NCBI RefSeq assembly: GCF_008271745.1
Contig: NZ_VKKZ01000019.1
Span: 62,001 to 126,000 of the forward strand
Direction of reading: 5' to 3'
Origin: Rufibacter glacialis
Lineage (GTDB): Bacteria; Bacteroidota; Bacteroidia; Cytophagales; Hymenobacteraceae
DNA length: 64,000 nucleotides
Below the pieces are notes generated by a model. It did not search any database. It was given only the letters and a program-made list of their open reading frames with translations, and was not told the DNA's origin. The translations under genes and the position numbers were made by a program. Below, one piece after another: positions 1 to 64,000 of the stretch (position 1 is its first letter; each line of letters opens with the position of its first letter).

Positions 1-188
1 AGAACGGCGAGTACCATTCCTTCGTCTATGACGGCCCCAACTTCAGGCGGCCGGTGCCGGTGCGGGTAGGGGAGGTGGTGTTCAAAAGCTACGCCCCGGC
101 CGCGGCCGACAAAGAGGACGATTGCTTTGCGGAGATTCCTGCCCCATATGACACCGGATTCTGGTTCTGTGACCTGCTGCCCGGCTAA
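1..188 (+). CDS. C-terminal end of Dph6-like adenine nucleotide alpha-hydrolase (partial)
   Basis: Only the last 61 codons are in the window, read in frame from base 3 to a TAA at 186-188. The tail has the pattern NGEYHSFVYDGP near its start and FWFCDLLPG at its end. These resemble the C-terminal part of the diphthine-ammonia-ligase-like (Dph6/MJ0570) ATP-pyrophosphatase family, which in bacteria is a cytoplasmic protein of uncertain substrate. The catalytic N-terminal PP-loop is outside the window, so function rests on the tail alone. A copy of the recurring intergenic palindrome starts about 20 bases after the stop. Confidence 0.6.
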   Translation, partial: NGEYHSFVYDGPNFRRPVPVRVGEVVFKSYAPAAADKEDDCFAEIPAPYDTGFWFCDLLPG

Positions 189-209
189 TCTTCTAAGTGA
201 AGTTGCCGC

Positions 210-246
210 GGTTTAGGAGGCGTTTTCTATAAAACAGGCCCAAAAG
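210..246. repeat. Intergenic ~38-bp imperfect palindrome (family copy)
   Basis: The core reads GTTTAGGAGGCGTTTTCT, then AAAACAGGCCCAAAAG. It fits the family pattern of a CGTTT-like left end, a central TTTTCT/AAAA and a CAGGCCC-nAAA right end. It lies between the Dph6-like gene and the acyltransferase. No promoter is evident in this 161-base gap. Confidence 0.55.
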
Positions 247-349
247 AATCTGTACCTTTCCTACCGTGGGAGGCATAACCACCTTTAACGGCCGTTTTTC
301 TGAAATCACCCTGAAAATGCGTAGCTTCCTCCCCTAATGCTGAGCCTCT

Positions 350-1735
350 ATGTTGTATTTCCTGCTTAAGACCATCTTTCAGATTGCGTTGCGCGTGTTC
401 TTCCGGCGGTTCACGGTGAACAACCGGCACCTGCTGTTTTCTGAGGGACCGCTCATCGTGGTGTCTAACCACCCCAACACACTCATGGATCCCTTGGTCA
501 CGGCCTCGCTCATGAAGCAGAACATCTATTTCCTGGCCAAGAGCAGTTTCTTCAAGCCCGGCCTCCAAGGCTGGCTTTTCCACCGCCTGTTCATGATTCC
601 CGTGTACCGCCGCGAAGACGTGGGCGACGGCGGCACCGCCCAGAATGATGCCACTTTCTCCAAATGCTACGAGTTCCTGGGCAAAGGCGGTACGCTCATG
701 GTGTTTCCAGAGGGCAACAGTTTCATGCAGCGCCGCATCAGGCCCCTCAAAACCGGTACCGCCCGCATCAGCCTGGGGGCCGAGGCCCAGCATGGGTTTA
801 ACCTGGGCTTGCGCATCATTCCGGTGGGGCTGAACTACTCAGACCCCTCCCGGTTCCGCAGCGAGGTGTTCGTGAACGTGGGGGAGCCTATCCTTGTCAA
901 AGACTTTGCGGCGGCGTACGCCGAAGATCCCTTCAAAGCCGCCCACGCCCTCACTGACCACCTCAAGGAGCGCCTGGAGGACCTGGTCATCCACACCGAG
1001 TCTGACGAGGTAGACGCCCTGGCCCGCCAGGTGGAGGCCGTCTACCAGGACAAGCTGGTGAAGGAACTGGACCTGGCCCCCTCTGAGCCCGAAGAACGTT
1101 TCCTGATCACCAAAGGCATTCTGCAGAGCATCAAGTATTTTGAGGCCCGTGAGCCGGAGCGTATCCATTTTCTGCGGGCCGAACTCCAGGACTACCTGGA
1201 GCACCTGGAGCGGGTAGGCCTGGTGCCAGACGCCTTCAAGCGGATTCCCAGGCGCAGCGAAGTAGCCTGGGGTACGGTACAGACCATTTTATACCTGGTG
1301 CTGGGGTTTCCGGTGTACCTCTTCGGGGTTATCCATAATTACCTGCCGTACCTGCTGCCGGCCAAGGTGGCCCGCAGCCTCACCAAAGACATTGAATTCT
1401 ACGCCCCCATCATGATGACCATTGGCATGTTCACCTTCCCTATCTTTTATGCGCTTGTTGGGTGGGCGGTGCACGCCTGGTTTGGGTTGAGCGGCTGGGC
1501 TTTGGTAGGATACCTAGTGGCTTTGCCTGTAACTGGGTTCTTCGTGCTGCACTACTGGCACCGCGTGCAGGTGGCGCGCCGCAACTGGATTTTCTTCTCT
1601 CTTTTCTCCAAGCGTTCTACCGTGCTGCACAACCTGCTGGAGCAACGCACGCGCCTGATGGCTACCCTGGAGCAGGCCCGCGCCGAGTTTCTGGCCGCTT
1701 CCCCAGAAAACAGCCCCGAAACGAAGCAGGTGTAG
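350..1735 (+). CDS. Membrane-bound 1-acyl-glycerol-3-phosphate acyltransferase-like protein (PlsC superfamily)
   Basis: This protein of 461 residues begins with a PlsC-type acyltransferase domain, which transfers fatty acyl groups to a glycerol-phosphate-type acceptor at the inner membrane. The acceptor-site box is SNHPNTLMDP, with His41 and Asp47. This is the HX5D version seen in a Bacteroidetes/GPAT-like subfamily instead of the usual HX4D. FPEGNSF at 119-125 is the phosphate-binding block. Residues 310-405 hold three hydrophobic segments, so a membrane-spanning C-terminal extension follows the catalytic part. It is longer than standard PlsC (about 240 residues). The exact acceptor lipid cannot be read from sequence. 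Confidence 0.82.
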   Translation: MLYFLLKTIFQIALRVFFRRFTVNNRHLLFSEGPLIVVSNHPNTLMDPLVTASLMKQNIYFLAKSSFFKPGLQGWLFHRLFMIPVYRREDVGDGGTAQNDATFSKCYEFLGKGGTLMVFPEGNSFMQRRIRPLKTGTARISLGAEAQHGFNLGLRIIPVGLNYSDPSRFRSEVFVNVGEPILVKDFAAAYAEDPFKAAHALTDHLKERLEDLVIHTESDEVDALARQVEAVYQDKLVKELDLAPSEPEERFLITKGILQSIKYFEAREPERIHFLRAELQDYLEHLERVGLVPDAFKRIPRRSEVAWGTVQTILYLVLGFPVYLFGVIHNYLPYLLPAKVARSLTKDIEFYAPIMMTIGMFTFPIFYALVGWAVHAWFGLSGWALVGYLVALPVTGFFVLHYWHRVQVARRNWIFFSLFSKRSTVLHNLLEQRTRLMATLEQARAEFLAASPENSPETKQV

Positions 1736-1948
1736 TGTGATCCCCTTGTGAGAAAACGGAAGAGGAAGGTTCCCCTCCCGTCATGTTCTGAATCAGGTAG
1801 CGCCCCGGCACCGCCTTGCCCTGTTTGCCTGCGCAAATAATTTTCTTTGAATCCTGGCCGGCGGGTGAAGGAACAATCCGTCTGGAGGACCTGTGTCGTA
1901 CATAGGAACAAGGGCAGGATGTTCTGCTTTCAGCTTGATTTCAAAGAA

Positions 1949-2674
1949 ATGCGTCCAATCCCCAGAATACTGATTTTCGTTACCAGCCTCTTCTTCCTGT
2001 CTGCCTGTAGTTCCCTAGACACCGAGGAAGAAGTTACTCCTTCCCCCACCATTCCTCCTTCGCCCGGCACCTCAGGTTCATACCTCGCCTTGGGAGATTC
2101 TTACACGATTGGGCAAGGGGTTGCCGCCACAGAGCGGTGGCCGGTGCATTTGGCTAATTATTTGTCTGGTGAGGGAGTGAAGGTGGGAGAGCCCCGCATC
2201 ATTGCCCAAACCGGCTGGACCACCGCTGATCTTCTCCAGCGCGTAAAGTCTGAGAAGTTTGACAGGGGCTATGAGCTGGTGTCGCTTATGATTGGGGTGA
2301 ACAACCAGTACCAGGGCCGTAGTCTGGAAGAGTTCAGGACGCAGTTCCGGGAGTTGCTCTCGTTAAGCACCGCCATCGCGCTGAAAGACCCGACCAATGT
2401 GTTCGTGCTGACTATCCCAGACTGGGGCGGTACGCCGTTTGGTTCAAGCAGGGACCAGGCATATGTCAGTTCGCAGATCAAGAAGTTCAACGAGGTCATC
2501 AAAGCTGAAGCGGCCGCCGCCGGTATCACGGTCATTGACGTGTACGAAGTGTCCTTGTTGGTGAAGGAAACCCCTTCGTACCTGGCCCCGGATGGGTTGC
2601 ACTATAGCGGCTTCATGCACCAGCGCTGGGCGCAGATGGCACTTCCCGAAGCGAAGAAAAAGCTGCCCTACTAA
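1949..2674 (+). CDS. SGNH/GDSL-type esterase lipoprotein
   Basis: The ATG at 1949 is preferred to upstream starts because it begins a lipoprotein signal: MRPIPRILIF, a hydrophobic stretch, then the lipobox LSAC with Cys20. The mature part has SGNH hydrolase blocks: GDSYTIGQG (nucleophile Ser51), GVNNQ in place of the usual GxND block, and a C-terminal DGLHYS with the Asp-x-x-His pair. Such enzymes hydrolyse ester bonds in lipids or acylated glycans. Lipidation implies a periplasmic or surface location. Substrate is unknown. It stands alone between the acyltransferase and a small secreted protein. Confidence 0.85.
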   Translation: MRPIPRILIFVTSLFFLSACSSLDTEEEVTPSPTIPPSPGTSGSYLALGDSYTIGQGVAATERWPVHLANYLSGEGVKVGEPRIIAQTGWTTADLLQRVKSEKFDRGYELVSLMIGVNNQYQGRSLEEFRTQFRELLSLSTAIALKDPTNVFVLTIPDWGGTPFGSSRDQAYVSSQIKKFNEVIKAEAAAAGITVIDVYEVSLLVKETPSYLAPDGLHYSGFMHQRWAQMALPEAKKKLPY

Positions 2675-2764
2675 ATTTTTATATAGCGCTCTTTTTTGGA
2701 ACGGTATATGTATAGGGGATTTTACCGCCGCGGCGGCCTATCTTTAACTCTCACAGTATCCCGT

Positions 2765-3187
2765 ATGGAAATGAAATTGAACGCACTTAGTGGCTTGTTG
2801 GTAGCGGGTATTTTGGCTCTGGCCGGGGCTCCTTCGCTAGCGCAGAACAAACCCCAAACTCCGCAGAAAGGCTCTGTCCTGGCCATGGCCACCCCCGGCA
2901 AAGAAGCCCCGGTCCGCCGCGAGACCTTGTCTGGCATTGACCTTTTCCCGCAAGACCCCAAAGCCGATGTTTTCCTGCTTTCTTTTCAGCAAGACATGAC
3001 CGAGAACGGGGTTCTGGAACTGACCAACTACGCCGGGAAAGTCCTGTACACCAAACCTGTGCCAGCCGGTGACCATACCCTGGCTCCTCCTATGAACATA
3101 GGCAAACTGAGAACCGGAACCTATCTGGTAGAGGTGAAAACCCCTACCACCGTGTACTGGAAGAAAATGCGCGTTCGGCTGAAGTAA
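2765..3187 (+). CDS. Small secreted protein with a type-IX-sorting-like (Por secretion tail) domain
   Basis: The ATG at 2765 gives a clean signal peptide (MEMKLNALSGLL to a cleavage after SLA), which longer upstream starts would bury. The protein has 140 residues. After a linker the rest, about residues 60-140, looks like a type A sorting domain: a beta-rich stretch with VLELTNYAGKVLYTK, a Gly-Thr-Tyr-Leu-Val-Glu-Val strand and a basic end (KKMRVRLK). Such tails direct proteins through the type IX system. Here the tail-like domain is nearly the whole protein, so it may be a free-standing member of the fold. No enzymatic domain is visible. Confidence 0.65.
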   Translation: MEMKLNALSGLLVAGILALAGAPSLAQNKPQTPQKGSVLAMATPGKEAPVRRETLSGIDLFPQDPKADVFLLSFQQDMTENGVLELTNYAGKVLYTKPVPAGDHTLAPPMNIGKLRTGTYLVEVKTPTTVYWKKMRVRLK

Positions 3188-3202
3188 TCAACAATCCCTC
3201 AA

Positions 3203-3253
3203 TATAGCAGCAAGGCCTGCGGTGAACGTGTCACCGCAGGCCTTGCTGCTATA
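3203..3253. terminator. Bidirectional terminator, 23-bp perfect stem
   Basis: A perfect 23-bp inverted repeat (arms 3203-3225 and 3231-3253, loop ACGTG) lies 15 bases after the stop of the plus-strand secreted protein. It is also 15 bases beyond the stop of the convergent minus-strand lipoprotein. The arms end in TATA/TATA rather than a T-run. Confidence 0.85.
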
Positions 3254-3268
3254 AAAGAATCGAGAAGC

Positions 3269-4282
3269 CTACCAGGAGAACGTGAGTTTGATTAATTCTG
3301 AGGCCCCGTTGTCATTGTCAGACACGGCCACGGCCTGCAGGTGGTGGCGGTCTTCTTCAATGATACAGATAGATTCCACCTTGCTTTTGTAGGGCGTGCC
3401 GTTGGCCTCGGTGATAGGCACCACCACCTGGGGTTTGGCCAGGTGCCCGGCCTCGTCTGCCGTATGGGCTTTGAGCCAGCCTACCAGGCTGCCGTAGATC
3501 TCCCCGTCCAGCACGGCATTGGGGGTTTCCTCGGCTGAGGCCGTGAACAGGAGCCGCCCGCCCAGGGCCTGGGCCAGGCCAGAGAAGCCGGTTTTGATCT
3601 GCTCCATTTCGGGCAGGGCCCAGGTCTGCACTGAGTTGGGTTTGGGCGCCGGCCCTTTCCCCGAAAGATAAGGCTCTATCGCGGACAGGGTATAGGTGAT
3701 GAGCACGTTGTTGCCGCCCGGGGCGAAGCGCTGCAGCAGGTACAGGTATTCTTCATCGGCCGCCAGGCCCTCAATGTTGAGGGTGGCCTCGCCAATGATG
3801 GACTTGTCGTGGCGCAATTGGTCATAGAGCGGTTGCAGCGGGATCAGCACAGGTTTGCCCGCGCCTTGCCTGGAAAGGGGTACCAGATACCCGTTGTGGC
3901 GGGCGGTGGTAGAGCCGGATCCTATGATGAAGACGTAGGGTTGGCCGTCCAGGGTAAGCGAGGTGATGGCTTCCAAATCCGGTTTCACCGTTTTGGGGAT
4001 TCTTCCTTCCACCAGGGAATCCGCTTCCAGCAGCGGCACTTTCTGCACTACCTTGAATTCTGCGTTGAGGCAAAACAGGTACGGCGAGTCATCCCCGATC
4101 ACGTAATAATGGTCTCCCACCCACTCTATGCCCGAGGCCGAAGGGATGTCTGGCAACGGCACCTTTTGGCTGATGACGGCCTTGGGCTGGGTTGCAGCGG
4201 AATCTGAGGAGTGGCAGCCGGCGGAAAAAGCGGTAACGGACATGAAGAGGCAATAGCGGATTAGGCGAACGAACGTTTTCAT
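3269..4282 (-). CDS. Lipoprotein of unknown function, beta-propeller-like (possibly DUF6929-type)
   Basis: The start at 4282 gives a lipoprotein signal: MKTFVRLIRYCLFMSVTAF followed by SAGC. The mature protein of about 315 residues begins with LPDIPSASGIEWVGDHYYVIGDDSPYL split by short gaps. It continues with repeated strands such as DLEAITSL, YVFIIGSGS, NIEGLAAD and KVESICII. The pattern of 'assess then display' strands resembles esterase-like or SdiA-regulated beta-propellers of Bacteroidetes. I recognise no catalytic motif. The gene converges on the preceding secreted protein and shares its terminator; uvsE lies 120 bases upstream on the same strand. Confidence 0.7.
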   Translation of the reverse strand: MKTFVRLIRYCLFMSVTAFSAGCHSSDSAATQPKAVISQKVPLPDIPSASGIEWVGDHYYVIGDDSPYLFCLNAEFKVVQKVPLLEADSLVEGRIPKTVKPDLEAITSLTLDGQPYVFIIGSGSTTARHNGYLVPLSRQGAGKPVLIPLQPLYDQLRHDKSIIGEATLNIEGLAADEEYLYLLQRFAPGGNNVLITYTLSAIEPYLSGKGPAPKPNSVQTWALPEMEQIKTGFSGLAQALGGRLLFTASAEETPNAVLDGEIYGSLVGWLKAHTADEAGHLAKPQVVVPITEANGTPYKSKVESICIIEEDRHHLQAVAVSDNDNGASELIKLTFSW

Positions 4283-4362
4283 TTTTACTCTCTTTTCCCA
4301 GTCTTCGCCACAACGGCTGACTTTCAAGACCTGGAGGCTTTCACAGGTGTACGAGGAGGGTC

Positions 4363-4400
4363 TGTTTTTGATCGGTTTTCTGCAAGGAAAGCTGAAACGG
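4363..4400. repeat. Intergenic ~38-bp imperfect palindrome (family copy)
   Basis: The copy reads TGTTTTTGATCGGTTTTCTG, then CAAGGAAAGCTGAAACGG. It lies immediately after the uvsE stop (minus strand), between uvsE and the lipoprotein gene. The central TTTTCT and the right end CTGAAACGG match the family. Confidence 0.5.
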
Positions 4401-4402
4401 CC

Positions 4403-5296
4403 TTATACCAAGGCCAGTTCTTCCAGCACCTGCCGGGCCCGCAGGCAGCTGGCTTCCTTGTCTTTGATCTCCAGCATGATGTCTACATCCAGCCCGTTCA
4501 GGTGGGTGAGGAACTCCCGGAACAGGTCCGTTTCAAGGCTGGTGGTGTGCTTGCCCTTGCGCTCGCCGTGCGCCTGGGAACTGTAATCCATCATGAGCAC
4601 GCCGTCCTGCTCTGGGTGCCAGGTACCCGCCGCCAGGTGCAGGGCCTCCTGCATGGGCTCGCCGTGGTTCAGGCACTCGTGGTGGAAATTGTCGAAGAGG
4701 ATGGGGATGCCGGTCTCGCCGTGCAGTTCCAGGCAGTCGCGCAGGCTGTAGAGGCGGTCGTCGTTCTCCACCACCAGGCGGGCCTTCACTTCCTGGGGCA
4801 GCATGGTGTGGTAGGTGTGGATGAACCGTTTGAGGGCGGCCGGTTTGTCGCCGTACACGCCACCGGCGTGGATCTGCAGCTTGGCCGTGGAGTCCAGGCC
4901 CATCAAATCCATGACACTGCCCTGGTAGACCAGCTCCGCGATGCTGTTGCGCACGATGCGCTCATCCGGGGAGTTCAACACCACAAACTGGTCTGGGTGC
5001 ATGGAGATGCGCATGCCGTGCTTCTTGATGAAATCGCCCAGGCGTTTGAACGTCAGCTGGAAATGCTGCTGCCAGTTGTAGGTGTTGATTTCATGGCTGG
5101 CAAAGGGCACCAACCCCGAGCTCATTCGGAAGAACAGGAACCCGTGCTCCAGGTTGTATTCCAGAATGCGGCGCAGGCAGGCCAGGTTCTTCTCCACGTT
5201 TTCAAGGAGGCGGGCCTCTGAGTAAGAAGCCAACCGGAAAGTGGTAGAGGAACTGCAGTCCAACGATTCATTCACGCAAGGGTATCCTATTTTCAT
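4403..5296 (-). CDS. uvsE: UV DNA damage endonuclease UvsE/UvdE
   Basis: The 297-residue protein matches the UV-damage endonuclease family, TIM-barrel enzymes that nick DNA 5' of pyrimidine dimers and start an excision pathway independent of UvrABC. Metal-binding positions are visible in order: SMHPDQF (His100), IHAGG (His143), VVENDD (Glu177) and FDNFHHE (Asp202, His205). The length is typical of bacterial UvsE. The start at 5296 gives the family-typical N-terminus MKIGYPCVN, so no upstream extension is needed. It appears to be a single-gene unit. Confidence 0.93.
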   Translation of the reverse strand: MKIGYPCVNESLDCSSSTTFRLASYSEARLLENVEKNLACLRRILEYNLEHGFLFFRMSSGLVPFASHEINTYNWQQHFQLTFKRLGDFIKKHGMRISMHPDQFVVLNSPDERIVRNSIAELVYQGSVMDLMGLDSTAKLQIHAGGVYGDKPAALKRFIHTYHTMLPQEVKARLVVENDDRLYSLRDCLELHGETGIPILFDNFHHECLNHGEPMQEALHLAAGTWHPEQDGVLMMDYSSQAHGERKGKHTTSLETDLFREFLTHLNGLDVDIMLEIKDKEASCLRARQVLEELALV

Positions 5297-5410
5297 GGTT
5301 CAGAAGGTTTGGAACTGTAAACCGCTGCCCCACGCAGAAGTTTATGGATAAGTAAACGGCAGGGCGGGAATGGGGTTCTTTGAGCTTCTGACTTCTGTAA
5401 AGCCAGTACC

Positions 5411-5449
5411 TGTTTTGAGGGCGTTTTAAGGGAAACAGACTGAATCCTA
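5411..5449. repeat. Intergenic ~38-bp imperfect palindrome (family copy)
   Basis: The segment TGTTTTGAGGGCGTTTTAAG then GGAAACAGACTGAATCC lies 115 bases upstream of uvsE. It keeps the GTTTT and AAACAG half-sites but is more decayed than other copies. Confidence 0.45.
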
Positions 5450-5493
5450 ACCGCATTCGCGGCAAAGGTTAGGTAGGCTAGGAAGAGTACGCA

Positions 5494-5629
5494 ACAACCG
5501 GTATTCCCTCTCCCTGAGGGAGAGGGTTAGGGTGAGGGGGCAGCGGTGGTTCCTGGGCAAAGGCCATTCCAATTGGCAACTTTCCCCCTCATCCTAGCCT
5601 TCTCCCTGGGGGAGAAGGAACCCCGGTAT
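5494..5629. repeat. REPIN-like inverted pair of GAGGG-rich REP elements (copy 1)
   Basis: Two arms of about 47 bp face each other across a spacer of some 40 bp. Each arm carries its own small hairpin (CCCTCTCCC-TGA-GGGAGAGGG on the left; CCTTCTCCC-TGG-GGGAGAAGG on the right) followed by a TAGGGTGAGGGGG-type head. A second copy is at 43168-43366. The structure matches REP doublets mobilised by RAYT transposases; no such transposase is in the window. It fills most of the 381-base gap between uvsE and the macroglobulin-like gene. Confidence 0.8.
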
Positions 5630-5630
5630 T

Positions 5631-5670
5631 GCGTTTAGAGCCTTCTTTTGCCAGAACAGCCGGAAAACGC
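5631..5670. repeat. Intergenic ~38-bp imperfect palindrome (family copy)
   Basis: GCGTTTAGAGCC begins it and GGAAAACGC ends it, around a TTCTTTTGCCAGAA centre. It directly abuts the REPIN-like element and ends 8 bases from the stop of the macroglobulin-like gene. Confidence 0.5.
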
Positions 5671-5677
5671 TAGGCCG

Positions 5678-8600
5678 CTACTTCACATCCACTTCTTTCA
5701 CCCCTTCCCGCCCGAAGAACGTGGGGAAATACATCAGTTCGGCCTTGGCCGGATTAAGGGTGTAAGTGCCTTTGTAGCGGGGTAGCAGTTGGATGGTGAA
5801 CGTGTATTTGCCTTTGCTCAGGTGGTTGGAGAAGATGGACACCTTGTGGCGGAAGTACTCGCGGTGCGCCTCATGGCGGCCCCAGCTGGCTTTGGTGTCA
5901 TAGGTGCAACCGGCTGGAATGGGTACTTCTATCATCACGTAAGAGGCATCGGCTTTCACTTCTATCTCCACTTCCATTTCTACCGGCTTGCCTGCGGTTA
6001 GGGTGGCTTTGGCTTGTTTGGTATGGGCGAAAGAGGTGCGCACCACAAAGTCCTTGTCTACCCGCGCCGGTTGGGCAATCCACTCGTTCTGGTAGGCCGT
6101 GAGGTACAGTGCCAGAGACCCCTGCTTTTGGATAGTGAGCGGCTGGGTGGACGTGAAGGTGGTGTCTACCGGGAATTTCTTCAGCGTAGTGTTCACCCCA
6201 CCAGCTGTTAGGAAAAGCCGGTTCTCGGCTGTCTGGCCTTTCTCTTTGACCAAGTCCGGGAGTAGCGTCTCCAGGATTCTCGCCGATTCATAGGTGTTTC
6301 GCCAGTAGCCGGTGCGGCGCTCGTTTAGCAGGAAAGCCTGGATTTTAACCAGGTCGCGTTCGTGACCGCCCGAAGCCTTCAGGATTTCATAAGCCAGTAA
6401 CGTGTTGGAGATGTGGTTGTCAAACAGGCTGAATTTGTCTTCGCCCCAATGCAACCCGCCCAGGGTAGTGGTGCGGCGGTAGTGCTGGAGGGTATCCAGG
6501 GGAGCAGGCAACTGCAGTTTCTGGCGGAGCCTGGTGAGGCGGAGCTGGTCTTCCAGTGCAGGGTTGGGCTGTTTCTCTAGCTTGGCCATGTACGCCGGAA
6601 AATCCACGTTGGCCTCCAGTTTCTGCAGAATCTCCAGCGCCCTGATTTTGTCTGGGGTGTCTTTCTTTTCTACGTGGAAGGTGAGGAACGCAATGAGCGG
6701 CTCTTTCTTGAAGCTGGTGCTGTAGCCTTCCTGCCGGGCCATGACCAGGGCCTCGGTGACGTGGTGGGTAATCCAGAGGTAAGCAGGGCCGTTTTCCCAC
6801 CAGCTCCAGGTACCGTCCTGCTTCTGGGTTTTCTCCAGGTGCCTTACCAGGCGCCGCACCATTCTGTCGTGCTCAAAAGGCTTGCCCAGCACGGCCTGGA
6901 TGCGCTTCTCCCATAGCAGGCCTTTCAGTTTGGAGGCGGCCTGTTCGTTGCACCAGTACTCGTAGCGGTGCAAGGCCTTGATTTCGTCCAGCATGACCTG
7001 CAGTAAATCGCTCTGGGCGTAGAAACGCACGGGGCCTTTGGCCGGGTCAAACGTAAGCGTGAAAGTGGTGTCCACGGGCAGGGAAAGAAACTGGCCTTTG
7101 CGCTCCAGGACGCCTTTTTTGTAGACGCAAATGTGCCGCCGCTCCCCGTCGGAGAAGCCGCTGCCCTGCCGCAGGCTGAAGAGCAGTTCCACCGAGTCCG
7201 GCGCTACGGTCGGGGCCTGCACCAGGACCGTATCTGTGTAGACGCGGCCCAGTTTCAGGTTCTGCTCCCTGAGCGCTTTGCCGTTGAATGCAAACCGGGT
7301 CTGTACGGAGGCAGTATCGGGCAGGTAGTTCACGGCCTTGCCGATAATCTGGGTTTGGTCGCCTTCAATGAGGAACCTCGGGCCGCTGAGGGTGGCCATC
7401 ATGGCTTTGAAGGAGCGGATTTCGGTGCTGGCCTGGCCACTGCGTCTGTTTCCGTCCATGGCCAACACGTGCGCTTTCCAGCTGGTCACATCGCCTGGGA
7501 AGGTGACCGGGAACGTCACTTTGCCCTGCTTATCGGTGACTAATCTGGGTTGCCAGAAGGCGTAATCAGAAAAGTAACTCCGGATAGAGGCGGCGGCGTC
7601 TGTTTCTGCTCCGGCCAGCAGCGGTTGCTGGGCCGCTTCGGCTTGCCCTTTCTTGGTGGTGATAATAACCACTCCGTTGGCGGCGGCGGCTCCGTAGAGG
7701 GCGGTTGCCTCTGCTGCTTTCAAGGTGGTGGAAGAGGCAATGGCATTCGCCTCCAGGTCGGCTAGATTCCCGCTGAACGGCATACCATCCACGATGATAA
7801 GCGGCTGCGTGTTGCCCTGAATAGAAGAGGCTCCCCTGATTCTAACCCCGGCTACTTTACCCTGCAGTACTGTTGCCACGGCACCCGTAAGGTTACTTCT
7901 GGATTGAGTGCCAAATCCGGTCACCACCACTTCCTGTAATTGCCTGGCATCTGCCGGTAACTTTACTTCCAGGCGACTGCTGCCTCTCACGGGAACCTCT
8001 TGGTGCACATACCCTATGAAGGAGAAGACCAGGATGCCGTTGGCGGGGGCATCAATGGCGAAATACCCCTCCACGTCTGTGGCGACAGCTACGTTGGTTC
8101 CTTTTACCTGCACGGTTACTGCGGGTAAGGCCTCGTCGGTTCCTTTGTCCAGCACCCTGCCCCGCACATGGTTATGGAAGTTGGCAGAGCCCCCGTAAGA
8201 AACAGAGGGGGATGAGTTGCCACTGGAAGGTGCTGGATTCAGGAAGGACACGGCGTTGGGGTCATTGCGGAGGAGCCGCTCTACGCTGTTCTGCAGATAC
8301 TTCTCTAACGCCCGGGTCTCTGAAGAGGCTTGTTGCAGTTGGGCTTTGGAAAGATAGAGGCGCAGCACTCCATTGGGTTTCATGGTAACCAACGTGCTAA
8401 GATGGCTGTGGTCAGCAAACAAAAGGACTAATTTATACTGGCCGGGGGCTATCTGGTGAAGCAGGGTCTGGCTGCCGCGGTACATGAGCACCTGTTGGGT
8501 AGCCGCCTTGGGCGGATACAGGAAAACAAACTGCGGGCTCTTCTGAATAGTGGTGTCCAGGTGCCACTGGAGTCGGCCGAAGCCGGGCTCTGTGCGGGGT

Positions 8601-11554
8601 TCCGGCTGGTTCAGTACCCGGGTGAGCCAATACTGGTACTGGGTGTCTTTCCATTGGGTAAGCAGGCTGGCCTCCGTGAGGGCGGTGGCAGCCAGGGTGC
8701 TGTTGGAGAGCACGTAAGGGGTAGCTTTGTCAAAGAGAGAGTACTTCCCCTTGAACGTCTGTTTTTCGCGCATTTTTAGCAAACCAGGCGAAAAATGGTG
8801 GGTGAAATGGGCCTCTGGGGTAAAGGAGATACGGAAACTCCCCAGTGAAACAAATTCCATAAGACTAGGGCGGAAGGGGCCCGCCAAGACCTCGTCATGA
8901 CGGGTGTTGTCAAAAGAAGGCCGGGCCTGCCGGGCATTGGGTAAGGCCTGCACCACCGGGCCTTGTCTGAGGTAGGAGAGCCCCTGGGTGAAGCTCTGTT
9001 CCACGGGTACCAGGTACTGCGCCAGGTTGCCTTGCTCAGCCTCTGAGAAATGCCCTTTGGCGGCCTCTTTGAGCAGGTGCGGCATTTGGTTCTGGTCAAC
9101 GCTCAGGATAAGCTTCTGCCCCTGCTTCAGGTACACGCTGTCTAAAATGATAAGGTGCCTGGCCGTACGGAGTTTCAGGTGATGGTATCCGCTGTCGGTG
9201 GGGAAGGAGTAAGGCGGCACCACATCGGTCCCGGAGAAATATACCGGTACCTCGTTGAGGTAGATAAGGTGCACCGGCACCACCCTCCCCGAGTCTACCA
9301 CGAAAGGGGCAATCTGGGTAAGGCTATCTGCCGCCGGCGCGTAATTGGCGAACAGGCCTTTCTGGGGGTACAGCAACTGATAGTAAGCCAGGCTGTCCAG
9401 GCCCATGGCTTGCCGCCAACTGTTCCACTGCAGCAATTGGCGGCCCTTGTCTGGGCCATTCGCTACTTTAAAGGTGCGATTGCTTTTTCGGCTTCGGTAC
9501 AGCCCAAAGGAGGGCACTGAGGGCGCAGCGGCGTTCTTGAACTTGGAGGTAAGCGCGTACGCGGTGAGGTCTACGTTGGCGGCGGGTTTGCCTTTAGCGT
9601 CTTTCACTTCCAAGGTGAGGTTGGTCTGCTGCCCCGGGTACACCGTGGCCGGGGCCTGCACGGCAATAGCCAGCTCACTTTTCCGGAAAGGTATATTGTA
9701 TTCCTCGCTCTTTACCTGCCCGCCCCATATGTACTGAACCGAGGCATAATACGGTTCCCCAGGAGGAACCCGGCGGGAATAGCTCCATAGAGCGGTCGTG
9801 TCTTGCCCCCGCTCCACCAGCTGGTTGTTCCTGTAGATGAAATACCAGAACGGCAGACGGCGGGGGTTCTGCAGGCTGAGGAAAAGAGAGTCTGCGGTGC
9901 GTTCTGAGAAGAACTGCAGGTTGGCGCTTTCCTGGGGCAAGGATAAGGAGGCGCTCCGTTTCCCGTTGCTGAGTTCATAGGTTCTGGCGTATGGCTGTAA
10001 GGGAAGTAGCGCCGGAAGCTGTACCTGCTGCGTCTGGAATTTCTCGTTTTTGCCATTATAAAGAACCAAGGTAGCCTGCTGCGGCTTGGATTGCTCGCCC
10101 TCCAGGTACTGCGCCAGCACGCTGTCGTTTTTGAGCGTGAGCTGGAAGTGGCCCTCCTCAAAAGAATAACTGCCCCTTACCTGCTTCTCTGCCCGTTCAT
10201 TGCTGGAGTTCAGGAACACCGCCTTCACTTGGTAGTCAACCCGCGCCTTGGGGAAGATGGAAGCCGGTAGTGGGATGATGGTCTCGCCGGTGTTCTCCAA
10301 CGCCTGCCGGTGCACCCACAAGGTGTCCGGTATAAATTGAACGGCATTCTGGCTCTGGCTTACCTGCTTGGTGAGCACGGTTAGTTCCACCCGGGCATCA
10401 GGTAAGGTGAGACCGTTGGCATCGGCACCGCGCAATATTACCTGGTTGGTAGTGCCCAGGAAGTGCTCTTCGCGCTCCAGCCGCAGGGTATAGGTGTTTT
10501 CCTTCAGTTCATAGTCTTCGTAGCGGAAAGAGGTGGAGATGATTTCCTTGTCATCAGATTTCTTTTCCCGCACCAGGTCCAGGCTTACCTGGGTATCCAG
10601 CCTGATTTTAAGGGAATCGTGCAGAACCAGGAAACCTTCATAGGCGCCGGGCCGGTAGGGCTGCAATTGCCCTATTTTTTTAGGCTTGTAATTGACGTAG
10701 ATTTTAGCGGTGAGAGGCTTTTTATACGGCTGGCCGTTTCTCTTCACCACAAACGTCTTGTAGTGCACGGTGTCATTGGGCCGGTACAGGGGCTTGTTGA
10801 GGGCTAGATAACCGCGCTGCTGCCTCTTGTCTTCCCAGTCATAAGGGCGGTAATCTTCCTCAAAAATAGAAAAAGCAGACCTTATCCAGCCCTGTGGTTC
10901 ATGGTACTTAAGAGTTTGCACCACATCCCTGAACGGGCTCCACAGGTAGGAAACAGGCCTGCGGAACAAAACCTTTTCCCAGAGCGGCAGGGCATAGGTG
11001 AGTTTTTTATTTTCAGGGTCAAGGGGCACATAGAAGGTGAACCCTGCCTGCGTCACCGAAAGCAGGCCGCTTCTCTTGTGGCCGGCCAACCGGTAGCTTT
11101 GGGAGGCGGCATCAAACGGGATTTTCCGGTTCCTTATTTTCACCTGGGCATCAGGTATATTATTGCCTAACGTATCATACAACACCACTGCCAGGTCTAC
11201 GTGGTTCTTGAGCAACTGCAACTGGGTGTGGACTACGCTGGTGAGCGAGTACTCCAAGTCTGGCCCGGAGGTGTGGGTGTACAGGTAATGCCCCTGCGGC
11301 AACCGCTTTGCGTAAGGCTGATGGGTAGGGAAGGAATCTACCTTAGTATGGAAGAAGCTCTGCCGGACAGTCTGCATCCCTTTTTCATACAACTGTCTGG
11401 CCTCGCCATCAGAAAGTTTATAGAGGTAAGTGTAGTAACTGGTGGTGCGGGCGTTGGCCAAATCCCGCTGGGCAAAGGCATTGAGGGGGAGCAGCAGATA
11501 CCCTATATAGAACAGAAAGAGGAGACGCGTGCGTTGGCAGGGGAGCAGAGGCAT
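5678..11554 (-). CDS. Alpha-2-macroglobulin-like protein with inserted CarboxypepD_reg and TonB-plug-like domains
   Basis: The ATG at 11554 begins a good signal peptide (MPLLPCQRTRLLFLF...LNAFAQ); a TTG at 11668 would only add a poor N-terminus. The protein has 1958 residues. An MG2-type macroglobulin domain lies near 250-350 (LNKPLYRPNDTV). A carboxypeptidase-regulatory domain and a TonB plug-like segment fill about 1130-1305 (VRGRVLDKGTDEALPAV; LQEVVVTGFGTQ; IIVDGMPF; GVVIITTKKG). The central A2M domain follows near 1335-1400 (GDVTSWKAHVLAMDG), then a helical thioester-type domain with WCNEQ near 1534. The CxEQ pattern suggests a thioester could form. Homologues are periplasmic or surface protease traps; the plug insertion, with no barrel, is unusual. 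Confidence 0.82.
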   Translation of the reverse strand: MPLLPCQRTRLLFLFYIGYLLLPLNAFAQRDLANARTTSYYTYLYKLSDGEARQLYEKGMQTVRQSFFHTKVDSFPTHQPYAKRLPQGHYLYTHTSGPDLEYSLTSVVHTQLQLLKNHVDLAVVLYDTLGNNIPDAQVKIRNRKIPFDAASQSYRLAGHKRSGLLSVTQAGFTFYVPLDPENKKLTYALPLWEKVLFRRPVSYLWSPFRDVVQTLKYHEPQGWIRSAFSIFEEDYRPYDWEDKRQQRGYLALNKPLYRPNDTVHYKTFVVKRNGQPYKKPLTAKIYVNYKPKKIGQLQPYRPGAYEGFLVLHDSLKIRLDTQVSLDLVREKKSDDKEIISTSFRYEDYELKENTYTLRLEREEHFLGTTNQVILRGADANGLTLPDARVELTVLTKQVSQSQNAVQFIPDTLWVHRQALENTGETIIPLPASIFPKARVDYQVKAVFLNSSNERAEKQVRGSYSFEEGHFQLTLKNDSVLAQYLEGEQSKPQQATLVLYNGKNEKFQTQQVQLPALLPLQPYARTYELSNGKRSASLSLPQESANLQFFSERTADSLFLSLQNPRRLPFWYFIYRNNQLVERGQDTTALWSYSRRVPPGEPYYASVQYIWGGQVKSEEYNIPFRKSELAIAVQAPATVYPGQQTNLTLEVKDAKGKPAANVDLTAYALTSKFKNAAAPSVPSFGLYRSRKSNRTFKVANGPDKGRQLLQWNSWRQAMGLDSLAYYQLLYPQKGLFANYAPAADSLTQIAPFVVDSGRVVPVHLIYLNEVPVYFSGTDVVPPYSFPTDSGYHHLKLRTARHLIILDSVYLKQGQKLILSVDQNQMPHLLKEAAKGHFSEAEQGNLAQYLVPVEQSFTQGLSYLRQGPVVQALPNARQARPSFDNTRHDEVLAGPFRPSLMEFVSLGSFRISFTPEAHFTHHFSPGLLKMREKQTFKGKYSLFDKATPYVLSNSTLAATALTEASLLTQWKDTQYQYWLTRVLNQPEPRTEPGFGRLQWHLDTTIQKSPQFVFLYPPKAATQQVLMYRGSQTLLHQIAPGQYKLVLLFADHSHLSTLVTMKPNGVLRLYLSKAQLQQASSETRALEKYLQNSVERLLRNDPNAVSFLNPAPSSGNSSPSVSYGGSANFHNHVRGRVLDKGTDEALPAVTVQVKGTNVAVATDVEGYFAIDAPANGILVFSFIGYVHQEVPVRGSSRLEVKLPADARQLQEVVVTGFGTQSRSNLTGAVATVLQGKVAGVRIRGASSIQGNTQPLIIVDGMPFSGNLADLEANAIASSTTLKAAEATALYGAAAANGVVIITTKKGQAEAAQQPLLAGAETDAAASIRSYFSDYAFWQPRLVTDKQGKVTFPVTFPGDVTSWKAHVLAMDGNRRSGQASTEIRSFKAMMATLSGPRFLIEGDQTQIIGKAVNYLPDTASVQTRFAFNGKALREQNLKLGRVYTDTVLVQAPTVAPDSVELLFSLRQGSGFSDGERRHICVYKKGVLERKGQFLSLPVDTTFTLTFDPAKGPVRFYAQSDLLQVMLDEIKALHRYEYWCNEQAASKLKGLLWEKRIQAVLGKPFEHDRMVRRLVRHLEKTQKQDGTWSWWENGPAYLWITHHVTEALVMARQEGYSTSFKKEPLIAFLTFHVEKKDTPDKIRALEILQKLEANVDFPAYMAKLEKQPNPALEDQLRLTRLRQKLQLPAPLDTLQHYRRTTTLGGLHWGEDKFSLFDNHISNTLLAYEILKASGGHERDLVKIQAFLLNERRTGYWRNTYESARILETLLPDLVKEKGQTAENRLFLTAGGVNTTLKKFPVDTTFTSTQPLTIQKQGSLALYLTAYQNEWIAQPARVDKDFVVRTSFAHTKQAKATLTAGKPVEMEVEIEVKADASYVMIEVPIPAGCTYDTKASWGRHEAHREYFRHKVSIFSNHLSKGKYTFTIQLLPRYKGTYTLNPAKAELMYFPTFFGREGVKEVDVK

Positions 11555-11698
11555 GAAGGCTGTTTTTGTCTTAATATAGTGAAAAAGCAGTATTTTACTA
11601 TGTTCGGCTCGCGTCCCGGAGGCTGTTTCTTGGCAGATTCCCAGAAAATGGCCGGTAAATAGAACCAAGAGGGGATTGGGTTTAATGCAGATTCTTCG

Positions 11699-11729
11699 TT
11701 TGGATGGGTGGCAAAAAAGCCTAATTTTG
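11699..11729 (+). promoter_or_regulatory. Bacteroidetes-type promoter of sucD
   Basis: TTTG (11699-11702), a 19-base spacer and TAATTTTG (11722-11729) match the Bacteroidetes -33 TTTG and -7 TAnnTTTG consensus exactly. It ends 46 bases before the sucD start. Confidence 0.75.
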
Positions 11730-11775
11730 CGTACAGTTTAACGAGAGCGTACATCTTTCACATAATCCACTACAC

Positions 11776-12666
11776 ATGAGTGTTTTAGTAAATAAAGATT
11801 CCAAAGTGATTGTGCAGGGCTTCACCGGCTCAGAGGGTTCTTTCCACGCACAGCAGATGATTGAATATGGCACCAACGTGGTAGGCGGTGTAACCCCGGG
11901 CAAAGGCGGTTCCACGCACCTGGATCGTCCGGTGTTCAACACCGTGGCCGAGGCCGTAGAGAAAGCCGGTGCCAACGTGTCTATCATTTTTGTGCCGCCG
12001 GCGTTTGCCGCCGATGCCATCATGGAAGCCGCCGATGCCGGGATAGAAGTGATTGTGTGCATCACCGAGGGTATTCCGGTGAAAGACATGGTTGCCGCTA
12101 AGAACTACATCAAGAACAGAGCCGTGACCCTGATTGGGCCAAACTGCCCGGGTGTGATCACCCCAGGCGAGGCGAAAGTAGGCATCATGCCTGGTTTCGT
12201 ATTCAAGCCAGGTAGAATCGGGATTGTGTCTAAGTCTGGTACCTTGACCTATGAGGCCGCTGACCAGATTGTGAAAGCCGGTTTGGGTATCTCTACCGCC
12301 ATTGGTATTGGAGGGGACCCCATCATTGGCACGCCTACCAAAAACGCCGTGGAACTGTTGATGGAAGACCCAGAAACTGATGCTATTGTGATGATTGGTG
12401 AGATTGGCGGTAACTACGAGGCGGTAGCCGCGGAGTATATCCGGGCCACGGGCAACAAGAAGCCAGTAGTGGGCTTCATTGCCGGTCAGACGGCTCCGGC
12501 CGGCCGTAGAATGGGTCACGCCGGTGCCATCATCGGCGGAGCCGATGATACTGCCGCCGCAAAAATGCGCATCATGCGCGAGAACGGCATCCACGTGGTA
12601 GACTCTCCCGCTGAAATTGGCGAGACCATGGTAAGAGTACTGCAAGGCGAGACAACCAACGCATAG
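11776..12666 (+). CDS. sucD: Succinate-CoA ligase (ADP-forming) subunit alpha
   Basis: The 296-residue protein is a full-length SucD. It makes or cleaves succinyl-CoA with coupled nucleotide phosphorylation in the TCA cycle, together with SucC. The CoA-binding Rossmann region starts at [11 protein letters not shown] (12-22), and GPNCPG lies near 121-126. The phospho-histidine lies in [13 protein letters not shown], at His248. No sucC is adjacent, which is common in Bacteroidota where the two subunits are unlinked. It has its own promoter and a strong terminator, so it is a single-gene transcription unit. Confidence 0.96.
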
Positions 12667-12688
12667 GTTCCTCCTCTTATTTGATATG

Positions 12689-12720
12689 AAAAAGGCGGCC
12701 CCGCAAAGGGCCGCCTTTTT
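12689..12720 (+). terminator. Rho-independent terminator after sucD
   Basis: The 13-bp stem AAAAAGGCGGCCC / GGGCCGCCTTTTT with loop CGCAAA begins 22 bases after the sucD stop and ends in a T-run. Confidence 0.93.
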
Positions 12721-12826
12721 ATTTTCAGGGTATGGCAGGTTCCGGGTTTTCAGACGGTCTCCTAGTTTGGAATTCTATTTAGTAGCCTTAATTGTTTGCC
12801 TGTGGCACCATTTGCTGAAAGAAAAT

Positions 12827-12880
12827 GCCCCTGCTGCTTTCGGGCTGGTTTTCTAAAACCAGCCCGAAAGCAGCAGGGGC
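12827..12880 (-). terminator. Long perfect hairpin (26-bp arms) after the GH20 gene; palindrome-family core
   Basis: The arms at 12827-12852 and 12855-12880 are perfectly complementary around a two-base tip. The inner part (TTTCGGGCTGGTTTTCT, AAAACCAGCCCGAAA) is the family palindrome in intact form. It lies 73 bases past the stop of the minus-strand GH20 gene and could serve as its terminator. Confidence 0.8.
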
Positions 12881-12952
12881 AAATCAAGAGTTGGTTTTGC
12901 TTACAGGCTCCTATGGCTGGAAGGCCCTTGGTAGCAGGCAAGCCAATAAACG

Positions 12953-14623
12953 TTACCTGCCACCCACGGCCGGCGTGGCGGCGGGGGCTTTCTCGTGGTA
13001 TCTGGAGTAGTTCACTTTCAGGTTGTCCAGGTGCTTGAGGTTTTGCTCCAGGCGCAACCTGAAATCTGCGTAGTCTTTCTGGGTTAGCGGGGTCCAGGCA
13101 ACTTCAGCTAAGGCGCAGGCGCGCGGGAAGGTCATGCTTTCGGCGTGCTCCTGGGTAGGGATGTACTCCGTCCAGAGATTGGCCTGGACGCCCAGCACAT
13201 GCTTGGCCTCCTCAGGGGTGAGAACGGCCGGAACGGGATTGTAGGAGTACACCTTCTCCAGGGGCAGGAAGCCGCCAATGGCCTGGGGCTCTACTTTTAG
13301 GTTCTCTTTGGTCTGGTAATGGTCAAAATACAGGTGCGTATTGGGGGTCATAATCACGTCGTGCTTCTGCTTGGCCGCCGCAATCCCGCCTTTCTCGCCG
13401 CGCCAACTCATCACGGTGGCATTGGGGGCCAGACCGCCTTCCAGAATCTCATCCCAGCCAATGATGGCGCGGCCTTTGGAGTTCAGGAACTTTTCCATGC
13501 GCTGGATGAAATAGCTCTGCAACTCGTGCTCGTCTTTGAGGCCTTCGCGCTTGATGACCTCCTGTGCCTTGGCAGATTTCTTCCAGACATCCTTGGGCGC
13601 CTCGTCGCCGCCTATGTGGATGTACTTGCTGGGGAAGATGGCCATTACCTCGGTGAGCACGTCTTCCAGGAACTTAAAGGTGACCTCGTTGGGGCAATAG
13701 ATGTCTTTGAAAACGCCCCAGGTACCCGATACCTGGTAGGTGGAGTCTTTGCAGCCCAGCTCAGGGTAGGCCGCCAGCGCCGCCAACGAATGGCCCGGCA
13801 TCTCAATCTCCGGAATCACGGTGATGAAACGGGCCTGGGCATAGGCCACCAGGTCTTTCAGTTCTTCCTGGGTGTAATAGCCGCCGTGCGGTTTGCCGTC
13901 AAATCCTTTATCCGTGTCGCGGCGGTGGCCCACCTTGGTTTCCTTGCGCCACGCGGAAATCTCCTGCAGCTTGGGGTATTTCTTGATTTCAATGCGCCAG
14001 CCCTGGTCTTCCGTGAGGTGGAAGTGCAGGGTGTTGATTTTGTAGAAGGCCAGCAGGTCAATGTATTTCTTGACAAAGCTGATGGGCTGGAAATGGCGGG
14101 CCACGTCCAGCATCAGGCCGCGGTACGCGAAGCGCGGGGCATCCTCAATGCTGACGGCTGGTATCTTGAAGCTCTTTTGGCCGGAGTTCTTGGTTTCAAT
14201 GGCGGCGGGCATGAGCTGGCGCAGGGTCTGGATGGCCAGGAACGCTCCCTTGGCGGTCTTCGCCGTCACGGTCACTTTCTTGGGGGTCACCTCCAGTTGG
14301 TAGCCTTCCTCATTGGCAATGCTGGGGTCTAACCGGAAGGAGATGGTGTTCTTCTTGTCTTTGGTGCCGTAGCCCAGCTTGTACCCGGCGGAGGTCTCTA
14401 CCAGGTCCACCAGGAAATCAGTGGCGGTTTTCAGGTCAGGGGCGTTGCTTCCCAGCAGCACCTGCGTCTTGGGGCCCAGTTGGAACTCGCCTTTGGCAGG
14501 CGTCAGTTTCACGGGCTTGGGGATGATGGCGTAGCGGGCGGCGTCTTGGGCCTGGGTGGCCAGGCTAAGCAGGAAAAACCCGGTTAGCAGGAGCAGGCGC
14601 CTGGGGAGTAAGTTTGTTAGCAT
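12953..14623 (-). CDS. Secreted GH20 beta-N-acetylhexosaminidase
   Basis: The 556-residue protein has a signal peptide (MLTNLLPRRLLLLTGFFLL, cleaved after TQA). A GH20b-type N-terminal domain follows, then the GH20 barrel starting near PRFAYRGLMLDVARHFQP. HFHLTEDQGWR is an active-site strand, and IHIGGDEAPKD carries the catalytic Asp-Glu pair near residues 337-338. The family releases terminal GlcNAc or GalNAc from chitooligosaccharides, glycans or muropeptides through substrate-assisted catalysis. It lacks the CHB_HEX domain found in the second GH20 at 57183. It starts 19 bases after the SGNH hydrolase gene, so the two are probably co-transcribed. Confidence 0.93.
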   Translation of the reverse strand: MLTNLLPRRLLLLTGFFLLSLATQAQDAARYAIIPKPVKLTPAKGEFQLGPKTQVLLGSNAPDLKTATDFLVDLVETSAGYKLGYGTKDKKNTISFRLDPSIANEEGYQLEVTPKKVTVTAKTAKGAFLAIQTLRQLMPAAIETKNSGQKSFKIPAVSIEDAPRFAYRGLMLDVARHFQPISFVKKYIDLLAFYKINTLHFHLTEDQGWRIEIKKYPKLQEISAWRKETKVGHRRDTDKGFDGKPHGGYYTQEELKDLVAYAQARFITVIPEIEMPGHSLAALAAYPELGCKDSTYQVSGTWGVFKDIYCPNEVTFKFLEDVLTEVMAIFPSKYIHIGGDEAPKDVWKKSAKAQEVIKREGLKDEHELQSYFIQRMEKFLNSKGRAIIGWDEILEGGLAPNATVMSWRGEKGGIAAAKQKHDVIMTPNTHLYFDHYQTKENLKVEPQAIGGFLPLEKVYSYNPVPAVLTPEEAKHVLGVQANLWTEYIPTQEHAESMTFPRACALAEVAWTPLTQKDYADFRLRLEQNLKHLDNLKVNYSRYHEKAPAATPAVGGR

Positions 14624-14642
14624 GATGGAAGGGGGTTATAGG

Positions 14643-15338
14643 TTATTTCAGATAGTTGCCTTTTTTCAACACCTCCACCCATTTCTGGTAGCCGGCCACG
14701 GTGAGGTGCAGCCCGTCATGGGTGTATTCGCTGACCAGTTTCTTGTTCTGGTCCAGGAAATGCGGGTAGAGGTCAACCACCTCAATCTTCTCTTTCTTGG
14801 CCAGGTCTTTCAGGGCGTTGTTCACCCACAGGATGTGCTCTTCTTTGTGGTAGTGGTTCTTGAACTTGCCAAACGACTCATTGGTGGGCAGCAGGGTCTG
14901 GAAGTAAATCTTTGTCTTGGGCGAGCCAGCCTTGATGCGCGAAATCATCTTCTGGTAGTTGGCCAAAATGACCTGGTCCGGCACGTTGCGGGAGATGTCA
15001 TTGATTCCGATGAGGATGAACACTTTGGCCGGTTTGCCTTCAATGACCTCGTGGAGCCGCTCCAGCACCCCAAAAGTGATATCACCGGAGATGCCGCGGT
15101 TCTTCGCCTGGGGCATGCCCAGGAGCTCGGCCCAGTCGGTGTTGGCGGTAAGGCTATTGCCCAGGAAGATGATGTCTTTGGAAGAGTTAGGGTAAGACTG
15201 GAACTGCTGCACCTTTAAATCAAAGCTGCCTGGGCGGTAGGTGCTGTCCCATTTGGCCGGCTGAGCGGGAGCCTGCGCCTGGGCCTGGGAAAAGAAAGCG
15301 AACGTTGCGGCCACGAGGGCACCTCTTACAAGTTTCAT
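14643..15338 (-). CDS. Secreted SGNH/GDSL hydrolase
   Basis: A 231-residue protein with a signal peptide (MKLVRGALVAATFAFFSQAQAQ). SGNH blocks are clear: IIFLGNSLT (Ser), NRGISGD (Gly), LIGINDISR (Asn) and THDGLHLT (Asp/His). It resembles the PAF-acetylhydrolase-like group, often acting as acetyl esterases on glycans. Placed 19 bases upstream of the GH20 hexosaminidase, it may deacetylate the same amino-sugar substrate; that role is inferred from context only. Confidence 0.87.
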   Translation of the reverse strand: MKLVRGALVAATFAFFSQAQAQAPAQPAKWDSTYRPGSFDLKVQQFQSYPNSSKDIIFLGNSLTANTDWAELLGMPQAKNRGISGDITFGVLERLHEVIEGKPAKVFILIGINDISRNVPDQVILANYQKMISRIKAGSPKTKIYFQTLLPTNESFGKFKNHYHKEEHILWVNNALKDLAKKEKIEVVDLYPHFLDQNKKLVSEYTHDGLHLTVAGYQKWVEVLKKGNYLK

Positions 15339-15379
15339 GGGGTTGGAATTCTGGTTGGGGTGAGGATATAGTTTTCAAG

Positions 15380-15420
15380 CCTGTTTAGAACCCGTTTTCT
15401 GAGAATCAGGCCTTAAACGC
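15380..15420. repeat. Intergenic ~40-bp imperfect palindrome (family copy)
   Basis: CCTGTTTAGAACCCGTTTTC then TGAGAATCAGGCCTTAAACGC. It occupies the gap between the GDPD stop and the SGNH hydrolase start. Confidence 0.55.
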
Positions 15421-15425
15421 TTAGC

Positions 15426-16334
15426 TTATTGCTGGGCGAACAGGTTGGGGTAATCTGAGATGATGCCGTCCACGCCCAGGGCCTTCAGCTTGGTCATCAG
15501 CTCGGCGGTGTTCACCGTCCAGGGAATCACTTTGATGCCGCGGTCATGGCAGGCTTTCACCAGTTCAGCAGTTACCATTTTATGGGCGGGGCTGTAGATG
15601 ACCGGCGTGAAGCCCAATTCCGTCAGGTTCTCGGCTACGGTCTTTTTGTTGTCTACCAGAAACGAGGTGCGTACGTGCGGGTATTTCTTGTGCAGCACCT
15701 GCAGCGGGCGCACGTCAAACGACTGGATGACCACGTACGGGGCAATGCCTTTCTTCTCAATCACCTGCATCATGGCCTTCACGAATTCCTCTGAGGCGGG
15801 GTGCAGTTTATTGTCGCCGGCTACCTTAGATTTCACCTCAATGTTGTAGAACACCTGCGGCTTGCCGGTGGTCTTGAGATACGTCTGCACCGAATCAATC
15901 AGGTCTGCCAGGCGCGGGATGTAGGTTTTGACCAGTTGCTGCTCCGGATAAGCGCTGTAGCGCTTGGTGCCCAGCTCAAAAGCCTTCACCTGGGCATAAT
16001 CCATCTGGTAGACGATGTGTTTTTTGGCGTCCTCGGTGGGGATGTCTTTGCCGTCTGGAGTGCGGGCGTACAAGGGGTTGATGTGCGGGTCATGCGTTAC
16101 CACCACCTGGCCGTCTCTGGTCACGTGGCAGTCCATCTCCAGGGTAGTCACGCCCAGGTCAATGGCCTTGCGCATGGCCGGGATGGAATTCTCGGGCATG
16201 AGGCCGCGGGCCCCGCGGTGGCCTTCGGTGCCAAAGGCGGGCAACGGCGGAAGCTGCTGGGTCAGGGACTGGGCGCTTTTGCAGCCAACTACCAGGGCAG
16301 CGCTGAAAAGAAGGGCGGAAACGGTTTTTTTCAT
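15426..16334 (-). CDS. Glycerophosphodiester phosphodiesterase (lipoprotein)
   Basis: The 302-residue protein starts with a lipoprotein signal (MKKTVSALLFSAALVVGC). A GDPD TIM barrel follows: GHRGARGLMPENS, TLEMDCHVTRDGQ with the metal-binding Glu and Asp, and THDPHINPL. The C-terminal strand is DGIISDYPNLF. The family hydrolyses glycerophosphodiesters to glycerol-3-phosphate and an alcohol. Lipidation puts it outside the cytoplasm, where it could supply glycerol-3-phosphate to the GlpT transporter encoded 11 kb upstream in the same minus-strand block. Confidence 0.92.
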   Translation of the reverse strand: MKKTVSALLFSAALVVGCKSAQSLTQQLPPLPAFGTEGHRGARGLMPENSIPAMRKAIDLGVTTLEMDCHVTRDGQVVVTHDPHINPLYARTPDGKDIPTEDAKKHIVYQMDYAQVKAFELGTKRYSAYPEQQLVKTYIPRLADLIDSVQTYLKTTGKPQVFYNIEVKSKVAGDNKLHPASEEFVKAMMQVIEKKGIAPYVVIQSFDVRPLQVLHKKYPHVRTSFLVDNKKTVAENLTELGFTPVIYSPAHKMVTAELVKACHDRGIKVIPWTVNTAELMTKLKALGVDGIISDYPNLFAQQ

Positions 16335-16435
16335 ATTTGTAAGAGCAGGTGTTGTCTTTTAATGGCTAATTAGAGTCAAAGTTCCCTAATAAGAAAGGGT
16401 GTAAGTTACGCTTTGCCAAAGCCCATGGCCATTTA

Positions 16436-16470
16436 CCCATCCCTGCCGTCCAAAGAAAGGCAGGGATGGG
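16436..16470 (-). terminator. Hairpin after the phosphoesterase gene
   Basis: The 12-bp perfect stem CCCATCCCTGCC / GGCAGGGATGGG with an 11-base loop lies 59 bases past the stop of the minus-strand phosphoesterase. A T-run flanks it only on the plus-strand side. Confidence 0.65.
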
Positions 16471-16528
16471 CTGTTTTTGCGGATAGATCGTCACAAATCA
16501 GCAGTGCATACCTCAACAGAGACAAAGG

Positions 16529-17944
16529 CTAAGCCGTGGCAGAAACCGCCTCGTACTTGTTTCCGAACCGGTCTGTGGCCACCACTTTCACCTGTTTCAC
16601 CTCCGGGCCAAAGTGTGCCATGAAGAGGTGCTCGGTGCGAGCGGGCTCCGCGAAGGCGCGGCGGGCGGGCAGTTTATCGCCTTTCATGGTGCGCACGGTG
16701 GCCGGGTCAAAGCCTTTGGTGTTGGACAGTGCTCCCATGGCCTTGCCATCAGAAAACCATTCCACCTTCCAGGCAGGGTCCCAGTTCCAGACGTTGGCAA
16801 TGAAGCGTTTCTGGGCTGTCAGGTGCTCAATGTCCAGGCTGATTTGGTAGTTCTTGTCCTGGCCCGTGGATTTGTAGTACCAGCTCAGTTGGTTGCCGTT
16901 CACCTCGTACACGCCGTAGCCGTTGGGGGTACCGTCGGTGCAGATGGGCCCAGACCACCAGGCGCCGCACACGGTGCCGTGCACATGCTCATAGATGCCC
17001 TCGCGTATCAAGTTGTAGTTGGTGTGTGTGTGGCCGGTCATGATGTGTACCTGGTAGCCTTGCAGCAGGGCAAACAAATCCTCTCGGTTTTTCACGTGGC
17101 TGGAGATGGGAATGTGCGCGTTGAGGATGACCAGATGGTCTTTGGGCACAAAGCTGAGGTCTTGCTTAAGCCAGGCCAGCTGTTGCTCAGAGATATAACC
17201 ATCGTAGTCGCGTTCCGTGCCCAGGTAACGCACATCGTCCAGCACAATGTAGTGGGCCTTGCCGCGGTTGAACGAGTAGTACGTAGGCCCGAAGTGCTTC
17301 TGGAAGGTAGCGTCTGAGGTTTCATCGCCGCCCAGGCGGTAGTCCATGTCATGGTTGCCCAGTGCTTGGAAAAACGGCACGCCAATGGCGCCTACTGCCT
17401 TGCTGTAATCGGCGAAGAGCTTGTGGTTGTCCCAGACCAGGTCACCCACGCCTATGCCGTGCACCAGCGCGTCTTTGCCCAGGCTCTGCACCAGTTGGCG
17501 GGCATCGGGCACGGAGTCCTGCATCATCATGGCCACGTCTTCCTTGTTTTTCACCTGCGGGTCTGCCCACACAATGAACGAGTGCTGCGCATCGTCTTTG
17601 CCCAGCGGCTCCAGCTCAAAGTCGTATTTATCCTTTTTGCCGCCGGTGATGGGTTGGTAATGGCGCGCCAGGCCTTTCTCTTGGGGGAACGCGTACCCGG
17701 CCGGGATGGACAGGAACACAAATCTTGCCCGCTCATTCACCGGCAGCTCAAATTGCCCGCGCTTGTTTGTCTGCACCACCGTGAACCCGTCTGACACCGA
17801 GACATTGGCCAGTTTCTTCCCTTTGGCGCGTACCGTTCCGCTAAGGGTGGTCTTTTTTTTATTTCTGGCGAAAACACTGGGGCCAGTTAAAACCAGGCCG
17901 CCCGAGAAAAAGGCCAGGGTCTGGAGAAAGGTTCTTCTTTTCAT
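16529..17944 (-). CDS. Secreted calcineurin-like phosphoesterase (MetallophosN/C type)
   Basis: The 471-residue protein begins with a Tat-like or Sec signal (MKRRTFLQTLAFFSGGLVLTG). A small beta-sandwich regulatory domain (about 30-95) is followed by the metallophosphatase core: VWADPQVKN, GVGDLVWDN, ALGNHDMDY, LNAHIPIS and MTGHTHTN supply the metal ligands. A C-terminal beta domain follows. Members act on phosphomonoesters or diesters outside the cytoplasm; the substrate is not readable. It lies 286 bases downstream of the Gfo/Idh gene and upstream of GDPD, in a block of extracytoplasmic hydrolases. Confidence 0.88.
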   Translation of the reverse strand: MKRRTFLQTLAFFSGGLVLTGPSVFARNKKKTTLSGTVRAKGKKLANVSVSDGFTVVQTNKRGQFELPVNERARFVFLSIPAGYAFPQEKGLARHYQPITGGKKDKYDFELEPLGKDDAQHSFIVWADPQVKNKEDVAMMMQDSVPDARQLVQSLGKDALVHGIGVGDLVWDNHKLFADYSKAVGAIGVPFFQALGNHDMDYRLGGDETSDATFQKHFGPTYYSFNRGKAHYIVLDDVRYLGTERDYDGYISEQQLAWLKQDLSFVPKDHLVILNAHIPISSHVKNREDLFALLQGYQVHIMTGHTHTNYNLIREGIYEHVHGTVCGAWWSGPICTDGTPNGYGVYEVNGNQLSWYYKSTGQDKNYQISLDIEHLTAQKRFIANVWNWDPAWKVEWFSDGKAMGALSNTKGFDPATVRTMKGDKLPARRAFAEPARTEHLFMAHFGPEVKQVKVVATDRFGNKYEAVSATA

Positions 17945-17995
17945 GGGTAGGAGTGGGGGCTGTGGTTTTGTTTTTTGGTTTGTGATAGAAAGGTT

Positions 17996-18033
17996 GGTTT
18001 CAGGCCTGCTTTTCAGGAAAGAGGCCTGAAACC
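17996..18033. repeat. Intergenic palindrome (family copy, well conserved)
   Basis: GGTTTCAGGCCT and AGGCCTGAAACC form a perfect 12-bp stem around GCTTTTCAGGAAAG. It lies upstream of the phosphoesterase start. Confidence 0.65.
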
Positions 18034-18151
18034 CTTCCGGTGCAGCATGGGGGCGTTAAGGTACGTATTGGGCCCAGAACGAGGAAAGAGACAATGCCAC
18101 TACCTCGCCTAAGCTATTCGGTGTAAGTTTCTCCCGCGCCTTCCCCTGGCT

Positions 18152-18189
18152 CTGTTTTACCTCCGTTTTACAAAAACAAGGCCGAAAAC
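18152..18189. repeat. Intergenic ~38-bp imperfect palindrome (family copy)
   Basis: CTGTTTTACCTCCGTTTTAC then AAAAACAAGGCCGAAAAC. It is the second copy in the same 285-base gap, 41 bases past the stop of the Gfo/Idh gene. Confidence 0.5.
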
Positions 18190-18229
18190 TTTGCCAGGGA
18201 AAGGGGTTTGGGAAATACTAATCTGCGGA

Positions 18230-19624
18230 TTAGGCATTCATGTTGATGGACATGATCTTGCCTTTCTTGCGGCTCTCCTCGGCCATGAAGCCCATAAGGT
18301 GCGCCTCAATGGACTCGTCAATGGTAGAAGTGAGCAGCTTGGGGTTCTGGTGCGCCACCGCCTGCACGAAGTCTTTCACGAGTAGCCAGTCGCCGCCGCC
18401 GTGGCCGCTGTTTTTGTAGCCGTCCACGTCCTCAGCTTTGGGGACTAATTTCAATTCTTTGCGGGTTCTGAAGTCATTCACCACCAGCTCGGTCATGTCG
18501 CCTACCATGTCGCCCATGGTGCCCATGATGCGGGTGCGGCGGCCATGGTACGAGGTGAAGGCCTCCATGGAGAAACTGGCCGTCACGCTGTCAGCGAACT
18601 GGATGCTGGCCACGTAATGGTCGGGCTGGTCGTTCTCCATGCGGTACACGCAGCGGCCGTAGTTGGTAGTCTTTAGCCGTTCCATGATCACCTCGGGGTG
18701 CTTGGCTTTGTCAGCGGGCAGGTCTAACACGGCCAGGCGACGGCGGTCTTCATAGTAATGCTTGATGGCCGAGTACGGGCACTCGCGCTCTACCTTGCAG
18801 CCGTCGGTGCAGCGGGGAGTGCTGCCTTGGGGGGCGTTCTCCTTGCGGAACAGTTTCAGGTCACCCATGGCGGCAATGCGTTGGCTGGGTTTGCCTACCA
18901 CCCACCGGATGATGTCCAGGTCATGGCAGGACTTGGCCAGGATGATGGGCGTGGTTTCCTTGGAGTTGTGCCAGTTGCCGCGCACGTACGAGTGGGCCAT
19001 GTGCAAATGCTCGATAGGCTCAAAATGCTGCACGCTCACAATGTCACCAATGGCGCCTTGCTGGATCAGCTCACGCATCTTCACGAAATATGGGGCGTAG
19101 CGCAATACGTGGCACACCGCCACGATGCGGTTGTTTTTCTTGGCCAGCTTGAGGATGTCACGGCATTCCTTCTCGGTGGGGGCAATGGGTTTCTCCAGCA
19201 AGATGTCATAACCCATAGCCAGGGCCTTCATGCAGGGGGCATAGTGCAGGTTGTCTGGCGTGGAGATAATGACCGCATCAGCGAACTTGGGGCGTTTGAA
19301 CACGTCTTCCCAGGTGTTGAAGCGGTTCTCAGCGGCTATCTTGTGTTGGGTGGCATACTTCTCGTTCCGGAACTGGTTGGGTTCGGCCACCCCCACAATG
19401 TCTATCTGATCAGGGAATTTGGACGCATAGTTGCCGTATACCGTTCCGCGGCTACCGGCGCCAATGGTGATGGCGGTGATGGCTTTGTTGAGCGGTTTGT
19501 GCTCTGGGTTGGGGGGAATGGTGTAGGAGTAGGTGTTGTCTCCCAGTTTGGCCAAAGCCTCGGTGCTGATGACGGCGGCGCCAATGCTCAAGCCTAATGA
19601 TTTTAATAATTTCCGGCGGTTCAT
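18230..19624 (-). CDS. Gfo/Idh/MocA family oxidoreductase, exported
   Basis: The 464-residue protein has a Tat/Sec-like leader (MNRRKLLKSLGLSIGAAVI). A Rossmann fold follows (ITIGAGSRGTVYG), then LLEKPIAPT with the family's EKP catalytic Lys region, and the C-terminal Gfo/Idh domain. An inserted segment reads CTDGCKVERECPYSA, with closely spaced cysteines that could bind a metal or form disulfides. Some exported members of this superfamily are NAD-dependent glycosidases (GH109-like); others are dehydrogenases. I cannot tell which applies. It lies within the minus-strand hydrolase block. Confidence 0.87.
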   Translation of the reverse strand: MNRRKLLKSLGLSIGAAVISTEALAKLGDNTYSYTIPPNPEHKPLNKAITAITIGAGSRGTVYGNYASKFPDQIDIVGVAEPNQFRNEKYATQHKIAAENRFNTWEDVFKRPKFADAVIISTPDNLHYAPCMKALAMGYDILLEKPIAPTEKECRDILKLAKKNNRIVAVCHVLRYAPYFVKMRELIQQGAIGDIVSVQHFEPIEHLHMAHSYVRGNWHNSKETTPIILAKSCHDLDIIRWVVGKPSQRIAAMGDLKLFRKENAPQGSTPRCTDGCKVERECPYSAIKHYYEDRRRLAVLDLPADKAKHPEVIMERLKTTNYGRCVYRMENDQPDHYVASIQFADSVTASFSMEAFTSYHGRRTRIMGTMGDMVGDMTELVVNDFRTRKELKLVPKAEDVDGYKNSGHGGGDWLLVKDFVQAVAHQNPKLLTSTIDESIEAHLMGFMAEESRKKGKIMSINMNA

Positions 19625-19737
19625 GATATCGGATTATTAGTAAGAAATAGGTTACTTTAAAAAGCCAGCTTTTGGGTATGGCTGGTGAAAGAGAATTGGT
19701 TTGCCTTCCTGCGGAAGCCCTTCTGGTGATAAAGCTA

Positions 19738-20931
19738 TTAGCGGACTAAGCCCGGTAATTTTTTCATCTCGTTATAGTAAGCCATATAGGCATCAAAGAA
19801 TTGGGGGTTGTTTTTGAGCAGGAGAATGACCTCGTTGTTATAGTAAACCGTGTTGCCTGTATAATTATGGGTGCCGGTTACCACCAGATTGGTCTGCTCC
19901 CCTTTCCATACTCCTTTGATGAGCATGAACTTGGCATGGATATTAATTTTAAGCTGGTTAGAGGCGGTTAGGTTGTATATTTTTACATAGGCTCCTTTCC
20001 TTTTGAGGTTTTCCAGACCAGCCAAGATTTCATCATCCGCCTTGCTTTTGGCAATGACCTCTACAGTGGCGCCCTTGTTCAGGAGCTCTTCAAGTTTGGT
20101 AATGACATTCAGGCGGGCAGCCGTCCAGTCTGACATCCCTATTCTGATAAGGGCAGAGGAAGGGTCTGTGATCTGGTTCAGGATCTCTATGATGGAATCT
20201 GCCCCGTAGTTTTTCCCGCTTTTTCGTTTGGGAAAGAAAAGAGCTGAGATTCCAGCCGCCGGATCCTCAAATTCACGGTATTCAAAGTTTTTCATGCCGC
20301 TGGCGGCTTTGGCCTTCATATCTTCCCAATACCCTTTGTAAGCATTGTATAGACCTTGGTTAGAGAGAATGACAGCGTCTTGTATTTTCTTTGAATCTGC
20401 CACCGAGAAGTTGTGCGAGGTTTGGAATACCACTTTTCCCATTTCACCAGAGGCGGTGGAGAGCTTGGAAAACAAAACGAATTTGTTGTGGTTGATAGAG
20501 CTATTGCCGGCATCACTGGTGACTACTACCATTTCTGAGTTAGGCTTCAGGAAAGCACGTATCTCATTGACGGCAGGCGGGTTCTCTATTTTGGTTTCCT
20601 CTCTGCTCATGTCCACCATAAGGTGCAGGTTTACTCCTCTGTCAGAGGCTTTCCGTAAAGCAGAGATCAGCTCAGGATGGCTAAATCCAAAGATGCACAG
20701 GTGAACCGAACTTTTGGCAGGAGCCGCATTGACCATGGAAACTAGCCTATCCATGATGGCAGTTGAAGAGAGGCCACTGCCCACCTGGTCTAGCCTGGTG
20801 AAAACAACGTCTGGGACTTTGGCTGTTAACGCAATAGCTGAATCCTCTTTTGCCATGGATTCCTCGCTCTCATCTTTGCAGGCAGACAGGCCCAGCAGAA
20901 GGAAGATAAAGGCAAGCTTTAGTTTGTTCAT
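19738..20931 (-). CDS. Phospholipase-D-like lipoprotein with two HKD-type motifs
   Basis: A lipoprotein signal (MNKLKLAFIFLLLGLSAC) leads a 397-residue protein with two PLD half-domains. The first has VHLCIFGFSHPE and HNKFVLFS. The second has NIHAKFMLIKG followed by TGTHNYTGN. The HxK pairs are intact, while the following Asp is replaced by other residues in both copies. The superfamily cleaves phosphodiesters in phospholipids or nucleic acids (Nuc-like). It lies one terminator downstream of the DUF5689 gene of the SusCD unit, which suggests phosphodiester attack at the cell surface. Phospholipid versus DNA cannot be decided here. Confidence 0.82.
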   Translation of the reverse strand: MNKLKLAFIFLLLGLSACKDESEESMAKEDSAIALTAKVPDVVFTRLDQVGSGLSSTAIMDRLVSMVNAAPAKSSVHLCIFGFSHPELISALRKASDRGVNLHLMVDMSREETKIENPPAVNEIRAFLKPNSEMVVVTSDAGNSSINHNKFVLFSKLSTASGEMGKVVFQTSHNFSVADSKKIQDAVILSNQGLYNAYKGYWEDMKAKAASGMKNFEYREFEDPAAGISALFFPKRKSGKNYGADSIIEILNQITDPSSALIRIGMSDWTAARLNVITKLEELLNKGATVEVIAKSKADDEILAGLENLKRKGAYVKIYNLTASNQLKINIHAKFMLIKGVWKGEQTNLVVTGTHNYTGNTVYYNNEVILLLKNNPQFFDAYMAYYNEMKKLPGLVR

Positions 20932-21045
20932 GAAGATACGTCTATGGTTTCTTTAGGATAGAAATGAGAGGTTGACAAGCCGAGCCAAGGTTTACCAGGA
21001 GTTATTCTTTGGTACTTTTCCTTTCCTGGTGTCTTTATGAGGTAA

Positions 21046-21089
21046 AAAGAAGTGCGCTTGTTGGTTTAAGAACAGAAGCGCACTTCTTT
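21046..21089 (-). terminator. Terminator closing the glpT-susC-susD-DUF5689 unit
   Basis: A 14-bp perfect stem (AAAGAAGTGCGCTT / AAGCGCACTTCTTT) with a 16-base loop starts 11 bases after the stop of the DUF5689 gene. Reading on the minus strand, the stem ends in CTTT followed by TT. Confidence 0.85.
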
Positions 21090-21099
21090 GGGAGGTAAC

Positions 21100-22395
21100 C
21101 TATTCCACGCCGGCGTAAACTGCGAAGTTGTCAAAGGCAAAGCGCCCGTTGAACACCGCCGGAGGATTATTAGCGCCAAGACCTTGCTTGAACAGCCTGA
21201 AGCGTACCGGGCCGCTGATGTCCATCAAAACGGTGGCTGTTCTGGTCCAATTGCCGGCCTCGGTCATAGTAGGGCCCACTTTCTTCCAGGTCTTGCCTTT
21301 GTCCTGGGAATATTCAATCCACCAGGTGCTGGAGGCGTCTGTGTAGTAGGCGCCGTAGATATAAGTAACCTTAGATGCCCCGTTGGGAAGGTCAAAGTTC
21401 ATCTGAACGTACGGGCTCTGATTGGCGGGCCGGCCATCTTGCATTCTAATGCCCCACGTGCCGGTGAACCTGTCCCGACCAGGCGTTTGCCCCACAATGG
21501 AGTAGAAAAGTTTCCAGGAGCCCGTGCTGAAGTCGATCGTATTGTCCACTACTCCCCGTAAAGGGTTCATGTTGTAGCTGTCTTTAACCAAACTAGGGTT
21601 GTCAAACGTCTCTGGGAAACCTGGGTAAAGCGGCCCGCTTTGGTCTTCCACATCATTGATGGACCGCAACGACAGCAGGAGGGTGGGTGTTTGGGCCTGC
21701 GGATTTACCCCTGCCAAAGGCACGCCGGTATAGGTGGCGCTTGGCCACAGCCTCTCCTGGGCGAAGGTGGCTGTGGATTGGGTGTGCAGAATAATGTTGT
21801 TCCCGTTCCCGTCCGTCATCTGTTTGTCTCCGCTGTAGGTGGAGGTACGGGTAGGCGTTGGGGTGATGTTTCCTGCCACAATCTTCACCAAGGTACCCTC
21901 ATAGTCACCTGGTTTATTCACCAGTGCCTCAAGGGAGACCGTTCTGGGGTTAACGGTGATTCCAGATTTTACTTTGGTGACCGCCGAAGGCTGCAAGCCG
22001 GTAATGTGCAAGGCTCCATTGATACTCTTGAGCGCGGCTCCTTCGGTCTCCACTACCACAGAGTCACCTACCACTAGCGGTGTGCTGCTGGGGGTTCCAA
22101 ACTGGAGAACGATTCCTCTGGTGAGTTTTCTCCGGGTATTCTGGATGATTACCTGGTTGCTAGGGAAATTTCCGGAAGAAGGGTCTGAGATGACTACTCC
22201 TACTACCTGGTGCGCCCCTGCCATTTTCTCTCTGGTGAGGGTCACTTCTTCTCCCCTATACAGCGCCCTTACGTCTGCGAGTGACATGTATGGGCTATCT
22301 TGCCCTATTGCTTCGTTCACATCTTCTTCTATACAAGATGTGAAGGCTATTGCTCCAAAGGCGAAAGCAAAAAGCTGTAACAGTTTATATTTCAT
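21100..22395 (-). CDS. DUF5689 domain lipoprotein of a SusCD locus
   Basis: The 431-residue protein has a lipoprotein signal (MKYKLLQLFAFAFGAIAF, lipobox TSC). Residues about 35-260 match the DUF5689 pattern: an OB-like segment with VVGVVISDPSSGNF, NQVIIQNT and GNNIILHTQSTATF. A C-terminal beta-sandwich of choice-of-anchor J or concanavalin-like type runs from about 265 to 431 (WWIEYSQDKGKTW, GRFAFDNFAVY). Such proteins are surface lipoproteins encoded beside SusC/SusD pairs and probably bind substrate. It follows susD by 62 bases and ends the transcription unit. Confidence 0.82.
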   Translation of the reverse strand: MKYKLLQLFAFAFGAIAFTSCIEEDVNEAIGQDSPYMSLADVRALYRGEEVTLTREKMAGAHQVVGVVISDPSSGNFPSNQVIIQNTRRKLTRGIVLQFGTPSSTPLVVGDSVVVETEGAALKSINGALHITGLQPSAVTKVKSGITVNPRTVSLEALVNKPGDYEGTLVKIVAGNITPTPTRTSTYSGDKQMTDGNGNNIILHTQSTATFAQERLWPSATYTGVPLAGVNPQAQTPTLLLSLRSINDVEDQSGPLYPGFPETFDNPSLVKDSYNMNPLRGVVDNTIDFSTGSWKLFYSIVGQTPGRDRFTGTWGIRMQDGRPANQSPYVQMNFDLPNGASKVTYIYGAYYTDASSTWWIEYSQDKGKTWKKVGPTMTEAGNWTRTATVLMDISGPVRFRLFKQGLGANNPPAVFNGRFAFDNFAVYAGVE

Positions 22396-22457
22396 GGTAT
22401 TTTTTATTTGTAGGGTGAGTTGTACTGCGAACTCCTCAACTTGATTTGCCTATCACT

Positions 22458-23978
22458 TTATTCTTGCCACCAAACTTTCGTGTTGATATCATCTGGGCCT
22501 TGGTCTGCCACGGCCGCCAGATAGTTGTCACGGTTCAGGCTTTGCACGTAGAGTGGATAGTTGATGCGGGCAGGCATTCTGCCATTGTTCTTCACCCCTG
22601 GGCCAATGGGCAGGATAGGATAGCCGGTTCTGCGGTACTCAAACCATTGCTGAAAGTCCGTGAAAAACAAGGCGTAATACTTCTGCTGGTGGATCAGGTC
22701 CATCTTTCTGCCGAAATCATACGTGTCCTCCCATTTGACTTCTTCATTGGCAAAATAGCCGGTGGGTACCGTTAGACCCCACAGAGTAATGCCGTTGGTA
22801 GCCCCAGTCTCATAATAAGTCTTGGGGCTGCCTGAAGTGTATCCTTTTAAGGCGGCCTCTGCCAAGATGAACTGCACCTCAGGGTAATTGAGGATGTTGC
22901 CTAGGAGCGGATTGGTTCTGAGGGCTGGGAGGTAGGAAGACTCAGCGGCGGGTATTTTTCCGGTTTCATACCCGCTCTGGATGCCGGCATAGCGCCCTTC
23001 CCGTAGGGTGGCCCACACCGTGACACGGGGATCGCCCCACTGATTCAGGTTGTTGATAAAGAACTCTGCCATGTTTTGGGCAGTGTTCCAGTCAGCATCA
23101 CGGGTGTTCTGGAAAGGAGACTGGTAGGGGGCGGTACCGGTGAAGCGCAGAATAGCGGACTCAGCATTGGTAGAGATGAGAGGATAGGTAGCGGCATTGA
23201 TGTTCACCATGTTTCCTATCTTCTCTGCAGCACTCATCTCTTTGTTCACAATCTTGTCTGGTTTCCCGGAAACCCGTAGCAAGAGGCGCAGATACAAAGA
23301 GTTCCCGAATTTACGCCAGTTGGCCGCCACACCGTTGTACAAAGGATCCAATTGCTTCAGGCCAGAAGGGAAATCCCTTGCTTCAACGTCGGCCGCGGCG
23401 GACGACGCTGGCGTTAAGAGGGTATTGGCTTCTTCCAGTTTCTGGAACAGGTCGGCATAGATCGCCTCTTGTTTGTCAAACTTAGGCATTAAGATGCCTT
23501 CTCGCACTTTGTTGGCATTGAAGTAAGGTACATCTCCATACGTATCTGTTAGCAGCGAAAAAGCCCAAGCTTCACAGATAAGCCCAATCCCCATAAAGGT
23601 TTTGTGGTATTGTTGGGTAGGGTAGGTGGTGGACAAAACCTTGGCACTTGCATAGATGTCTTTAAAATCTGTGATCTGGGTGTACCAGTTGTTCCACATG
23701 TAATCTGCTTCTGCCGTACGAATGACATAGCGGTGGATTTCGTCGTTGTCAGACCGCGCCACGTGCACCTGCATCAACTCGTTATTGAGGCGCATGGCCC
23801 GGTCAAGGTTACGTTGCACCAGATCTGTCAAGGCAGGAGCCAACAAGGACTCTGGCATGGCAAAGGGACTGGTGTTGGGGTTGGTGTTCAGCTCCTCAAA
23901 CCCCTCATCACAGGAGTTAAGGGTAGTCATACCTACCACTGTAAGGAGGGACAAAGCAATTAATCTTATCTTTTTCAT
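22458..23978 (-). CDS. SusD/RagB-like outer-membrane substrate-binding lipoprotein
   Basis: The 506-residue lipoprotein (MKKIRLIALSLLTVVGMTT, lipobox NSC) has the SusD-like helical fold. Visible features are an N-terminal EELNTNPNTS, a TPR-like middle with MGIGLICEAWAFSLLTDTYGDVPY, and a C-terminal QQWFEYRRTGYPIL. SusD proteins cap the SusC barrel and hand over ligand. The gene begins 13 bases after the susC stop, the usual arrangement. It belongs to the SusD-like-2 group by length and N-terminus (inferred). Confidence 0.93.
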   Translation of the reverse strand: MKKIRLIALSLLTVVGMTTLNSCDEGFEELNTNPNTSPFAMPESLLAPALTDLVQRNLDRAMRLNNELMQVHVARSDNDEIHRYVIRTAEADYMWNNWYTQITDFKDIYASAKVLSTTYPTQQYHKTFMGIGLICEAWAFSLLTDTYGDVPYFNANKVREGILMPKFDKQEAIYADLFQKLEEANTLLTPASSAAADVEARDFPSGLKQLDPLYNGVAANWRKFGNSLYLRLLLRVSGKPDKIVNKEMSAAEKIGNMVNINAATYPLISTNAESAILRFTGTAPYQSPFQNTRDADWNTAQNMAEFFINNLNQWGDPRVTVWATLREGRYAGIQSGYETGKIPAAESSYLPALRTNPLLGNILNYPEVQFILAEAALKGYTSGSPKTYYETGATNGITLWGLTVPTGYFANEEVKWEDTYDFGRKMDLIHQQKYYALFFTDFQQWFEYRRTGYPILPIGPGVKNNGRMPARINYPLYVQSLNRDNYLAAVADQGPDDINTKVWWQE

Positions 23979-23991
23979 TCTTGTCTAATCT

Positions 23992-26900
23992 TTAGAAGCT
24001 AAGGTTCAGGTTAATGCCTGTTGTTCTGGTAGATGGGAACTGGCCCAACTCATACCCGGCGTCAATGGTGCCGTCATTCAGGGTCCCGAATTCTGGGTCA
24101 AAGGCAGGCCAGTTAGAGATAACCCATAGGTTTCTACCGTAGATGCCGATTGTTGCTTTCTCCAGTCTCAGTTTTTTAACCAGGTTAGTGGGAAGGGTAT
24201 AGTCAAAGCGTACTTCCCTTAATTTGATGTAGTCAGTGCTGAACAGGTTCCCTTCCACGTTGTCGCGGCCGAAATGGGCGGTGTAATAGGTCCAGATGTT
24301 TTCCGCAACTACATCATTAGGCCTAAAGCTGCCGTCTCCGTTAGCAATCACTCCGTTGCCAATGATTCCGTTGTAACGGCCTGGTAACGTGTTCTTGGTC
24401 TTCCCTTGTTCAGCCAGGGTGGCATGAGTTAACGAGTAAGCCTTTGCTCCAAAGGAGCCGTCAAAAAGGACATTCATGCGGAATTGCTTGTACCTGAATT
24501 CATTGCCAATGCTTCCTTTCCACTTTGGAACCGCCTTGGCCAGATACATGATGTCATTGGTCAGCAAAGGGTATCCGTTCTCATAGATAATCTGCCCTTC
24601 TGGAGACCGTAAATAACCTCTGCCGTAGATGTCTCCCATGGTTCCGCCAATGGTAGCCTCTACTGAGCCACGCCCGCCAGGTCCTCTTTGCAATTGGTAA
24701 GTGGTAAGGCTGTCTGCCAGTTCTATTACTTTGTTTCTGTTAGCTGAATAAGTAGCGAAGATATTCCAGTTCAATCCCTTTTTGCTTTTGAGTGGTGAAC
24801 CGTTGGCCTGGATTTCAATACCTTGGTTTCTCACCATACCGGCATTTAGGATCTGGTAGTTAGCACCAGAAGACCTGTCAATGGGTACAGAAAGGATTTG
24901 GTCTCTTGTATTGTTTCTGTAGACGGCAATGTCAAGCCCAATTCTACTCTTCAGGAAGCGGGCATCTATGCCGAATTCAACGCTCTCTGTTCTTAAGGGT
25001 AAAAGACTTCCGTTTGCTACTGCACTAGGGTTAGACAAGCCAGATGGGAAACCTGTGGCAATGGTGTAGGAGAAGTTAGTCAAGTAAGGTTTCATGCCGC
25101 CGCTTCCAACTTCTGCCCAGGAGCCGCGAAGTTTCAGGAAGGAAACAGACGCCGGCATGGGAATGACCTCAGAAAGGACGGTGCTCAAACTGACAGAGGG
25201 GTAAGGCTCAATGGGTTTCACGCCCGTTGAGGCGGCTAACGTGCTTGCCCAGTCTTTCCGCAGGGTTAAATCCAAGAATACCCAATCATCAAACCCAACA
25301 GTCATCAAGCCATATAGACCATTAAGTTCAATGTCTTGGCGCCATGGGTAATTCAAAGGTACATCGCGGCTATTGGCAAAGTTGAATACTTGCGGGTAGA
25401 TCAATCTTTCAGCTCTCAGCTCATCTCTTACATACCGGTTCTTGGTTCTGCTTCCTCCCAGAGAGGTGGAGATCTCAAATCTTTCTCCCAGGTTACGGCC
25501 GTATCTTAACAGGAAATCATAGTTGAGTTCTTGCGAGAAGATGTTCTGCTCCCGGTACATCCCTTCTTTGAATTTCTCAGTGTCTTTGGGTCTGCGTTGC
25601 GAACGCTGCTCATAGGCTAAGTCCATAGACGTGCGCACCATCAGGCTCAGGTCTTTGGTGAAATTGTAGCTTGCCTGTATGTTCCCGGTCACCGAGTGCC
25701 TGTTTGACTTGTTTAACATCTCATAGGCAATCAGGAATGGGTTGTCAATCAAGCTACTGAAGGGGTAGTTCTGGGCAATCCCTTCCTTGCCCGGCTGCCA
25801 GTAGTCTCTATACCAATCCAGGTTTCCGTTAGGAACCTGCAGGATATTCCAGTACATGATGGACTGGTTGTTATACCCGGTGGAAGGCAGGTTGTCACTA
25901 TACTTGTTGGTGTAGTTGATTTTGGTGGAGATCTTCAACTTGTCAGAAATATTCTGGTTTGCTGAAAAAGCTACCGTGTTTCTGTTGTATCCTGTGTTAG
26001 GAATAATCCAGTTATTAGATACATTGGTCAAGGAGAAGCGTACGGCTGTCTTGGAGGTACCACCGTCTAGGGTAACAGAGTTGGTGAAAGTCTTGCCAGC
26101 TTCGAAGAAGTCTTTACGGCTGTCTTTGTAGGGTACCCACGGTGTACGCTCGGTACCGGTTGTTCTAGTGCTAGGATCATATTGGAAGAACGTCTGACCA
26201 TCAAACTTCGCTCCCCAGGCAGAACTGGTGCTTCGGGTACTGGTACCATCAAGGGTTGTATTAAAGGAGTAGTAATTTACGCCCTCATCGCCTTGCCCGT
26301 ACTCGTACTGGTAATCTGGCCACCGGTTGATGGTTTCAATGGAGAAGTTGGAGTTAAAAGAAACTCCCAAGCCTTTTGCTCTGGGTTTCCCTTCTTTGGT
26401 GGTGATAATGATGGCACCGTTTGCTCCCCTTGATCCATACAAGGCAGTGGCGCCCGGGCCCTTCAGAACCGTCACACTTTCAATGTCTTCTGGGTTGATG
26501 TCATTGAGGTTAGTACCAAAGTCAACAGGGCTTTCCCCTTGCAGGTAAGCGGTGCTTCCATTGCCAGTAGCCCTACCGCTCCCGCTGTTGATGACAACGC
26601 CGTCTACCACAATGAGGGCTTCGCTGCCGCCCCCCAGGTCATTCTCACCCCGCAGGATAATCTTGTTTGAGCCTGTGGGACCACCACCCGACTTCACCAT
26701 GTTCAAACCGGCCACCCGCCCGGTGAGGGCATCGGTCCAGTTGTTAGGCATGGCCTCCGTCAGGCTTTCACCCTGTACCGTGGTGGTGGCAAATCCCAGA
26801 GCTTTCTCTTCACGGGTAATGCCCAGGGCAGTGACCACTACCTCATTTAATTGGGTGGCGTCTGCGGACATTCTGATAGATAAGTTCTCTTCTGCCTTGG

Positions 26901-27237
26901 AGATCACCATTTTGTACTGTTGATACCCAATAAAGGTGAACGACAGGGTAGCACCCGTTTCCACGCTTACTTGGAACGTACCATCTGCATTGGTCATACC
27001 CACCGCTTGGTCGTTCACAAAGACCGTTACCCCTGGCATAGCCGAGCCATCCGTCTGGTCTACTACCTTTCCTTTTACCGGAACCTTCGTATTCTGGGCG
27101 GTTTGCTGGAAAGACCCTATAAACGCAGGAGGGGTGGCAAGTGCCTGCGTGCCGGTCAACAGCAGACAGCACCCGAAGAAAATGCCCTTCCGCCAGCTAA
27201 AGCTGCGGGGAGGCGGTGGTTGTAAAAATGTCTTCAT
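23992..27237 (-). CDS. SusC/RagA-like TonB-dependent outer-membrane transporter
   Basis: A 1081-residue protein with a signal region (MKTFLQPPPPRSFSWRKGIF, then a hydrophobic stretch ending ALA). A CarboxypepD_reg domain follows (VKGKVVDQTDGSAMPGVTVF), then the SusC signature region LNEVVVTALGI. The plug has LIVVDGVVINSG and GANGAIIITTKEG. The rest is a 22-strand-type barrel that ends in LNLSF, the C-terminal aromatic signal. It imports bulky ligands with SusD and TonB energy. Its start is only 45 bases after the glpT stop with no promoter visible between, so it is probably co-transcribed with glpT. That is an unusual partner for a SusC. Confidence 0.94.
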   Translation of the reverse strand: MKTFLQPPPPRSFSWRKGIFFGCCLLLTGTQALATPPAFIGSFQQTAQNTKVPVKGKVVDQTDGSAMPGVTVFVNDQAVGMTNADGTFQVSVETGATLSFTFIGYQQYKMVISKAEENLSIRMSADATQLNEVVVTALGITREEKALGFATTTVQGESLTEAMPNNWTDALTGRVAGLNMVKSGGGPTGSNKIILRGENDLGGGSEALIVVDGVVINSGSGRATGNGSTAYLQGESPVDFGTNLNDINPEDIESVTVLKGPGATALYGSRGANGAIIITTKEGKPRAKGLGVSFNSNFSIETINRWPDYQYEYGQGDEGVNYYSFNTTLDGTSTRSTSSAWGAKFDGQTFFQYDPSTRTTGTERTPWVPYKDSRKDFFEAGKTFTNSVTLDGGTSKTAVRFSLTNVSNNWIIPNTGYNRNTVAFSANQNISDKLKISTKINYTNKYSDNLPSTGYNNQSIMYWNILQVPNGNLDWYRDYWQPGKEGIAQNYPFSSLIDNPFLIAYEMLNKSNRHSVTGNIQASYNFTKDLSLMVRTSMDLAYEQRSQRRPKDTEKFKEGMYREQNIFSQELNYDFLLRYGRNLGERFEISTSLGGSRTKNRYVRDELRAERLIYPQVFNFANSRDVPLNYPWRQDIELNGLYGLMTVGFDDWVFLDLTLRKDWASTLAASTGVKPIEPYPSVSLSTVLSEVIPMPASVSFLKLRGSWAEVGSGGMKPYLTNFSYTIATGFPSGLSNPSAVANGSLLPLRTESVEFGIDARFLKSRIGLDIAVYRNNTRDQILSVPIDRSSGANYQILNAGMVRNQGIEIQANGSPLKSKKGLNWNIFATYSANRNKVIELADSLTTYQLQRGPGGRGSVEATIGGTMGDIYGRGYLRSPEGQIIYENGYPLLTNDIMYLAKAVPKWKGSIGNEFRYKQFRMNVLFDGSFGAKAYSLTHATLAEQGKTKNTLPGRYNGIIGNGVIANGDGSFRPNDVVAENIWTYYTAHFGRDNVEGNLFSTDYIKLREVRFDYTLPTNLVKKLRLEKATIGIYGRNLWVISNWPAFDPEFGTLNDGTIDAGYELGQFPSTRTTGINLNLSF

Positions 27238-27282
27238 ATAGAAATAGGTTTAGTTTATGATGTAGAATAACAGAAAGCAGGC

Positions 27283-28665
27283 TTATACCAGGTTGAGATG
27301 GCGTTTCTCCCGTTGCCAGGTAAAGGCCGTAAAGACAATAGAGAGAATACAGGCTAGCACCAGCATAATGAAGCCTCCGTCCCAGCCCCATTTGTCTACA
27401 ATGAAGCCCATGGCGATATTGGCGAACAAGGCGCCTCCCAGGTACCCAAACAGTCCGGTTAGGCCCGCCGCTGTTCCGGCGGCTTTCTTAGGAACCAGAT
27501 CCAGGGCCTGCACCCCAATCAGCATCACCGGTCCGTAAATCAGGAACCCAATGGAAATAAGCGCTAGGTTGTCCACCCAGAGGTTACCGGCCGGGTTTTT
27601 CCAGTACACCACTACCGCTACCAGCACCAAGGCCATGTAGATGATGGTAGCCGGAGCCCGACGGCCTTTGAAGACCTTGTCACTGATCCAGCCGCAAAGC
27701 AGGGTGCCCGGGATGCCCGCGTACTCATAGGCGAAGTAGGCCCAACCGGTCTCTTTCACAGAAAATCCTTTGGCCTCTTCCAGATAGGTAGGAGCCCAGT
27801 CTAAGATGCCATAGCGCACCAAATAAACAAAGGCGTTCGCAAAGGCGATGTACCAGAGCACCCGGTTGTTGAAGACATATTCAAAGAAGATTTGCCTGGC
27901 CGTGAGCTCCTTTTCCAGTGATTCTGAATAATTAGCCGGATAATCGTTCTTGTAGGCCTCAATGGTGGGCAGGCCGCAAGACTGCGGGGTGTCTCTGATG
28001 AGCAGGTAAGCGATAAAGGCAACTACCAAGGCCACCATGCCCGGGAAATAGAACTTACTCTCCCAGGTACCGAAGATAGCAATGGCCGCTATGGCGATAG
28101 GACCTACCAGGCCGCCGCCAATGTTGTGGGCCACGTTCCAAATAGACATTTTGGTGCCGCGCTCCTTGGTGGAGAACCAATGCACCATCACCCGGCCACT
28201 AGCTGGCCATCCCATTCCCTGGAACCATCCGTTCAGGAAAAGCAGAAGGAACATGATGGTGATGGAGCTGGTGGCAAAGGAGGAAACCCCCATGAAGATC
28301 ATGGTCAGGGCAGAGAGCAGAAGGCCCACGCTCAGGAAGGTTCGGGCATTGCTGCGGTCAGAGACGTTGCCCATCAGGAACTTACTCAAGCCATACGCAA
28401 TGGAAACCCCGGAAAGGGCGAAGCCTAGGTCCGCCTTGGAATACCCTTGGGCAATCAGGTCGGGCATGACCAGGGAGAAGTTCTTGCGCACCAGGTAATA
28501 ACCGGCGTACCCCAGGAAGATGCCCATGAAGACCTGCAGCCGGAGCTTTTTGTATTCAGGGTCAACCCGGTCCAGTGGCAACGGGGCAATGTGGGCCGCC
28601 GGCGCGAAAAGCCCTTTTTTAGGAGAGGTACCCGAGGATGTAGAAGTGTTGTCTATTGTTTTCAA
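27283..28665 (-). CDS. glpT: Glycerol-3-phosphate transporter (GlpT/UhpT family MFS)
   Basis: A 460-residue major-facilitator protein with about 12 membrane segments and a cytoplasmic N-terminal leader of some 40 residues. The region [20 protein letters not shown] matches the organophosphate:phosphate antiporter family, where the Arg (here in YYLVRKNF) contacts phosphate. GKFLMG-like and [10 protein letters not shown] segments are also typical. GlpT exchanges glycerol-3-phosphate for inorganic phosphate. It has its own TAnnTTTG box and leader hairpin upstream and runs into susC after 45 bases. Placement beside glpF-glpK-glpD supports GlpT over the hexose-phosphate paralogue. Confidence 0.88.
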
Positions 28666-28695
28666 GGTAATAGTTTGTCTGTCTGGTAGGGAAGG

Positions 28696-28713
28696 CCAAC
28701 CCAGAAGGGTTGG
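28696..28713 (-). promoter_or_regulatory. Leader hairpin upstream of glpT
   Basis: CCAACCC-AGAA-GGGTTGG forms a 7-bp perfect stem with a tetraloop. It lies between the predicted transcription start (about 28733) and the glpT start (28665), so it would be in the 5' leader. Role unknown. Confidence 0.45.
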
Positions 28714-28740
28714 TCCTCTTTGTTCTTATCAAATCTTATC

Positions 28741-28748
28741 CAAAGCTA
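28741..28748 (-). promoter_or_regulatory. -7 box for the glpT-susCD-DUF5689 unit
   Basis: On the minus strand the sequence is TAGCTTTG, a perfect TAnnTTTG match, 75 bases upstream of glpT. A clear -33 TTTG at the right spacing is not seen, so strength is uncertain. Confidence 0.5.
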
Positions 28749-28790
28749 CCCTGGTTTTTTCTGATAACAGGGCAGGTGGCTGAACTTAAC

Positions 28791-28831
28791 AAAAGCTTAA
28801 TGTGCCCTGCCTTGCTCCTGGGCAAGCTTTT
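28791..28831 (-). terminator. Hairpin after glpF
   Basis: AAAAGCTT (28791-28798) pairs with AAGCTTTT (28824-28831), with an inner GCCC/GGGC pair. It starts 14 bases past the glpF stop and would separate glpD-K-F from glpT. Confidence 0.6.
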
Positions 28832-28844
28832 AGAAAGGAACAGG

Positions 28845-29573
28845 TCATTGTAAAAGCAAATAGAGAAGGGCCGCAGAACTGGCTCCGGCCAGCGGACCTA
28901 TCACCGGAACCCAGGCGTAGCGCCAGTCACTGTGGCACTTGTTCTTCAATGGAAGAAGGCTGTGCACAATTCGGGGGCCCAGGTCGCGGGCCGGGTTGAT
29001 GGCATAGCCGGTGGTGCCGCCCAAGGAGAGGCCAATGGCCCATACCAGGAACGTGACAGGCAATGCTCCCAGCGAACCCATGCCGATAGGGGTTTTCTGT
29101 TCGCCCATCTGTGGCTCTGTGATGTAGAGGATCACAAAAAGGAGCACGAACGTGCCCACCGCCTCACTGAACAGATTCGCATAAGGGTGGCGGATGGCAG
29201 GGCCAGTGCTGAATACCGCCAATTGGGCCAAAGGGTCTTCAGTAGAATTAAAGTGGGGCATGTAGATAAGCCATACCAGAAAGGCCCCGGCCATGGCGCC
29301 CAACAGTTGGGCCGCCACATAGACTCCCACCTGGCTCCAAGCGAACTTGCCTACAATGGCCAGAGCGAGGGTCACCGCCGGGTTCAGGTGGGCACCGCTG
29401 TAAGGCCCGGCAATCACCACTCCCGCAAAAACGGAAAGGGCCCAACCGGTGGTGATCACCATCCAGCCGCTGTTGTTGCCTTTGGTTCCTTTCAGAACCA
29501 CATTGGCCACCACGCCCCCGCCCAATAAAATCAGGAACATGGTCCCAATCAATTCTGCTGTAAATGCTGACAT
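28845..29573 (-). CDS. glpF: Glycerol facilitator (aquaglyceroporin)
   Basis: A 242-residue MIP-family channel with six membrane segments and two half-helix motifs: SGAHLNPAVT (Asn64) and GYAINPARDLGPR (Asn193). The Asp directly after the second NPAR (Asp197) is the hallmark of glycerol facilitators as opposed to water-only aquaporins. It conducts glycerol across the inner membrane. Its start lies 6 bases after the glpK stop, so the two are co-transcribed. Confidence 0.92.
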   Translation of the reverse strand: MSAFTAELIGTMFLILLGGGVVANVVLKGTKGNNSGWMVITTGWALSVFAGVVIAGPYSGAHLNPAVTLALAIVGKFAWSQVGVYVAAQLLGAMAGAFLVWLIYMPHFNSTEDPLAQLAVFSTGPAIRHPYANLFSEAVGTFVLLFVILYITEPQMGEQKTPIGMGSLGALPVTFLVWAIGLSLGGTTGYAINPARDLGPRIVHSLLPLKNKCHSDWRYAWVPVIGPLAGASSAALLYLLLQ

Positions 29574-29579
29574 GGAGCG

Positions 29580-31105
<1,526 letters not shown>

Positions 31106-31106
<1 letters not shown>

Positions 31107-32752
31107 TAGTTTTTATAGCTGAGCAAAGGGGTAGACGCCTTACGGGCGGGGGTGTAGGGCTCCAACAGGTAATTTGCGGCCAGGGCCATGAAATCTTCCA
31201 GTTGCTGGTGTTGCCAATCCTCTCCGTGCCCTAGCTCTTCGGCCATTAACCTGGCTACTTCAGGGGCCATGTCCATGGCGGCCCGGGCGTCCAGGAACAG
31301 GATGCGCATTCTTCTGGCCAACACGTCTTCCACGGTTCTGGCCATCTCATTGCGGGTGGCCCAGACTACCTCAGCGGCAAGGTTGGGGAACCGCTCGTGC
31401 AAAGGCTGGCCCAGTTCAGGGAACCGCTTGACCAACGCCTGGATAAAGGTTCTATCTGCCCCATAGATGGAGAGGTGCTCAGATTTGGTCTGGGGCGCGG
31501 CAAACCCGTGGACTTTGAGGGTAGCGGTGACGCAGGGCTTCTGGGGCAGAATGCCCAAGGCTATGGCCTGGTCTACCGTGTCCTGGGCCATCCTCCGGTA
31601 GGTGGTCCATTTACCACCCGTGATGGTGATCAGGTTAGAGGGGGCTACCAGTAACTTGTGGCTTCTGGAGATCTCTTTGGTGCTGTTGGTGTTCTTGGTG
31701 GGGGCCGCCAATGGCCGTAATCCGGCAAAAACGCTCAATACGTCTTTTCTGGAAGGTTTGCGGACCAGGTATTGGCCGGCCGTTTCCAGAATGAAATCTA
31801 TTTCCTGCTCCAGGGCCCTTGGTTCCAGGCTATTCTGGTCAAGAGGCGTGTCAGTGGTGCCCACCAGCAGGTGTTTGTGCCAGGGAACCACAAACAGCAC
31901 CCGTCCGTCTGGGGTTTTCGGGATCATCAAGGCATTGTCGCCGGCCAGGAAGGAACTGTCCAGCACCACGTGTACGCCTTGGCTGGGGCGTACCAGGGGG
32001 GGCTGGGCCGGGGCATTCATCTCCAATACCTCATTCACGAAAACCCCCGTGGCGTTGACCACCGTTTTGGCTTTTATCTGGTACTCCTGCCCAGATTCCA
32101 GGTCTTTGGCTTTCACGCCCGCTACCTTGCCGTTGCTGTCTTTCAGTAGGCTGACCACCGGCATGTAATTCAGCAGCACGCCGCCCTGCTCAGCGCAGGT
32201 CTGGGCCAGGTTCAAGGCCAGACGGGCATCATCAAACTGCCCGTCAAAATACTGGACGCCGCCTTTCAGACCCCTAGCCTGGATATTGGGCAACAGCCTG
32301 GCTACTTTCTTCCCAGACAAAAGCGAGGTTTTGTTGAAGCGGTAGCGCCCGGCCATCAAGTCATATACCGTGAGGCCTACGCCGTACAGCATCTCGTTCC
32401 ACCAGGTGTAGTTCGGGATCACAAAAGATTGGATATTGACTAGGTGAGGGGCATTCTGCAACAGGAGCCCGCGCTCATAAAGCGCTTCATATACCAATTT
32501 TATATCTCCCTGCGCCAGATACCGTACCCCACCGTGCACTAGTTTGGTGCTTCTGCTGGAGGTTCCCTTGGCAAAGTCGGCCTGTTCCAGCAAAAGCGTT
32601 TTGAATCCACGTGATGCGGCATCAAGGGCAACTCCTAAACCAGTAGCGCCGCCCCCAATCACAATCATATCCCATGCAGCAGCATGGTTTTTTACCTCCT
32701 CCAGGAATAGCTCTCTTTTGAAAAACTGGCTATTAGGTTCGTTTTCTTTCAC
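31106..32752 (-). CDS. glpD: Glycerol-3-phosphate dehydrogenase, FAD-dependent
   Basis: GlpD oxidises glycerol-3-phosphate to dihydroxyacetone phosphate and passes electrons to quinones at the inner membrane. The FAD-binding motif is [46 protein letters not shown] and TTDTPL are GlpD-specific. I chose the GTG at 32752 (first residues [10 protein letters not shown]). The alternative TTG at 32827 lies upstream of the predicted -7 box, so it would not be in the transcript. The longer reading gives 573 residues and this one 548, close to the usual 530-560. The gene heads glpD-glpK-glpF. Confidence 0.9.
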
Positions 32753-32787
32753 GCGGCTTTTGATTACTAAAATATCACTTACTTTTT

Positions 32788-32799
32788 CTTTCGTTTTAA
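32788..32799. promoter_or_regulatory. Candidate GlpR operator in the glpD promoter
   Basis: CTTTCGTTTTAA on the plus strand overlaps the glpD -7 box. A 10/12 match, CTTTCATTTTGA, lies just upstream of glpR (33252-33263). DeoR-family regulators often bind TTTCGTTTT-like direct repeats, so these two sites are candidates. Confidence 0.35.
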
Positions 32800-32828
32800 A
32801 ATTATGTTTCCCATTTATGAAAAGCAAA
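32797..32828 (-). promoter_or_regulatory. Bacteroidetes-type promoter of glpD-K-F
   Basis: Minus-strand TTTG (32825-32828), a 20-base spacer and TAATTTTA (32797-32804) match the -33/-7 consensus apart from the last base. It places the start of transcription between the TTG and GTG start candidates of glpD. Confidence 0.6.
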
Positions 32829-33251
32829 TGAAATTAAATAAAATTATAATGTAGACTTCTTCCCTTTTTGAGGAATTCATAATGCACCCGGAGTAAGAGT
32901 TGCCATGTACCCTAGGTAAGGGTAGAAGTTGTTTAGTGGCTGGCTTTCTAAAAAGGGCTTGGAAACCCCGGGGGTGCTTTACAAGTCCGTGCCGCAAGGT
33001 GGTTTCTGCCCTTTTAGCCTGATGGCCAAAATAGTACCCTTTGTTTTACCTTAGAGGGATAACAACTCGCCCCGGCGGAACAGGGCTGGAAAGGGGGTTG
33101 GCTGGCTTGGCAAGAGGTGCGGGAGGGGGCTGCCGGTAGGCAAGCCTCTGTTTAGGGGCTGGTTTCACCAAAAGAGAGGAGAAATCTTTGCGCTGGTAAA
33201 GAGGAATGGTTCTGGTAGTCTTGGAACAGAAACCTAAAATTGTTTCTTTTG
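32829..33251. other. Divergent glpD/glpR intergenic region
   Basis: This long gap between two divergent genes has an AT-rich stretch next to glpD and a purine-rich stretch near 33160-33220. I see no gene, long repeat or strong hairpin. A third CTTTGTTTTA-like sequence (33039-33048) resembles the candidate operators. Confidence 0.5.
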
Positions 33252-33263
33252 CTTTCATTTTGA
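33252..33263. promoter_or_regulatory. Candidate GlpR operator upstream of glpR
   Basis: CTTTCATTTTGA, 12 bases before the glpR ATG, matches the site in the glpD promoter at 10 of 12 positions and has the same orientation. It suggests autoregulation. Confidence 0.35.
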
Positions 33264-33274
33264 TTCTGGTACGA

Positions 33275-34045
33275 ATGGTAAATATAACCGAAAGGCATCA
33301 ACATATACTTGGAAAACTGCAGCAGGAGGGCCAGGTGACGGTTTTAGGATTGTGTGAGGAGCTGAGTGTGTCTTCGGTGACCATTAGAAAGGATCTGAAA
33401 CTGCTAGAGGACAAAGGCCTGCTGTTCCGTACCCACGGCGGCGCCACTCAGAACAACCCTTATACCATTGACCGCCCGGTCAATGAGAAAGAGCACATCC
33501 AGATCAATGAGAAAAGCCGCATAGGGCAGGCAGCTGCCAAACTGATAGAGCCCAATGACTCTATCCTGATTGCTTCCGGAACCACCGTCATGGCGTTGGC
33601 CAAGAGCATTCAGCCCAATACCCTCAAGAACCTGATGGTCATTACCTCGGCGCTGAACGTGGCCCTGGAATTGCTGCGGCACCCTGAGGTGGAGGTGATG
33701 CAATTGGGCGGAATCCTGCGGCGCAGTTCCTCTTCCGTGACGGGGCCTTACGCCGAGAGCATCTTGGCTGACTTTTCCTGCAGCAAGCTGTTTCTGGGCG
33801 TAGACGGCATTGACCTGGACTTCGGGCTGACCACCACCAACGTGATGGAGGCGCGCCTGAACCGGCACATGATCAATATCTCGCAGAAAACCATTGTGCT
33901 CGCGGACTCCTCCAAGTTTGGGAAACGTGGTTTTGGGCGCATTGGCGGGTTTGAGGATATTGACCATATCATCACCGACAAAGGTATTTCTGAGCACACG
34001 CTCAACACCCTGCAAGGCATGGGCGTGAAAGTCACCATTGTGTAA
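33275..34045 (+). CDS. glpR: DeoR-family regulator of glycerol metabolism
   Basis: The ATG at 33275 gives the standard DeoR N-terminus (MVNITERHQHILG), so upstream in-frame starts are rejected. The 256-residue protein has a winged helix-turn-helix (LCEELSVSSVTIRKDLKLLEDKGLLFRTHGG in pieces, residues 22-55). A sugar-phosphate-binding C-terminal domain follows, with DSILIASGTTV, LGGILRRSS and GVDGIDLDFGLTTTN. The family represses transport and catabolic genes and is released by a phosphorylated intermediate, for GlpR glycerol-3-phosphate. Its divergent position from glpD-K-F supports this assignment. Confidence 0.85.
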   Translation: MVNITERHQHILGKLQQEGQVTVLGLCEELSVSSVTIRKDLKLLEDKGLLFRTHGGATQNNPYTIDRPVNEKEHIQINEKSRIGQAAAKLIEPNDSILIASGTTVMALAKSIQPNTLKNLMVITSALNVALELLRHPEVEVMQLGGILRRSSSSVTGPYAESILADFSCSKLFLGVDGIDLDFGLTTTNVMEARLNRHMINISQKTIVLADSSKFGKRGFGRIGGFEDIDHIITDKGISEHTLNTLQGMGVKVTIV

Positions 34046-34053
34046 CCTGCGCC

Positions 34054-34090
34054 CGTTTTACCCCTGTTTTCACAGAAACAGACCCTAAAG
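34054..34090. repeat. Intergenic ~38-bp imperfect palindrome (family copy)
   Basis: CGTTTTACCCCTGTTTTC then ACAGAAACAGACCCTAAAG. It begins 8 bases after the glpR stop and may also act as its transcription end. Confidence 0.55.
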
Positions 34091-34328
34091 AGCCTTTGCC
34101 CAGAAAAAGCCTCATCCTGCACTTTTCTTATGCTTTGTGAAATACGGGCCGGAAATCCCGGGTGGGGGCTATGGTGTTCTGTTCGCCGTTGACTTATGCT
34201 TAGTGAAATTCACAACGGGAACCCCAGAACTTTTCGCCTTGCAGTAGACTTCTGGCACCGATAGATTGCAAGTTGCCCGTGAAAGCCAGTTGCGTGAAAG
34301 AACCGGCCCTTGAGGGTAAAGCTGGAAA
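34091..34328. other. Gap between glpR and oxyR with a 17-bp direct repeat
   Basis: No gene is seen. CTTATGCTTTGTGAAAT (34127-34143) recurs as CTTATGCTTAGTGAAAT (34193-34209), 66 bases apart with one mismatch. Both flank GC-rich stretches. Meaning unknown. Confidence 0.5.
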
Positions 34329-34367
34329 CCGTTTCAAGCCTATTTCCTGAAAACAAGCCTGAAACGG
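34329..34367 (-). repeat. Intergenic palindrome (family copy) at the oxyR stop
   Basis: CCGTTTCA (34329-34336) pairs with TGAAACGG (34360-34367) around AGCCTATTTCCTG and AAAACAAGCC. It ends directly before the oxyR stop codon, so it probably terminates oxyR. Confidence 0.6.
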
Positions 34368-34368
34368 A

Positions 34369-35304
34369 TTACTTGATCTTCACCACCCGCACCGGGTTCC
34401 GTTCCTTAAGGCCAGTAGGCACGTGCGCCAGGATCTCATCTCTGAGCGATTCAATCATCTTCTTCTTCAGGAAGCTGCGGTGCACCACCAGGCTTACCTC
34501 CCGCAACGGCTGCGGTTCCACAAAAGGCCTGACCATGGCGCGTTTTTCCGCTGACAGTTCCTGCACTGAGAGTTCCGGTAGCAGGGTCATGCCGCTCTGG
34601 GTTTCCACAATCCGCTTCAGGGTCTCCAGCGAGCCGCTCTCATAGTCCAGCTGCACGTTGCGGGTGTCTTTGGCGCGGTTGCAGAGCTGCAGCACCTGAC
34701 TCCGGAAACAGTGGCCTTCGTTCAGGAGCCACAGATCAGCGGGGTCAATTTCTTCAGCGGTGATCTCTTGCTGCGCTGACAGCGGGTGCGAGGGGTGCAG
34801 GTAGCCCACAAAGGCCTCGTAGAACAGCGGGACCTCCAGAATGGTCTTGTCGTGCAGCGGGGTGACCAGCAGGCCCACGTCCAGCAATTCCAGCCGAAGC
34901 TTTTCCACAATAGAGCTGGTAACCATTTCCTGGATAGACACGTGCACCTGCGGGTACTTCTGGATGAATGCGGTGATGAACAGCGGCACCAGGTACGGCG
35001 CCAGGGTAGGGATGATGCCAATGCGCAGTTCCCCACTGATGCCGTCGCGCTGCACCTTCACCAATTCCTCTATCTTTTTGAATTCGGCTACGGCCACCCG
35101 GGCTTGCGCAATGACCTCTTTGCCTAACTCGGTGGGGCGCACCGGCACGCGGCTGCGGTCAAACACCTGCACGCCCAGTTCTTCCTCCAGTTTCTGCAAC
35201 TGCATGCTCAGGGTAGGTTGCGTGACAAAGCATTTCTCGGCGGCGGTGGCAAAGTGGCGGTAAGTGTCTACCGAAAGCAGGTATTCCAGTTGGGTAAGGG
35301 TCAT
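34369..35304 (-). CDS. oxyR: Hydrogen-peroxide-sensing LysR regulator OxyR
   Basis: A 311-residue LysR protein. The N-terminal helix-turn-helix spans about 1-60 (MTLTQLEYLLSVDTYRHFA; TQPTLSMQLQKLE). The regulatory domain holds the redox pair in EGHCFRSQVLQLC. By direct count these are Cys199 and Cys208, the same numbers as the disulfide-forming pair of Escherichia coli OxyR. Peroxide oxidation would activate transcription of defence genes. It diverges from dps, ahpC and ahpD, and the dps upstream region carries a matching candidate operator. Confidence 0.94.
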   Translation of the reverse strand: MTLTQLEYLLSVDTYRHFATAAEKCFVTQPTLSMQLQKLEEELGVQVFDRSRVPVRPTELGKEVIAQARVAVAEFKKIEELVKVQRDGISGELRIGIIPTLAPYLVPLFITAFIQKYPQVHVSIQEMVTSSIVEKLRLELLDVGLLVTPLHDKTILEVPLFYEAFVGYLHPSHPLSAQQEITAEEIDPADLWLLNEGHCFRSQVLQLCNRAKDTRNVQLDYESGSLETLKRIVETQSGMTLLPELSVQELSAEKRAMVRPFVEPQPLREVSLVVHRSFLKKKMIESLRDEILAHVPTGLKERNPVRVVKIK

Positions 35305-35325
35305 GAGGCAAAAGGGGGGTGGAAT

Positions 35326-35362
35326 GGTTTCCAGCCGGTTTTTTATAAAGCAGGCTAAAAGC
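35326..35362. repeat. Intergenic ~38-bp imperfect palindrome (family copy)
   Basis: GGTTTCCAGCCGGTTTTTTA then TAAAGCAGGCTAAAAGC. It lies 22 bases upstream of the oxyR start, before the operator region. Confidence 0.5.
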
Positions 35363-35395
35363 GCCGGTTACAGGTGATAGGCAAAGGTAATAGTT

Positions 35396-35436
35396 TTGTT
35401 CTATAATAGTATAAATACTATCAATTTGTTCTATAA
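35396..35436. promoter_or_regulatory. Candidate OxyR operator between oxyR and dps
   Basis: The palindrome ATAGTAT-AA-ATACTAT (35406-35421) is flanked by two exact direct copies of TTGTTCTATAA (35396-35406 and 35426-35436), 30 bases apart, about three helical turns. ATAG...CTAT matches the half-sites of OxyR boxes, although the spacing is one base longer than in Escherichia coli. It overlaps the dps promoter. Confidence 0.65.
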
Positions 35437-35456
35437 AATCGTTTGGGGCACCTTTG
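35425..35456 (+). promoter_or_regulatory. Candidate promoter of dps-ahpC
   Basis: TTTG (35425-35428), a 20-base spacer and CACCTTTG (35449-35456, consensus TAnnTTTG) lie 48 bases before the dps start. The downstream operator repeat overlaps the -33 element, which suits activation or repression by OxyR. Confidence 0.5.
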
Positions 35457-35504
35457 CCGTATGGTTAGTCAGAACAACATGAATTTCTAACCATTCACAT
35501 TACT

Positions 35505-35981
35505 ATGGAATCACACAACGAATTAGGATTGGAACGCAGAGACACCAAAGATTTGGCGGTTAAATTGAATGAATTACTGGCCAACTACCACGTGTACTAC
35601 CAAAACCTGCGGGCCTTCCACTGGAACATCAAGGGCGGGAACTTCTTCGCGCTGCACGCCAAGTTTGAGGAGTTATACACGGCCGCCTTTGAAACCATTG
35701 ACGAGATCGCTGAACGGATCCTGACCCTGCGCCACGTGCCTCTGCACAGTTTCTCTGATTTCCTGGCTACCTCTTCCGTGCAGGAAAGAAAAGGCCTTAC
35801 CTCAGATGTAGACACCGTGGGCGCCACCGTGGAGAACATAGGGCAGATCATCCAATTAGAGCGCGAAGTGCTGGCCCTGGCCTCAGAACTGGACGATGAG
35901 GGAACCCAGGGGCTTATCTCAGATGACCTGAACACCCTGGAGAAAACGCTCTGGATGCTGAACGCCTTCCAGGCCTCCTAA
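35505..35981 (+). CDS. dps: Dps-family ferritin-like DNA-protection protein
   Basis: A 158-residue four-helix protein of normal Dps length. The ferroxidase signature is present: AFHWNIKGGNFFALHAKFEELY, here given as AFHWNIKG and FFALHAKFEELY, then TIDEIAERI. Dps forms 12-subunit shells that oxidise iron(II) with hydrogen peroxide and bind DNA. The charged N-terminal tail (MESHNELGLERRDTKD) is modest, so DNA binding is uncertain. It is first in the plus-strand unit opposite oxyR, with ahpC 46 bases downstream. Confidence 0.93.
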   Translation: MESHNELGLERRDTKDLAVKLNELLANYHVYYQNLRAFHWNIKGGNFFALHAKFEELYTAAFETIDEIAERILTLRHVPLHSFSDFLATSSVQERKGLTSDVDTVGATVENIGQIIQLEREVLALASELDDEGTQGLISDDLNTLEKTLWMLNAFQAS

Positions 35982-36027
35982 CCCACCTCGCGCTAAACCC
36001 TTTATTTCCTTTTAACCTTTATATACC

Positions 36028-36585
36028 ATGTACCAAAACCGAGTTTTATCTGTTGGGGCAGAATTCCCTGCCTTTTCCAAAAAAGCTGTTGTTTCTTTAG
36101 AGAGAGACCAAGAGTTTAGAACCATCACCCACCAGGAGCACCGCGACAATGGCCAATGGCTGGTAATGTTCTGGTGGCCCAAAGACTTCACGTTCGTGTG
36201 CCCTACGGAGATTGCCGAGTTCAACAAGAACTATGACGAATTCCGCGACCGCGACTGCCAATTGATTGGCGCCTCCACTGACTCTGAGTTCGTGCACGCC
36301 GCCTGGCGCCGTGACCACGACGATCTGCGCGGTCTCCGGTTCCCTATGCTGGCCGACACCTCCAAATCCCTGGCCGAGGAGCTAGGCATTCTGGACGCCG
36401 AGGAGAAAGTAGCCTACCGCGTTACCTTCATTGTAGATCCGCAGGGCATTATCCAGTGGGTGAGCGTGAACGGGTTGAGCGTGGGTCGTAACGTAGCCGA
36501 GGTGCTGCGCGTGCTAGACGCCCTCCAGACCGATGAGCTTTGCCCGTGTAACTGGAAAAAAGGCGAAGCCACGTTAGCTGTTTAA
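36028..36585 (+). CDS. ahpC: Peroxiredoxin AhpC (AhpD-dependent type)
   Basis: The 185-residue typical two-Cys peroxiredoxin has the peroxidatic site TFVCPTE (Cys58) and a C-terminal DELCPCNWKKGE with Cys172 and Cys174. The triple-Cys arrangement matches the mycobacterial AhpC reduced by AhpD rather than the AhpF-linked enterobacterial form. An ahpD-like gene lies 436 bases downstream, which supports that pairing. It reduces hydrogen peroxide, alkyl hydroperoxides and probably peroxynitrite in the cytoplasm. It follows dps by 46 bases without a terminator. Confidence 0.93.
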   Translation: MYQNRVLSVGAEFPAFSKKAVVSLERDQEFRTITHQEHRDNGQWLVMFWWPKDFTFVCPTEIAEFNKNYDEFRDRDCQLIGASTDSEFVHAAWRRDHDDLRGLRFPMLADTSKSLAEELGILDAEEKVAYRVTFIVDPQGIIQWVSVNGLSVGRNVAEVLRVLDALQTDELCPCNWKKGEATLAV

Positions 36586-36691
36586 ACCTACTCCGCCGGC
36601 ACCTGTAGGGGTAGGAGGAAATGTCTGTCCCTGTCTACCCACCTGTTGCCGGTTTATATAACACCGCTTGTTTAGTTGTTAATTTCAGGCG

Positions 36692-36731
36692 AAAGGAATG
36701 GCCTGACCTGCCCAACGCGGGGCCTTCCTTT
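36692..36731 (+). terminator. Possible terminator after ahpC
   Basis: AAAGGAATGGCC pairs with GGCCTTCCTTT with one bulged base, 107 bases after the ahpC stop. A weak copy of the intergenic palindrome follows (36738-36766). Confidence 0.4.
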
Positions 36732-36820
36732 CTCACCTGTTTCCAAAAAAAACAGCTCCCAAACAGCCTTGAAAGGAGCCAAGTCCTGAATTCCTGAACA
36801 CGACTCAGAACTCAGAATTC

Positions 36821-36914
36821 TTTTTGGGCGTGCCCCTGCGGGTCGGGCTATGCGCTGCAAGTCCTCGGGCTTCGTGCCTCGCCCTGTGGGCTTTCCGCTG
36901 CTATCCCTCACGCA
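36821..36914. repeat. GC-rich dispersed-type repeat between ahpC and ahpD
   Basis: A 94-base stretch starts TTTTTGGGCGTGCCCCTGCG and ends CTATCCCTCACGC. It is rich in short palindromic words (GGGCGTGCCC, GGGCTTCGTGCC). I recall similar intergenic repeats in other Bacteroidota, but there is only one copy in this window, so the repeat status rests on memory. Confidence 0.45.
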
Positions 36915-36939
36915 AGATAGAGCAACCATTCCTACAAAT

Positions 36940-36969
36940 AGCGTTGGACAAAAGTTGTCAAGTAACGCT
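36940..36969. promoter_or_regulatory. Nested inverted repeat upstream of ahpD, candidate operator
   Basis: AGCGTT and AACGCT form the outer arms around GACAA-AAG-TTGTC. It lies 53 bases before the ahpD start. A dyad of this size suits a regulator-binding site; the factor is unknown. Confidence 0.4.
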
Positions 36970-37021
36970 CTAGGCAATTGCCCTAATCACTTTCAACGGA
37001 TCACTATTAACTATAAAAGCC

Positions 37022-37606
37022 ATGCTTTCCGTCATACAAGAAACCCAACAAGATTTCCTGAAAGACCTGGGTCTTTCTGACCAGTCTTTCGCACGTCTGG
37101 ACCAATTAGTCACCGGTGACTCCAAGTACCTCAGAGACTTGCGCATCAACCTCAAAACCGCGCTGCAGTCAGAGAATGTAACTTCCAAAGAAGCCTACCT
37201 GCTGGCCCTGTCGGCGGCCGTGAACGAGGAGAACAACACCTTGACCGAGTCTTTCCGTACGTTGGCGGCCTCTCACGGCGCCACTGATGCTGAACTGGCC
37301 GAGGCCGTCGCGGTCACCTCCCTGCTGAGCACCAACAACATCCTGTACCGCTTCAAGCACTTCATGCACACCGATTTTTATGAGGCTGCTGCCCCTAAGG
37401 TGAAAATGAACATCATGATGAACCCCGTGACCGGCAAAGAGTTCTTTGAGCTGGTGAGCCTGGCCATCTCGGCCATCAACGGCTGTGAGCGCTGCGTGAC
37501 CTCGCATGAGGAAAGCGTGCGCAAATTAGGCGCCTCAGAGCAACGAATCTTTGATGCCGTGCGTATTGCCGCCGTAGTGGTAGGCGTGAGCAAGGTCATC
37601 CGATAG
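37022..37606 (+). CDS. ahpD: AhpD-like alkylhydroperoxidase (carboxymuconolactone decarboxylase family)
   Basis: The 194-residue all-helical protein has the AhpD active site NGCERCVTSHEE: Cys155, Cys158 and His162, with Glu143 exactly 12 residues before the first Cys, as in mycobacterial AhpD. AhpD reduces AhpC through its CxxC disulfide, itself recycled by dihydrolipoamide-linked enzymes. The fused tandem of AhpD-like half-domains seen in long members is visible as a degenerate N-terminal half. It lies downstream of ahpC in the same direction, separated by a repeat-containing gap with its own dyad. Confidence 0.87.
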   Translation: MLSVIQETQQDFLKDLGLSDQSFARLDQLVTGDSKYLRDLRINLKTALQSENVTSKEAYLLALSAAVNEENNTLTESFRTLAASHGATDAELAEAVAVTSLLSTNNILYRFKHFMHTDFYEAAAPKVKMNIMMNPVTGKEFFELVSLAISAINGCERCVTSHEESVRKLGASEQRIFDAVRIAAVVVGVSKVIR

Positions 37607-37666
37607 TTTCTCCTTCAACTAATACATAATATACCCCGCTGGCCCGTCAAAGGGCAGTGGGTCAAG

Positions 37667-37698
37667 AAACCGCGGTAGGGTAAGCTCTATTGCGGTTT
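37667..37698 (+). terminator. Terminator after ahpD
   Basis: AAACCGC (37667-37673) pairs with GCGGTTT (37692-37698), followed by a further run of T. It begins 60 bases after the ahpD stop. Confidence 0.7.
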
Positions 37699-37744
37699 TT
37701 TTTATGGTTACCTGTTTTGGCGTTACAATACGTGGATCGGCAAT

Positions 37745-37778
37745 GCGTGGAGACAAGGCAGTGCCTTGTCTCTACAAA
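37745..37778. repeat. Palindromic repeat GAGACAAGGCA-type, copy 1
   Basis: GAGACAAGGCA-G-TGCCTTGTCTC is a perfect 11-bp dyad with flanks GTG and TAC. A second copy is 50 bases downstream at 37806-37835. Confidence 0.75.
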
Positions 37779-37805
37779 TGTTCCACCAGGTGGGCTATAT
37801 TCATC

Positions 37806-37835
37806 CTGTAGAGACAAGGCATGCCTTGTCTCCAC
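37806..37835. repeat. Palindromic repeat GAGACAAGGCA-type, copy 2
   Basis: GAGACAAGGCA directly followed by TGCCTTGTCTC, an exact 22-base palindrome flanked by TGTA and CAC. It overlaps the start of a tandem 16-base duplication. Confidence 0.75.
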
Positions 37836-37860
37836 GATACCCGATCTCCACGATACCCGA
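37829..37860. repeat. Perfect tandem duplication of 16 bp
   Basis: TCTCCACGATACCCGA occurs twice head to tail (37829-37844 and 37845-37860). It includes the end of palindromic copy 2, so it looks like a recent slippage or insertion scar. Confidence 0.85.
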
Positions 37861-37866
37861 TCACGT

Positions 37867-37932
37867 AGGGTTAATCCCTTGTGGTTACCCTTCTCAGGTT
37901 TGGGGCAAGGGCAACCACAAGGGATTGCCCCT
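37867..37932. repeat. REPIN-like inverted pair with AATCCCTTGTGGTT arms
   Basis: Arms of 26 bp (37867-37892 and 37907-37932) are complementary at 23 positions around a 14-base spacer. Each contains AATCCCTTGTGGTT or its complement. It is a third, unrelated palindromic element in the same gap between ahpD and rny. Confidence 0.75.
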
Positions 37933-37943
37933 GCGGGTAAATG

Positions 37944-37977
37944 AAAATGCCCGTCGCTTGGCAGCAACGGGCGTTTT
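37944..37977 (-). terminator. Terminator after rny
   Basis: AAAATGCCCGT pairs with ACGGGCGTTTT (one G-T pair), 12-base loop, 59 bases past the rny stop on the minus strand. T residues follow the stem in both directions. Confidence 0.7.
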
Positions 37978-38035
37978 CTATGGGTTTTTCAGAAATCAGC
38001 CTTTATATAGGAAGCTAACAACTAAAAACTAATCA

Positions 38036-39628
38036 CTACTTCGCGTAGGAAACAGAGCGCATTTCCCGGATCACGGTGATTTTGATCTGGCCGGGGTACT
38101 GCATCTCTTTCTCAATCTTCTGCGAGATGTCAAAAGAAAGCTGGGCGGCGCGCTCATCGGTTACATTGTCAGCGTCTACCATCACGCGCAGCTCACGGCC
38201 GGCCTGGATGGCGTAGCACTGGTTCACGCCCTCAAACGAGTGGGCGGTCTCTTCCAGTTCTTTCAGACGTTTGATGTACGACTCCATGATCTCGCGGCGG
38301 GCACCAGGGCGGGAGCCGGAGATGGCGTCACAGGACTGGATGATAGGCGAGATCATGGCCGTCATCTCAATCTCATCGTGGTGGGCACCAATGGCGTTGC
38401 ACACGTCTGGGTGCTCTTTGTACTGCTGGGCCAGCTGCATGCCAATGATCGCGTGCGGCAATTCCGGCTCCTCAGTCGTTACTTTCCCGATGTCGTGTAG
38501 CAGACCGGCACGTTTGGCGTGCTTTACGTTCAAACCTAATTCAGCGGCCATGGTGGCGCAAAGGTTGGCTACTTCTCTTGAGTGCTGCAGCAAGTTCTGA
38601 CCGTAAGAGGAACGGAAGCGCATGCGGCCTACCATCTTGATCAGTTCCGGGTGCAGACCGTGGATACCTAAATCTATTGCAGTACGCTCACCGATCTCCA
38701 CAATCTCCTCTTCAATGCTTTTCTTCGTCTTAGACACCACTTCCTCAATACGGGCCGGGTGAATACGACCATCGGCTACGAGGCGGTGCAAAGAAAGACG
38801 GGCAATCTCACGTCTTACCGGATCAAAACCAGAGATGATGATGGCTTCCGGGGTGTCATCTACAATGATCTCCACGCCGGTAGCGGCTTCCAGGGCCCGG
38901 ATGTTACGACCTTCCCGACCGATGATCTTGCCTTTGATGTCGTCTGACTCAATGTTGAAGATAGAGACGCAGTTCTCAATGGCGTGCTCGGCGGCGGTAC
39001 GCTGGATGGTCTCAATCACTACCTTTTTGGCTTCTTTGGTAGCGGTGAGCTTGGCCTCGGCCACAATGTCTTTGATGTAGGAAGAAGCGCGGGTAGAGGC
39101 CTCAGACTTGAGGTTTTCCACCAGTTGCTCACGGGCTTCGTCGGCAGACAGGTTGGCGATGCGCTCCAGGCGGCTCAGGATCTCATGGTGGTCCTGCTCT
39201 ACCTTGGCTTGCTTGTCACGGTATTGGGCTTCCAGGTCTTCTTTGCGCTTGTTGAAGCCTTCCAGCTGCTGGTTCAGTTTCTCTTTGAGAACATCGGTTT
39301 CCTGCTCTTTCTTCTTCAGGTCTTCCTGCTGCTTGGTAAGGAACTGCTCACGCTGCTTTACCTTGTTCTCATTCTGGATGATGATGTTCTTCTTGCGGTT
39401 GGCTTCTTCCTCGTGCTCGGCTTTCAGTTTCAGGAAATGCTCCTTGGCTTCCAGCATCTTGTCTTTCTTCTGGGTCTCGGCTTTCACCTCCGCCTCGCGG
39501 ATGATGAGTTTGGCGCGTTCAGTGGCCTGTTCTTCCTGCTCTTTGAAGAGCTTGAGCAGCAAGACGCGCCCGGCGTAGAAGCCGATGCCCGCGCCCACCA
39601 GGGCTGCTAAAATGATATAAATAGTCAT
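38036..39628 (-). CDS. rny: Ribonuclease Y
   Basis: The 530-residue endoribonuclease initiates mRNA decay at the membrane. Residues 1-25 form a membrane anchor ([20 protein letters not shown]). About 30-180 are a charged coiled coil. A KH RNA-binding domain follows, with [19 protein letters not shown]. The HD phosphohydrolase domain contains [12 protein letters not shown] (His-Asp metal site). The C-terminus ends [11 protein letters not shown], the usual Rny tail. It is downstream of zapA by 68 bases and likely shares its transcript. Confidence 0.96.
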
Positions 39629-39696
39629 GACTATAACTTTAAAGGGTTAAAGTACAGCAATGACACTGAGCCAATGGAACTGGAGCGGAAGGTGTG

Positions 39697-39987
39697 TTAT
39701 CCGAGCTGCAGAGAGGAGAGCAGTTGGTTTAAAGAAGAGAGTTTTTCCTCCAACGTCAGTTGGGTTTCTACGGCGGCGTCTTCCGTCTTGATTTTATCAG
39801 CGGCGGTTTCCAGCGCGATCATGGCCAGCAGATCCTGCTTGTCATGGATCCCGAACTGCTCCCTGAACATTCTCAGGCGCTCATTCAGGTATTTCCCGGC
39901 TTGCCGCAGCCTTTCTTCCTCGTCCTCGTTTACCCGCATTGGATATTCGCGGTCGGCTATCTTGATGCGTATAGATAACTCACTCAT
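39697..39987 (-). CDS. zapA: Cell division protein ZapA
   Basis: The 96-residue protein matches ZapA, which bundles FtsZ filaments at midcell. The N-terminal half has SIRIKIADREYPMRV, a beta-rich dimer domain with EEERLRQAGKYLNERL. The C-terminal half is a coiled coil (DLLAMIALETAADKI, LEEKLSSLNQLLSSL). It lies between a coiled-coil protein gene and rny. Confidence 0.88.
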   Translation of the reverse strand: MSELSIRIKIADREYPMRVNEDEEERLRQAGKYLNERLRMFREQFGIHDKQDLLAMIALETAADKIKTEDAAVETQLTLEEKLSSLNQLLSSLQLG

Positions 39988-40162
39988 GTCCAGATGCTGT
40001 TAAGTGCTGCCGTGGCGCGCTTGTTTGTTGAAAGGTTGCCCTGCGAGGTGGTAAAAAGGTAAAGGTTCCGCATGTCAAGCCTAAGGTTCTAATTGGTGTA
40101 TCAGCGTGCACGCACGCCTAAAGAGAGAACAAACAATAATCGCCACCAGACAGCCCGTTTCC
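39988..40162 (-). other. Structured gap upstream of zapA, possible small RNA
   Basis: This 175-base gap has no ORF. On the minus strand TTGTTTGTT near its start is exactly complementary to AACAAACAA about 100 bases later. Inside is the palindrome-like GCGTGCGTGCACGC. Such a long closing stem suits a structured RNA; 6S RNA adjoins zapA in some Proteobacteria, but I see no diagnostic 6S bubble. Confidence 0.3.
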
Positions 40163-40459
40163 CTAATCTCTTAAATAAGCAATGCACTTGTCAATCTCGC
40201 GCAAGTACTCGTTTATTTTTAGCTTCAACTCCGTTGAATTGGTAGTGTCTACTGCTATGGTTTGTACAATTTTACTAATATTATCTTGATTCTGAAAATT
40301 TTTTATCTCCGCGTCCTTTTCCTGGATCACTTGCTGCAGGCGCGCTATTTCCTGATGGGCCGCCTGTAGCCGCTCCTGGCCCGCCTGGTACTGCTGTACC
40401 AACTGGCGCACTTTGCCCTCTATGGACTGTATCTGCTGAAGGGTGGATTGGTTGGGCAT
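40163..40459 (-). CDS. Small coiled-coil protein of the pheT-zapA cluster (unknown function)
   Basis: A 98-residue soluble protein, mostly one coiled coil from residue 6 to 60 (heptads in IEGKVRQLVQQYQ, IARLQQVIQEKDAEI). A short C-terminal helical part has LKLKINEYLREIDKCI. I recognise no named family. It starts one base after the pheT stop and precedes zapA on the same strand. A ZapB-like role with ZapA is possible from position and coiled-coil content; this is inference. Confidence 0.75.
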   Translation of the reverse strand: MPNQSTLQQIQSIEGKVRQLVQQYQAGQERLQAAHQEIARLQQVIQEKDAEIKNFQNQDNISKIVQTIAVDTTNSTELKLKINEYLREIDKCIAYLRD

Positions 40460-40460
40460 C

Positions 40461-42875
40461 TTACTTCCGGATTACGGCTCCTAACTGGTGCTCAAACTGT
40501 TGCATCAGGCGGTTCATGGTAGAATCAATGACTTTGTCAGTGAGCGTCTGGTTCTGGTCCTGTAGGGTGAAGCTGATGGCAATGGCTTTTTTGCCGGCCT
40601 CAATCTTGTCCCCCTCATACACGTCAAACACGTTCACCTCCTGCAGCAGCTTGCGCTCCACGCGCTGGGCCACTTGCCGGATTTGGTCAAAAGATACGGA
40701 TTTTTCCACCACTAATGACAGGTCGCGGCGTACCTCCGGGAATTTAGACAACTCCGCGAACACTAGCTTGTCTTTGTAGTTGCGCAATAAATAATCCCAA
40801 TTCAGCTCTGCGTACCACACTTGCTCTTTCACGTCTACCTGCTTGCACACACTTTCCTTCAGCAAACCAAGATGGCCCAAGGTCACATCGCCTTTCTGGT
40901 AGGTTACACCCCCAGCCAGGTACGGGTGCTGCGTGGGCTGCGTGCTATAGTTGGGTTGGCGGCACAGCGTGAGTACCTGTTGTACCTGCGCGGCCAAATC
41001 ATGGAAAGAGGCCTTGGCGGTGGCTTGTTGCCAGCTTTCTGCGGCGCGGTTGCCGGTCATGAACAAGGCCAGGTAGTTGTTCTCTTTGTATTTCTCGCCG
41101 TCTTTGCGGTAAACCTTCCCCATCTCAAACACCTTCAGGTCACGCTGGCGGCGGTTGATGTTGTGGCGCAGCACCTCTAGCCCCGAGTACACGAGCGTCA
41201 GGCGCATGGCGTCCAGGTCCTCTGAGTTGTAGTTCAGGATAGGCACCAGTTCAGCCGGGGTATTGCCCTCAGCGTCTTTGTAGTAGTTAGAGTTGGTGAG
41301 CGAGTTGGTAATGGTTTCCAGATAGCCGTTAGCAGCCAAGGCATCCGCGATGCGCTTGGTGATGACCTCCGGATCGGGGTTCGGGAATTTAGCCAGGAAG
41401 CTGGAAGCCAGGTTCTCGCTCAGCTGGATGTTATTGTAGCCGTAGATCCGCAGCACCTCTTCCACTACGTCGGCCTCACGGGTCACGTCTACCTTGTGCG
41501 GCGGAATAGACAAGAGCAAATCTTCCGCAGTTTCTTCCTCAATGCCAATGCCCAGGTCTGTTAAGATCTCTTTGATTCTGGCTTCGCCGATGGGCTGCCC
41601 GATGAGCTGGTTTACCCGCGCGTAACTCACTCTGATTTGGGTAGGTTGTACCGGGGTAGGGTATACGTCCACGATCTCAGACGAAACTTCGCCACCCGCT
41701 ACTTCCTGAATCAACAGGGCGGCTCTTTTCAGAGCGGTGATGACCATATTGGGATCCGTGCCGCGCTCATAGCGGAACGAGGAATCGGTCTTGAGGCCGT
41801 GCGTCTGAGATGTTTTTCTTATACCGGCCGGGGCGAAGTAAGCGCTTTCCAGGAAGATGTTCTGCGTGGCTTCGGTCACACCGGCTTGCAAGCCCCCGAA
41901 CACGCCGGCCAGTACCATGGGTTCCTCGGCGTTGCTGATGGTCAGGTCCTCTGCCCGAAGGGTGCGTTCCACGCTGTCCAGGGTGGTGAACTTGGCTCCT
42001 TCTGTGGCGTTTTTCACAATGATCTTGCCTCCTTTGATCTTGGCGGCGTCAAAGGCGTGCATGGGCTGACCCAACTCGTGCAACACGTAGTTGGTCACGT
42101 CTACCACGTTATTGATAGGTGACAACCCAATGGCTCTTAACCGCTGCTGCAACCATTTCGGCGACTCCTGCACGGTCACGCCTGAGATGCTCACGCCGGC
42201 GTAACGCGGACAGGCTTCCAGGTTCTCAATCTCCACGGAGATAGGCAGACTGGTATTGGCTACCTGAAAACCGCTCAGGTCTGGCAATTGGTAAGGGGTC
42301 TTAAGCAGCGCTTGTAAGTCACGGGCCACGCCCAGGTGTGAGGCGGCATCGGCGCGGTTAGGCGTCAGACCAATCTCAAACACTTCGTCAGAGGCCATCC
42401 CGAAGAACTGGGCCGCCGGGGTGCCGTTGGGTAGATCGGTATCCAACACCATGATGCCGGAGTGGTCCGTGCCCAGCCCGATCTCGTCCTCGGCGCAGAT
42501 CATGCCCTCAGACACGGCCCCTCTTATCTTGGATTTCTTGATCTGGAAAGGCTCGCCGCCGGCCGGGTACAAGGTGGCCCCTACGGTAGCAATAATCACT
42601 TTCTGGCCGGCAGCCACGTTGGCCGCGCCGCACACGATGTGCTTGGGCTCGCCGTCGCCGGTGTCCACGGTGGTCACGCTCAGTTTGTCGGCGTCTGGGT
42701 GTTTGGCACAGGTAAGCACCTCGCCAATGACCAGGCCCTGCAAGCCGCCGGGCACCACGTCAACAGTGTCAATGCCTTCCACTTCCAGACCGGCATCTGT
42801 GAGGAGCTGACCCACTTCCGGGGCAGGTTTATCTATGTTGATTAAAGTCTTGAGCCAATCCAGTGATATGCGCAT
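40461..42875 (-). CDS. pheT: Phenylalanyl-tRNA synthetase subunit beta
   Basis: The 804-residue beta subunit works with PheS to charge tRNA-Phe. Domains appear in order: N-terminal B1, an EMAP-type tRNA-binding domain (40-155, VIGEVLTCAKHPDADKLSV), B3/4 (about 210-390, LDSVERTLRAEDL), B5 (about 410-480), and a C-terminal ferredoxin-like anticodon-binding domain (FAELSKFPEVRRDLSLVV). Length is normal for Bacteroidota. pheS is not in the window. It heads the minus-strand run pheT, coiled-coil, zapA, rny. Confidence 0.96.
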   Translation of the reverse strand: MRISLDWLKTLINIDKPAPEVGQLLTDAGLEVEGIDTVDVVPGGLQGLVIGEVLTCAKHPDADKLSVTTVDTGDGEPKHIVCGAANVAAGQKVIIATVGATLYPAGGEPFQIKKSKIRGAVSEGMICAEDEIGLGTDHSGIMVLDTDLPNGTPAAQFFGMASDEVFEIGLTPNRADAASHLGVARDLQALLKTPYQLPDLSGFQVANTSLPISVEIENLEACPRYAGVSISGVTVQESPKWLQQRLRAIGLSPINNVVDVTNYVLHELGQPMHAFDAAKIKGGKIIVKNATEGAKFTTLDSVERTLRAEDLTISNAEEPMVLAGVFGGLQAGVTEATQNIFLESAYFAPAGIRKTSQTHGLKTDSSFRYERGTDPNMVITALKRAALLIQEVAGGEVSSEIVDVYPTPVQPTQIRVSYARVNQLIGQPIGEARIKEILTDLGIGIEEETAEDLLLSIPPHKVDVTREADVVEEVLRIYGYNNIQLSENLASSFLAKFPNPDPEVITKRIADALAANGYLETITNSLTNSNYYKDAEGNTPAELVPILNYNSEDLDAMRLTLVYSGLEVLRHNINRRQRDLKVFEMGKVYRKDGEKYKENNYLALFMTGNRAAESWQQATAKASFHDLAAQVQQVLTLCRQPNYSTQPTQHPYLAGGVTYQKGDVTLGHLGLLKESVCKQVDVKEQVWYAELNWDYLLRNYKDKLVFAELSKFPEVRRDLSLVVEKSVSFDQIRQVAQRVERKLLQEVNVFDVYEGDKIEAGKKAIAISFTLQDQNQTLTDKVIDSTMNRLMQQFEHQLGAVIRK

Positions 42876-43054
42876 GGTATTACTTTCTCTGTAAAAGGAT
42901 AGGTGCAGCCACGCCGCCCCCGAAGCCGTTTTAGGGCTACAATTTTCAAAATTACCAAAAACTGGTAAACATGGGTGTAAAGGAGTGATTTTTTGTGGGG
43001 TGGGGGTGGCGGTTCTGGAATGTTAATGGGAAGGAAAGGCAGTTTTCTGCCGGT
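42876..43054. other. Start of the repeat-filled gap between pheT and the DUF1684 gene
   Basis: Presumed pheT promoter region on the minus strand, with no clear consensus boxes. A weak palindrome-family copy (GCCGTTTTAGGGC...) lies near 42925. No gene is seen. Confidence 0.4.
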
Positions 43055-43095
43055 CCCGTTTTTCAGGCAGGTTTGGAAAAACGGGGCTGAAACGG
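43055..43095. repeat. Intergenic ~40-bp imperfect palindrome (family copy)
   Basis: CCCGTTTTTCAGGCAGGTTT then GGAAAAACGGGGCTGAAACGG. It has alternative pairings (CCCGTTTTT with AAAAACGGG). Confidence 0.5.
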
Positions 43096-43167
43096 TACTG
43101 GCGCAGACGCTCGCAGGTCCTCCGGACGCTACGAGGTCTTTGGAGGGAGCGGTATAGGCGGTGGATA

Positions 43168-43366
43168 AAGCGGTTTTCCCTCTACCTCTGGGAGAGGGCT
43201 AGGGTGAGGGGGGCGGTGGTTTCTAGGTAGAGGCTTCTCTACGGCCGGAACCGCATAGGACAGGTCGCGACCTGTCCGTACATTTGTTTTATAGTAAGGG
43301 CCTTCGCCGTTAGGGGCTTTTCCCCCTCATCCTAGCCTTCTCCCTGGGGGAGAAGGAACCCCAGTA
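43168..43366. repeat. REPIN-like inverted pair (copy 2) with a 20-bp palindrome inside
   Basis: The left arm (CTACCTCTGGGAGAGGGCTA, then GGGTGAGGGGGG) and right arm (CCCCCTCATCCTAGCCTTCT, then CCCTGGGGGAGAAGG) match the element at 5494-5629. The right arms are identical over more than 40 bases. The spacer is longer here and contains the perfect palindrome GGACAGGTCGCGACCTGTCC at 43258-43277, as if another element had inserted. Just before it, at 43100-43137, is an imperfect direct repeat of GACGCTCGCAGGTC. Confidence 0.8.
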
Positions 43367-43369
43367 ATG

Positions 43370-43406
43370 CATTTGGAGGCTGCTTTTGGGAAATCAGGCC
43401 AAAACT
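43370..43406. repeat. Intergenic palindrome (family copy)
   Basis: CATTTGGAGGCTGCTTTTGG then GAAATCAGGCCAAAAC. It abuts the REPIN-like element, the same arrangement as at 5631-5670, so this pair of elements may be linked by descent. Confidence 0.45.
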
Positions 43407-43501
43407 ATAGTTCCTGCAACCTTGGAACGTCAGCAGTGCCAGGGTAGAAAAACCAGATGCGAATCGCTAGTAACTAAATACTGACAACTAAACACTAGCA
43501 A

Positions 43502-44113
43502 CTAGTCCCTCTTGGCAAATTCTTGCTCTCCAGCCGGTATCTTCACTTTGAGGCGGTTCTCGGCGGGGGGCATGGGGCAGGCGAACTCTGGGTTGTAGGC
43601 GCAGAAGGGGTTGTAGGCCTTGTTGAAGTCCAGGAGAATGGTCTTTCCGTTGGGGATGGCGTCTAGGTAGCGGCCACCGCCGTAGGTCTCAAAACCATTG
43701 GTCTGGTCGGTGAAGGGGATGAAAAGGGTGTCTGACACCGAGCCCGCTTTCTGGAATAGGGTGAGCGTGTGCGTCTGGCCATCCAGGTCAAAAGAGGCTT
43801 TCCCTTTCACGAAGTAGGGTTCCTTGGTACCGGTGGTCATGGGGATGGCTACGGGTTCCGCGCTCTCTATGGGCGTGAAATCAGCGCTTACCTCATAGTC
43901 ACGGGTGGGGGCGTAATAGGTGAGTTTGTTGAAGGCGCGCCGCAGAGAATCCGGCAGCGGAGACCGGGTCACGCTTCTAAAGGTGAGGTCTTTGCTCTCG
44001 CGGAACTTCAGGACGGCCTGGTTGTAACTCTCATCGTTGAAAAACAGGTCTTTTACCAGATAGCCCACAATGAGCAGCACGCCAACAACAATAATGTATT
44101 TGAATCCTTTCAT
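43502..44113 (-). CDS. DUF1684 domain protein, membrane-anchored
   Basis: A 203-residue protein with an N-terminal membrane anchor (MKGFKYIIVVGVLLIVGYLV). The DUF1684 pattern follows: KGKASFDLDGQTHTLTLF, FIPFTDQTNGFETYGGGRYL, LLDFNKAYNPFCAYNPEFAC and PPAENRLKVKIPAGE. The family's biochemical function is unknown to me. The conserved Cys-Ala-Tyr-Asn...Cys segment may bind a ligand. It appears to be a single-gene unit between two repeat-rich gaps. Confidence 0.88.
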   Translation of the reverse strand: MKGFKYIIVVGVLLIVGYLVKDLFFNDESYNQAVLKFRESKDLTFRSVTRSPLPDSLRRAFNKLTYYAPTRDYEVSADFTPIESAEPVAIPMTTGTKEPYFVKGKASFDLDGQTHTLTLFQKAGSVSDTLFIPFTDQTNGFETYGGGRYLDAIPNGKTILLDFNKAYNPFCAYNPEFACPMPPAENRLKVKIPAGEQEFAKRD

Positions 44114-44171
44114 GAACCAAAGCTTTGAAGCCGCGAAGTTCGGAAAGAATTTGATACGATAGACAAAGGAA

Positions 44172-44210
44172 CCGTTTTAGACCTCTTTTTCAAGAAACAG
44201 CTTGAAAATG
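44172..44210. repeat. Intergenic ~38-bp imperfect palindrome (family copy)
   Basis: CCGTTTTAGACCTCTTTTTC then AAGAAACAGCTTGAAAATG, upstream of the DUF1684 gene. Confidence 0.5.
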
Positions 44211-44213
44211 CCC

Positions 44214-44369
44214 CCGTAGCGGCGTTACACGGTAACGCCGTGGTTCTATGAAACGAAGGCGTCTCCTCTAGGCAGGTAAGTTTTTTAACCCGCGAATTTT
44301 GGTTCCATGGTATTTTTGGCCGTGCGTTGCTGTGTGGAGCCACGGCGTTACAGTGTAACGCCGCTACGG
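44214..44369. repeat. Inverted pair of 32-bp GCGGCGTTACA elements (REPIN-like)
   Basis: The left arm (44214-44245) reads CCGTAGCGGCGTTACAC then GGTAACGCCGTGG. The right arm (44338-44369) is its reverse complement with two or three differences. Each arm is itself a hairpin, GGCGTTAC / GTAACGCC. The spacer is 92 bases. It lies in the 361-base gap between radC and the DUF1684 gene and is a different family from the element at 43168. Confidence 0.8.
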
Positions 44370-44373
44370 CTTC

Positions 44374-44405
44374 CGGGCCCTTTTACAGAAAACAAGCCCA
44401 AAACA
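44374..44405. repeat. Intergenic palindrome (family copy)
   Basis: CGGGCCCTTTTACAG then AAAACAAGCCCAAAACA. It directly follows the REPIN-like pair and is 70 bases from the radC stop. Confidence 0.5.
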
Positions 44406-44474
44406 AGGAGGATAGCCACTTTGCTGCAGCGGCTCTCCTCACAGAAAAAACAATCAACAACCGGCAATCAACAA

Positions 44475-45179
44475 TTAAAGCAAGTCCTCGTCGGCGAAGC
44501 TGTAGTAACTGCTGTCGGTGAAGATGAGGTGGTCCAGGATGGGCAGGTCTAAAACTTTTCCGGCTTCCTGTAGTTTCTTCGTCAGCGAGATGTCGGCGGC
44601 ACTGGGTTTAAGTTGGCCCGAGGGGTGGTTGTGCACCAATATAATAGCGCTGGCCAGGTTCTCCAGGGCGTGCTTGAAGATAAGCTTGGGGTCTGCCACG
44701 GTGCCGGCCACGCCGCCGCTGCTGATCTGGATCTTCTTCATGATAGTATTGGCCCGGTTGAGCAGGATGATCCAGAACTCTTCGTGGGGCAGGTCTAGGA
44801 GGTGCGGCCGCATGTAGTCGTAGATATCCGTGGAGCAGGTGATGCGGGTTTTCACGGCGGGGGCGGCCTCTTTGCGGCGGCGGCCCAGTTCCAGAGCACT
44901 CACAATGGAGATGGCCTTGGCTTCACCGATGCCTTTGTGCTTCTGCAGTTCCTTCACCGTGAGCCGCGCCAAGGCGTTCAGGTCATGGTCCACGGCGTTC
45001 AAAATAAGTTTGGCCACGTCAACGGCGCTGAGACTGGGCGTTCCGGACCCAATTAAAATTCCGATCAGTTCGGCATCTGAAAGGGCGGCGCGGCCTTTGA
45101 GCAGGAGTTTCTCCCGCGGGCGGTCTTCTTCGGCCCAAGATTTGATGGAAAGCGGAGCGGTGGCGTAGGCGGTAGACAT
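44475..45179 (-). CDS. radC: RadC-family JAB-domain protein
   Basis: The 234-residue protein has an N-terminal helix-hairpin-helix region (LQKHKGIGEAKAISIVSAL). A JAB/MPN metalloprotease-like domain follows, with VHNHPSGQLKPSAAD giving His183, His185 and Asp196 as metal ligands. The family is widely annotated as a DNA-repair protein, but that role is disputed and the substrate is unknown. Length and motifs are complete. It diverges from the metallophosphoesterase gene at 45329. Confidence 0.93.
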   Translation of the reverse strand: MSTAYATAPLSIKSWAEEDRPREKLLLKGRAALSDAELIGILIGSGTPSLSAVDVAKLILNAVDHDLNALARLTVKELQKHKGIGEAKAISIVSALELGRRRKEAAPAVKTRITCSTDIYDYMRPHLLDLPHEEFWIILLNRANTIMKKIQISSGGVAGTVADPKLIFKHALENLASAIILVHNHPSGQLKPSAADISLTKKLQEAGKVLDLPILDHLIFTDSSYYSFADEDLL

Positions 45180-45294
45180 ACGTGATAAAGTATTTTATAA
45201 GATTTAGGATAAAAATTTCTTGTACAAGTGCTATGTCTCAGAAATAGTTCACCGGCTGCTTACAATTACACGTACATCCTGCGTTATGGAAAAT

Positions 45295-45302
45295 TAGCTT
45301 TG
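45295..45302 (+). promoter_or_regulatory. -7 box of the metallophosphoesterase gene
   Basis: TAGCTTTG is a perfect TAnnTTTG match, 26 bases before the start codon. No TTTG at the ideal upstream spacing. Confidence 0.5.
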
Positions 45303-45328
45303 CTTCCCTGAATTCTCTTTAAAGACAT

Positions 45329-46558
45329 ATGACCAGACTCCTCATCACCTTACTAATAGTTCTTCTTATAGATATCTATGTTTTCCAGGCCGTGCGTACC
45401 GTGGCGGCTTCTTTTGCCCCGGGGGCCAGAAAAGCCACCTATGTTATTTACTGGGCCATTAGCCTGTTCACGCTGGGTACGCTGCTGCTGGCCTTGCTCA
45501 CCAGAGGGTCGGCACCCAACCCGGCGCGCATGCAGGTGGCCAACGTGCTTTTCATCTTGTTCGTCTCCAAACTGGTAGTAGTGCTGTTCCTGTTCCTGGA
45601 TGACCTGGTACGCCTGGTGCAATGGGCATCCAATACCCTGCGCGGGCCCCAGAACCCTAAGTTTGACGCGTCACGGCACCGGTTCATGAGCCAGTTGGCG
45701 CTATTTATGGGAGCTTTGCCGTTCACGGCCCTTATCTGGGGCATGGTGAAAGGGGCCTATGATTACCAGGTGAAGAAAGTGACCCTCAAGTTCCCTAACC
45801 TGCCGCCAGCCTTTGACGGGTTCCGGCTGTTGCAGATCACCGACATGCACTCAGGCAGTTTCCACTCCGGGGAGCCGCTGGAGAAAGCGGTGGCCATCAT
45901 CAACAAACAAGCCGCTGATGTGGTGGTCTTCACCGGTGACATTGTGAACAACGTGGCCTCTGAGGTAGAGCCGTACGTTCCTACACTGGCCAAGATCAAG
46001 GCCCGGCACGGCGTGTTCTCCATTTTGGGCAACCATGACTACGGCGATTACGTGGCCTGGGAGAGCCGCGAGGCCCGCAACCGGAACCTGGACACCCTGA
46101 AAGACCACCACCGCCGCGCCGGCTGGGACCTGCTCCTGAACGAACACCGTGTGCTGGAGCGCGATGGGCAGCAGATCGCCTTGCTGGGGGTAGAGAACTG
46201 GGGGCACCGCATGAACTTCCCCAAGTACGGCATCTTGTCCAAGGCCTACGCCGGTACGGAGAAATACCCGGTCAAGATTCTGCTCTCGCATGACCCTTCG
46301 CACTGGGACGGCGAGGTGAACACCCAATACCCAGACATCGACCTTACCTTGTCTGGCCACACCCACGGCATGCAGTTTGGCGTGAACATACCCGGCTGGA
46401 AATGGAGCCCCGTGCAGTATGTGTACAAGCAGTGGGCGGGTCTTTACCGGAAAGGAAAGCAGTACCTGTATGTGAACGTAGGCCTGGGGTTCTTGGGCTA
46501 CCACGGCCGGGTGGGGTTCCTGCCAGAGATCACCGTCATTGAGTTCAAGAGAGGATAA
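45329..46558 (+). CDS. Membrane-anchored metallophosphoesterase (YkuE/YaeI-like)
   Basis: A 409-residue protein. The first 150 residues hold about four membrane segments. The phosphoesterase domain follows with all metal-ligand blocks: LQITDMHSGSF, VFTGDIVNN, ILGNHDYGDY, LLSHDPSHWD and LSGHTHGMQFG. The closest recognised relatives act on lipid-linked substrates such as UDP-diacylglucosamine-type lipids, but the exact substrate is not evident. A single-gene unit with its own promoter and a terminator. Confidence 0.9.
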   Translation: MTRLLITLLIVLLIDIYVFQAVRTVAASFAPGARKATYVIYWAISLFTLGTLLLALLTRGSAPNPARMQVANVLFILFVSKLVVVLFLFLDDLVRLVQWASNTLRGPQNPKFDASRHRFMSQLALFMGALPFTALIWGMVKGAYDYQVKKVTLKFPNLPPAFDGFRLLQITDMHSGSFHSGEPLEKAVAIINKQAADVVVFTGDIVNNVASEVEPYVPTLAKIKARHGVFSILGNHDYGDYVAWESREARNRNLDTLKDHHRRAGWDLLLNEHRVLERDGQQIALLGVENWGHRMNFPKYGILSKAYAGTEKYPVKILLSHDPSHWDGEVNTQYPDIDLTLSGHTHGMQFGVNIPGWKWSPVQYVYKQWAGLYRKGKQYLYVNVGLGFLGYHGRVGFLPEITVIEFKRG

Positions 46559-46610
46559 AACCTTTTAGCAGGACCGAAATTATTTTTGGCCCTGTTTTTG
46601 GGTGGAGTAC

Positions 46611-46660
46611 AATTCCTGATTATAGCTTGTTTTGCTTAAAACGGGCTGTAATCAGGAATT
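46611..46660 (+). terminator. Terminator after the metallophosphoesterase gene
   Basis: AATTCCTGATTA (46611-46622) pairs with TAATCAGGAATT (46649-46660), with AGC/GCT continuing inside. A T-run follows. Confidence 0.85.
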
Positions 46661-46815
46661 TTTTGGTTTTAGGGCTGAATTATGGAAATGGAGGGTAGAT
46701 AGTCGGTCTTGGTTATGTGCAATCAGTGGGAAACCTGGTTTCCTGGGTGCCGTACAAAGGCAGGAACACGCTAAGTTCCTTGGCGCCAGTTGTTCCACTA
46801 AGAAAGAAGACTACT

Positions 46816-47628
46816 ATGAAAAAGCAGATGTTGATGATCATGGCGGCCGGAGCCTTGGCTTTTACCGCTTGCCGCGAAGACGCCGGCACCTCCACTGAAA
46901 CGCAGGAAAACGATAGCAGCACCCCAGACAACGCCGCCGGGGAAACCAATGATTCTTCCACCGTTTATAACTATGAGCAGGAATCTCGGGAAAGAGCCAA
47001 CCGCATGTCTTCCCAGATCTCGCAGGACCTGAAGCTGGACGAGGCAACCAAGGCGCGCATCAGTACGGTGATGTACAACCGGGCCCGCATGATGAACGAG
47101 CTGGAAACCCGCTACAGCAGCACCAACCGGAGCGCCGGGATGGCCGCTGACAGCCAAAGCACCATGAGCGAAGACCTGCTGGTAGAAGACGATACCATGA
47201 TGGACAGCAGCATGGCCGTGCAAAGCCCTGCCATGAAAGTGACGGGTTACCCCGAAGACTATCCTACTCAATACTACAGTGAGCTGGAGACCATCAACTC
47301 TAACGTAGACCTGGAAGTGAAAGGTTTTTTAACGCCGGAGCAGTTTAGGATGTATGAGGCCAACCGCCAGAAATACTACAGCGGCGAAGCCAAATACAAA
47401 GCCCAGGACGGTTCTAAGCTGAAGGTGGAAGGGGATGAGGCCAAGCTGAAATCCGGTGACACCAAAGTGAAAAGGGACGGTGATGAGACCAAGCTCAAGA
47501 CCGATAACATAAAAGTGAAGAAAGAACCAGGTGAGTCTAAGATCAAGACCGATGACACCAAGTTGAAACGTGAGAAAGGCGAGGTTAAATACAAGTCTGG
47601 AGACACTAAAATAAAACTGGAGAACTAA
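46816..47628 (+). CDS. Lipoprotein with a lysine-rich 16-residue repeat tail (unknown function)
   Basis: The ATG at 46816 gives a lipoprotein signal (MKKQMLMIMAAGALAFTAC); upstream in-frame starts would not. The 270-residue protein has an acidic Ser/Thr linker, a helical segment (about 60-150, QISQDLKLDEATKARI) and a C-terminal repeat region (193-270). The repeats are 16 residues long, such as LKSGDTKVKRDGDETK and IKTDDTKLKREKGEVK, with Lys at nearly every second position in the strands. This predicts a regular beta structure with a basic face. No family recognised. Confidence 0.8.
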   Translation: MKKQMLMIMAAGALAFTACREDAGTSTETQENDSSTPDNAAGETNDSSTVYNYEQESRERANRMSSQISQDLKLDEATKARISTVMYNRARMMNELETRYSSTNRSAGMAADSQSTMSEDLLVEDDTMMDSSMAVQSPAMKVTGYPEDYPTQYYSELETINSNVDLEVKGFLTPEQFRMYEANRQKYYSGEAKYKAQDGSKLKVEGDEAKLKSGDTKVKRDGDETKLKTDNIKVKKEPGESKIKTDDTKLKREKGEVKYKSGDTKIKLEN

Positions 47629-47648
47629 CCGTTCTCTCAGTATCTTTG

Positions 47649-47681
47649 AAAGGCTTGCCCGTTAGAAAGGCAAGCCTTTTT
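47649..47681 (+). terminator. Terminator after the lysine-repeat lipoprotein
   Basis: AAAGGCTTGCC / GGCAAGCCTTT with a short loop and five T residues, 20 bases after the stop. Confidence 0.9.
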
Positions 47682-47708
47682 CTTTGCATGTTCGGCCATT
47701 TGTCATCT

Positions 47709-48398
47709 ATGGGTAAGCGTTTCTGCTTTTTGATCTTTTTCTTGTCAGGTCTGCTGGGGGTACCCAGGGCCATCGCCCAGACTTCTGGGCACAGTATCTG
47801 GGTCAGCGGCCAGGTACTGCGGGAAGATACCAAAGCGCCCATTGCCGGGGTGTCAGTGTACCTGAAAAGCAGCGGGCAGGGGCTGGCCACCAACGCGCAG
47901 GGCGCCTTCAGAATCCAGATGGCTTCCTCAGACACGCTCGTGTTCCGGGCGCTGGGGTTCAGGCAGAAAGAGTACGTGCCCTCGCTGCGCAGCGTCACCG
48001 AGTTGCGGATCAATATTCTGCTGCAGGAGGAAAGCGTGCAGCTGCGCGAGGTGAAGGTGTCACCCATGTCACCGGAGAAAGTAGACCGGGTGCTGCGCAA
48101 CATGAAGCCCCGACCGGCTCCGCCCAAACCCCGCATGAACGTGACCGTGCCGCGCATCCTTATTCCGCCGGGGCCGCCCGCGCCGCCAGACATCATCACC
48201 AGCCCCTTGACCTTTCTGTATGAGCAGTTCTCCAAAGAAGGCCGGCAGCGCACCCGGGTGTCTAAGCTCATGGAAGAGCGTGAGCGCCAGAAAGAACTGG
48301 AGCGGATCATGATCCGGCAAGACTCTGTGCGGCAGGCGCGCCTGCGCTATAACCGTTTCTTCAGAGATACCACCAGTTTCTTTGATCCGCGCTGGTAA
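47709..48398 (+). CDS. Secreted protein with a CarboxypepD_reg-like domain
   Basis: The ATG at 47709 starts a signal peptide (MGKRFCFLIFFLSGLLGVP...AIAQ); the longer reading starting at 47646 overlaps the terminator. Residues 35-115 form a carboxypeptidase-regulatory-like beta sandwich (VSGQVLREDTKAPIAGVSVY, TNAQGAFRIQ, RALGFRQKEY). The remainder is Pro- and Arg-rich (PRPAPPKPRMN) and ends in a charged helix (EERERQKELERIM). It resembles the N-terminal part of SusC proteins without a barrel. Function unknown. Confidence 0.75.
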   Translation: MGKRFCFLIFFLSGLLGVPRAIAQTSGHSIWVSGQVLREDTKAPIAGVSVYLKSSGQGLATNAQGAFRIQMASSDTLVFRALGFRQKEYVPSLRSVTELRINILLQEESVQLREVKVSPMSPEKVDRVLRNMKPRPAPPKPRMNVTVPRILIPPGPPAPPDIITSPLTFLYEQFSKEGRQRTRVSKLMEERERQKELERIMIRQDSVRQARLRYNRFFRDTTSFFDPRW

Positions 48399-48435
48399 GG
48401 GGCCGGCCTTTCTCCCTCGGTCTTAAAATTTTAGT

Positions 48436-48443
48436 TACCTTTG
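48436..48443 (+). promoter_or_regulatory. -7 box upstream of the cystathionine-synthase-like gene
   Basis: TACCTTTG matches TAnnTTTG, 37 bases before the ATG at 48481. Confidence 0.5.
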
Positions 48444-48480
48444 CGCCTGATTCTAAGAGTCAATAACCAAGACACGAAGT

Positions 48481-49461
48481 ATGTATTTCAACAATATCAT
48501 TGAAGCCATTGGCAACACGCCCCTGGTGAAGCTGAACAGCGTCACAGACGGCGTAAAGGCCACGGTACTAGCCAAGGTAGAGTATTTCAACCCCGGCAAC
48601 TCGGTTAAAGACCGCATGGCCCTGCGCATGGTGGAAGACGCCGAGAAAGCGGGCATCCTGAAGCCGGGCGGTACCATCATTGAGGGAACCTCCGGCAATA
48701 CCGGCATGGGGCTGGCCCTGGCCGCCATCGCCAAAGGCTACAAGTGCATCTTCACCATGTCTGACAAGCAGAGCCCGGAGAAGATCAACATATTGAAGGC
48801 GGTAGGCGCCGAAGTGGTGGTTTGCCCCACCAACGTGGCTCCGGAGCACCCGGATTCCTACTATTCAGTTGCCAAGCGCCTGAACCAGGAGATCCCCAAC
48901 TCGTTCTACCCCAACCAGTACGACAACCTTTCCAACACCGCCGCCCACTATGACACCAGCGGCCCTGAGATCTGGAAACAGACCGACGGGAAGATCACCT
49001 GCTTCGCCTCTGGCGTAGGCACCGGCGGTACCATCTGCGGCATCTCCAAATACCTCAAAGAGCAGAAGGCAGACCTGAAAGTAGTGGGCATTGACACCTA
49101 CGGTTCGGTGTTCAAGAAATACAAAGAGACCGGCGTCTTTGACGAGGAAGAGATCTATCCGTATGCCACAGAGGGCATTGGCGAAGACATCCTGCCTAAG
49201 AACGTGAACTTTGATTTGATAGACACTTTCATCAAAGTAACCGATAAAGACGGGGCCCTCATGACCCGCCGCCTGGCCAAAGAGGAAGGCTTGTTTGTGG
49301 GCTGGTCCTGCGGATCTGCGGTACACGGCGCCCTGGAATACGCCCGTGAGCACCTCACGGAGAAGGATACGCTGGTGGTGGTGTTGCCAGACCACGGAAC
49401 CCGCTACCTGGGCAAGATCTACAATGATGACTGGATGCGCGCCCAAGGCTACCTTGACTAA
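48481..49461 (+). CDS. PLP-dependent cysteine/cystathionine synthase-like enzyme
   Basis: The 326-residue type-II PLP enzyme has IGNTPLVKL at the N-terminus and PGNSVKDRMAL with the PLP-binding Lys. It also has EGTSGNTGMGLAL (phosphate loop), GVGTGGTICGI, and a cofactor-ring Ser in WSCGSAVHG. It is the catalytic core of cystathionine beta-synthase or O-acetylserine sulfhydrylase and lacks the CBS regulatory pair. The segment after the SGNTG loop (TMSDKQSPEKINILKAVGAE) is closer to CBS-type proteins. It could form cysteine or cystathionine; substrate not decided. Confidence 0.9.
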   Translation: MYFNNIIEAIGNTPLVKLNSVTDGVKATVLAKVEYFNPGNSVKDRMALRMVEDAEKAGILKPGGTIIEGTSGNTGMGLALAAIAKGYKCIFTMSDKQSPEKINILKAVGAEVVVCPTNVAPEHPDSYYSVAKRLNQEIPNSFYPNQYDNLSNTAAHYDTSGPEIWKQTDGKITCFASGVGTGGTICGISKYLKEQKADLKVVGIDTYGSVFKKYKETGVFDEEEIYPYATEGIGEDILPKNVNFDLIDTFIKVTDKDGALMTRRLAKEEGLFVGWSCGSAVHGALEYAREHLTEKDTLVVVLPDHGTRYLGKIYNDDWMRAQGYLD

Positions 49462-49467
49462 ACACTT

Positions 49468-49506
49468 CGTTTTAGAGGTGGTTTTCCTGAAACAGACCCT
49501 AAACGG
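49468..49506. repeat. Intergenic ~38-bp imperfect palindrome (family copy)
   Basis: CGTTTTAGAGGTGGTTTTCC then TGAAACAGACCCTAAACGG. It begins 7 bases after the stop of the PLP enzyme and overlaps its terminator. Confidence 0.6.
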
Positions 49507-49535
49507 CCACCTGTCTTTCTGAGCAGGTGGCCGTT
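49502..49535 (+). terminator. Terminator after the PLP enzyme
   Basis: AACGGCCACCTG / CAGGTGGCCGTT, a perfect 12-bp stem with a 10-base loop, followed by CAGTTTT. Confidence 0.85.
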
Positions 49536-49652
49536 CAGTTTTAGCCTTGTGTATAATTTTGTGGGAAACTAGGAAGGAAACGGCGCTAAACGTAGTAACA
49601 TTGTAGGCCAAGGGGCCGTTTTAATGCTAATTAACTTCTCAAGACCAGTGCT

Positions 49653-50927
49653 TTGCTTCTCCACCAGATCTCTTTCCTTTTAAATGCTGGAATACCGGCG
49701 GCGCCTTCAGGCCCAGGCGGCTTGTTTCTGGTGAGTGAGTTGCTGGTAGTCACGGCCTATCTGGCGGTGGCGGGCATCTTGTTCTACCTGGCCCTGAAGC
49801 GCGATGAACGCGAGCGCAAGCTGGTGCTGGTGCTGTTCGGGGTGGTGGCGCTCATGGGTGGAGCGGTACACCTGCTCAATTTCTGGGGTTTCTCCACCCG
49901 CAATGAACTCATCCTGGGCCTTCGGCTGGTGTTTGGCCTGCTGGCCATAGGGGCGGCTTTTCTCCTGTTCAGGGCAATTCCGGGGCTCCTGGCCATCCCA
50001 AGCCAGCGGCAGCTCCAGAAAACAAACCAGGAACTAAGGGGGCAGATACAGGAACGGGAGCGGGCAGAGGCCGCCTTGCGGGAAACCCAGATAGAACTGG
50101 AGGACCGCGTGCAGAAGCGCAGTGCCCAGGCCATTATGGCCAACCGGGAACTGGAACGCGAGATAGAAAACCGCAAGAGCGCTGAAAAGCAGCTGATTTC
50201 CAAAAACTACGAGCTAATCAAGAAAAACGCGGACCTGGATGACTTTGTCTATTACGCCTCCCGTGACCTGAAAGCCCCGGTGCTGAACGTGTCTGGGCTG
50301 GTAGAGGCCATCCGGGAGGAATTGCCCACGAATAACCAGGAGCTGGCCCAGTTGTTCGCCCGCCTGGATGATTCGGTGTCCAGCATCCACCGCAAGCTGA
50401 ACAACCTCACCGAGGTGAGCCGGATCCAGAAACCCCTGGAAGCGGACCAACTGGAGATGGTCTCCTTCGCCACGGCGCTGGCCATGGTGCAGGAGCGCAT
50501 GCCAGAACCCCTGAAAATAGCAGGCGCAGAGGTGAAGGCTGATTTCTCGGCGGCGCCGGAGGTCTTCTTCTCCAGAGACAACCTGCTCAGCCTGCTCACC
50601 AACCTGCTTTCAAATTCCATTAAATACCGCGATTCTGAGCGGCCTTTGCGCATTACCCTCACCACCCGGTTGCAGGATCCTTACCTGGTACTGGAAGTGC
50701 AGGACAACGGCATGGGCATAGACCTGGAGCAATACGGGAACCACCTGTTCTCCTTGTTCAGGCGGTTCCATGACCACGTAGAGGGCAGCGGAGTAGGGCT
50801 TTATATCATTAAACGCATCATGGACAACAACCGCGGGAAAGTGGAGGTGCAGAGTGTGCTGGGCGAAGGCACCACGTTCCTGCTGTATTTTTTGAACCAT
50901 GACCAAGACACCGGAGCACGGGTATGA
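49653..50927 (+). CDS. Histidine-kinase-like protein with Arg at the phospho-acceptor position
   Basis: The reading frame opens at a TTG (49653); no in-frame ATG precedes the membrane segments. About residues 25-110 hold three membrane helices, and 115-195 a coiled coil. The dimerisation region reads FVYYASRDLKAPVLNV; Arg204 (codon CGT, 50262-50264) stands where family members have the phosphorylated His (ASHDLKAP). The ATPase domain looks complete: LLTNLLSNSIKY (N box), DNGMGID and GSGVGLYIIK. It overlaps the response-regulator gene by 4 bases. It may be a pseudokinase or be phosphorylated elsewhere; a sequencing change of one base is also possible. Confidence 0.85.
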   Translation: MLLHQISFLLNAGIPAAPSGPGGLFLVSELLVVTAYLAVAGILFYLALKRDERERKLVLVLFGVVALMGGAVHLLNFWGFSTRNELILGLRLVFGLLAIGAAFLLFRAIPGLLAIPSQRQLQKTNQELRGQIQERERAEAALRETQIELEDRVQKRSAQAIMANRELEREIENRKSAEKQLISKNYELIKKNADLDDFVYYASRDLKAPVLNVSGLVEAIREELPTNNQELAQLFARLDDSVSSIHRKLNNLTEVSRIQKPLEADQLEMVSFATALAMVQERMPEPLKIAGAEVKADFSAAPEVFFSRDNLLSLLTNLLSNSIKYRDSERPLRITLTTRLQDPYLVLEVQDNGMGIDLEQYGNHLFSLFRRFHDHVEGSGVGLYIIKRIMDNNRGKVEVQSVLGEGTTFLLYFLNHDQDTGARV

Positions 50928-51355
50928 AAAAACTTAGGGGCATTTTGCTCATTGACGACGACGACACCAACAACTTCCTGAACCACCGCCTGCTGAACCG
51001 GATGCAGATCACGGACCGCATCAAGGAATTCCGCAACGGCAAGCAGGCCTTTGACTACCTCTACAACATCAGTGAAGGGCACGTAGACCTGTCTAACCCA
51101 GAGTATTTCAAGCCTTCCCTCATTCTCCTGGACATCAACATGCCCGTGATGGACGGCTTTGAGTTTCTGGCCCTGTTTGAGAAATTAGACGCAAAATTCC
51201 TGGAAGATGTGGTGCTGGCGCTACTCACTACCTCTGAGCACGGCCAAGACACGGAGCGTGCCGCCGCCAGCGGTATCCCGTACCTCATCAAACCGCTCAC
51301 CGCCGAGAAAGTACAGGAACTGCTGGAGCGGCATGTGCCGGAAACCGAGGGTTAA
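50924..51355 (+). CDS. CheY-like single-domain response regulator
   Basis: The 143-residue receiver protein has the acidic pocket IDDDD at 10-14, phospho-acceptor Asp70 in LILLDINMPVMDG, the Thr/Ser in ALLTTSEH and the Lys in YLIKPLT. There is no output domain, so it would work through protein interaction. The ATG overlaps the kinase stop (ATGA, four bases), which indicates translational coupling. The partner kinase lacks the usual His. Confidence 0.93.
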   Translation: MKKLRGILLIDDDDTNNFLNHRLLNRMQITDRIKEFRNGKQAFDYLYNISEGHVDLSNPEYFKPSLILLDINMPVMDGFEFLALFEKLDAKFLEDVVLALLTTSEHGQDTERAAASGIPYLIKPLTAEKVQELLERHVPETEG

Positions 51356-51399
51356 CCCATCTGGTCAGGGCGCCTTCCGGTGATTCAGGAAAAGTGATT

Positions 51400-51465
51400 A
51401 AAAGGGGAACCAGCATTCTCAGGGCAGATTCTAGGATCTGCCCTGAGAATGCTGGTTCCCCTTTT
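51400..51465. terminator. Bidirectional terminator, perfect 30-bp arms
   Basis: Arms 51400-51429 and 51436-51465 are exact complements around TCTAGG. The stem starts with AAAAGGGG and ends CCCCTTTT, so T-runs occur on both strands. It lies between the convergent response regulator and TauE/SafE genes. Confidence 0.92.
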
Positions 51466-51481
51466 TTGTGAAACGGAAGGC

Positions 51482-52318
51482 TTAGAGCTGGTATTTCAGG
51501 AAGATGTGCACCATCACGCTTACGCCCGCCAGCATAAGGCCAATGCCAATGAGGCGCTCAGAAGACTGCTGGGTAGGCGAACTCTGTCCTTTCACGGCTT
51601 TCCCCAGCAAGGCGCCCACGGCAAAGGCCAGCATGAGCGGCAGGCTTTTGGTCCAGTCAATGTGGCCCAGCCAGTAGTGCGAGGATATGCCGGTGATGCT
51701 GGTGATGATGAGAATGAATAGGGACGTAGAGATGGCAATCTGCGACGGGATCTTGAAGACCCTGATCATGATGGGCGTTTGCAGGAAGCCTCCGCCTATG
51801 CCAAAGAGGCCCGCCACCGTGCCGGTGAACAACCCAAAGAAAGCCATCAGGCCTCCGTTGAGCCGGTAGGCCAGGTGCCGGGGGTGGTTCTTCCTGATAA
51901 AGGAGGTGGGCATGCGGTTGAGCCGGTACACCATGCCGCGCTTTTGCCTCTGCTTTTGCTTATACGTCGCCAGCATGTACACCCCCACCGCTGTCACAAA
52001 AACAGAGAACAGCACCTGCATTTGCAGCACCGGCATGAACGCCACCAGAAAAGCCCCCATCACGGTGCCCATCATGGCGGGGAACTGGAGCAGAGAGGCC
52101 ACCACGTAGTCAATGCTTTTCTCCCGGAAGTTAAAGATAGAGGCCACCAGAGAGGCCGGCAGCAAGGCTGACATGGCCGTGCCGATGGCTAATTCGATGG
52201 GAAATTGGAAGAAGATGATCAGGATAGGTACCATGAACACCCCGCCCCCAAAGCCAATGAGGGTTCCGAAAGTGCTGACCACAATCCCCGCCAAGAAAAG
52301 GAGTATCTCTGTTATCAA
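51482..52318 (-). CDS. TauE/SafE-family membrane transporter
   Basis: A 278-residue protein with about eight hydrophobic segments in two similar halves. The first half has STFGTLIGFGGGVFMVPIL, the second TGTVAGLFGIGGGFLQTPIM; this G-F/I-G-G-G-F repeat is the signature of the TauE/SafE (formerly DUF81) family. Members export sulfite, sulfoacetate or other organic anions. No neighbour gives a substrate. The gene is alone on the minus strand. Confidence 0.9.
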   Translation of the reverse strand: MITEILLFLAGIVVSTFGTLIGFGGGVFMVPILIIFFQFPIELAIGTAMSALLPASLVASIFNFREKSIDYVVASLLQFPAMMGTVMGAFLVAFMPVLQMQVLFSVFVTAVGVYMLATYKQKQRQKRGMVYRLNRMPTSFIRKNHPRHLAYRLNGGLMAFFGLFTGTVAGLFGIGGGFLQTPIMIRVFKIPSQIAISTSLFILIITSITGISSHYWLGHIDWTKSLPLMLAFAVGALLGKAVKGQSSPTQQSSERLIGIGLMLAGVSVMVHIFLKYQL

Positions 52319-52609
52319 GCCGCGCTGGTGCTAGGTGCCAAGGTACTGGAAATAGAAGTGATTGCCACTGTCAAACCACATGACTCTGCGGCTGGTCTGC
52401 CTTGTGCGCAAGGCCCGTTTCCGGCTTAAAAAAATGAATCTGTGGCAGAAAATAATACCGCTTCTTTACTTCTTACTGCTGGGCTCAGGAATGGTTGCTG
52501 CCGGAGGTGAAACCCAGTATTTTCACCGGGCTTCACTAGCTGGAAGAGAGATTGTAAAGACGAAATACCAAATCAGGCCCAATAGTAGGAGAACAGGCGG
52601 ATCCTTGGA
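52319..52609. other. Gap between ade and the TauE/SafE gene
   Basis: An ATG at 52434 opens a frame with a signal-like start (MNLWQKIIPLLYFLLLGSG), but it continues antisense through ade without a stop until 53039. It is probably chance or the remnant of a small secreted protein. Nothing else is seen. Confidence 0.4.
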
Positions 52610-54259
52610 TTATTCCTTGGTGATGGTGGCGTCCACGAACTGGAAGTGCTGGCCGTCAAACAGGCCCTTGTCGCTCAGTTTCAGGGCCGGAATCACTAAA
52701 AGGGCCATGAATGACAGGGTCATGAAGGGCGAGGTAAGGGGGCTGCCCAGGTCTTTGGCGGCTTTGTCCAGTTTGGCGTACTGCTCGGCTACCCAGTATC
52801 CGTCTTCCGGTGACATGATGCCGGCCACGGGCAAGGGCAGGACCTCTTCCCGGTCGCCGTCTACCGCGCAGATCCCGCCTTTGGCCTGGATGAGCAGGTT
52901 CACGGCCCGGCAGAGGCTCTCGTCGTCGCAGCCTACGGCAATGATGTTGTGCGAGTCATGGCCCACGCTGGAGGCAATGGCCCCACATTTCAATCCGAAG
53001 TTCTTGATGAAGGCCAGGGCCGGTTCTGCGTTCTGGTAGCGGTTCACTACCGTCATCTTCAGCACATCCTGGGCCACATCGCTCACAATAAAGCCGTCCT
53101 TGATTTTAGGGTCCAGCAGCAGCATACCGGTGATCAACTGCCCGTCATAAGGTTCAATCACCCGCAGTTTCACCGTGTCCTGGGCCGGTAGTTGAAACTG
53201 CGCCACGGTCTTGGGTTCCGCATGGAAGTTGTTGATAACTTCACTGGGGATGAAGGCGATCTTACTTTGCCCATGCTCTGCCACCAGCTGGCCGTTGATG
53301 TAGGTCTTGAGCACGTTGAAGTCCTCCAGATTGTCTACCACAATAAAATCCGCGGGGTCTTTTTCCTGGAGCAGACCTACTTCCAGTTTGTAGTGCTGCA
53401 CCGGGTTTACGCAGGCGGCTTGTAGCACGTGGAACAAGTTGTGGCCTTTGGCCAGGGCCCGCTTCACCAGTTCATTGATATGTCCCTCTACCAGGTTGTC
53501 AGGGTGCTTGTCATCAGAGCAGAACATGATGTGGCCGGGGTGCTGGGCCAGAAGTTCTATCAGGGCCTCGAAGTTCTTGGCGGCGCTACCTTCCCTGATC
53601 AGGATCTTCATGCCAGCGGCCAGTTTGTCGCGGGCCTCGTCGGCGGTGAAGCACTCGTGGTCGGTGGTCATGCCGGCGGCGGCGTAGGCCTGGGCCTCTT
53701 CGCCGCGCAGGCCGGGGGCGTGGCCGTCTATCTGCTTGTCAAACTTCTGGGCCAGGGTGATCTTCTGCAGTACCCCTTCATCGCCGTTGAGCACGCCGGG
53801 CCAGTTCATCATCTCAGCCAGGTACTTCACTTCGGGGCGCAGAAACAATTCTTCAATGTCCTCGGGGGTGATTTCGGCGCCCGCCGTCTCAAAAGGGGTG
53901 GCCGGTACGCAGGAAGGAGCCCCGAAGAAGAACTTGAAGGGTACTTTCTGGCCGTTGTCCAGCATATATTCCACGCCTTTCAGCCCCAGTACGTTGCCTA
54001 TCTCATGCGGGTCTGAGACGGTGGCCACGGTGCCGTGGGGCACAGCCAGGCGCGCGAACTCAGAAGGCACCAGCATAGAGCTCTCCACGTGCACGTGCGC
54101 GTCAATGAACCCCGGCAGCAGGTAATGCGTTTGGGGCACGGGCTCCCGCACAATGCGGGTTATCTGACCGTCCATGATCTCCAGGGTGCCCTGGTACACC
54201 TCTTGGTGCAGCACGTCAATGATGTTGCCACTCACTTTGTAGAATCTGGGTGTAGCCAT
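52610..54259 (-). CDS. ade: Adenine deaminase
   Basis: The 549-residue amidohydrolase converts adenine to hypoxanthine and ammonia. The metal-binding block is [49 protein letters not shown] and [12 protein letters not shown] complete the active site, and the C-terminal half has [20 protein letters not shown]. These are specific for the Ade/YerA-type adenine deaminase. Length is typical. It supports purine salvage and stands alone, divergent from the small lipoprotein and cmk. Confidence 0.94.
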
Positions 54260-54265
54260 GGTATG

Positions 54266-54302
54266 ATTTTGAGAAGTTTCCTGAAAAGTAAGCCCTAAAC
54301 CT
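54266..54302. repeat. Intergenic palindrome (family copy, decayed)
   Basis: GATTTTGAGAAGTTTCCTG then AAAAGTAAGCCCTAAACC, seven bases upstream of the ade start. Confidence 0.45.
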
Positions 54303-54344
54303 GCAGGTACGTAAAAACCCGTAGCGGTTCCGGCAGATTACGTT

Positions 54345-54352
54345 TATCTTTG
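54345..54352 (+). promoter_or_regulatory. -7 box upstream of the small lipoprotein and cmk
   Basis: TATCTTTG is a perfect TAnnTTTG match, 13 bases before the ATG at 54365. The predicted transcript has a very short leader. Confidence 0.55.
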
Positions 54353-54364
54353 CAGTCAAAGTTA

Positions 54365-54532
54365 ATGGTTTTGAGAAAGATTTTTTCCCTTGGGTTAGTG
54401 TGGTGCTTGCTGCTGGGGGCGGTTAGCCCTGCCTGTACGCGTAAGTCCACGTCCTTGAGCAAGAAGACCAAGAGTTTCCAGCGCCACCAGCGCTCGGGCA
54501 AGGGAATTCCCTGCCCTACCAAAGATTGCTAA
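54365..54532 (+). CDS. Small lipoprotein (55 residues), unknown function
   Basis: The ORF codes for a lipoprotein signal (MVLRKIFSLGLVWCLLLG, then SPAC), so the mature peptide is only about 28 residues. It is very basic (KSTSLSKKTKSFQRHQRSGK) and ends GIPCPTKDC with two Cys near the end. It starts 13 bases after a perfect -7 box and lies 24 bases before cmk. I recognise no family. The signal, promoter and position make it likely to be real. Confidence 0.6.
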   Translation: MVLRKIFSLGLVWCLLLGAVSPACTRKSTSLSKKTKSFQRHQRSGKGIPCPTKDC

Positions 54533-54556
54533 ATACAAATACCCTAAGGCACTGGT

Positions 54557-55252
54557 ATGAAGAAGATTGTAGTAGCCCTTGACGGGCACTCTTCCTGCGG
54601 AAAAAGCACCACCGCTAAGAAAGTGGCCCAAGAACTTGGCTACGCGTACATAGACACCGGCGCCATGTACCGGGCCGTTACCCTTTATTTCCTGGAGCAT
54701 TACGTAGACCTCACTAACCCTAAAAAGGTACAGGAGGCCTTGGCCAATATTGAAGTGTCATTTCACCGCAACCCCAAGAACGGCCGCAACGAGGTGTTCC
54801 TGAACGGCCTCAACGTAGAGGACGAGATCAGGAAAATGTACATCTCTGAGAAAGTGAGCGAAGTGAGCGTGCTGGCCCCCGTGCGGCATGCCATGGTGGC
54901 AGAGCAGAAGAAAATGGGCAAGCGCCGCGGCGTGGTCATGGACGGCCGCGACATCGGCACCGCCGTGTTCCCAGACGCTGAGGTGAAGGTGTTCATGACC
55001 GCTGAGGTGGAGATCAGAGCCAAGCGCCGCCAGGAGGAACTGCTGGCGAAAAAGCAGCTGGTACCATTTGATGACATTGTGGAGAACCTCAAGAAACGCG
55101 ATTTCATTGACTCTACCCGCGCTGAAAGCCCCCTGAAGAGGGCCGAGGATGCCCATTTGCTGGATACCTCGTACATTACCATAGATGAGCAGGTAGATTT
55201 CGTGCTGGACCTGGTGGCCTCTGCGCTGGCGCTGAAAGAACTAGCCGATTGA
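54557..55252 (+). CDS. cmk: Cytidylate kinase
   Basis: The 231-residue kinase phosphorylates CMP and dCMP. A P-loop GHSSCGKSTTAK occupies residues 10-21, followed by YIDTGAMYRAVTLY. The CMP-binding insert has RRGVVMDGRDIGTAVFPDAE, and RAESPLKRAEDA holds the lid Arg residues. Length is typical. Its start is 24 bases after the small lipoprotein, and ispH follows 84 bases later in the same direction. Confidence 0.96.
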   Translation: MKKIVVALDGHSSCGKSTTAKKVAQELGYAYIDTGAMYRAVTLYFLEHYVDLTNPKKVQEALANIEVSFHRNPKNGRNEVFLNGLNVEDEIRKMYISEKVSEVSVLAPVRHAMVAEQKKMGKRRGVVMDGRDIGTAVFPDAEVKVFMTAEVEIRAKRRQEELLAKKQLVPFDDIVENLKKRDFIDSTRAESPLKRAEDAHLLDTSYITIDEQVDFVLDLVASALALKELAD

Positions 55253-55336
55253 ACCCATTAGGGCAAAAACAGGCCAGAAACAGGAACGGTTTTTGATCTG
55301 TCTTACCGCATACCACTTGATACGTGTGTCTTTCAT

Positions 55337-56230
55337 ATGAACGTAACCATAGATAAGAATTCCGGCTACTGTTTTGGGGTAGAGTTCGCCATCCAGATGG
55401 CCGAAGATGAACTGGAAGAGGTTTCTGAACTGTACTGCCTGGGTGACATTGTGCACAACAGCATGGAAGTGCAGCGTTTGTATAACAAGGGCCTGCGCAT
55501 CATTGACCGCGAGCAGCTGGAACAGCTCCATGACTGCAAGGTGCTCATCAGGGCGCACGGCGAGCCGCCGGAAACCTACCAGACCGCCCTGCGCAACAAC
55601 CTGGAACTCATAGACGCCTCCTGCCCGGTGGTGCTCAAGCTGCAGAACCGGGTAAAGCATGCCTATGACTCCGTGAAAGCGCACAACGGCCAGATTGTGC
55701 TGTATGGCCAGCAAGGGCACGCCGAGGTGATTGGGCTGGCCGGCCAGACTGGCAACGAGGCCATTGTGATCACCACGGAGGAGGATCTGGACCAACTGGA
55801 CTATACCCGTCCCATCACCCTGTTCAGCCAGACCACCAAAAGCACCAAGGGCTTCTACCGCATGAAAGAGCTCATTGAGGAGCGGGTAGCGGCCGTGAAA
55901 GCCACCGGCCTGGAAGTGGTGGACCTGGACGCCAATGACAGCATCTGCCGCCAGGTTTCTAACCGCGAGCCGCAACTGGATAAATTCGCGCAGCACCATG
56001 ACGTGGTGGTGTTTGTGAGCGGCAAGAAAAGCTCTAACGGAAAGGCCTTGTACGCCGTGTGCCAACGGGTGAACCCGCAGAGCTACTTTGTGGAAAACGC
56101 CGAGGAATTGGACATGGACTGGTTCAAAGACGCGGCCTCAGTAGGGATCTGCGGCGCCACGTCTACGCCCATGTGGCTCATGCAACAGGTGGCAGACGCC
56201 ATTCAGGCGCAGCACCCGGTTACGGCGTAG
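55337..56230 (+). CDS. ispH: 4-hydroxy-3-methylbut-2-enyl diphosphate reductase
   Basis: The 297-residue iron-sulfur enzyme makes IPP and DMAPP in the last step of the non-mevalonate isoprenoid pathway. Cluster ligands are visible: GYCFGVE (Cys12), IDASCPVV (Cys96) and DSICRQVSNRE (Cys204). RAHGEPP and the SS.NG substrate-binding region near GKKSSNGKALY are also present. Length fits the family. The other pathway genes are not in the window. It follows cmk. Confidence 0.96.
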   Translation: MNVTIDKNSGYCFGVEFAIQMAEDELEEVSELYCLGDIVHNSMEVQRLYNKGLRIIDREQLEQLHDCKVLIRAHGEPPETYQTALRNNLELIDASCPVVLKLQNRVKHAYDSVKAHNGQIVLYGQQGHAEVIGLAGQTGNEAIVITTEEDLDQLDYTRPITLFSQTTKSTKGFYRMKELIEERVAAVKATGLEVVDLDANDSICRQVSNREPQLDKFAQHHDVVVFVSGKKSSNGKALYAVCQRVNPQSYFVENAEELDMDWFKDAASVGICGATSTPMWLMQQVADAIQAQHPVTA

Positions 56231-56265
56231 TTTCAGAACCAAAGTATTAGATTTTCAGTATATTT

Positions 56266-56289
56266 AAAAGCCCCGGTGACGGGGCTTTT
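56266..56289 (+). terminator. Terminator after ispH
   Basis: AAAAGCCCCG-GTGA-CGGGGCTTTT followed by TT. It lies 36 bases after the ispH stop and 18 bases before the next gene. Confidence 0.93.
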
Positions 56290-56306
56290 TTCCTATCTTC
56301 CTGTTC

Positions 56307-56849
56307 ATGAAAAAACTCTTACGCTATTTCCTCAACGGCTTTCTGATTGTGGCACCCATCTCGTTGACGGTGTACATCATTGTGGCCGTCATCAATTGGT
56401 TAGACGATCTTTTCTGGTTGAAATTCCCGGGCGTGGGGCTGCTGCTCATCGTCGCGCTGGTGACAATGGTTGGCTTTATCGGCTCCTCCTTCTTCGTGAA
56501 GCCTTTGTTGGTGGTCACCGAGCGTATCATGAGCCGCCTGCCGCTGGTCAACATGATCTACTCGTCCCTCAAAGACCTGTTTGACGCGTTTGTGGGCGAA
56601 AACAAGAAGTTCAACCAACCGGTACTGGTGAAAATGACCCAGTTCCAGGATACCTATAAACTGGGCTTTGTGACGCAGATGTCCATGGAGCCCCTGAACC
56701 TCCCAGACAAGGTGGCCGTCTATTTCCCGCACTCCTACAACTTCTCGGGTGAGTTGTTCCTGGTGGCCCGCGAGAACGTCACGTACCTGGAGATTCCCAG
56801 CAGCGAGGTCATGAAATTCGTGGTGTCAGGTGGGGTTTCCAAACTGTAA
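56307..56849 (+). CDS. DUF502 membrane protein
   Basis: The 180-residue protein has two N-terminal membrane segments (LNGFLIVAPISLTVYIIVAV; GVGLLLIVALVTMVGFIGSS) and a soluble C-terminal part with PLVNMIYSSLKDLFDAFVG. This is the DUF502 pattern. Function unknown; members occur widely in bacteria and plants. It begins just after the ispH terminator and has its own terminator. Confidence 0.92.
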   Translation: MKKLLRYFLNGFLIVAPISLTVYIIVAVINWLDDLFWLKFPGVGLLLIVALVTMVGFIGSSFFVKPLLVVTERIMSRLPLVNMIYSSLKDLFDAFVGENKKFNQPVLVKMTQFQDTYKLGFVTQMSMEPLNLPDKVAVYFPHSYNFSGELFLVARENVTYLEIPSSEVMKFVVSGGVSKL

Positions 56850-56883
56850 TTCTTTGTTCTAGACCTCGTTCTCTGGTGTTGGG

Positions 56884-56922
56884 CTGTTTTGGAGGTGATT
56901 TTAGCAAAACGCCCCCAAAGCA
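56884..56922. repeat. Intergenic ~38-bp imperfect palindrome (family copy)
   Basis: CTGTTTTGGAGGTGATTTTA then GCAAAACGCCCCCAAAGCAG, after the DUF502 gene. The remainder of this 333-base gap has a terminator at 56935 and no clear promoter. Confidence 0.5.
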
Positions 56923-56934
56923 GAGAACCCTGTC

Positions 56935-56978
56935 TGCCGTTTTGCCCCTGATTTCACTGAACCAGGGGCAAAACGGCA
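56935..56978 (+). terminator. Terminator after the DUF502 gene
   Basis: TGCCGTTTTGCCCCTG / CAGGGGCAAAACGGCA, a perfect 16-bp stem with a 12-base loop and a T-run. Confidence 0.92.
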
Positions 56979-57182
56979 TTTTTGTGTCTGCCGCAGGAGG
57001 AAGTCTGGTCCGCCGCTTCCCGCCATAATACAGGAATTCCCCTGGGCGAAGGCTGAAAACTCAGGGAGTTGTGATATATTTAACCACTCAACCTGAACTT
57101 GGGGCTGGCGCAGGGTGGTTTTCCAGCCAGGAACCTACTCTTCCCTCAGTGCCCAAGGGTGTCATCAAATCCATATCCCCGC

Positions 57183-59753
57183 ATGAAGTACCTTCTGTTT
57201 ACCTTCCTCAACATTTTCACGGTCTGTTCTTCCCACACGGCCCCCAAACAAACCACTACGTCCCAAACCCAGCGCGCTGAGCGATTAGAACCCAAAGAGC
57301 TCAGCCTCACCTGGGAGGTGCTGGAAGAGAAATACCAGGGCAAGAACCAAACCCTTTCAGTGCTTACTTTCAAAAACGAGGGCAAAAAGCCCTTGCCGGC
57401 CACGGGTTGGAGCCTGTACTTCCACAGCACGCCTTCGTTCAAAACCAAAGACTCTGATGCGCCCGTGAAGACTGAGCCCATCAACGGTGATCTGCTGCGC
57501 ATGGTGCCCACCGCCAGCTTCAAACCCCTCGCCTCCGGTGCCACCGTACGGGTGGAGTTTGTGGCGGCCGGCCAGATCCTGAATGAGTCACGCGCCCCCA
57601 AAGGCTTTTACCTGGTGTGGGACGATGACAAGACCAAAGGCCATGACTTGCCATCGGTAACCCTGGTGAAACCCGCCAAAGACCAGGTGGGCTGGATCAA
57701 GCCCCAGGACATCTTCGCCCAGAACCGTTCCATCAAAGACCTTCCGGCCCAGCAGCTGACCAAAGTGTTCCCTTCGCCAGCGCAGTACAAAGAAACCGGA
57801 CAGTCCTTCAATCTGACGGCGGCCGTACCGGTGATCGCAGATAACGCCTTCCAGCGGGAAGCGACTTTGCTGGCGGGCCACCTGGAAACCATTTTCGGGC
57901 AGAAACCGGCGGTACAGGCCCCGGGCGCGGCCGGAAAAGCCATTCGCCTGCAGAAAAAAGCAGGTTTGGGTCCTGAGGCCTATGAGCTGGAGGTGACTCC
58001 GCAGGGCATCGTGCTTTCGGCAGCCACCCCCACGGGCGCCTTTTATGCCACCCAATCTCTGAAAACCCTGTTGCCGCCTTCGGCCCTGGCCAAGAAACAG
58101 GCCTCTGTGGCCGTGCCGGGGGTGCAGGTAAAAGACGAGCCCCGGTTCGGGCACCGGGCCTTCATGATGGACGTGGCCCGGAACTTCCAGAAGAAAGAGC
58201 AGGTGCTCAAGGTGCTGGACCTGATGGCGCTCTACAAATTGAACGTGCTGCATTTCCACTTCAATGACGACGAGGGTTGGCGCCTGGAGATTCCGGGCTT
58301 GCCCGAGTTAACCCAGGTGGGCGGCCGCCGGGGACACACCCTGGACGAGAAGAACTTCATGCAACCTGCCCTGGGTTCCGGCCCAACGGTAGATGCCTCC
58401 AGCGGTTCCGGCTACTACACCAAGGCAGATTTCATTGAAATCCTGAAGTACGCGCGGGACCGGCACATCAAGGTGATCCCTGAGATTGAGACCCCAGGCC
58501 ACGCCCGGGCCGCGATCAAGGCCATGGATGCCCGGTATGAGCGGTTCATGAAAGAAGGCAAGAAGGCCGAAGCGGAACAATACCTGCTCCGGGACCTGAA
58601 TGACAAGTCGGTGTACCGGTCTGTGCAGTATTTCAATGACAATGTGATCAACGTGGCGCTGCCCTCTACCTACGCGTTCCTGGAGAAGGTAACGGATGAG
58701 CTGCTGGCCATGTACAAAGAGGCTGGTGCTCCCCTTCAGACCATCCATTACGGGGGAGACGAGGTGCCCAACGGGGTGTGGGAGAAATCGCCGGTGGTGC
58801 AGAACCTGCTGGCCAGCAACCCCTCGCTCAAGAACGTGGATGACCTGTGGTACTATTTCTTCGGGAAAATCGCGGCCATGGCCAAAGCCCGCAACCTGTA
58901 TGTTTCCGGTTGGGAAGAGGTGGGTTTGCGCAAGGTGCGCACCAACGGCAAACTCAGCTACGTGGCCAACCCCGATTTCGTGAAAGAGAACATGCACATG
59001 GATGTCTGGAACAACCAGGGCAGCAACATTGATCTGGCGTACCGCATGGCCAATGCCGGCTACAAGGTGGTGCTCACCAATGTCTCGCACCTGTACCTGG
59101 ATCTGGCTTACCAAAGATCATATGAAGAGAACGGGCTGTACTGGGGCGGTTTCCTGGACGTAGACAAGCCGTTCTATTTCATTCCGCTGGACTACATGCA
59201 AAGCATGCGGGTGAACGACGATAACCAGCCGCTGACCTCCTTGGCCGCTTTTGACGGGAAAGAACGGTTGAACCCCGCCGCCCGCGCCAACATTGTAGGG
59301 TTGCAGTCGCCGTTATGGAGTGAAACCGTGAAAACCCCGGAGCGCCTGGAGTACATGCTGCTGCCCAAGATATTGGGGCTGGCCGAGCGGGCCTGGGCGC
59401 CAGATCCGGCCTGGGCTACCAACCCTGCCTCCGCAGAAAGCAAGGCGGCCTATACCCAGGCCTGGTCATCCTTCGTGAATGTGCTGGGCAAGCGGGAACT
59501 GCCGCGCCTGAACTATTACTCCGGGGGCTTCAATTACCGGATCCCTACCGCCGGGGTGCTGGTGGAGAAAGGCCAGGTGCAAGCCAACGTGCAACTGCCC
59601 GGCATGACCATCCGCTATACCACAGACGGCACCAACCCCACCATGAAAAGCAAAGCCTATACCGGTCCCATCACCAAGAAAGGCATGATCTCGTTCGCCG
59701 TCTTTGATGCCGCCGGCCGCATGGGCAGGGTGACTACGGTAGAGAATAAATAG
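57183..59753 (+). CDS. GH20 beta-N-acetylhexosaminidase with CHB_HEX domains (lipoprotein)
   Basis: The ATG at 57183 starts a lipoprotein-like signal (MKYLLFTFLNIFTVC); a TTG at 57099 would add an unsuited extension. The 856-residue protein has a CHB_HEX chitobiase-type domain (about 40-180, ATGWSLYFHS), GH20b, and the GH20 barrel (HFHFNDDEGWRLEI; ETPGHARAA; IHYGGDEVPNG with Asp526 and Glu527). A C-terminal CHB_HEX_C or Fn3-like domain follows (TIRYTTDGTNPTM). It cleaves GlcNAc residues from chitooligosaccharides or glycans at the cell surface. It differs in architecture from the GH20 at 12953, so the two are not recent duplicates. Confidence 0.95.
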   Translation: MKYLLFTFLNIFTVCSSHTAPKQTTTSQTQRAERLEPKELSLTWEVLEEKYQGKNQTLSVLTFKNEGKKPLPATGWSLYFHSTPSFKTKDSDAPVKTEPINGDLLRMVPTASFKPLASGATVRVEFVAAGQILNESRAPKGFYLVWDDDKTKGHDLPSVTLVKPAKDQVGWIKPQDIFAQNRSIKDLPAQQLTKVFPSPAQYKETGQSFNLTAAVPVIADNAFQREATLLAGHLETIFGQKPAVQAPGAAGKAIRLQKKAGLGPEAYELEVTPQGIVLSAATPTGAFYATQSLKTLLPPSALAKKQASVAVPGVQVKDEPRFGHRAFMMDVARNFQKKEQVLKVLDLMALYKLNVLHFHFNDDEGWRLEIPGLPELTQVGGRRGHTLDEKNFMQPALGSGPTVDASSGSGYYTKADFIEILKYARDRHIKVIPEIETPGHARAAIKAMDARYERFMKEGKKAEAEQYLLRDLNDKSVYRSVQYFNDNVINVALPSTYAFLEKVTDELLAMYKEAGAPLQTIHYGGDEVPNGVWEKSPVVQNLLASNPSLKNVDDLWYYFFGKIAAMAKARNLYVSGWEEVGLRKVRTNGKLSYVANPDFVKENMHMDVWNNQGSNIDLAYRMANAGYKVVLTNVSHLYLDLAYQRSYEENGLYWGGFLDVDKPFYFIPLDYMQSMRVNDDNQPLTSLAAFDGKERLNPAARANIVGLQSPLWSETVKTPERLEYMLLPKILGLAERAWAPDPAWATNPASAESKAAYTQAWSSFVNVLGKRELPRLNYYSGGFNYRIPTAGVLVEKGQVQANVQLPGMTIRYTTDGTNPTMKSKAYTGPITKKGMISFAVFDAAGRMGRVTTVENK

Positions 59754-59791
59754 CCGTTTACAGCTGGTTTTCTAAAAAGAACCCTAAAAGC
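59753..59791. repeat. Intergenic palindrome (family copy) at the GH20 stop
   Basis: GCCGTTTACAGCTGGTTTTC then TAAAAAGAACCCTAAAAGC. It begins at the stop codon and runs into the 31-bp-arm hairpin. Confidence 0.55.
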
Positions 59792-59850
59792 AGAAAGCGT
59801 TTAAAGGCTGGATTCTAAGAATCCAGCCTTTAAACGCTTTCTGCTTTTAG
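59784..59850. terminator. Perfect hairpin with 31-bp arms (intact palindrome-family core)
   Basis: Arms 59784-59814 and 59820-59850 are exact complements around CTAAG. The inner part CGTTTAAAGGCTGGATTCT is the family consensus. It lies between the convergent GH20 gene and the small secreted coiled-coil gene, where it can terminate both. Confidence 0.85.
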
Positions 59851-60065
59851 AAAATAATATTTAGGTGCCCGGGTTGGCTCAACCGAAGAATGGATCAAGA
59901 CTTCTGGTTGGTCAGCCTGGCAAAAGCGGCTGGGGTTTCTCCTGCTCCGTGAGAGTGGCCTGAAGCTCCTTTGGCGGCCTCAACGGGATACCTGAAAGCT
60001 TTTATTTGGCAAAACCTCAGTCTAGGAAGACTCACCTGGTAAGACCGGAATTGGAGAGAGGCCGG
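59851..60065. other. Rest of the gap between the GH20 and small coiled-coil genes
   Basis: No gene, promoter or repeat recognised after the hairpin. Confidence 0.5.
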
Positions 60066-60437
60066 TTAATTGTTGCCCGACTTCTCCAATGCCTTTTCAG
60101 CTTTTTTGGCTTGTTTATCGGCGTTGATGCGGTTCCGTTGGGCCTTGCTTTCCATTCTGGAGGCCTGCTTGGCTTCTTTGGCTGCGTTAGAGGCGTCCTT
60201 CTCTATGCGGCTGGCTTCCTTTAAGTTGGCCTTTGCGGTTTTGGCGTCGGTTTGGGTGGATTTCTTTTTGCTGGCCAGGTCATTCATGCGCTTTTTGTCG
60301 CCCAGGGCTTTGTCTTTGACAGAGTCCTGCTCTAGTCTTTGTTCCCGTTCATTGATGGTGCTCTGCGCAAAAACCTGGGACGTGAAAAAGGTGAAGAGGC
60401 CCGTAAAGAAAGTGAATAGTAAAGTCTTGGTTTTCAT
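60066..60437 (-). CDS. Small secreted charged helical protein, unknown function
   Basis: The 123-residue protein has a clear signal peptide (MKTKTLLFTFFTGLFTFFTS, cleaved near FAQ). A Lys/Ala/Glu/Ser-rich helix then fills the rest (REQRLEQDSVKDK, KEASRIEKDASNAAKEAK). It looks like a single long helix or coiled coil, rich in Ala and Lys, with no Cys. The opposite-strand frame (60070-60441) is open too but lacks these features. I recognise no family. Confidence 0.7.
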   Translation of the reverse strand: MKTKTLLFTFFTGLFTFFTSQVFAQSTINEREQRLEQDSVKDKALGDKKRMNDLASKKKSTQTDAKTAKANLKEASRIEKDASNAAKEAKQASRMESKAQRNRINADKQAKKAEKALEKSGNN

Positions 60438-60868
60438 ATAATTACAAATGTTAATGTCTGGTTAGGTATACGTAGCTCGCGGCGAGACAACTGAACATAT
60501 TTATATATTAATTTTTATATAAAAATAAAGCCGCCAACCGGAGGTGGCCCTTGCGTGGTTTCCTCTCTTGTTTGACCAAAAGGCAGGTGAACGGAAAGAC
60601 CTCCTGAAGCCTGTGCCATGGGGCATAATTCAGAGCCATCAGCCAGGAAACGGCCACAGGCTATAGGAATTTGCCCGCGGAAAGTCTTCTAAAAAAGGCT
60701 TTCGCCACCAGGCGGGTTCAGGAGTTCTGGAGCTTTGCTGGGAAGGGTACGGGAGGCCGATGATATCTTTTACCGGTCAAGCAGGCAAAGGGAGGTGATA
60801 TAGAGGTAGCTGTGTAAAATAGTTGGGAAACAACAGGTTATACCTTTTACTTTGACGTATATTACTAC
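60438..60868. other. Gap before the 61-residue protein
   Basis: A 431-base gap with a very AT-rich stretch (about 60500-60531, TATTTATATATTAATTTTTA). The remainder is of average composition. I see no gene, repeat or strong hairpin. Confidence 0.5.
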
Positions 60869-61054
60869 ATGATGGAAAATTTGTATGCCCAAGGATCAGT
60901 TGTATTTGCCAAAGAAGCGCCTACCAAGAAATTAACTGTGCGGCGTTATGCCAAGCGAGTATACTACTGCATCGTTCAGGATAACCCTACGCAAAAGGAA
61001 TTAGTCTACTATGAACGGGAATTAACGGGTGGGGCCACTTCCCCGGCCGTGTAA
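60869..61054 (+). CDS. Small conserved-type protein, 60-61 residues
   Basis: It begins at ATG 60869 or 60872 (MENLYAQGSVVFAKEAPTKK). The short protein is beta-rich with basic and aromatic residues (LTVRRYAKRVYYCIVQD) and ends in the charged stretch QKELVYYEREL. I recall similar small proteins in other Bacteroidota but cannot name a family. It has its own terminator and stands alone. Confidence 0.65.
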   Translation: MMENLYAQGSVVFAKEAPTKKLTVRRYAKRVYYCIVQDNPTQKELVYYERELTGGATSPAV

Positions 61055-61361
61055 CCCTTGGTGAAGGAAGGGAAATGACTGCCTTCTGCCAGCCGAAGAC
61101 CTTCAGTGCCTGAGGTAAAGGTTTGTTTCTACAGCCAAGCCTTCCCCCAGCGACCGAAACTTCGCCCCACCAGCGGCCTCTTCTCTTTATATACCAGAAG
61201 CCCCGGCTCTCTTCCCCCAGGAAAGGAGACCGGGGCTTCTGGTTTTCCTCTTTCAAGAAAGCAGCGGCCTTCCTTTGCCCTCTCTTTATCTTCGCCTGGT
61301 GGAATACGTACTGTAGGAGCATTGTATTCCTGTTTTTGCCACTGAAAAAGCTTTCCTGCCT
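61055..61361. other. Gap between the small protein and the alpha/beta hydrolase
   Basis: It holds the terminator at 61194-61242. Otherwise it is Pro/Ser-codon-like, C- and T-rich sequence with no gene recognised. Confidence 0.45.
61194..61242 (+). terminator. Terminator hairpin, 13-bp stem
   Basis: CCAGAAGCCCCGG / CCGGGGCTTCTGG followed by TTTT, with a 23-base loop. It lies 140 bases after the small-protein stop. Confidence 0.75.
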
Positions 61362-62174
61362 GTGCCGTTCATCCAACTCAAATCTTCTAAGCTGCATTAC
61401 CGCGTCATGGGCCACGGGCCCAAAGCCCTTTTGGCGTTCCATGGGTACGGGCAGGAAGGGCACTACTATGACACCATGGCCCGCACCCTGCAGCCCGACT
61501 ACACCGTCTTTGCCATTGACCTTTTCTTCCATGGGCAAAGCACCTTGAGCAAGGCAGACCAACCTCTTTCCAAAGACAACCTGCAGGCGTTTGTGCAAGA
61601 GTTGCTCACGAAGGAGAAGATTGACCGGTTTTCGGTGATGGCCTTCAGCATGGGCGGCAAGTTCGCGCTTGCGGTGCTGGAGAAGTTCCATGGCCAGATG
61701 CAGGAACTCTACCTGATTGCCCCAGACGGTATCAAAACCCATCTGCTCTACAGCTTGGCCACCTACCCCGGTTGGATGCAGGGCCTGTTCAAGCGCATTG
61801 TGCTGCGGCCCACGCGCTTCTTCAAGACCTTGGGTTGGCTGGAGCAAAAGCGGTGGGTAGACTCGGGGTTGGTGAAATTCGCTAACTGGCAGATGGATTC
61901 CCCGCAGAAACGGCTGCGGGTGTACCGCAGTTGGACGGGGTTCAGCAACCTCACCTTTGACACCCGCCAGATTGCCCGGCTCCTGAACCAAAGCGACATA
62001 GAGGTAACCGTGTTTCTGGGCAAATATGACCAGATCATCTCGCACCAACGGCTGCAGGTGTTCCTCAAGGCCCTCAAACGGCACCAACTGGTTTTGTTGC
62101 AGACGGGGCACACCAACCTGCTGTACTCGGTGGCTACCTGGCTCCGGAAACACCGCAGCAAGACAGCCAACTGA
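61362..62174 (+). CDS. Alpha/beta-fold hydrolase
   Basis: The 270-residue protein starts at a GTG (61362). The fold motifs are HGYGQEGHYY (oxyanion loop), FAIDLFFHGQS, and the nucleophile elbow MAFSMGGKFAL with Ser. The Asp lies near FLGKYDQIIS and the His near LQTGHTNLLY. It is cytoplasmic by lack of a signal. Substrate unknown; esterase, lipase or C-C hydrolase are possible. Confidence 0.88.
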   Translation: MPFIQLKSSKLHYRVMGHGPKALLAFHGYGQEGHYYDTMARTLQPDYTVFAIDLFFHGQSTLSKADQPLSKDNLQAFVQELLTKEKIDRFSVMAFSMGGKFALAVLEKFHGQMQELYLIAPDGIKTHLLYSLATYPGWMQGLFKRIVLRPTRFFKTLGWLEQKRWVDSGLVKFANWQMDSPQKRLRVYRSWTGFSNLTFDTRQIARLLNQSDIEVTVFLGKYDQIISHQRLQVFLKALKRHQLVLLQTGHTNLLYSVATWLRKHRSKTAN

Positions 62175-62292
62175 TTTTCTTTGCGTATATGCCTCTTAGG
62201 GTAGTGCTGGTGAGGTAGGCGGCCCGGAGCCTTTGATTGGGTACTGGCAGGAGTACTGCCCATAAAGGGATGGCTAGACCGAGGTGCCGCTG
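62175..62292. other. Gap after the alpha/beta hydrolase
   Basis: No gene or repeat seen. It leads into the possible small membrane-protein ORF on the minus strand. Confidence 0.4.
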
Positions 62293-62478
62293 CTAAGAGG
62301 AAACAGAGTGTTTCAGCTCCAGCAGGAACTTACCGGCCCTGTTCAGATAGAAAAAGGCCCAGAGCAGGTTCAAGGGTGCTCCTAAATAGTCATAATGATA
62401 GAAGGAGACGATCATTACCTGAAAGAATAACGTGTGTAGAAGTATCTTCAGGAGACTTCTTAGCTTGCTGGTCTTCAC
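62293..62478 (-). CDS. Possible small membrane protein (61 residues)
   Basis: A GTG-started frame on the minus strand encodes a hydrophobic peptide: MKTSKLRSLLKILLHTLFFQ, then a second hydrophobic stretch APLNLLWAFFYLNRAG. It would span the membrane once or twice and ends in a short charged tail. No promoter or family supports it, so it may be a chance frame. Confidence 0.35.
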   Translation of the reverse strand: MKTSKLRSLLKILLHTLFFQVMIVSFYHYDYLGAPLNLLWAFFYLNRAGKFLLELKHSVSS

Positions 62479-62660
62479 TTAAATTGCTATAACTATTTTG
62501 AATATTTCTATAGGAGGGCTGTTTTTAAAAAAGGACTCCCCAAATGGTTTCCTGAACCAGGGTTCTCCTTAAAAACCGGTCCTATTCCCCAGGAACACCT
62601 AATGCCTGAATATCGTGAATTGATAATATTTGAGCAAATTTTAGGTAAAAAGTTTCCCTC

Positions 62661-62668
62661 TATCTTTG
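62661..62668 (+). promoter_or_regulatory. -7 box of the sorbosone-dehydrogenase-like gene
   Basis: TATCTTTG, a perfect TAnnTTTG match, 47 bases before the ATG at 62715. Confidence 0.55.
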
Positions 62669-62714
62669 TATAAAATAAGTTTTGGTACCGTTGAGCCATC
62701 CAGATTGATTAGGT

Positions 62715-63926
62715 ATGATAAAAAATAGAACGATACAATGGGGGCTCTGCCTACTGGTCTTGCTAGGTCAGGCGGCTTGCTCCTCCAATTCGGGCAAGCC
62801 CGATGCCAACGAGGAAGGCGAGCGCACCTCTACCGCCGCCCAGGATACCCTCTCGGAGGAAGTGACAGAGCAGCCCGCCACAGAGGCAGATCTGGCCAAG
62901 ATCACCCTGCCAGACGGGTTCCAGATCAGCTACTACGCCCGGAAGGTAGAAAATGCCCGTTCTATGGCCTTGGGTCCAGACGGCACCCTCTACGTGGGGT
63001 CAAGAGCAAAAGGCAACGTGTATGCCTTACCGGACCGTAACAAAGACGGCAAAGCCGATGAGGTGATCACCATCGCCTCGGGCCTGAAGATGCCCAACGG
63101 CGTGGCCCTGCGCAACGGCGCTTTGTATGTGGCCGAGATCAGCCGCATCACCCGCTATGACAACATTTCCGTTAACCTCCAGAACCCGCCCAAGCCGGTG
63201 GTGGTCTATGACAAATTCCCCACCGAGGAGCACCACGGCTGGAAGTACATCGCCTTTGGGCCAGATGACAAACTGTACGTGCCCGTGGGGGCGCCCTGCA
63301 ACATCTGCCTTAAAAAAGAGCCGGTGTATGCCTCCATCACCCGCATGAACCCAGACGGTTCTGGCCTGGAGGTATTCGCCCATGGCGTGCGCAACACCGT
63401 AGGCTTTGACTGGCACCCCACCACCAAGGAACTCTGGTTCACTGACAACGGCCGCGACCTCATGGGCGACAACCTGCCCCCCGATGAACTGAACCACGCG
63501 CCCCGCAAGGGCATGCACTTCGGCTACCCGTTCTGCCACGCCGGCGAGACCCTGGACCCCGAGTTTGGCAAAGGCAAAGACTGCGCCGACTACACCTCTC
63601 CGGTACAGAACCTGAATCCGCACGGCGGCACCCTGGGTATGGAATTCTACACCGGCACCATGTTCCCAGACACCTATAAGAACCAGATCTTCATTGCCGA
63701 GCACGGCTCCTGGAACCGAACCGAGAAGATCGGCTACCGCCTGAGCCTCTACCGCACCGATGCCCAGGGCAAAGGCAGTTTTGTGCCATTTGCCGCCGGA
63801 TGGCTCCAAAACGGCAAAGAGTGGGGGCGACCGGTAGACGTGGAGGTCATGCCAGACGGTTCGCTTCTGGTCTCAGATGACATGAATGACGCCATCTACC
63901 GCATTGCCTATACTGGGAAGAAGTAA
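62715..63926 (+). CDS. Sorbosone/glucose dehydrogenase-like beta-propeller lipoprotein
   Basis: The 403-residue protein has a lipoprotein signal (MIKNRTIQWGLCLLVLLGQ, then AAC). The mature part is a six-bladed PQQ-type propeller: FQISYYARKVENARSMALGP, LYVGSRAKGNVYAL, GLKMPNGVALRN and EEHHGWKYIAFGPDDKLYV. Further blades are FTDNGRDLMGDN, GMHFGYPFCHAG and IFIAEHGSWNR. This matches the sorbosone dehydrogenase (GSDH) family. Such enzymes oxidise sugars in the periplasm with PQQ. Ligand residues are plausible but not proven, and the PQQ supply is not encoded here. Confidence 0.9.
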   Translation: MIKNRTIQWGLCLLVLLGQAACSSNSGKPDANEEGERTSTAAQDTLSEEVTEQPATEADLAKITLPDGFQISYYARKVENARSMALGPDGTLYVGSRAKGNVYALPDRNKDGKADEVITIASGLKMPNGVALRNGALYVAEISRITRYDNISVNLQNPPKPVVVYDKFPTEEHHGWKYIAFGPDDKLYVPVGAPCNICLKKEPVYASITRMNPDGSGLEVFAHGVRNTVGFDWHPTTKELWFTDNGRDLMGDNLPPDELNHAPRKGMHFGYPFCHAGETLDPEFGKGKDCADYTSPVQNLNPHGGTLGMEFYTGTMFPDTYKNQIFIAEHGSWNRTEKIGYRLSLYRTDAQGKGSFVPFAAGWLQNGKEWGRPVDVEVMPDGSLLVSDDMNDAIYRIAYTGKK

Positions 63927-63950
63927 TTCTGTTTCTGCGTTCTTTTTTAC

Positions 63951-63988
63951 AAATTGGGATTCCCTTAACGAAAAGGGATCTCCAATTT
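63951..63988 (+). terminator. Terminator after the dehydrogenase-like gene
   Basis: AAATTGGGATTCCCTT pairs imperfectly with AAGGGATCTCCAATTT (about 13 pairs) followed by T residues. Confidence 0.75.
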
Positions 63989-64000
63989 TTTGTTATGTCC

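Follow-up and report, generated by a model that had tools for sequence, protein, structure and literature searches.

What does a SusC/SusD pair import when the gene immediately before it encodes a glycerol-3-phosphate transporter? Most known SusCD importers take up glycans or peptides, and a few serve organic phosphorus. In the window considered here, the whole 64,000-nucleotide stretch of Rufibacter glacialis DNA, open reading frames and family profiles reproduced the arrangement described in a first-pass annotation: four genes run in one direction on the minus strand, in the order glpT (27283–28665), susC (23992–27237), susD (22458–23978) and a DUF5689 gene (21100–22395), separated by 45, 13 and 62 nt. 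We would give a probability of roughly three in four to the view that these genes belong to a locus for organophosphate utilisation that has the plan of a polysaccharide utilisation locus (PUL) and would import glycerophosphodiester compounds and deliver glycerol-3-phosphate to GlpT and GlpD. The most likely cargo class would be glycerophosphodiesters, from small deacylated phospholipids up to poly-glycerol-phosphate.

GlpT scored 727 bits against the equivalog model TIGR00712 (cut-off 633) and 729 bits against a second model, PRK11273, below the cut-off of 748. SusC, a TonB-dependent outer-membrane transporter and one of 32 in the genome over the family cut-off, matched TIGR04056 at 574 bits (cut-off 368) and carries the TIGR04057 signature; directly downstream lies SusD, the lipoprotein lid of the transporter, which belongs to PF12771 (318.5 bits). 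SusD scored 24.9 bits against PF14322, under the cut-off of 27, and PF07980 was absent from its matches in a Pfam search of the window proteins. The fourth protein, a lipoprotein above the PF18942 cut-off, is a putative surface substrate-binding protein. The glycerol genes that had been placed next upstream were found at 28845–32827, also on the minus strand: a glpF-like MIP channel (28845–29573; PF00230, and TIGR00861 over its cut-off), the glycerol kinase gene glpK (29580–31106; TIGR01311, 742 bits, over its cut-off) and the glycerol-3-phosphate dehydrogenase gene glpD (31106–32827). The last scored best in NCBIfam against PRK12266 (296 bits) and PRK13369 (275 bits) but reached neither equivalog cut-off (360 and 352, respectively); the position of glpD near glpT is conserved in relatives.

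It is likely that the genes from glpT to DUF5689 are carried on a single transcript. No promoter had been seen between glpT and susC, and this held up: a sigma-70 scan returned zero minus-strand sites in that gap, and the gap lacked the TANNTTTG promoter-type box in all 14 loci examined. Upstream of glpT, the box reported as perfect is present (as TAGCTTTG, 28741–28748, minus strand) and has an aligned counterpart in all seven loci of the genus, but its occurrence alone says little, with 27 such boxes in the window against 26.9 expected; as this is chance frequency, only the aligned conservation was used as evidence. No TTG was found 17–23 nt upstream of this box. A leader hairpin at 28694–28715 (z −2.65) was set aside, since by eye the aligned leaders from the rest of the genus do not share it. 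The strong terminator described after DUF5689 was recovered as a stem-loop at 21046–21089 on the minus strand (−21.3 kcal/mol, z −6.75), the 3′ arm of which ends in a five-U run with two U beyond the stem; it is missing from the list of a simple scan because its loop exceeds the length which that scan allows. This terminator stands between the SusCD unit and the half of the locus that holds the glycerophosphodiester phosphodiesterase (GDPD), and counts against the organophosphate interpretation.

The first-pass annotation had drawn a contrast between this locus, with GlpT as partner, and SusCD pairs that sit with hydrolases. That contrast does not stand, for hydrolase genes follow on the same strand beyond the terminator. 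They encode a PLD-like lipoprotein (19738–20931; PF13091), predicted to be a phosphodiesterase and probably surface-exposed, a calcineurin-type phosphoesterase of the MetallophosN/C kind (16529–17944; PF16371, PF16370), a GDPD lipoprotein predicted to be periplasmic (15426–16334; PF03009, 139 bits), an SGNH esterase (14643–15338; PF13472) and a GH20 hexosaminidase (12953–14623; PF00728, 422 bits). The GDPD, phosphoesterase, PLD-like and SGNH genes, which recur in relatives and were not used for the cargo inference in the first pass, are the best evidence at the locus. Glycan-degrading enzymes, by which a PUL would be recognised, are absent from the unit running from glpT to the terminator, the GH20 gene lying about 6.5 kb beyond it on the same strand; a GH20 homologue occurs in 2 of the 6 other loci of the genus. 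Between the PLD-like and phosphoesterase genes lies one for a Gfo/Idh-type protein with an N-terminal signal-like stretch (18230–19624, minus strand; PF01408), for which a GH109 reading was dropped, no alpha-N-acetylgalactosaminidase being named in the best 60 of 80 PDB matches.

The catalytic motifs of these enzymes are intact. The GDPD profile matches Bacillus subtilis GlpQ (5t91) at 1e-26, and the GlpQ Ca-binding and catalytic positions His43, Arg44, Glu70, Asp72, His85, Glu152 and Gln188 are aligned and invariant in 14 sequences. In comparison with this teichoicase, as described in PMC7086022, these seven hydrophilic-side active-site residues and the Phe-190 position are kept, while Tyr-259 and Phe-279 are replaced by Trp and Ile. 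The genome also holds a third GDPD (C23, locus L188). In the phosphoesterase, the motifs GD, GNHD and GHTH are invariant in 11 aligned sequences, and the structure model is poor (pLDDT 65). In the PLD-like protein, two HxK motifs are unchanged across 8 aligned sequences, and its cysteine is followed by KDESEE; a 975-aa homologue at locus L121 bears a secretion-system sorting tail (PF18962). The closest PDB relatives of the SGNH esterase are 6njc and 7pzg, named sialate O-acetylesterase and lysophospholipase L1 (E 4e-63).

SusD and DUF5689 are candidate surface lipoproteins. SusD has a lipobox with acidic residues after the cysteine, resembling the lipoprotein export signal given in the available text of PMC5080379, and all 13 DUF5689 sequences compared have acidic residues directly after that cysteine of the lipobox. 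The AlphaFold2 model of DUF5689 (pLDDT 81) gave local Foldseek matches to carbohydrate-binding beta-sandwiches such as CBM61 (E 9e-6), with a TM score of 0.6 on the target and only 0.2 on the whole model. A Riemerella protein required for natural transformation also contains DUF5689 (PMC8459023), so the domain is no marker of glycerol-phosphate cargo. The same occurrence, together with a weak resemblance of the PLD-like protein to the NucT nuclease, favours nucleic acid, which had been put forward earlier as an alternative cargo. Such a cargo is nevertheless improbable: it would leave GlpT, GlpF, GlpK, GlpD and GDPD unexplained, the named genes of the locus include none for nucleosides or nucleotides, and the exo/endonuclease-phosphatase found in other SusCD loci (L056, L187) is absent here.

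Whether the glp genes and the SusCD pair belong together at all can be judged from relatives, in which open reading frames were taken longest-first by script and named by blastp to the window proteins and nine extra queries. The glpT gene is rare, appearing in 7 of 395 genomes sampled across the phylum; in most genomes searched for glpT, including this sample, four candidates were scored, so that some copies may be missed, and a 37% match in one genome (G035) was not counted as GlpT. In the family, 23 of 204 genomes carry glpT, and every one of these 23 has susC directly after it. Loss of this linkage had been named beforehand as grounds for abandoning the importer; the linkage held. These genomes come from only two genera and are not 23 independent cases. 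The chance of a susC neighbour is about 0.7% per gene (32 SusC genes, assuming 1150 nt per gene). A second set was drawn by SusD, covering 80 of 179 relatives, with three loci shorter than 5 kb (L078, L094, L131) counted as without neighbours; sequences shorter than 380 aa do not enter the SusD tree (86 rows). GlpT occurred in 20 of the 80, in the same gene run every time, and these 20 loci included GDPD in 17 and the phosphoesterase in 18. In 67 of the 80, the fetched flanks included a phosphodiesterase or phosphomonoesterase from among the queries. The same parts are joined in a different sequence in all four Sphingobacteriaceae loci that were drawn by glpT, and likewise in three Chitinophagaceae loci. 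GDPD, the calcineurin-like phosphoesterase, the PLD-like protein and SGNH recur with GlpT and SusCD, rearranged, in three families of three taxonomic orders. As gene order differs among Hymenobacteraceae, Sphingobacteriaceae and Chitinophagaceae, inheritance of one neighbourhood does not suffice as an explanation, and the recurring content strongly favours the glycerol-phosphate cargo class first proposed.

The linkage of glpT and susC is thus not due to chance. That an unrelated SusCD pair merely sits beside glp genes would agree with the terminator dividing the cluster, with 9 of the 16 genus genomes lacking glpT, and with the absence of SusCD from the stretch read in 14 of 41 glpT genomes (four draws), 6 of these 14 being on contigs under 12 kb. 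Against adjacency in 23 of 23 family genomes, and parts rearranged yet reunited in three taxonomic orders, such a coincidence is very hard to credit. GDPD still adjoins GlpT in at least 5 of the 14 genomes without SusCD, in favour of the organophosphate interpretation. The genomes of the genus that lack glpT and the glpT genomes that show no SusCD speak against it, as does one genome (G012) with SusCD, DUF5689 and GDPD but no glpT.

A DeoR-type repressor probably controls the locus. A DeoR-family gene (33206–34045, plus strand; PF00455, PF08220) is divergent from glpD and is found in 18 of the 20 GlpT-SusCD loci; the regulator genes seen nearby are of DeoR and LysR type. A candidate regulator site is a conserved 16-nt element, TTAAGCTTTTGTTAAG (28785–28800, minus strand), with a direct repeat of TTAAG at a pitch of 11. 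All seven genus loci have it, with 0–1 mismatch, at a distance of 35–37 nt on the upstream side of the TANNTTTG box, the spacing in the window being 36 nt. Its only further exact copy in this genome precedes another phospho-type SusCD locus, where the box is 73 nt away rather than 35–37. At up to two mismatches its own genome has 14 copies against 17 for a reversed control. Across 16 genus genomes at up to one mismatch there are 14 matches outside glpT against 12 for the reversed control, so that elsewhere the element occurs at chance frequency; by eye, these other matches do not precede an obvious phosphate gene. The direct repeat resembles a Pho-box, and this idea is only a lead.

Within the organophosphate interpretation, the size of the cargo can be argued in two directions. 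One possibility, tentative at best, is that the locus serves teichoic acid: glycosylated and esterified poly-glycerol-phosphate from Gram-positive walls would be cut at the surface, imported, stripped of sugars and esters, and trimmed from its end by GDPD. By Pfam, a GH89 alpha-N-acetylglucosaminidase and a GH36 alpha-galactosidase lie inside the locus of G010; G011 has a homologue of each, and G008 has one of GH89. GH20 is present in the window, G001 and G005, and GH116 directly follows SGNH in G008. B. subtilis GlpQ cleaves only units with a free C2 hydroxyl, as stated in PMC7086022, so sugars and esters must be removed first. The SGNH esterase also counts in favour, as do the surface-type signal of the PLD protein, suggestive of a surface endo-enzyme as in a PUL, and the related SusCD of L121, which has two phosphodiester glycosidases (NAGPA) next to it. 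However, no homologue of those glycosidases was named in the Pontibacter loci, where the open reading frames were partly family-tested, the G006 locus of the genus also lacks them, GH20, GH36 and GH89 act on many glycans, and literature searches brought up no title that links teichoic acid to SusD or to polysaccharide utilisation. Small glycerophosphodiesters or lysophospholipids from phospholipid debris, likewise well short of an even chance, would suit these compact Pontibacter loci without a glycosidase by name, and GDPD, SGNH (with its lysophospholipase L1 relative) and the PLD-like protein all fit phospholipid breakdown. Small glycerophosphodiesters, though, should pass ordinary porins, so that a SusCD pair, and one exchanged repeatedly, points to a ligand that is larger or that varies; GH89 and GH36 would also be left unexplained.

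That exchange is seen directly: the susC-susD-DUF5689 cassette has been replaced in place, repeatedly, while most neighbours were kept. In two genomes of the genus GlpT is 97% identical, whereas SusC, SusD and DUF5689 are 65, 57 and 44% identical. R. sediminis (G011) and G005 also differ in their cassettes. It is conceivable, though rather doubtful, that in a teichoic-acid locus the cassette is swapped between species to track wall-polymer decoration, with most catabolic genes little changed. The exchange also provides a natural experiment, in matched genomes that differ far more in receptor than in most surrounding genes.

If the locus does import organophosphates, the surface PLD-like lipoprotein would trim the phosphodiester substrate, DUF5689 and SusD would capture the product, and SusC, driven by TonB, would carry it across the outer membrane. 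A periplasmic SGNH esterase, with glycosidases in some relatives, would remove substituents, after which the phosphoesterase and GDPD would cleave the ester to glycerol-3-phosphate or glycerol. GlpT would then exchange glycerol-3-phosphate for phosphate at the inner membrane and GlpD would oxidise it, and free glycerol would enter by GlpF and then GlpK. By tying SusCD to the glycerol-3-phosphate pathway, the locus allows the cargo of a whole SusD subfamily to be predicted and put to the test, and would extend sugar-type uptake machinery to phosphate-linked compounds, possibly including the teichoic acids of other bacteria. Were teichoic acid the cargo, this would be a Gram-negative route for recycling carbon and phosphorus from Gram-positive walls.

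Among known systems, the GlpQ-GlpT pathway of E. coli and B. subtilis shares the principle that an extracytoplasmic GDPD supplies glycerol-3-phosphate to GlpT. To our knowledge it has no outer-membrane TonB importer, and the present locus differs in joining SusCD to the pathway. With a Sus-type PUL it shares SusC/SusD, an extra carbohydrate-binding-like lipoprotein, trimming enzymes and a dedicated inner-membrane transporter, but its core enzymes are phosphodiesterases and phosphoesterases, its transporter is GlpT, and the regulators nearby are of DeoR and LysR type. GlpT appears in the available text of PMC10197871 only in a reference title. The closest published kind, from what the main text of PMC8115612 describes, is the Flavobacterium PusCD phosphate-utilisation system, in which the F. 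johnsoniae pairs are induced by low phosphate and are proposed importers of organic phosphorus; a search of that main text for GlpT, GDPD and teichoic gave no match. As in PusCD, a SusCD-like pair lies beside periplasmic phosphodiesterases and phosphomonoesterases and inner-membrane organophosphate transporters (PMC8115612). Unlike PusD1/2, which carry PF07980/PF14322 according to the same text, SusD here is of the PF12771 type, and unlike PusCD, the locus joins to its importer a glycerol-3-phosphate catabolic set and a DeoR regulator.

The glpT, susC, susD and DUF5689 genes on the minus strand of the window are arranged as the first-pass annotation described them, and re-measurement returned the same intervals of 45, 13 and 62 nt. 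The putative transcription unit is limited downstream by the terminator reported 3' of DUF5689 (21046-21089; -21.3 kcal/mol, z -6.75) and upstream by a TANNTTTG box before glpT (28741-28748). This box is indeed present, and it recurs in 7/7 aligned Rufibacter leaders, 54-91 nt ahead of the glpT start; however, the box alone is no evidence, since 27 are counted in the window against 26.9 expected. The glpT-susC gap is free of the box in all 14 loci inspected, as had been claimed for the window. The seven Rufibacter leaders also have in common a 16-nt element, TTAANCTTTTGTTAAG, which varies by at most one mismatch and precedes the box by 35-37 nt. The sole other exact copy in the R. glacialis genome lies upstream of susC in a second phospho-type SusCD locus (L187, G000:C1:150000-169999, at 3730-13477), which encodes SusD_RagB, an exo/endonuclease-phosphatase and two calcineurin-type phosphoesterases and has a TAGCTTTG box 73 nt beyond its TTAANCTTTTGTTAAG copy. 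A near-perfect hairpin lies between box and start codon in the glpT leader (28694-28715); no counterpart was seen by eye in other Rufibacter glpT leaders.

A search for GlpT (threshold E 1e-140) in four genome draws found it in 7/395 genomes of the phylum, 14/390 of the order, 11/395 of the class and 23/204 of the family. Combined, these are 41 distinct genomes, 40 of which exceed the family cut-off, and the gene surroundings were read in all 41. The first-pass annotation had proposed looking for susC within 100 bases of glpT; in the family, glpT is directly followed by susC in 23/23 genomes (7 Rufibacter, 16 Pontibacter), with a spacing of 15-62 nt in 22 and an overlapping ORF call in one. 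SusCD occurs in the same run as glpT in 27/41 genomes, the cases outside the family being four Sphingobacteriaceae (f22) with GlpT located after a GDPD (glycerophosphodiester phosphodiesterase). In the remaining 14, six of them on contigs <12 kb, no SusCD was seen in the stretch read; in four, blastp places a GDPD next to GlpT or no more than two genes away, Pfam adds a fifth, and three more have a GDPD-like neighbour as judged by eye. Within a 59-genome sample of relatives, the SusD orthologue is in place in 8/8 genomes with a close GlpT (84-100%), and Sabulibacter ruber, which carries the Rufibacter genus label, has the same orthologue with GlpT absent.

A scan of named genomes starting from SusD gave 80 loci, out of 179 relatives, that partly overlap the genomes drawn by GlpT (L076, for example, is Rufibacter sp. 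XAAS-G3-1). GlpT (≥60% identity) is present in 20 of these 80, always in the same run, and stands immediately before SusC in 13 of the 20 (spacing 16-62 nt); the genera concerned are Rufibacter, Pontibacter, Pedobacter, Parapedobacter, Sphingobacterium, Rhinopithecimicrobium, Sediminibacterium, Flavihumibacter and Niabella. Among the same 80 of 179, DUF5689 occurs in 73, the phosphoesterase in 57 and GDPD in 36, and 67 carry one or more of the phosphodiesterases and phosphomonoesterases used as queries. Many SusD relatives lacking the GlpT form have two ORFs of ~190 and ~330 aa ahead of SusC, a putative sigma factor and anti-sigma factor by their size.

The first reading overlooked the enzymes encoded past the unit on the same strand: a PLD-like lipoprotein, Gfo/Idh, a MetallophosN/C phosphoesterase, a GDPD lipoprotein, an SGNH esterase and a GH20 hexosaminidase. 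Four of these proteins retain intact catalytic motifs that do not vary across the aligned rows: the GDPD (14 rows), the phosphoesterase (11), the PLD-like protein (8) and the SGNH esterase (7). The GDPD profile has 3ch0 as its top match (E 6e-89) and also matches the B. subtilis teichoicase GlpQ (5t91, E 1e-26); all seven hydrophilic-side residues listed for GlpQ in passages of PMC7086022 are kept, as is Phe-190, while Tyr-259 is replaced by Trp and Phe-279 by Ile. Acidic residues closely follow the lipobox cysteine in DUF5689 (13/13) and SusD (17/17) and fall within eight residues of it in the PLD-like protein (13/13); in the GDPD, the next five residues, read by eye, have no acidic residue in 10/16 and one in 6/16. 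By likeness to the lipoprotein export signal in passages of PMC5080379, DUF5689, SusD and the PLD-like protein would be surface-exposed and the GDPD periplasmic. The PLD homologue of a Pedobacter xixiisoli locus (L121) bears a secretion-system sorting tail. The C-terminal half of DUF5689 is modelled as a beta-sandwich, which resembles carbohydrate-binding modules with modest scores.

The probable cargo class, at odds of about three in four, is glycerophosphodiesters, as indicated by GlpT, the GDPD and the glp catabolic genes. Teichoic acid is a narrower candidate. According to passages of PMC7086022, B. subtilis GlpQ requires a free C2 hydroxyl and halts at sugars or alanyl esters. Decorated poly-glycerol-phosphate would call for an esterase and alpha-GlcNAc/alpha-Gal removers next to the GDPD. 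Rufibacter loci do have an esterase beside the GDPD, together with GH89 and GH36 in the locus interior of strain XAAS-G3-1 (Pfam), homologues of both in R. sediminis and of GH89 in R. roseus, GH20 in the window, R. ruber and G005 (a further member), and GH116 in R. roseus. However, none of these four glycosidases was seen in the compact Pontibacter loci or in G006, another member of the Rufibacter group, and teichoic acid is a tentative proposal, with the balance somewhat against it. In L121 (17259-20608), two NAGPA phosphodiester glycosidases flank a Gfo/Idh gene and adjoin a related SusCD-DUF5689-PLD set, a further hint of phosphodiester-linked glycans. Related SusCD-DUF5689 loci of Pedobacter arcticus (L095) and Sphingobacterium phlebotomi (L096), at 12.9-21.4 kb, contain BNR repeat proteins, an FGE-sulfatase/BNR fusion and SASA acetylesterases, with a GDPD also in the former.

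Leaving glpT aside, the unit (susC-susD-DUF5689) acts like a cassette that has been exchanged in place within the glp locus. R. sediminis and G005 share high identity in GlpD (97%), GlpT (97%), phosphoesterase (96%) and SGNH (95%), but low identity in SusC (65%), SusD (57%) and DUF5689 (44%), with GDPD (75%) and PLD (77%) in between. Measured in 200-column steps, their DNA identity is 0.91 in glpT, drops to 0.73 over the boundary and 0.5-0.75 in susC, and returns to 0.80-0.87 inside the PLD gene; blastn gives one continuous alignment through susC into susD (79% overall). Two Pontibacter genomes (G765 and G776) share GlpT at 96% but differ in SusCD (53/41%), and the latter is without DUF5689. 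In a quick GlpT tree, Rufibacter and Pontibacter each form a clade (SH-aLRT 95 and 98, respectively); SusC data reject both clades (p-AU 1e-6 and 4e-6). The GDPD tree has a Pontibacter clade (99) and two changes for Rufibacter, with G006 standing apart. On the SusD tree (86 rows), the GlpT label, carried by 24 rows, changes 14 times, each change being either a gain or a loss, and branches with good support force 12 of these changes. The label is nonetheless more clustered than in shuffled trees (mean 21.0 changes, 0/500 as low).

Variant loci were also observed. In several Pontibacter loci (L067, L069, L071, L160-L164), the glp locus has another SusCD type in place of the common one, with no DUF5689, and a second GDPD-like gene follows SGNH in L160, L161, L163 and L164, not L162. 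A paralogous SusCD in R. glacialis (L058, G000:C24:132000-151999) is followed by GDPD and MetallophosN/C-like genes, so 2/3 GDPD genes of this genome lie near a SusCD pair. A second G005 copy (L056, G005:C8:455000-474999, at 5841-19419) encodes DeoR-like, SusC, SusD and DUF5689 proteins, a distant GlpT-like MFS protein (24%), an FAD oxidoreductase, an exo/endonuclease-phosphatase and a type I phosphodiesterase; its kin copy in R. ruber (L057, G001:C20) has susD interrupted by a stop. On the minus strand of the window (5678-11668), a 1996-aa ORF with a 69% counterpart in G006 contains two short central segments (about 7590-8170) matching the N-terminal portion of the SusC model.

In the open-licence literature, judged by title and abstract start, none of the papers listed apart from PMC8115612 describes such an arrangement, whether for SusCD with glycerophosphodiesters, GlpT or glycerol-3-phosphate and phosphodiesterases, or for teichoic acid with SusD or polysaccharide utilisation. 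PMC8115612 describes, in the passages available, PusCD of Flavobacterium johnsoniae, a phosphate-utilisation SusCD with phosphodiesterases and low phosphate as inducer; its main text gave no match to GlpT, GDPD or teichoic. PusCD is the closest published kind, with a SusD of another type.
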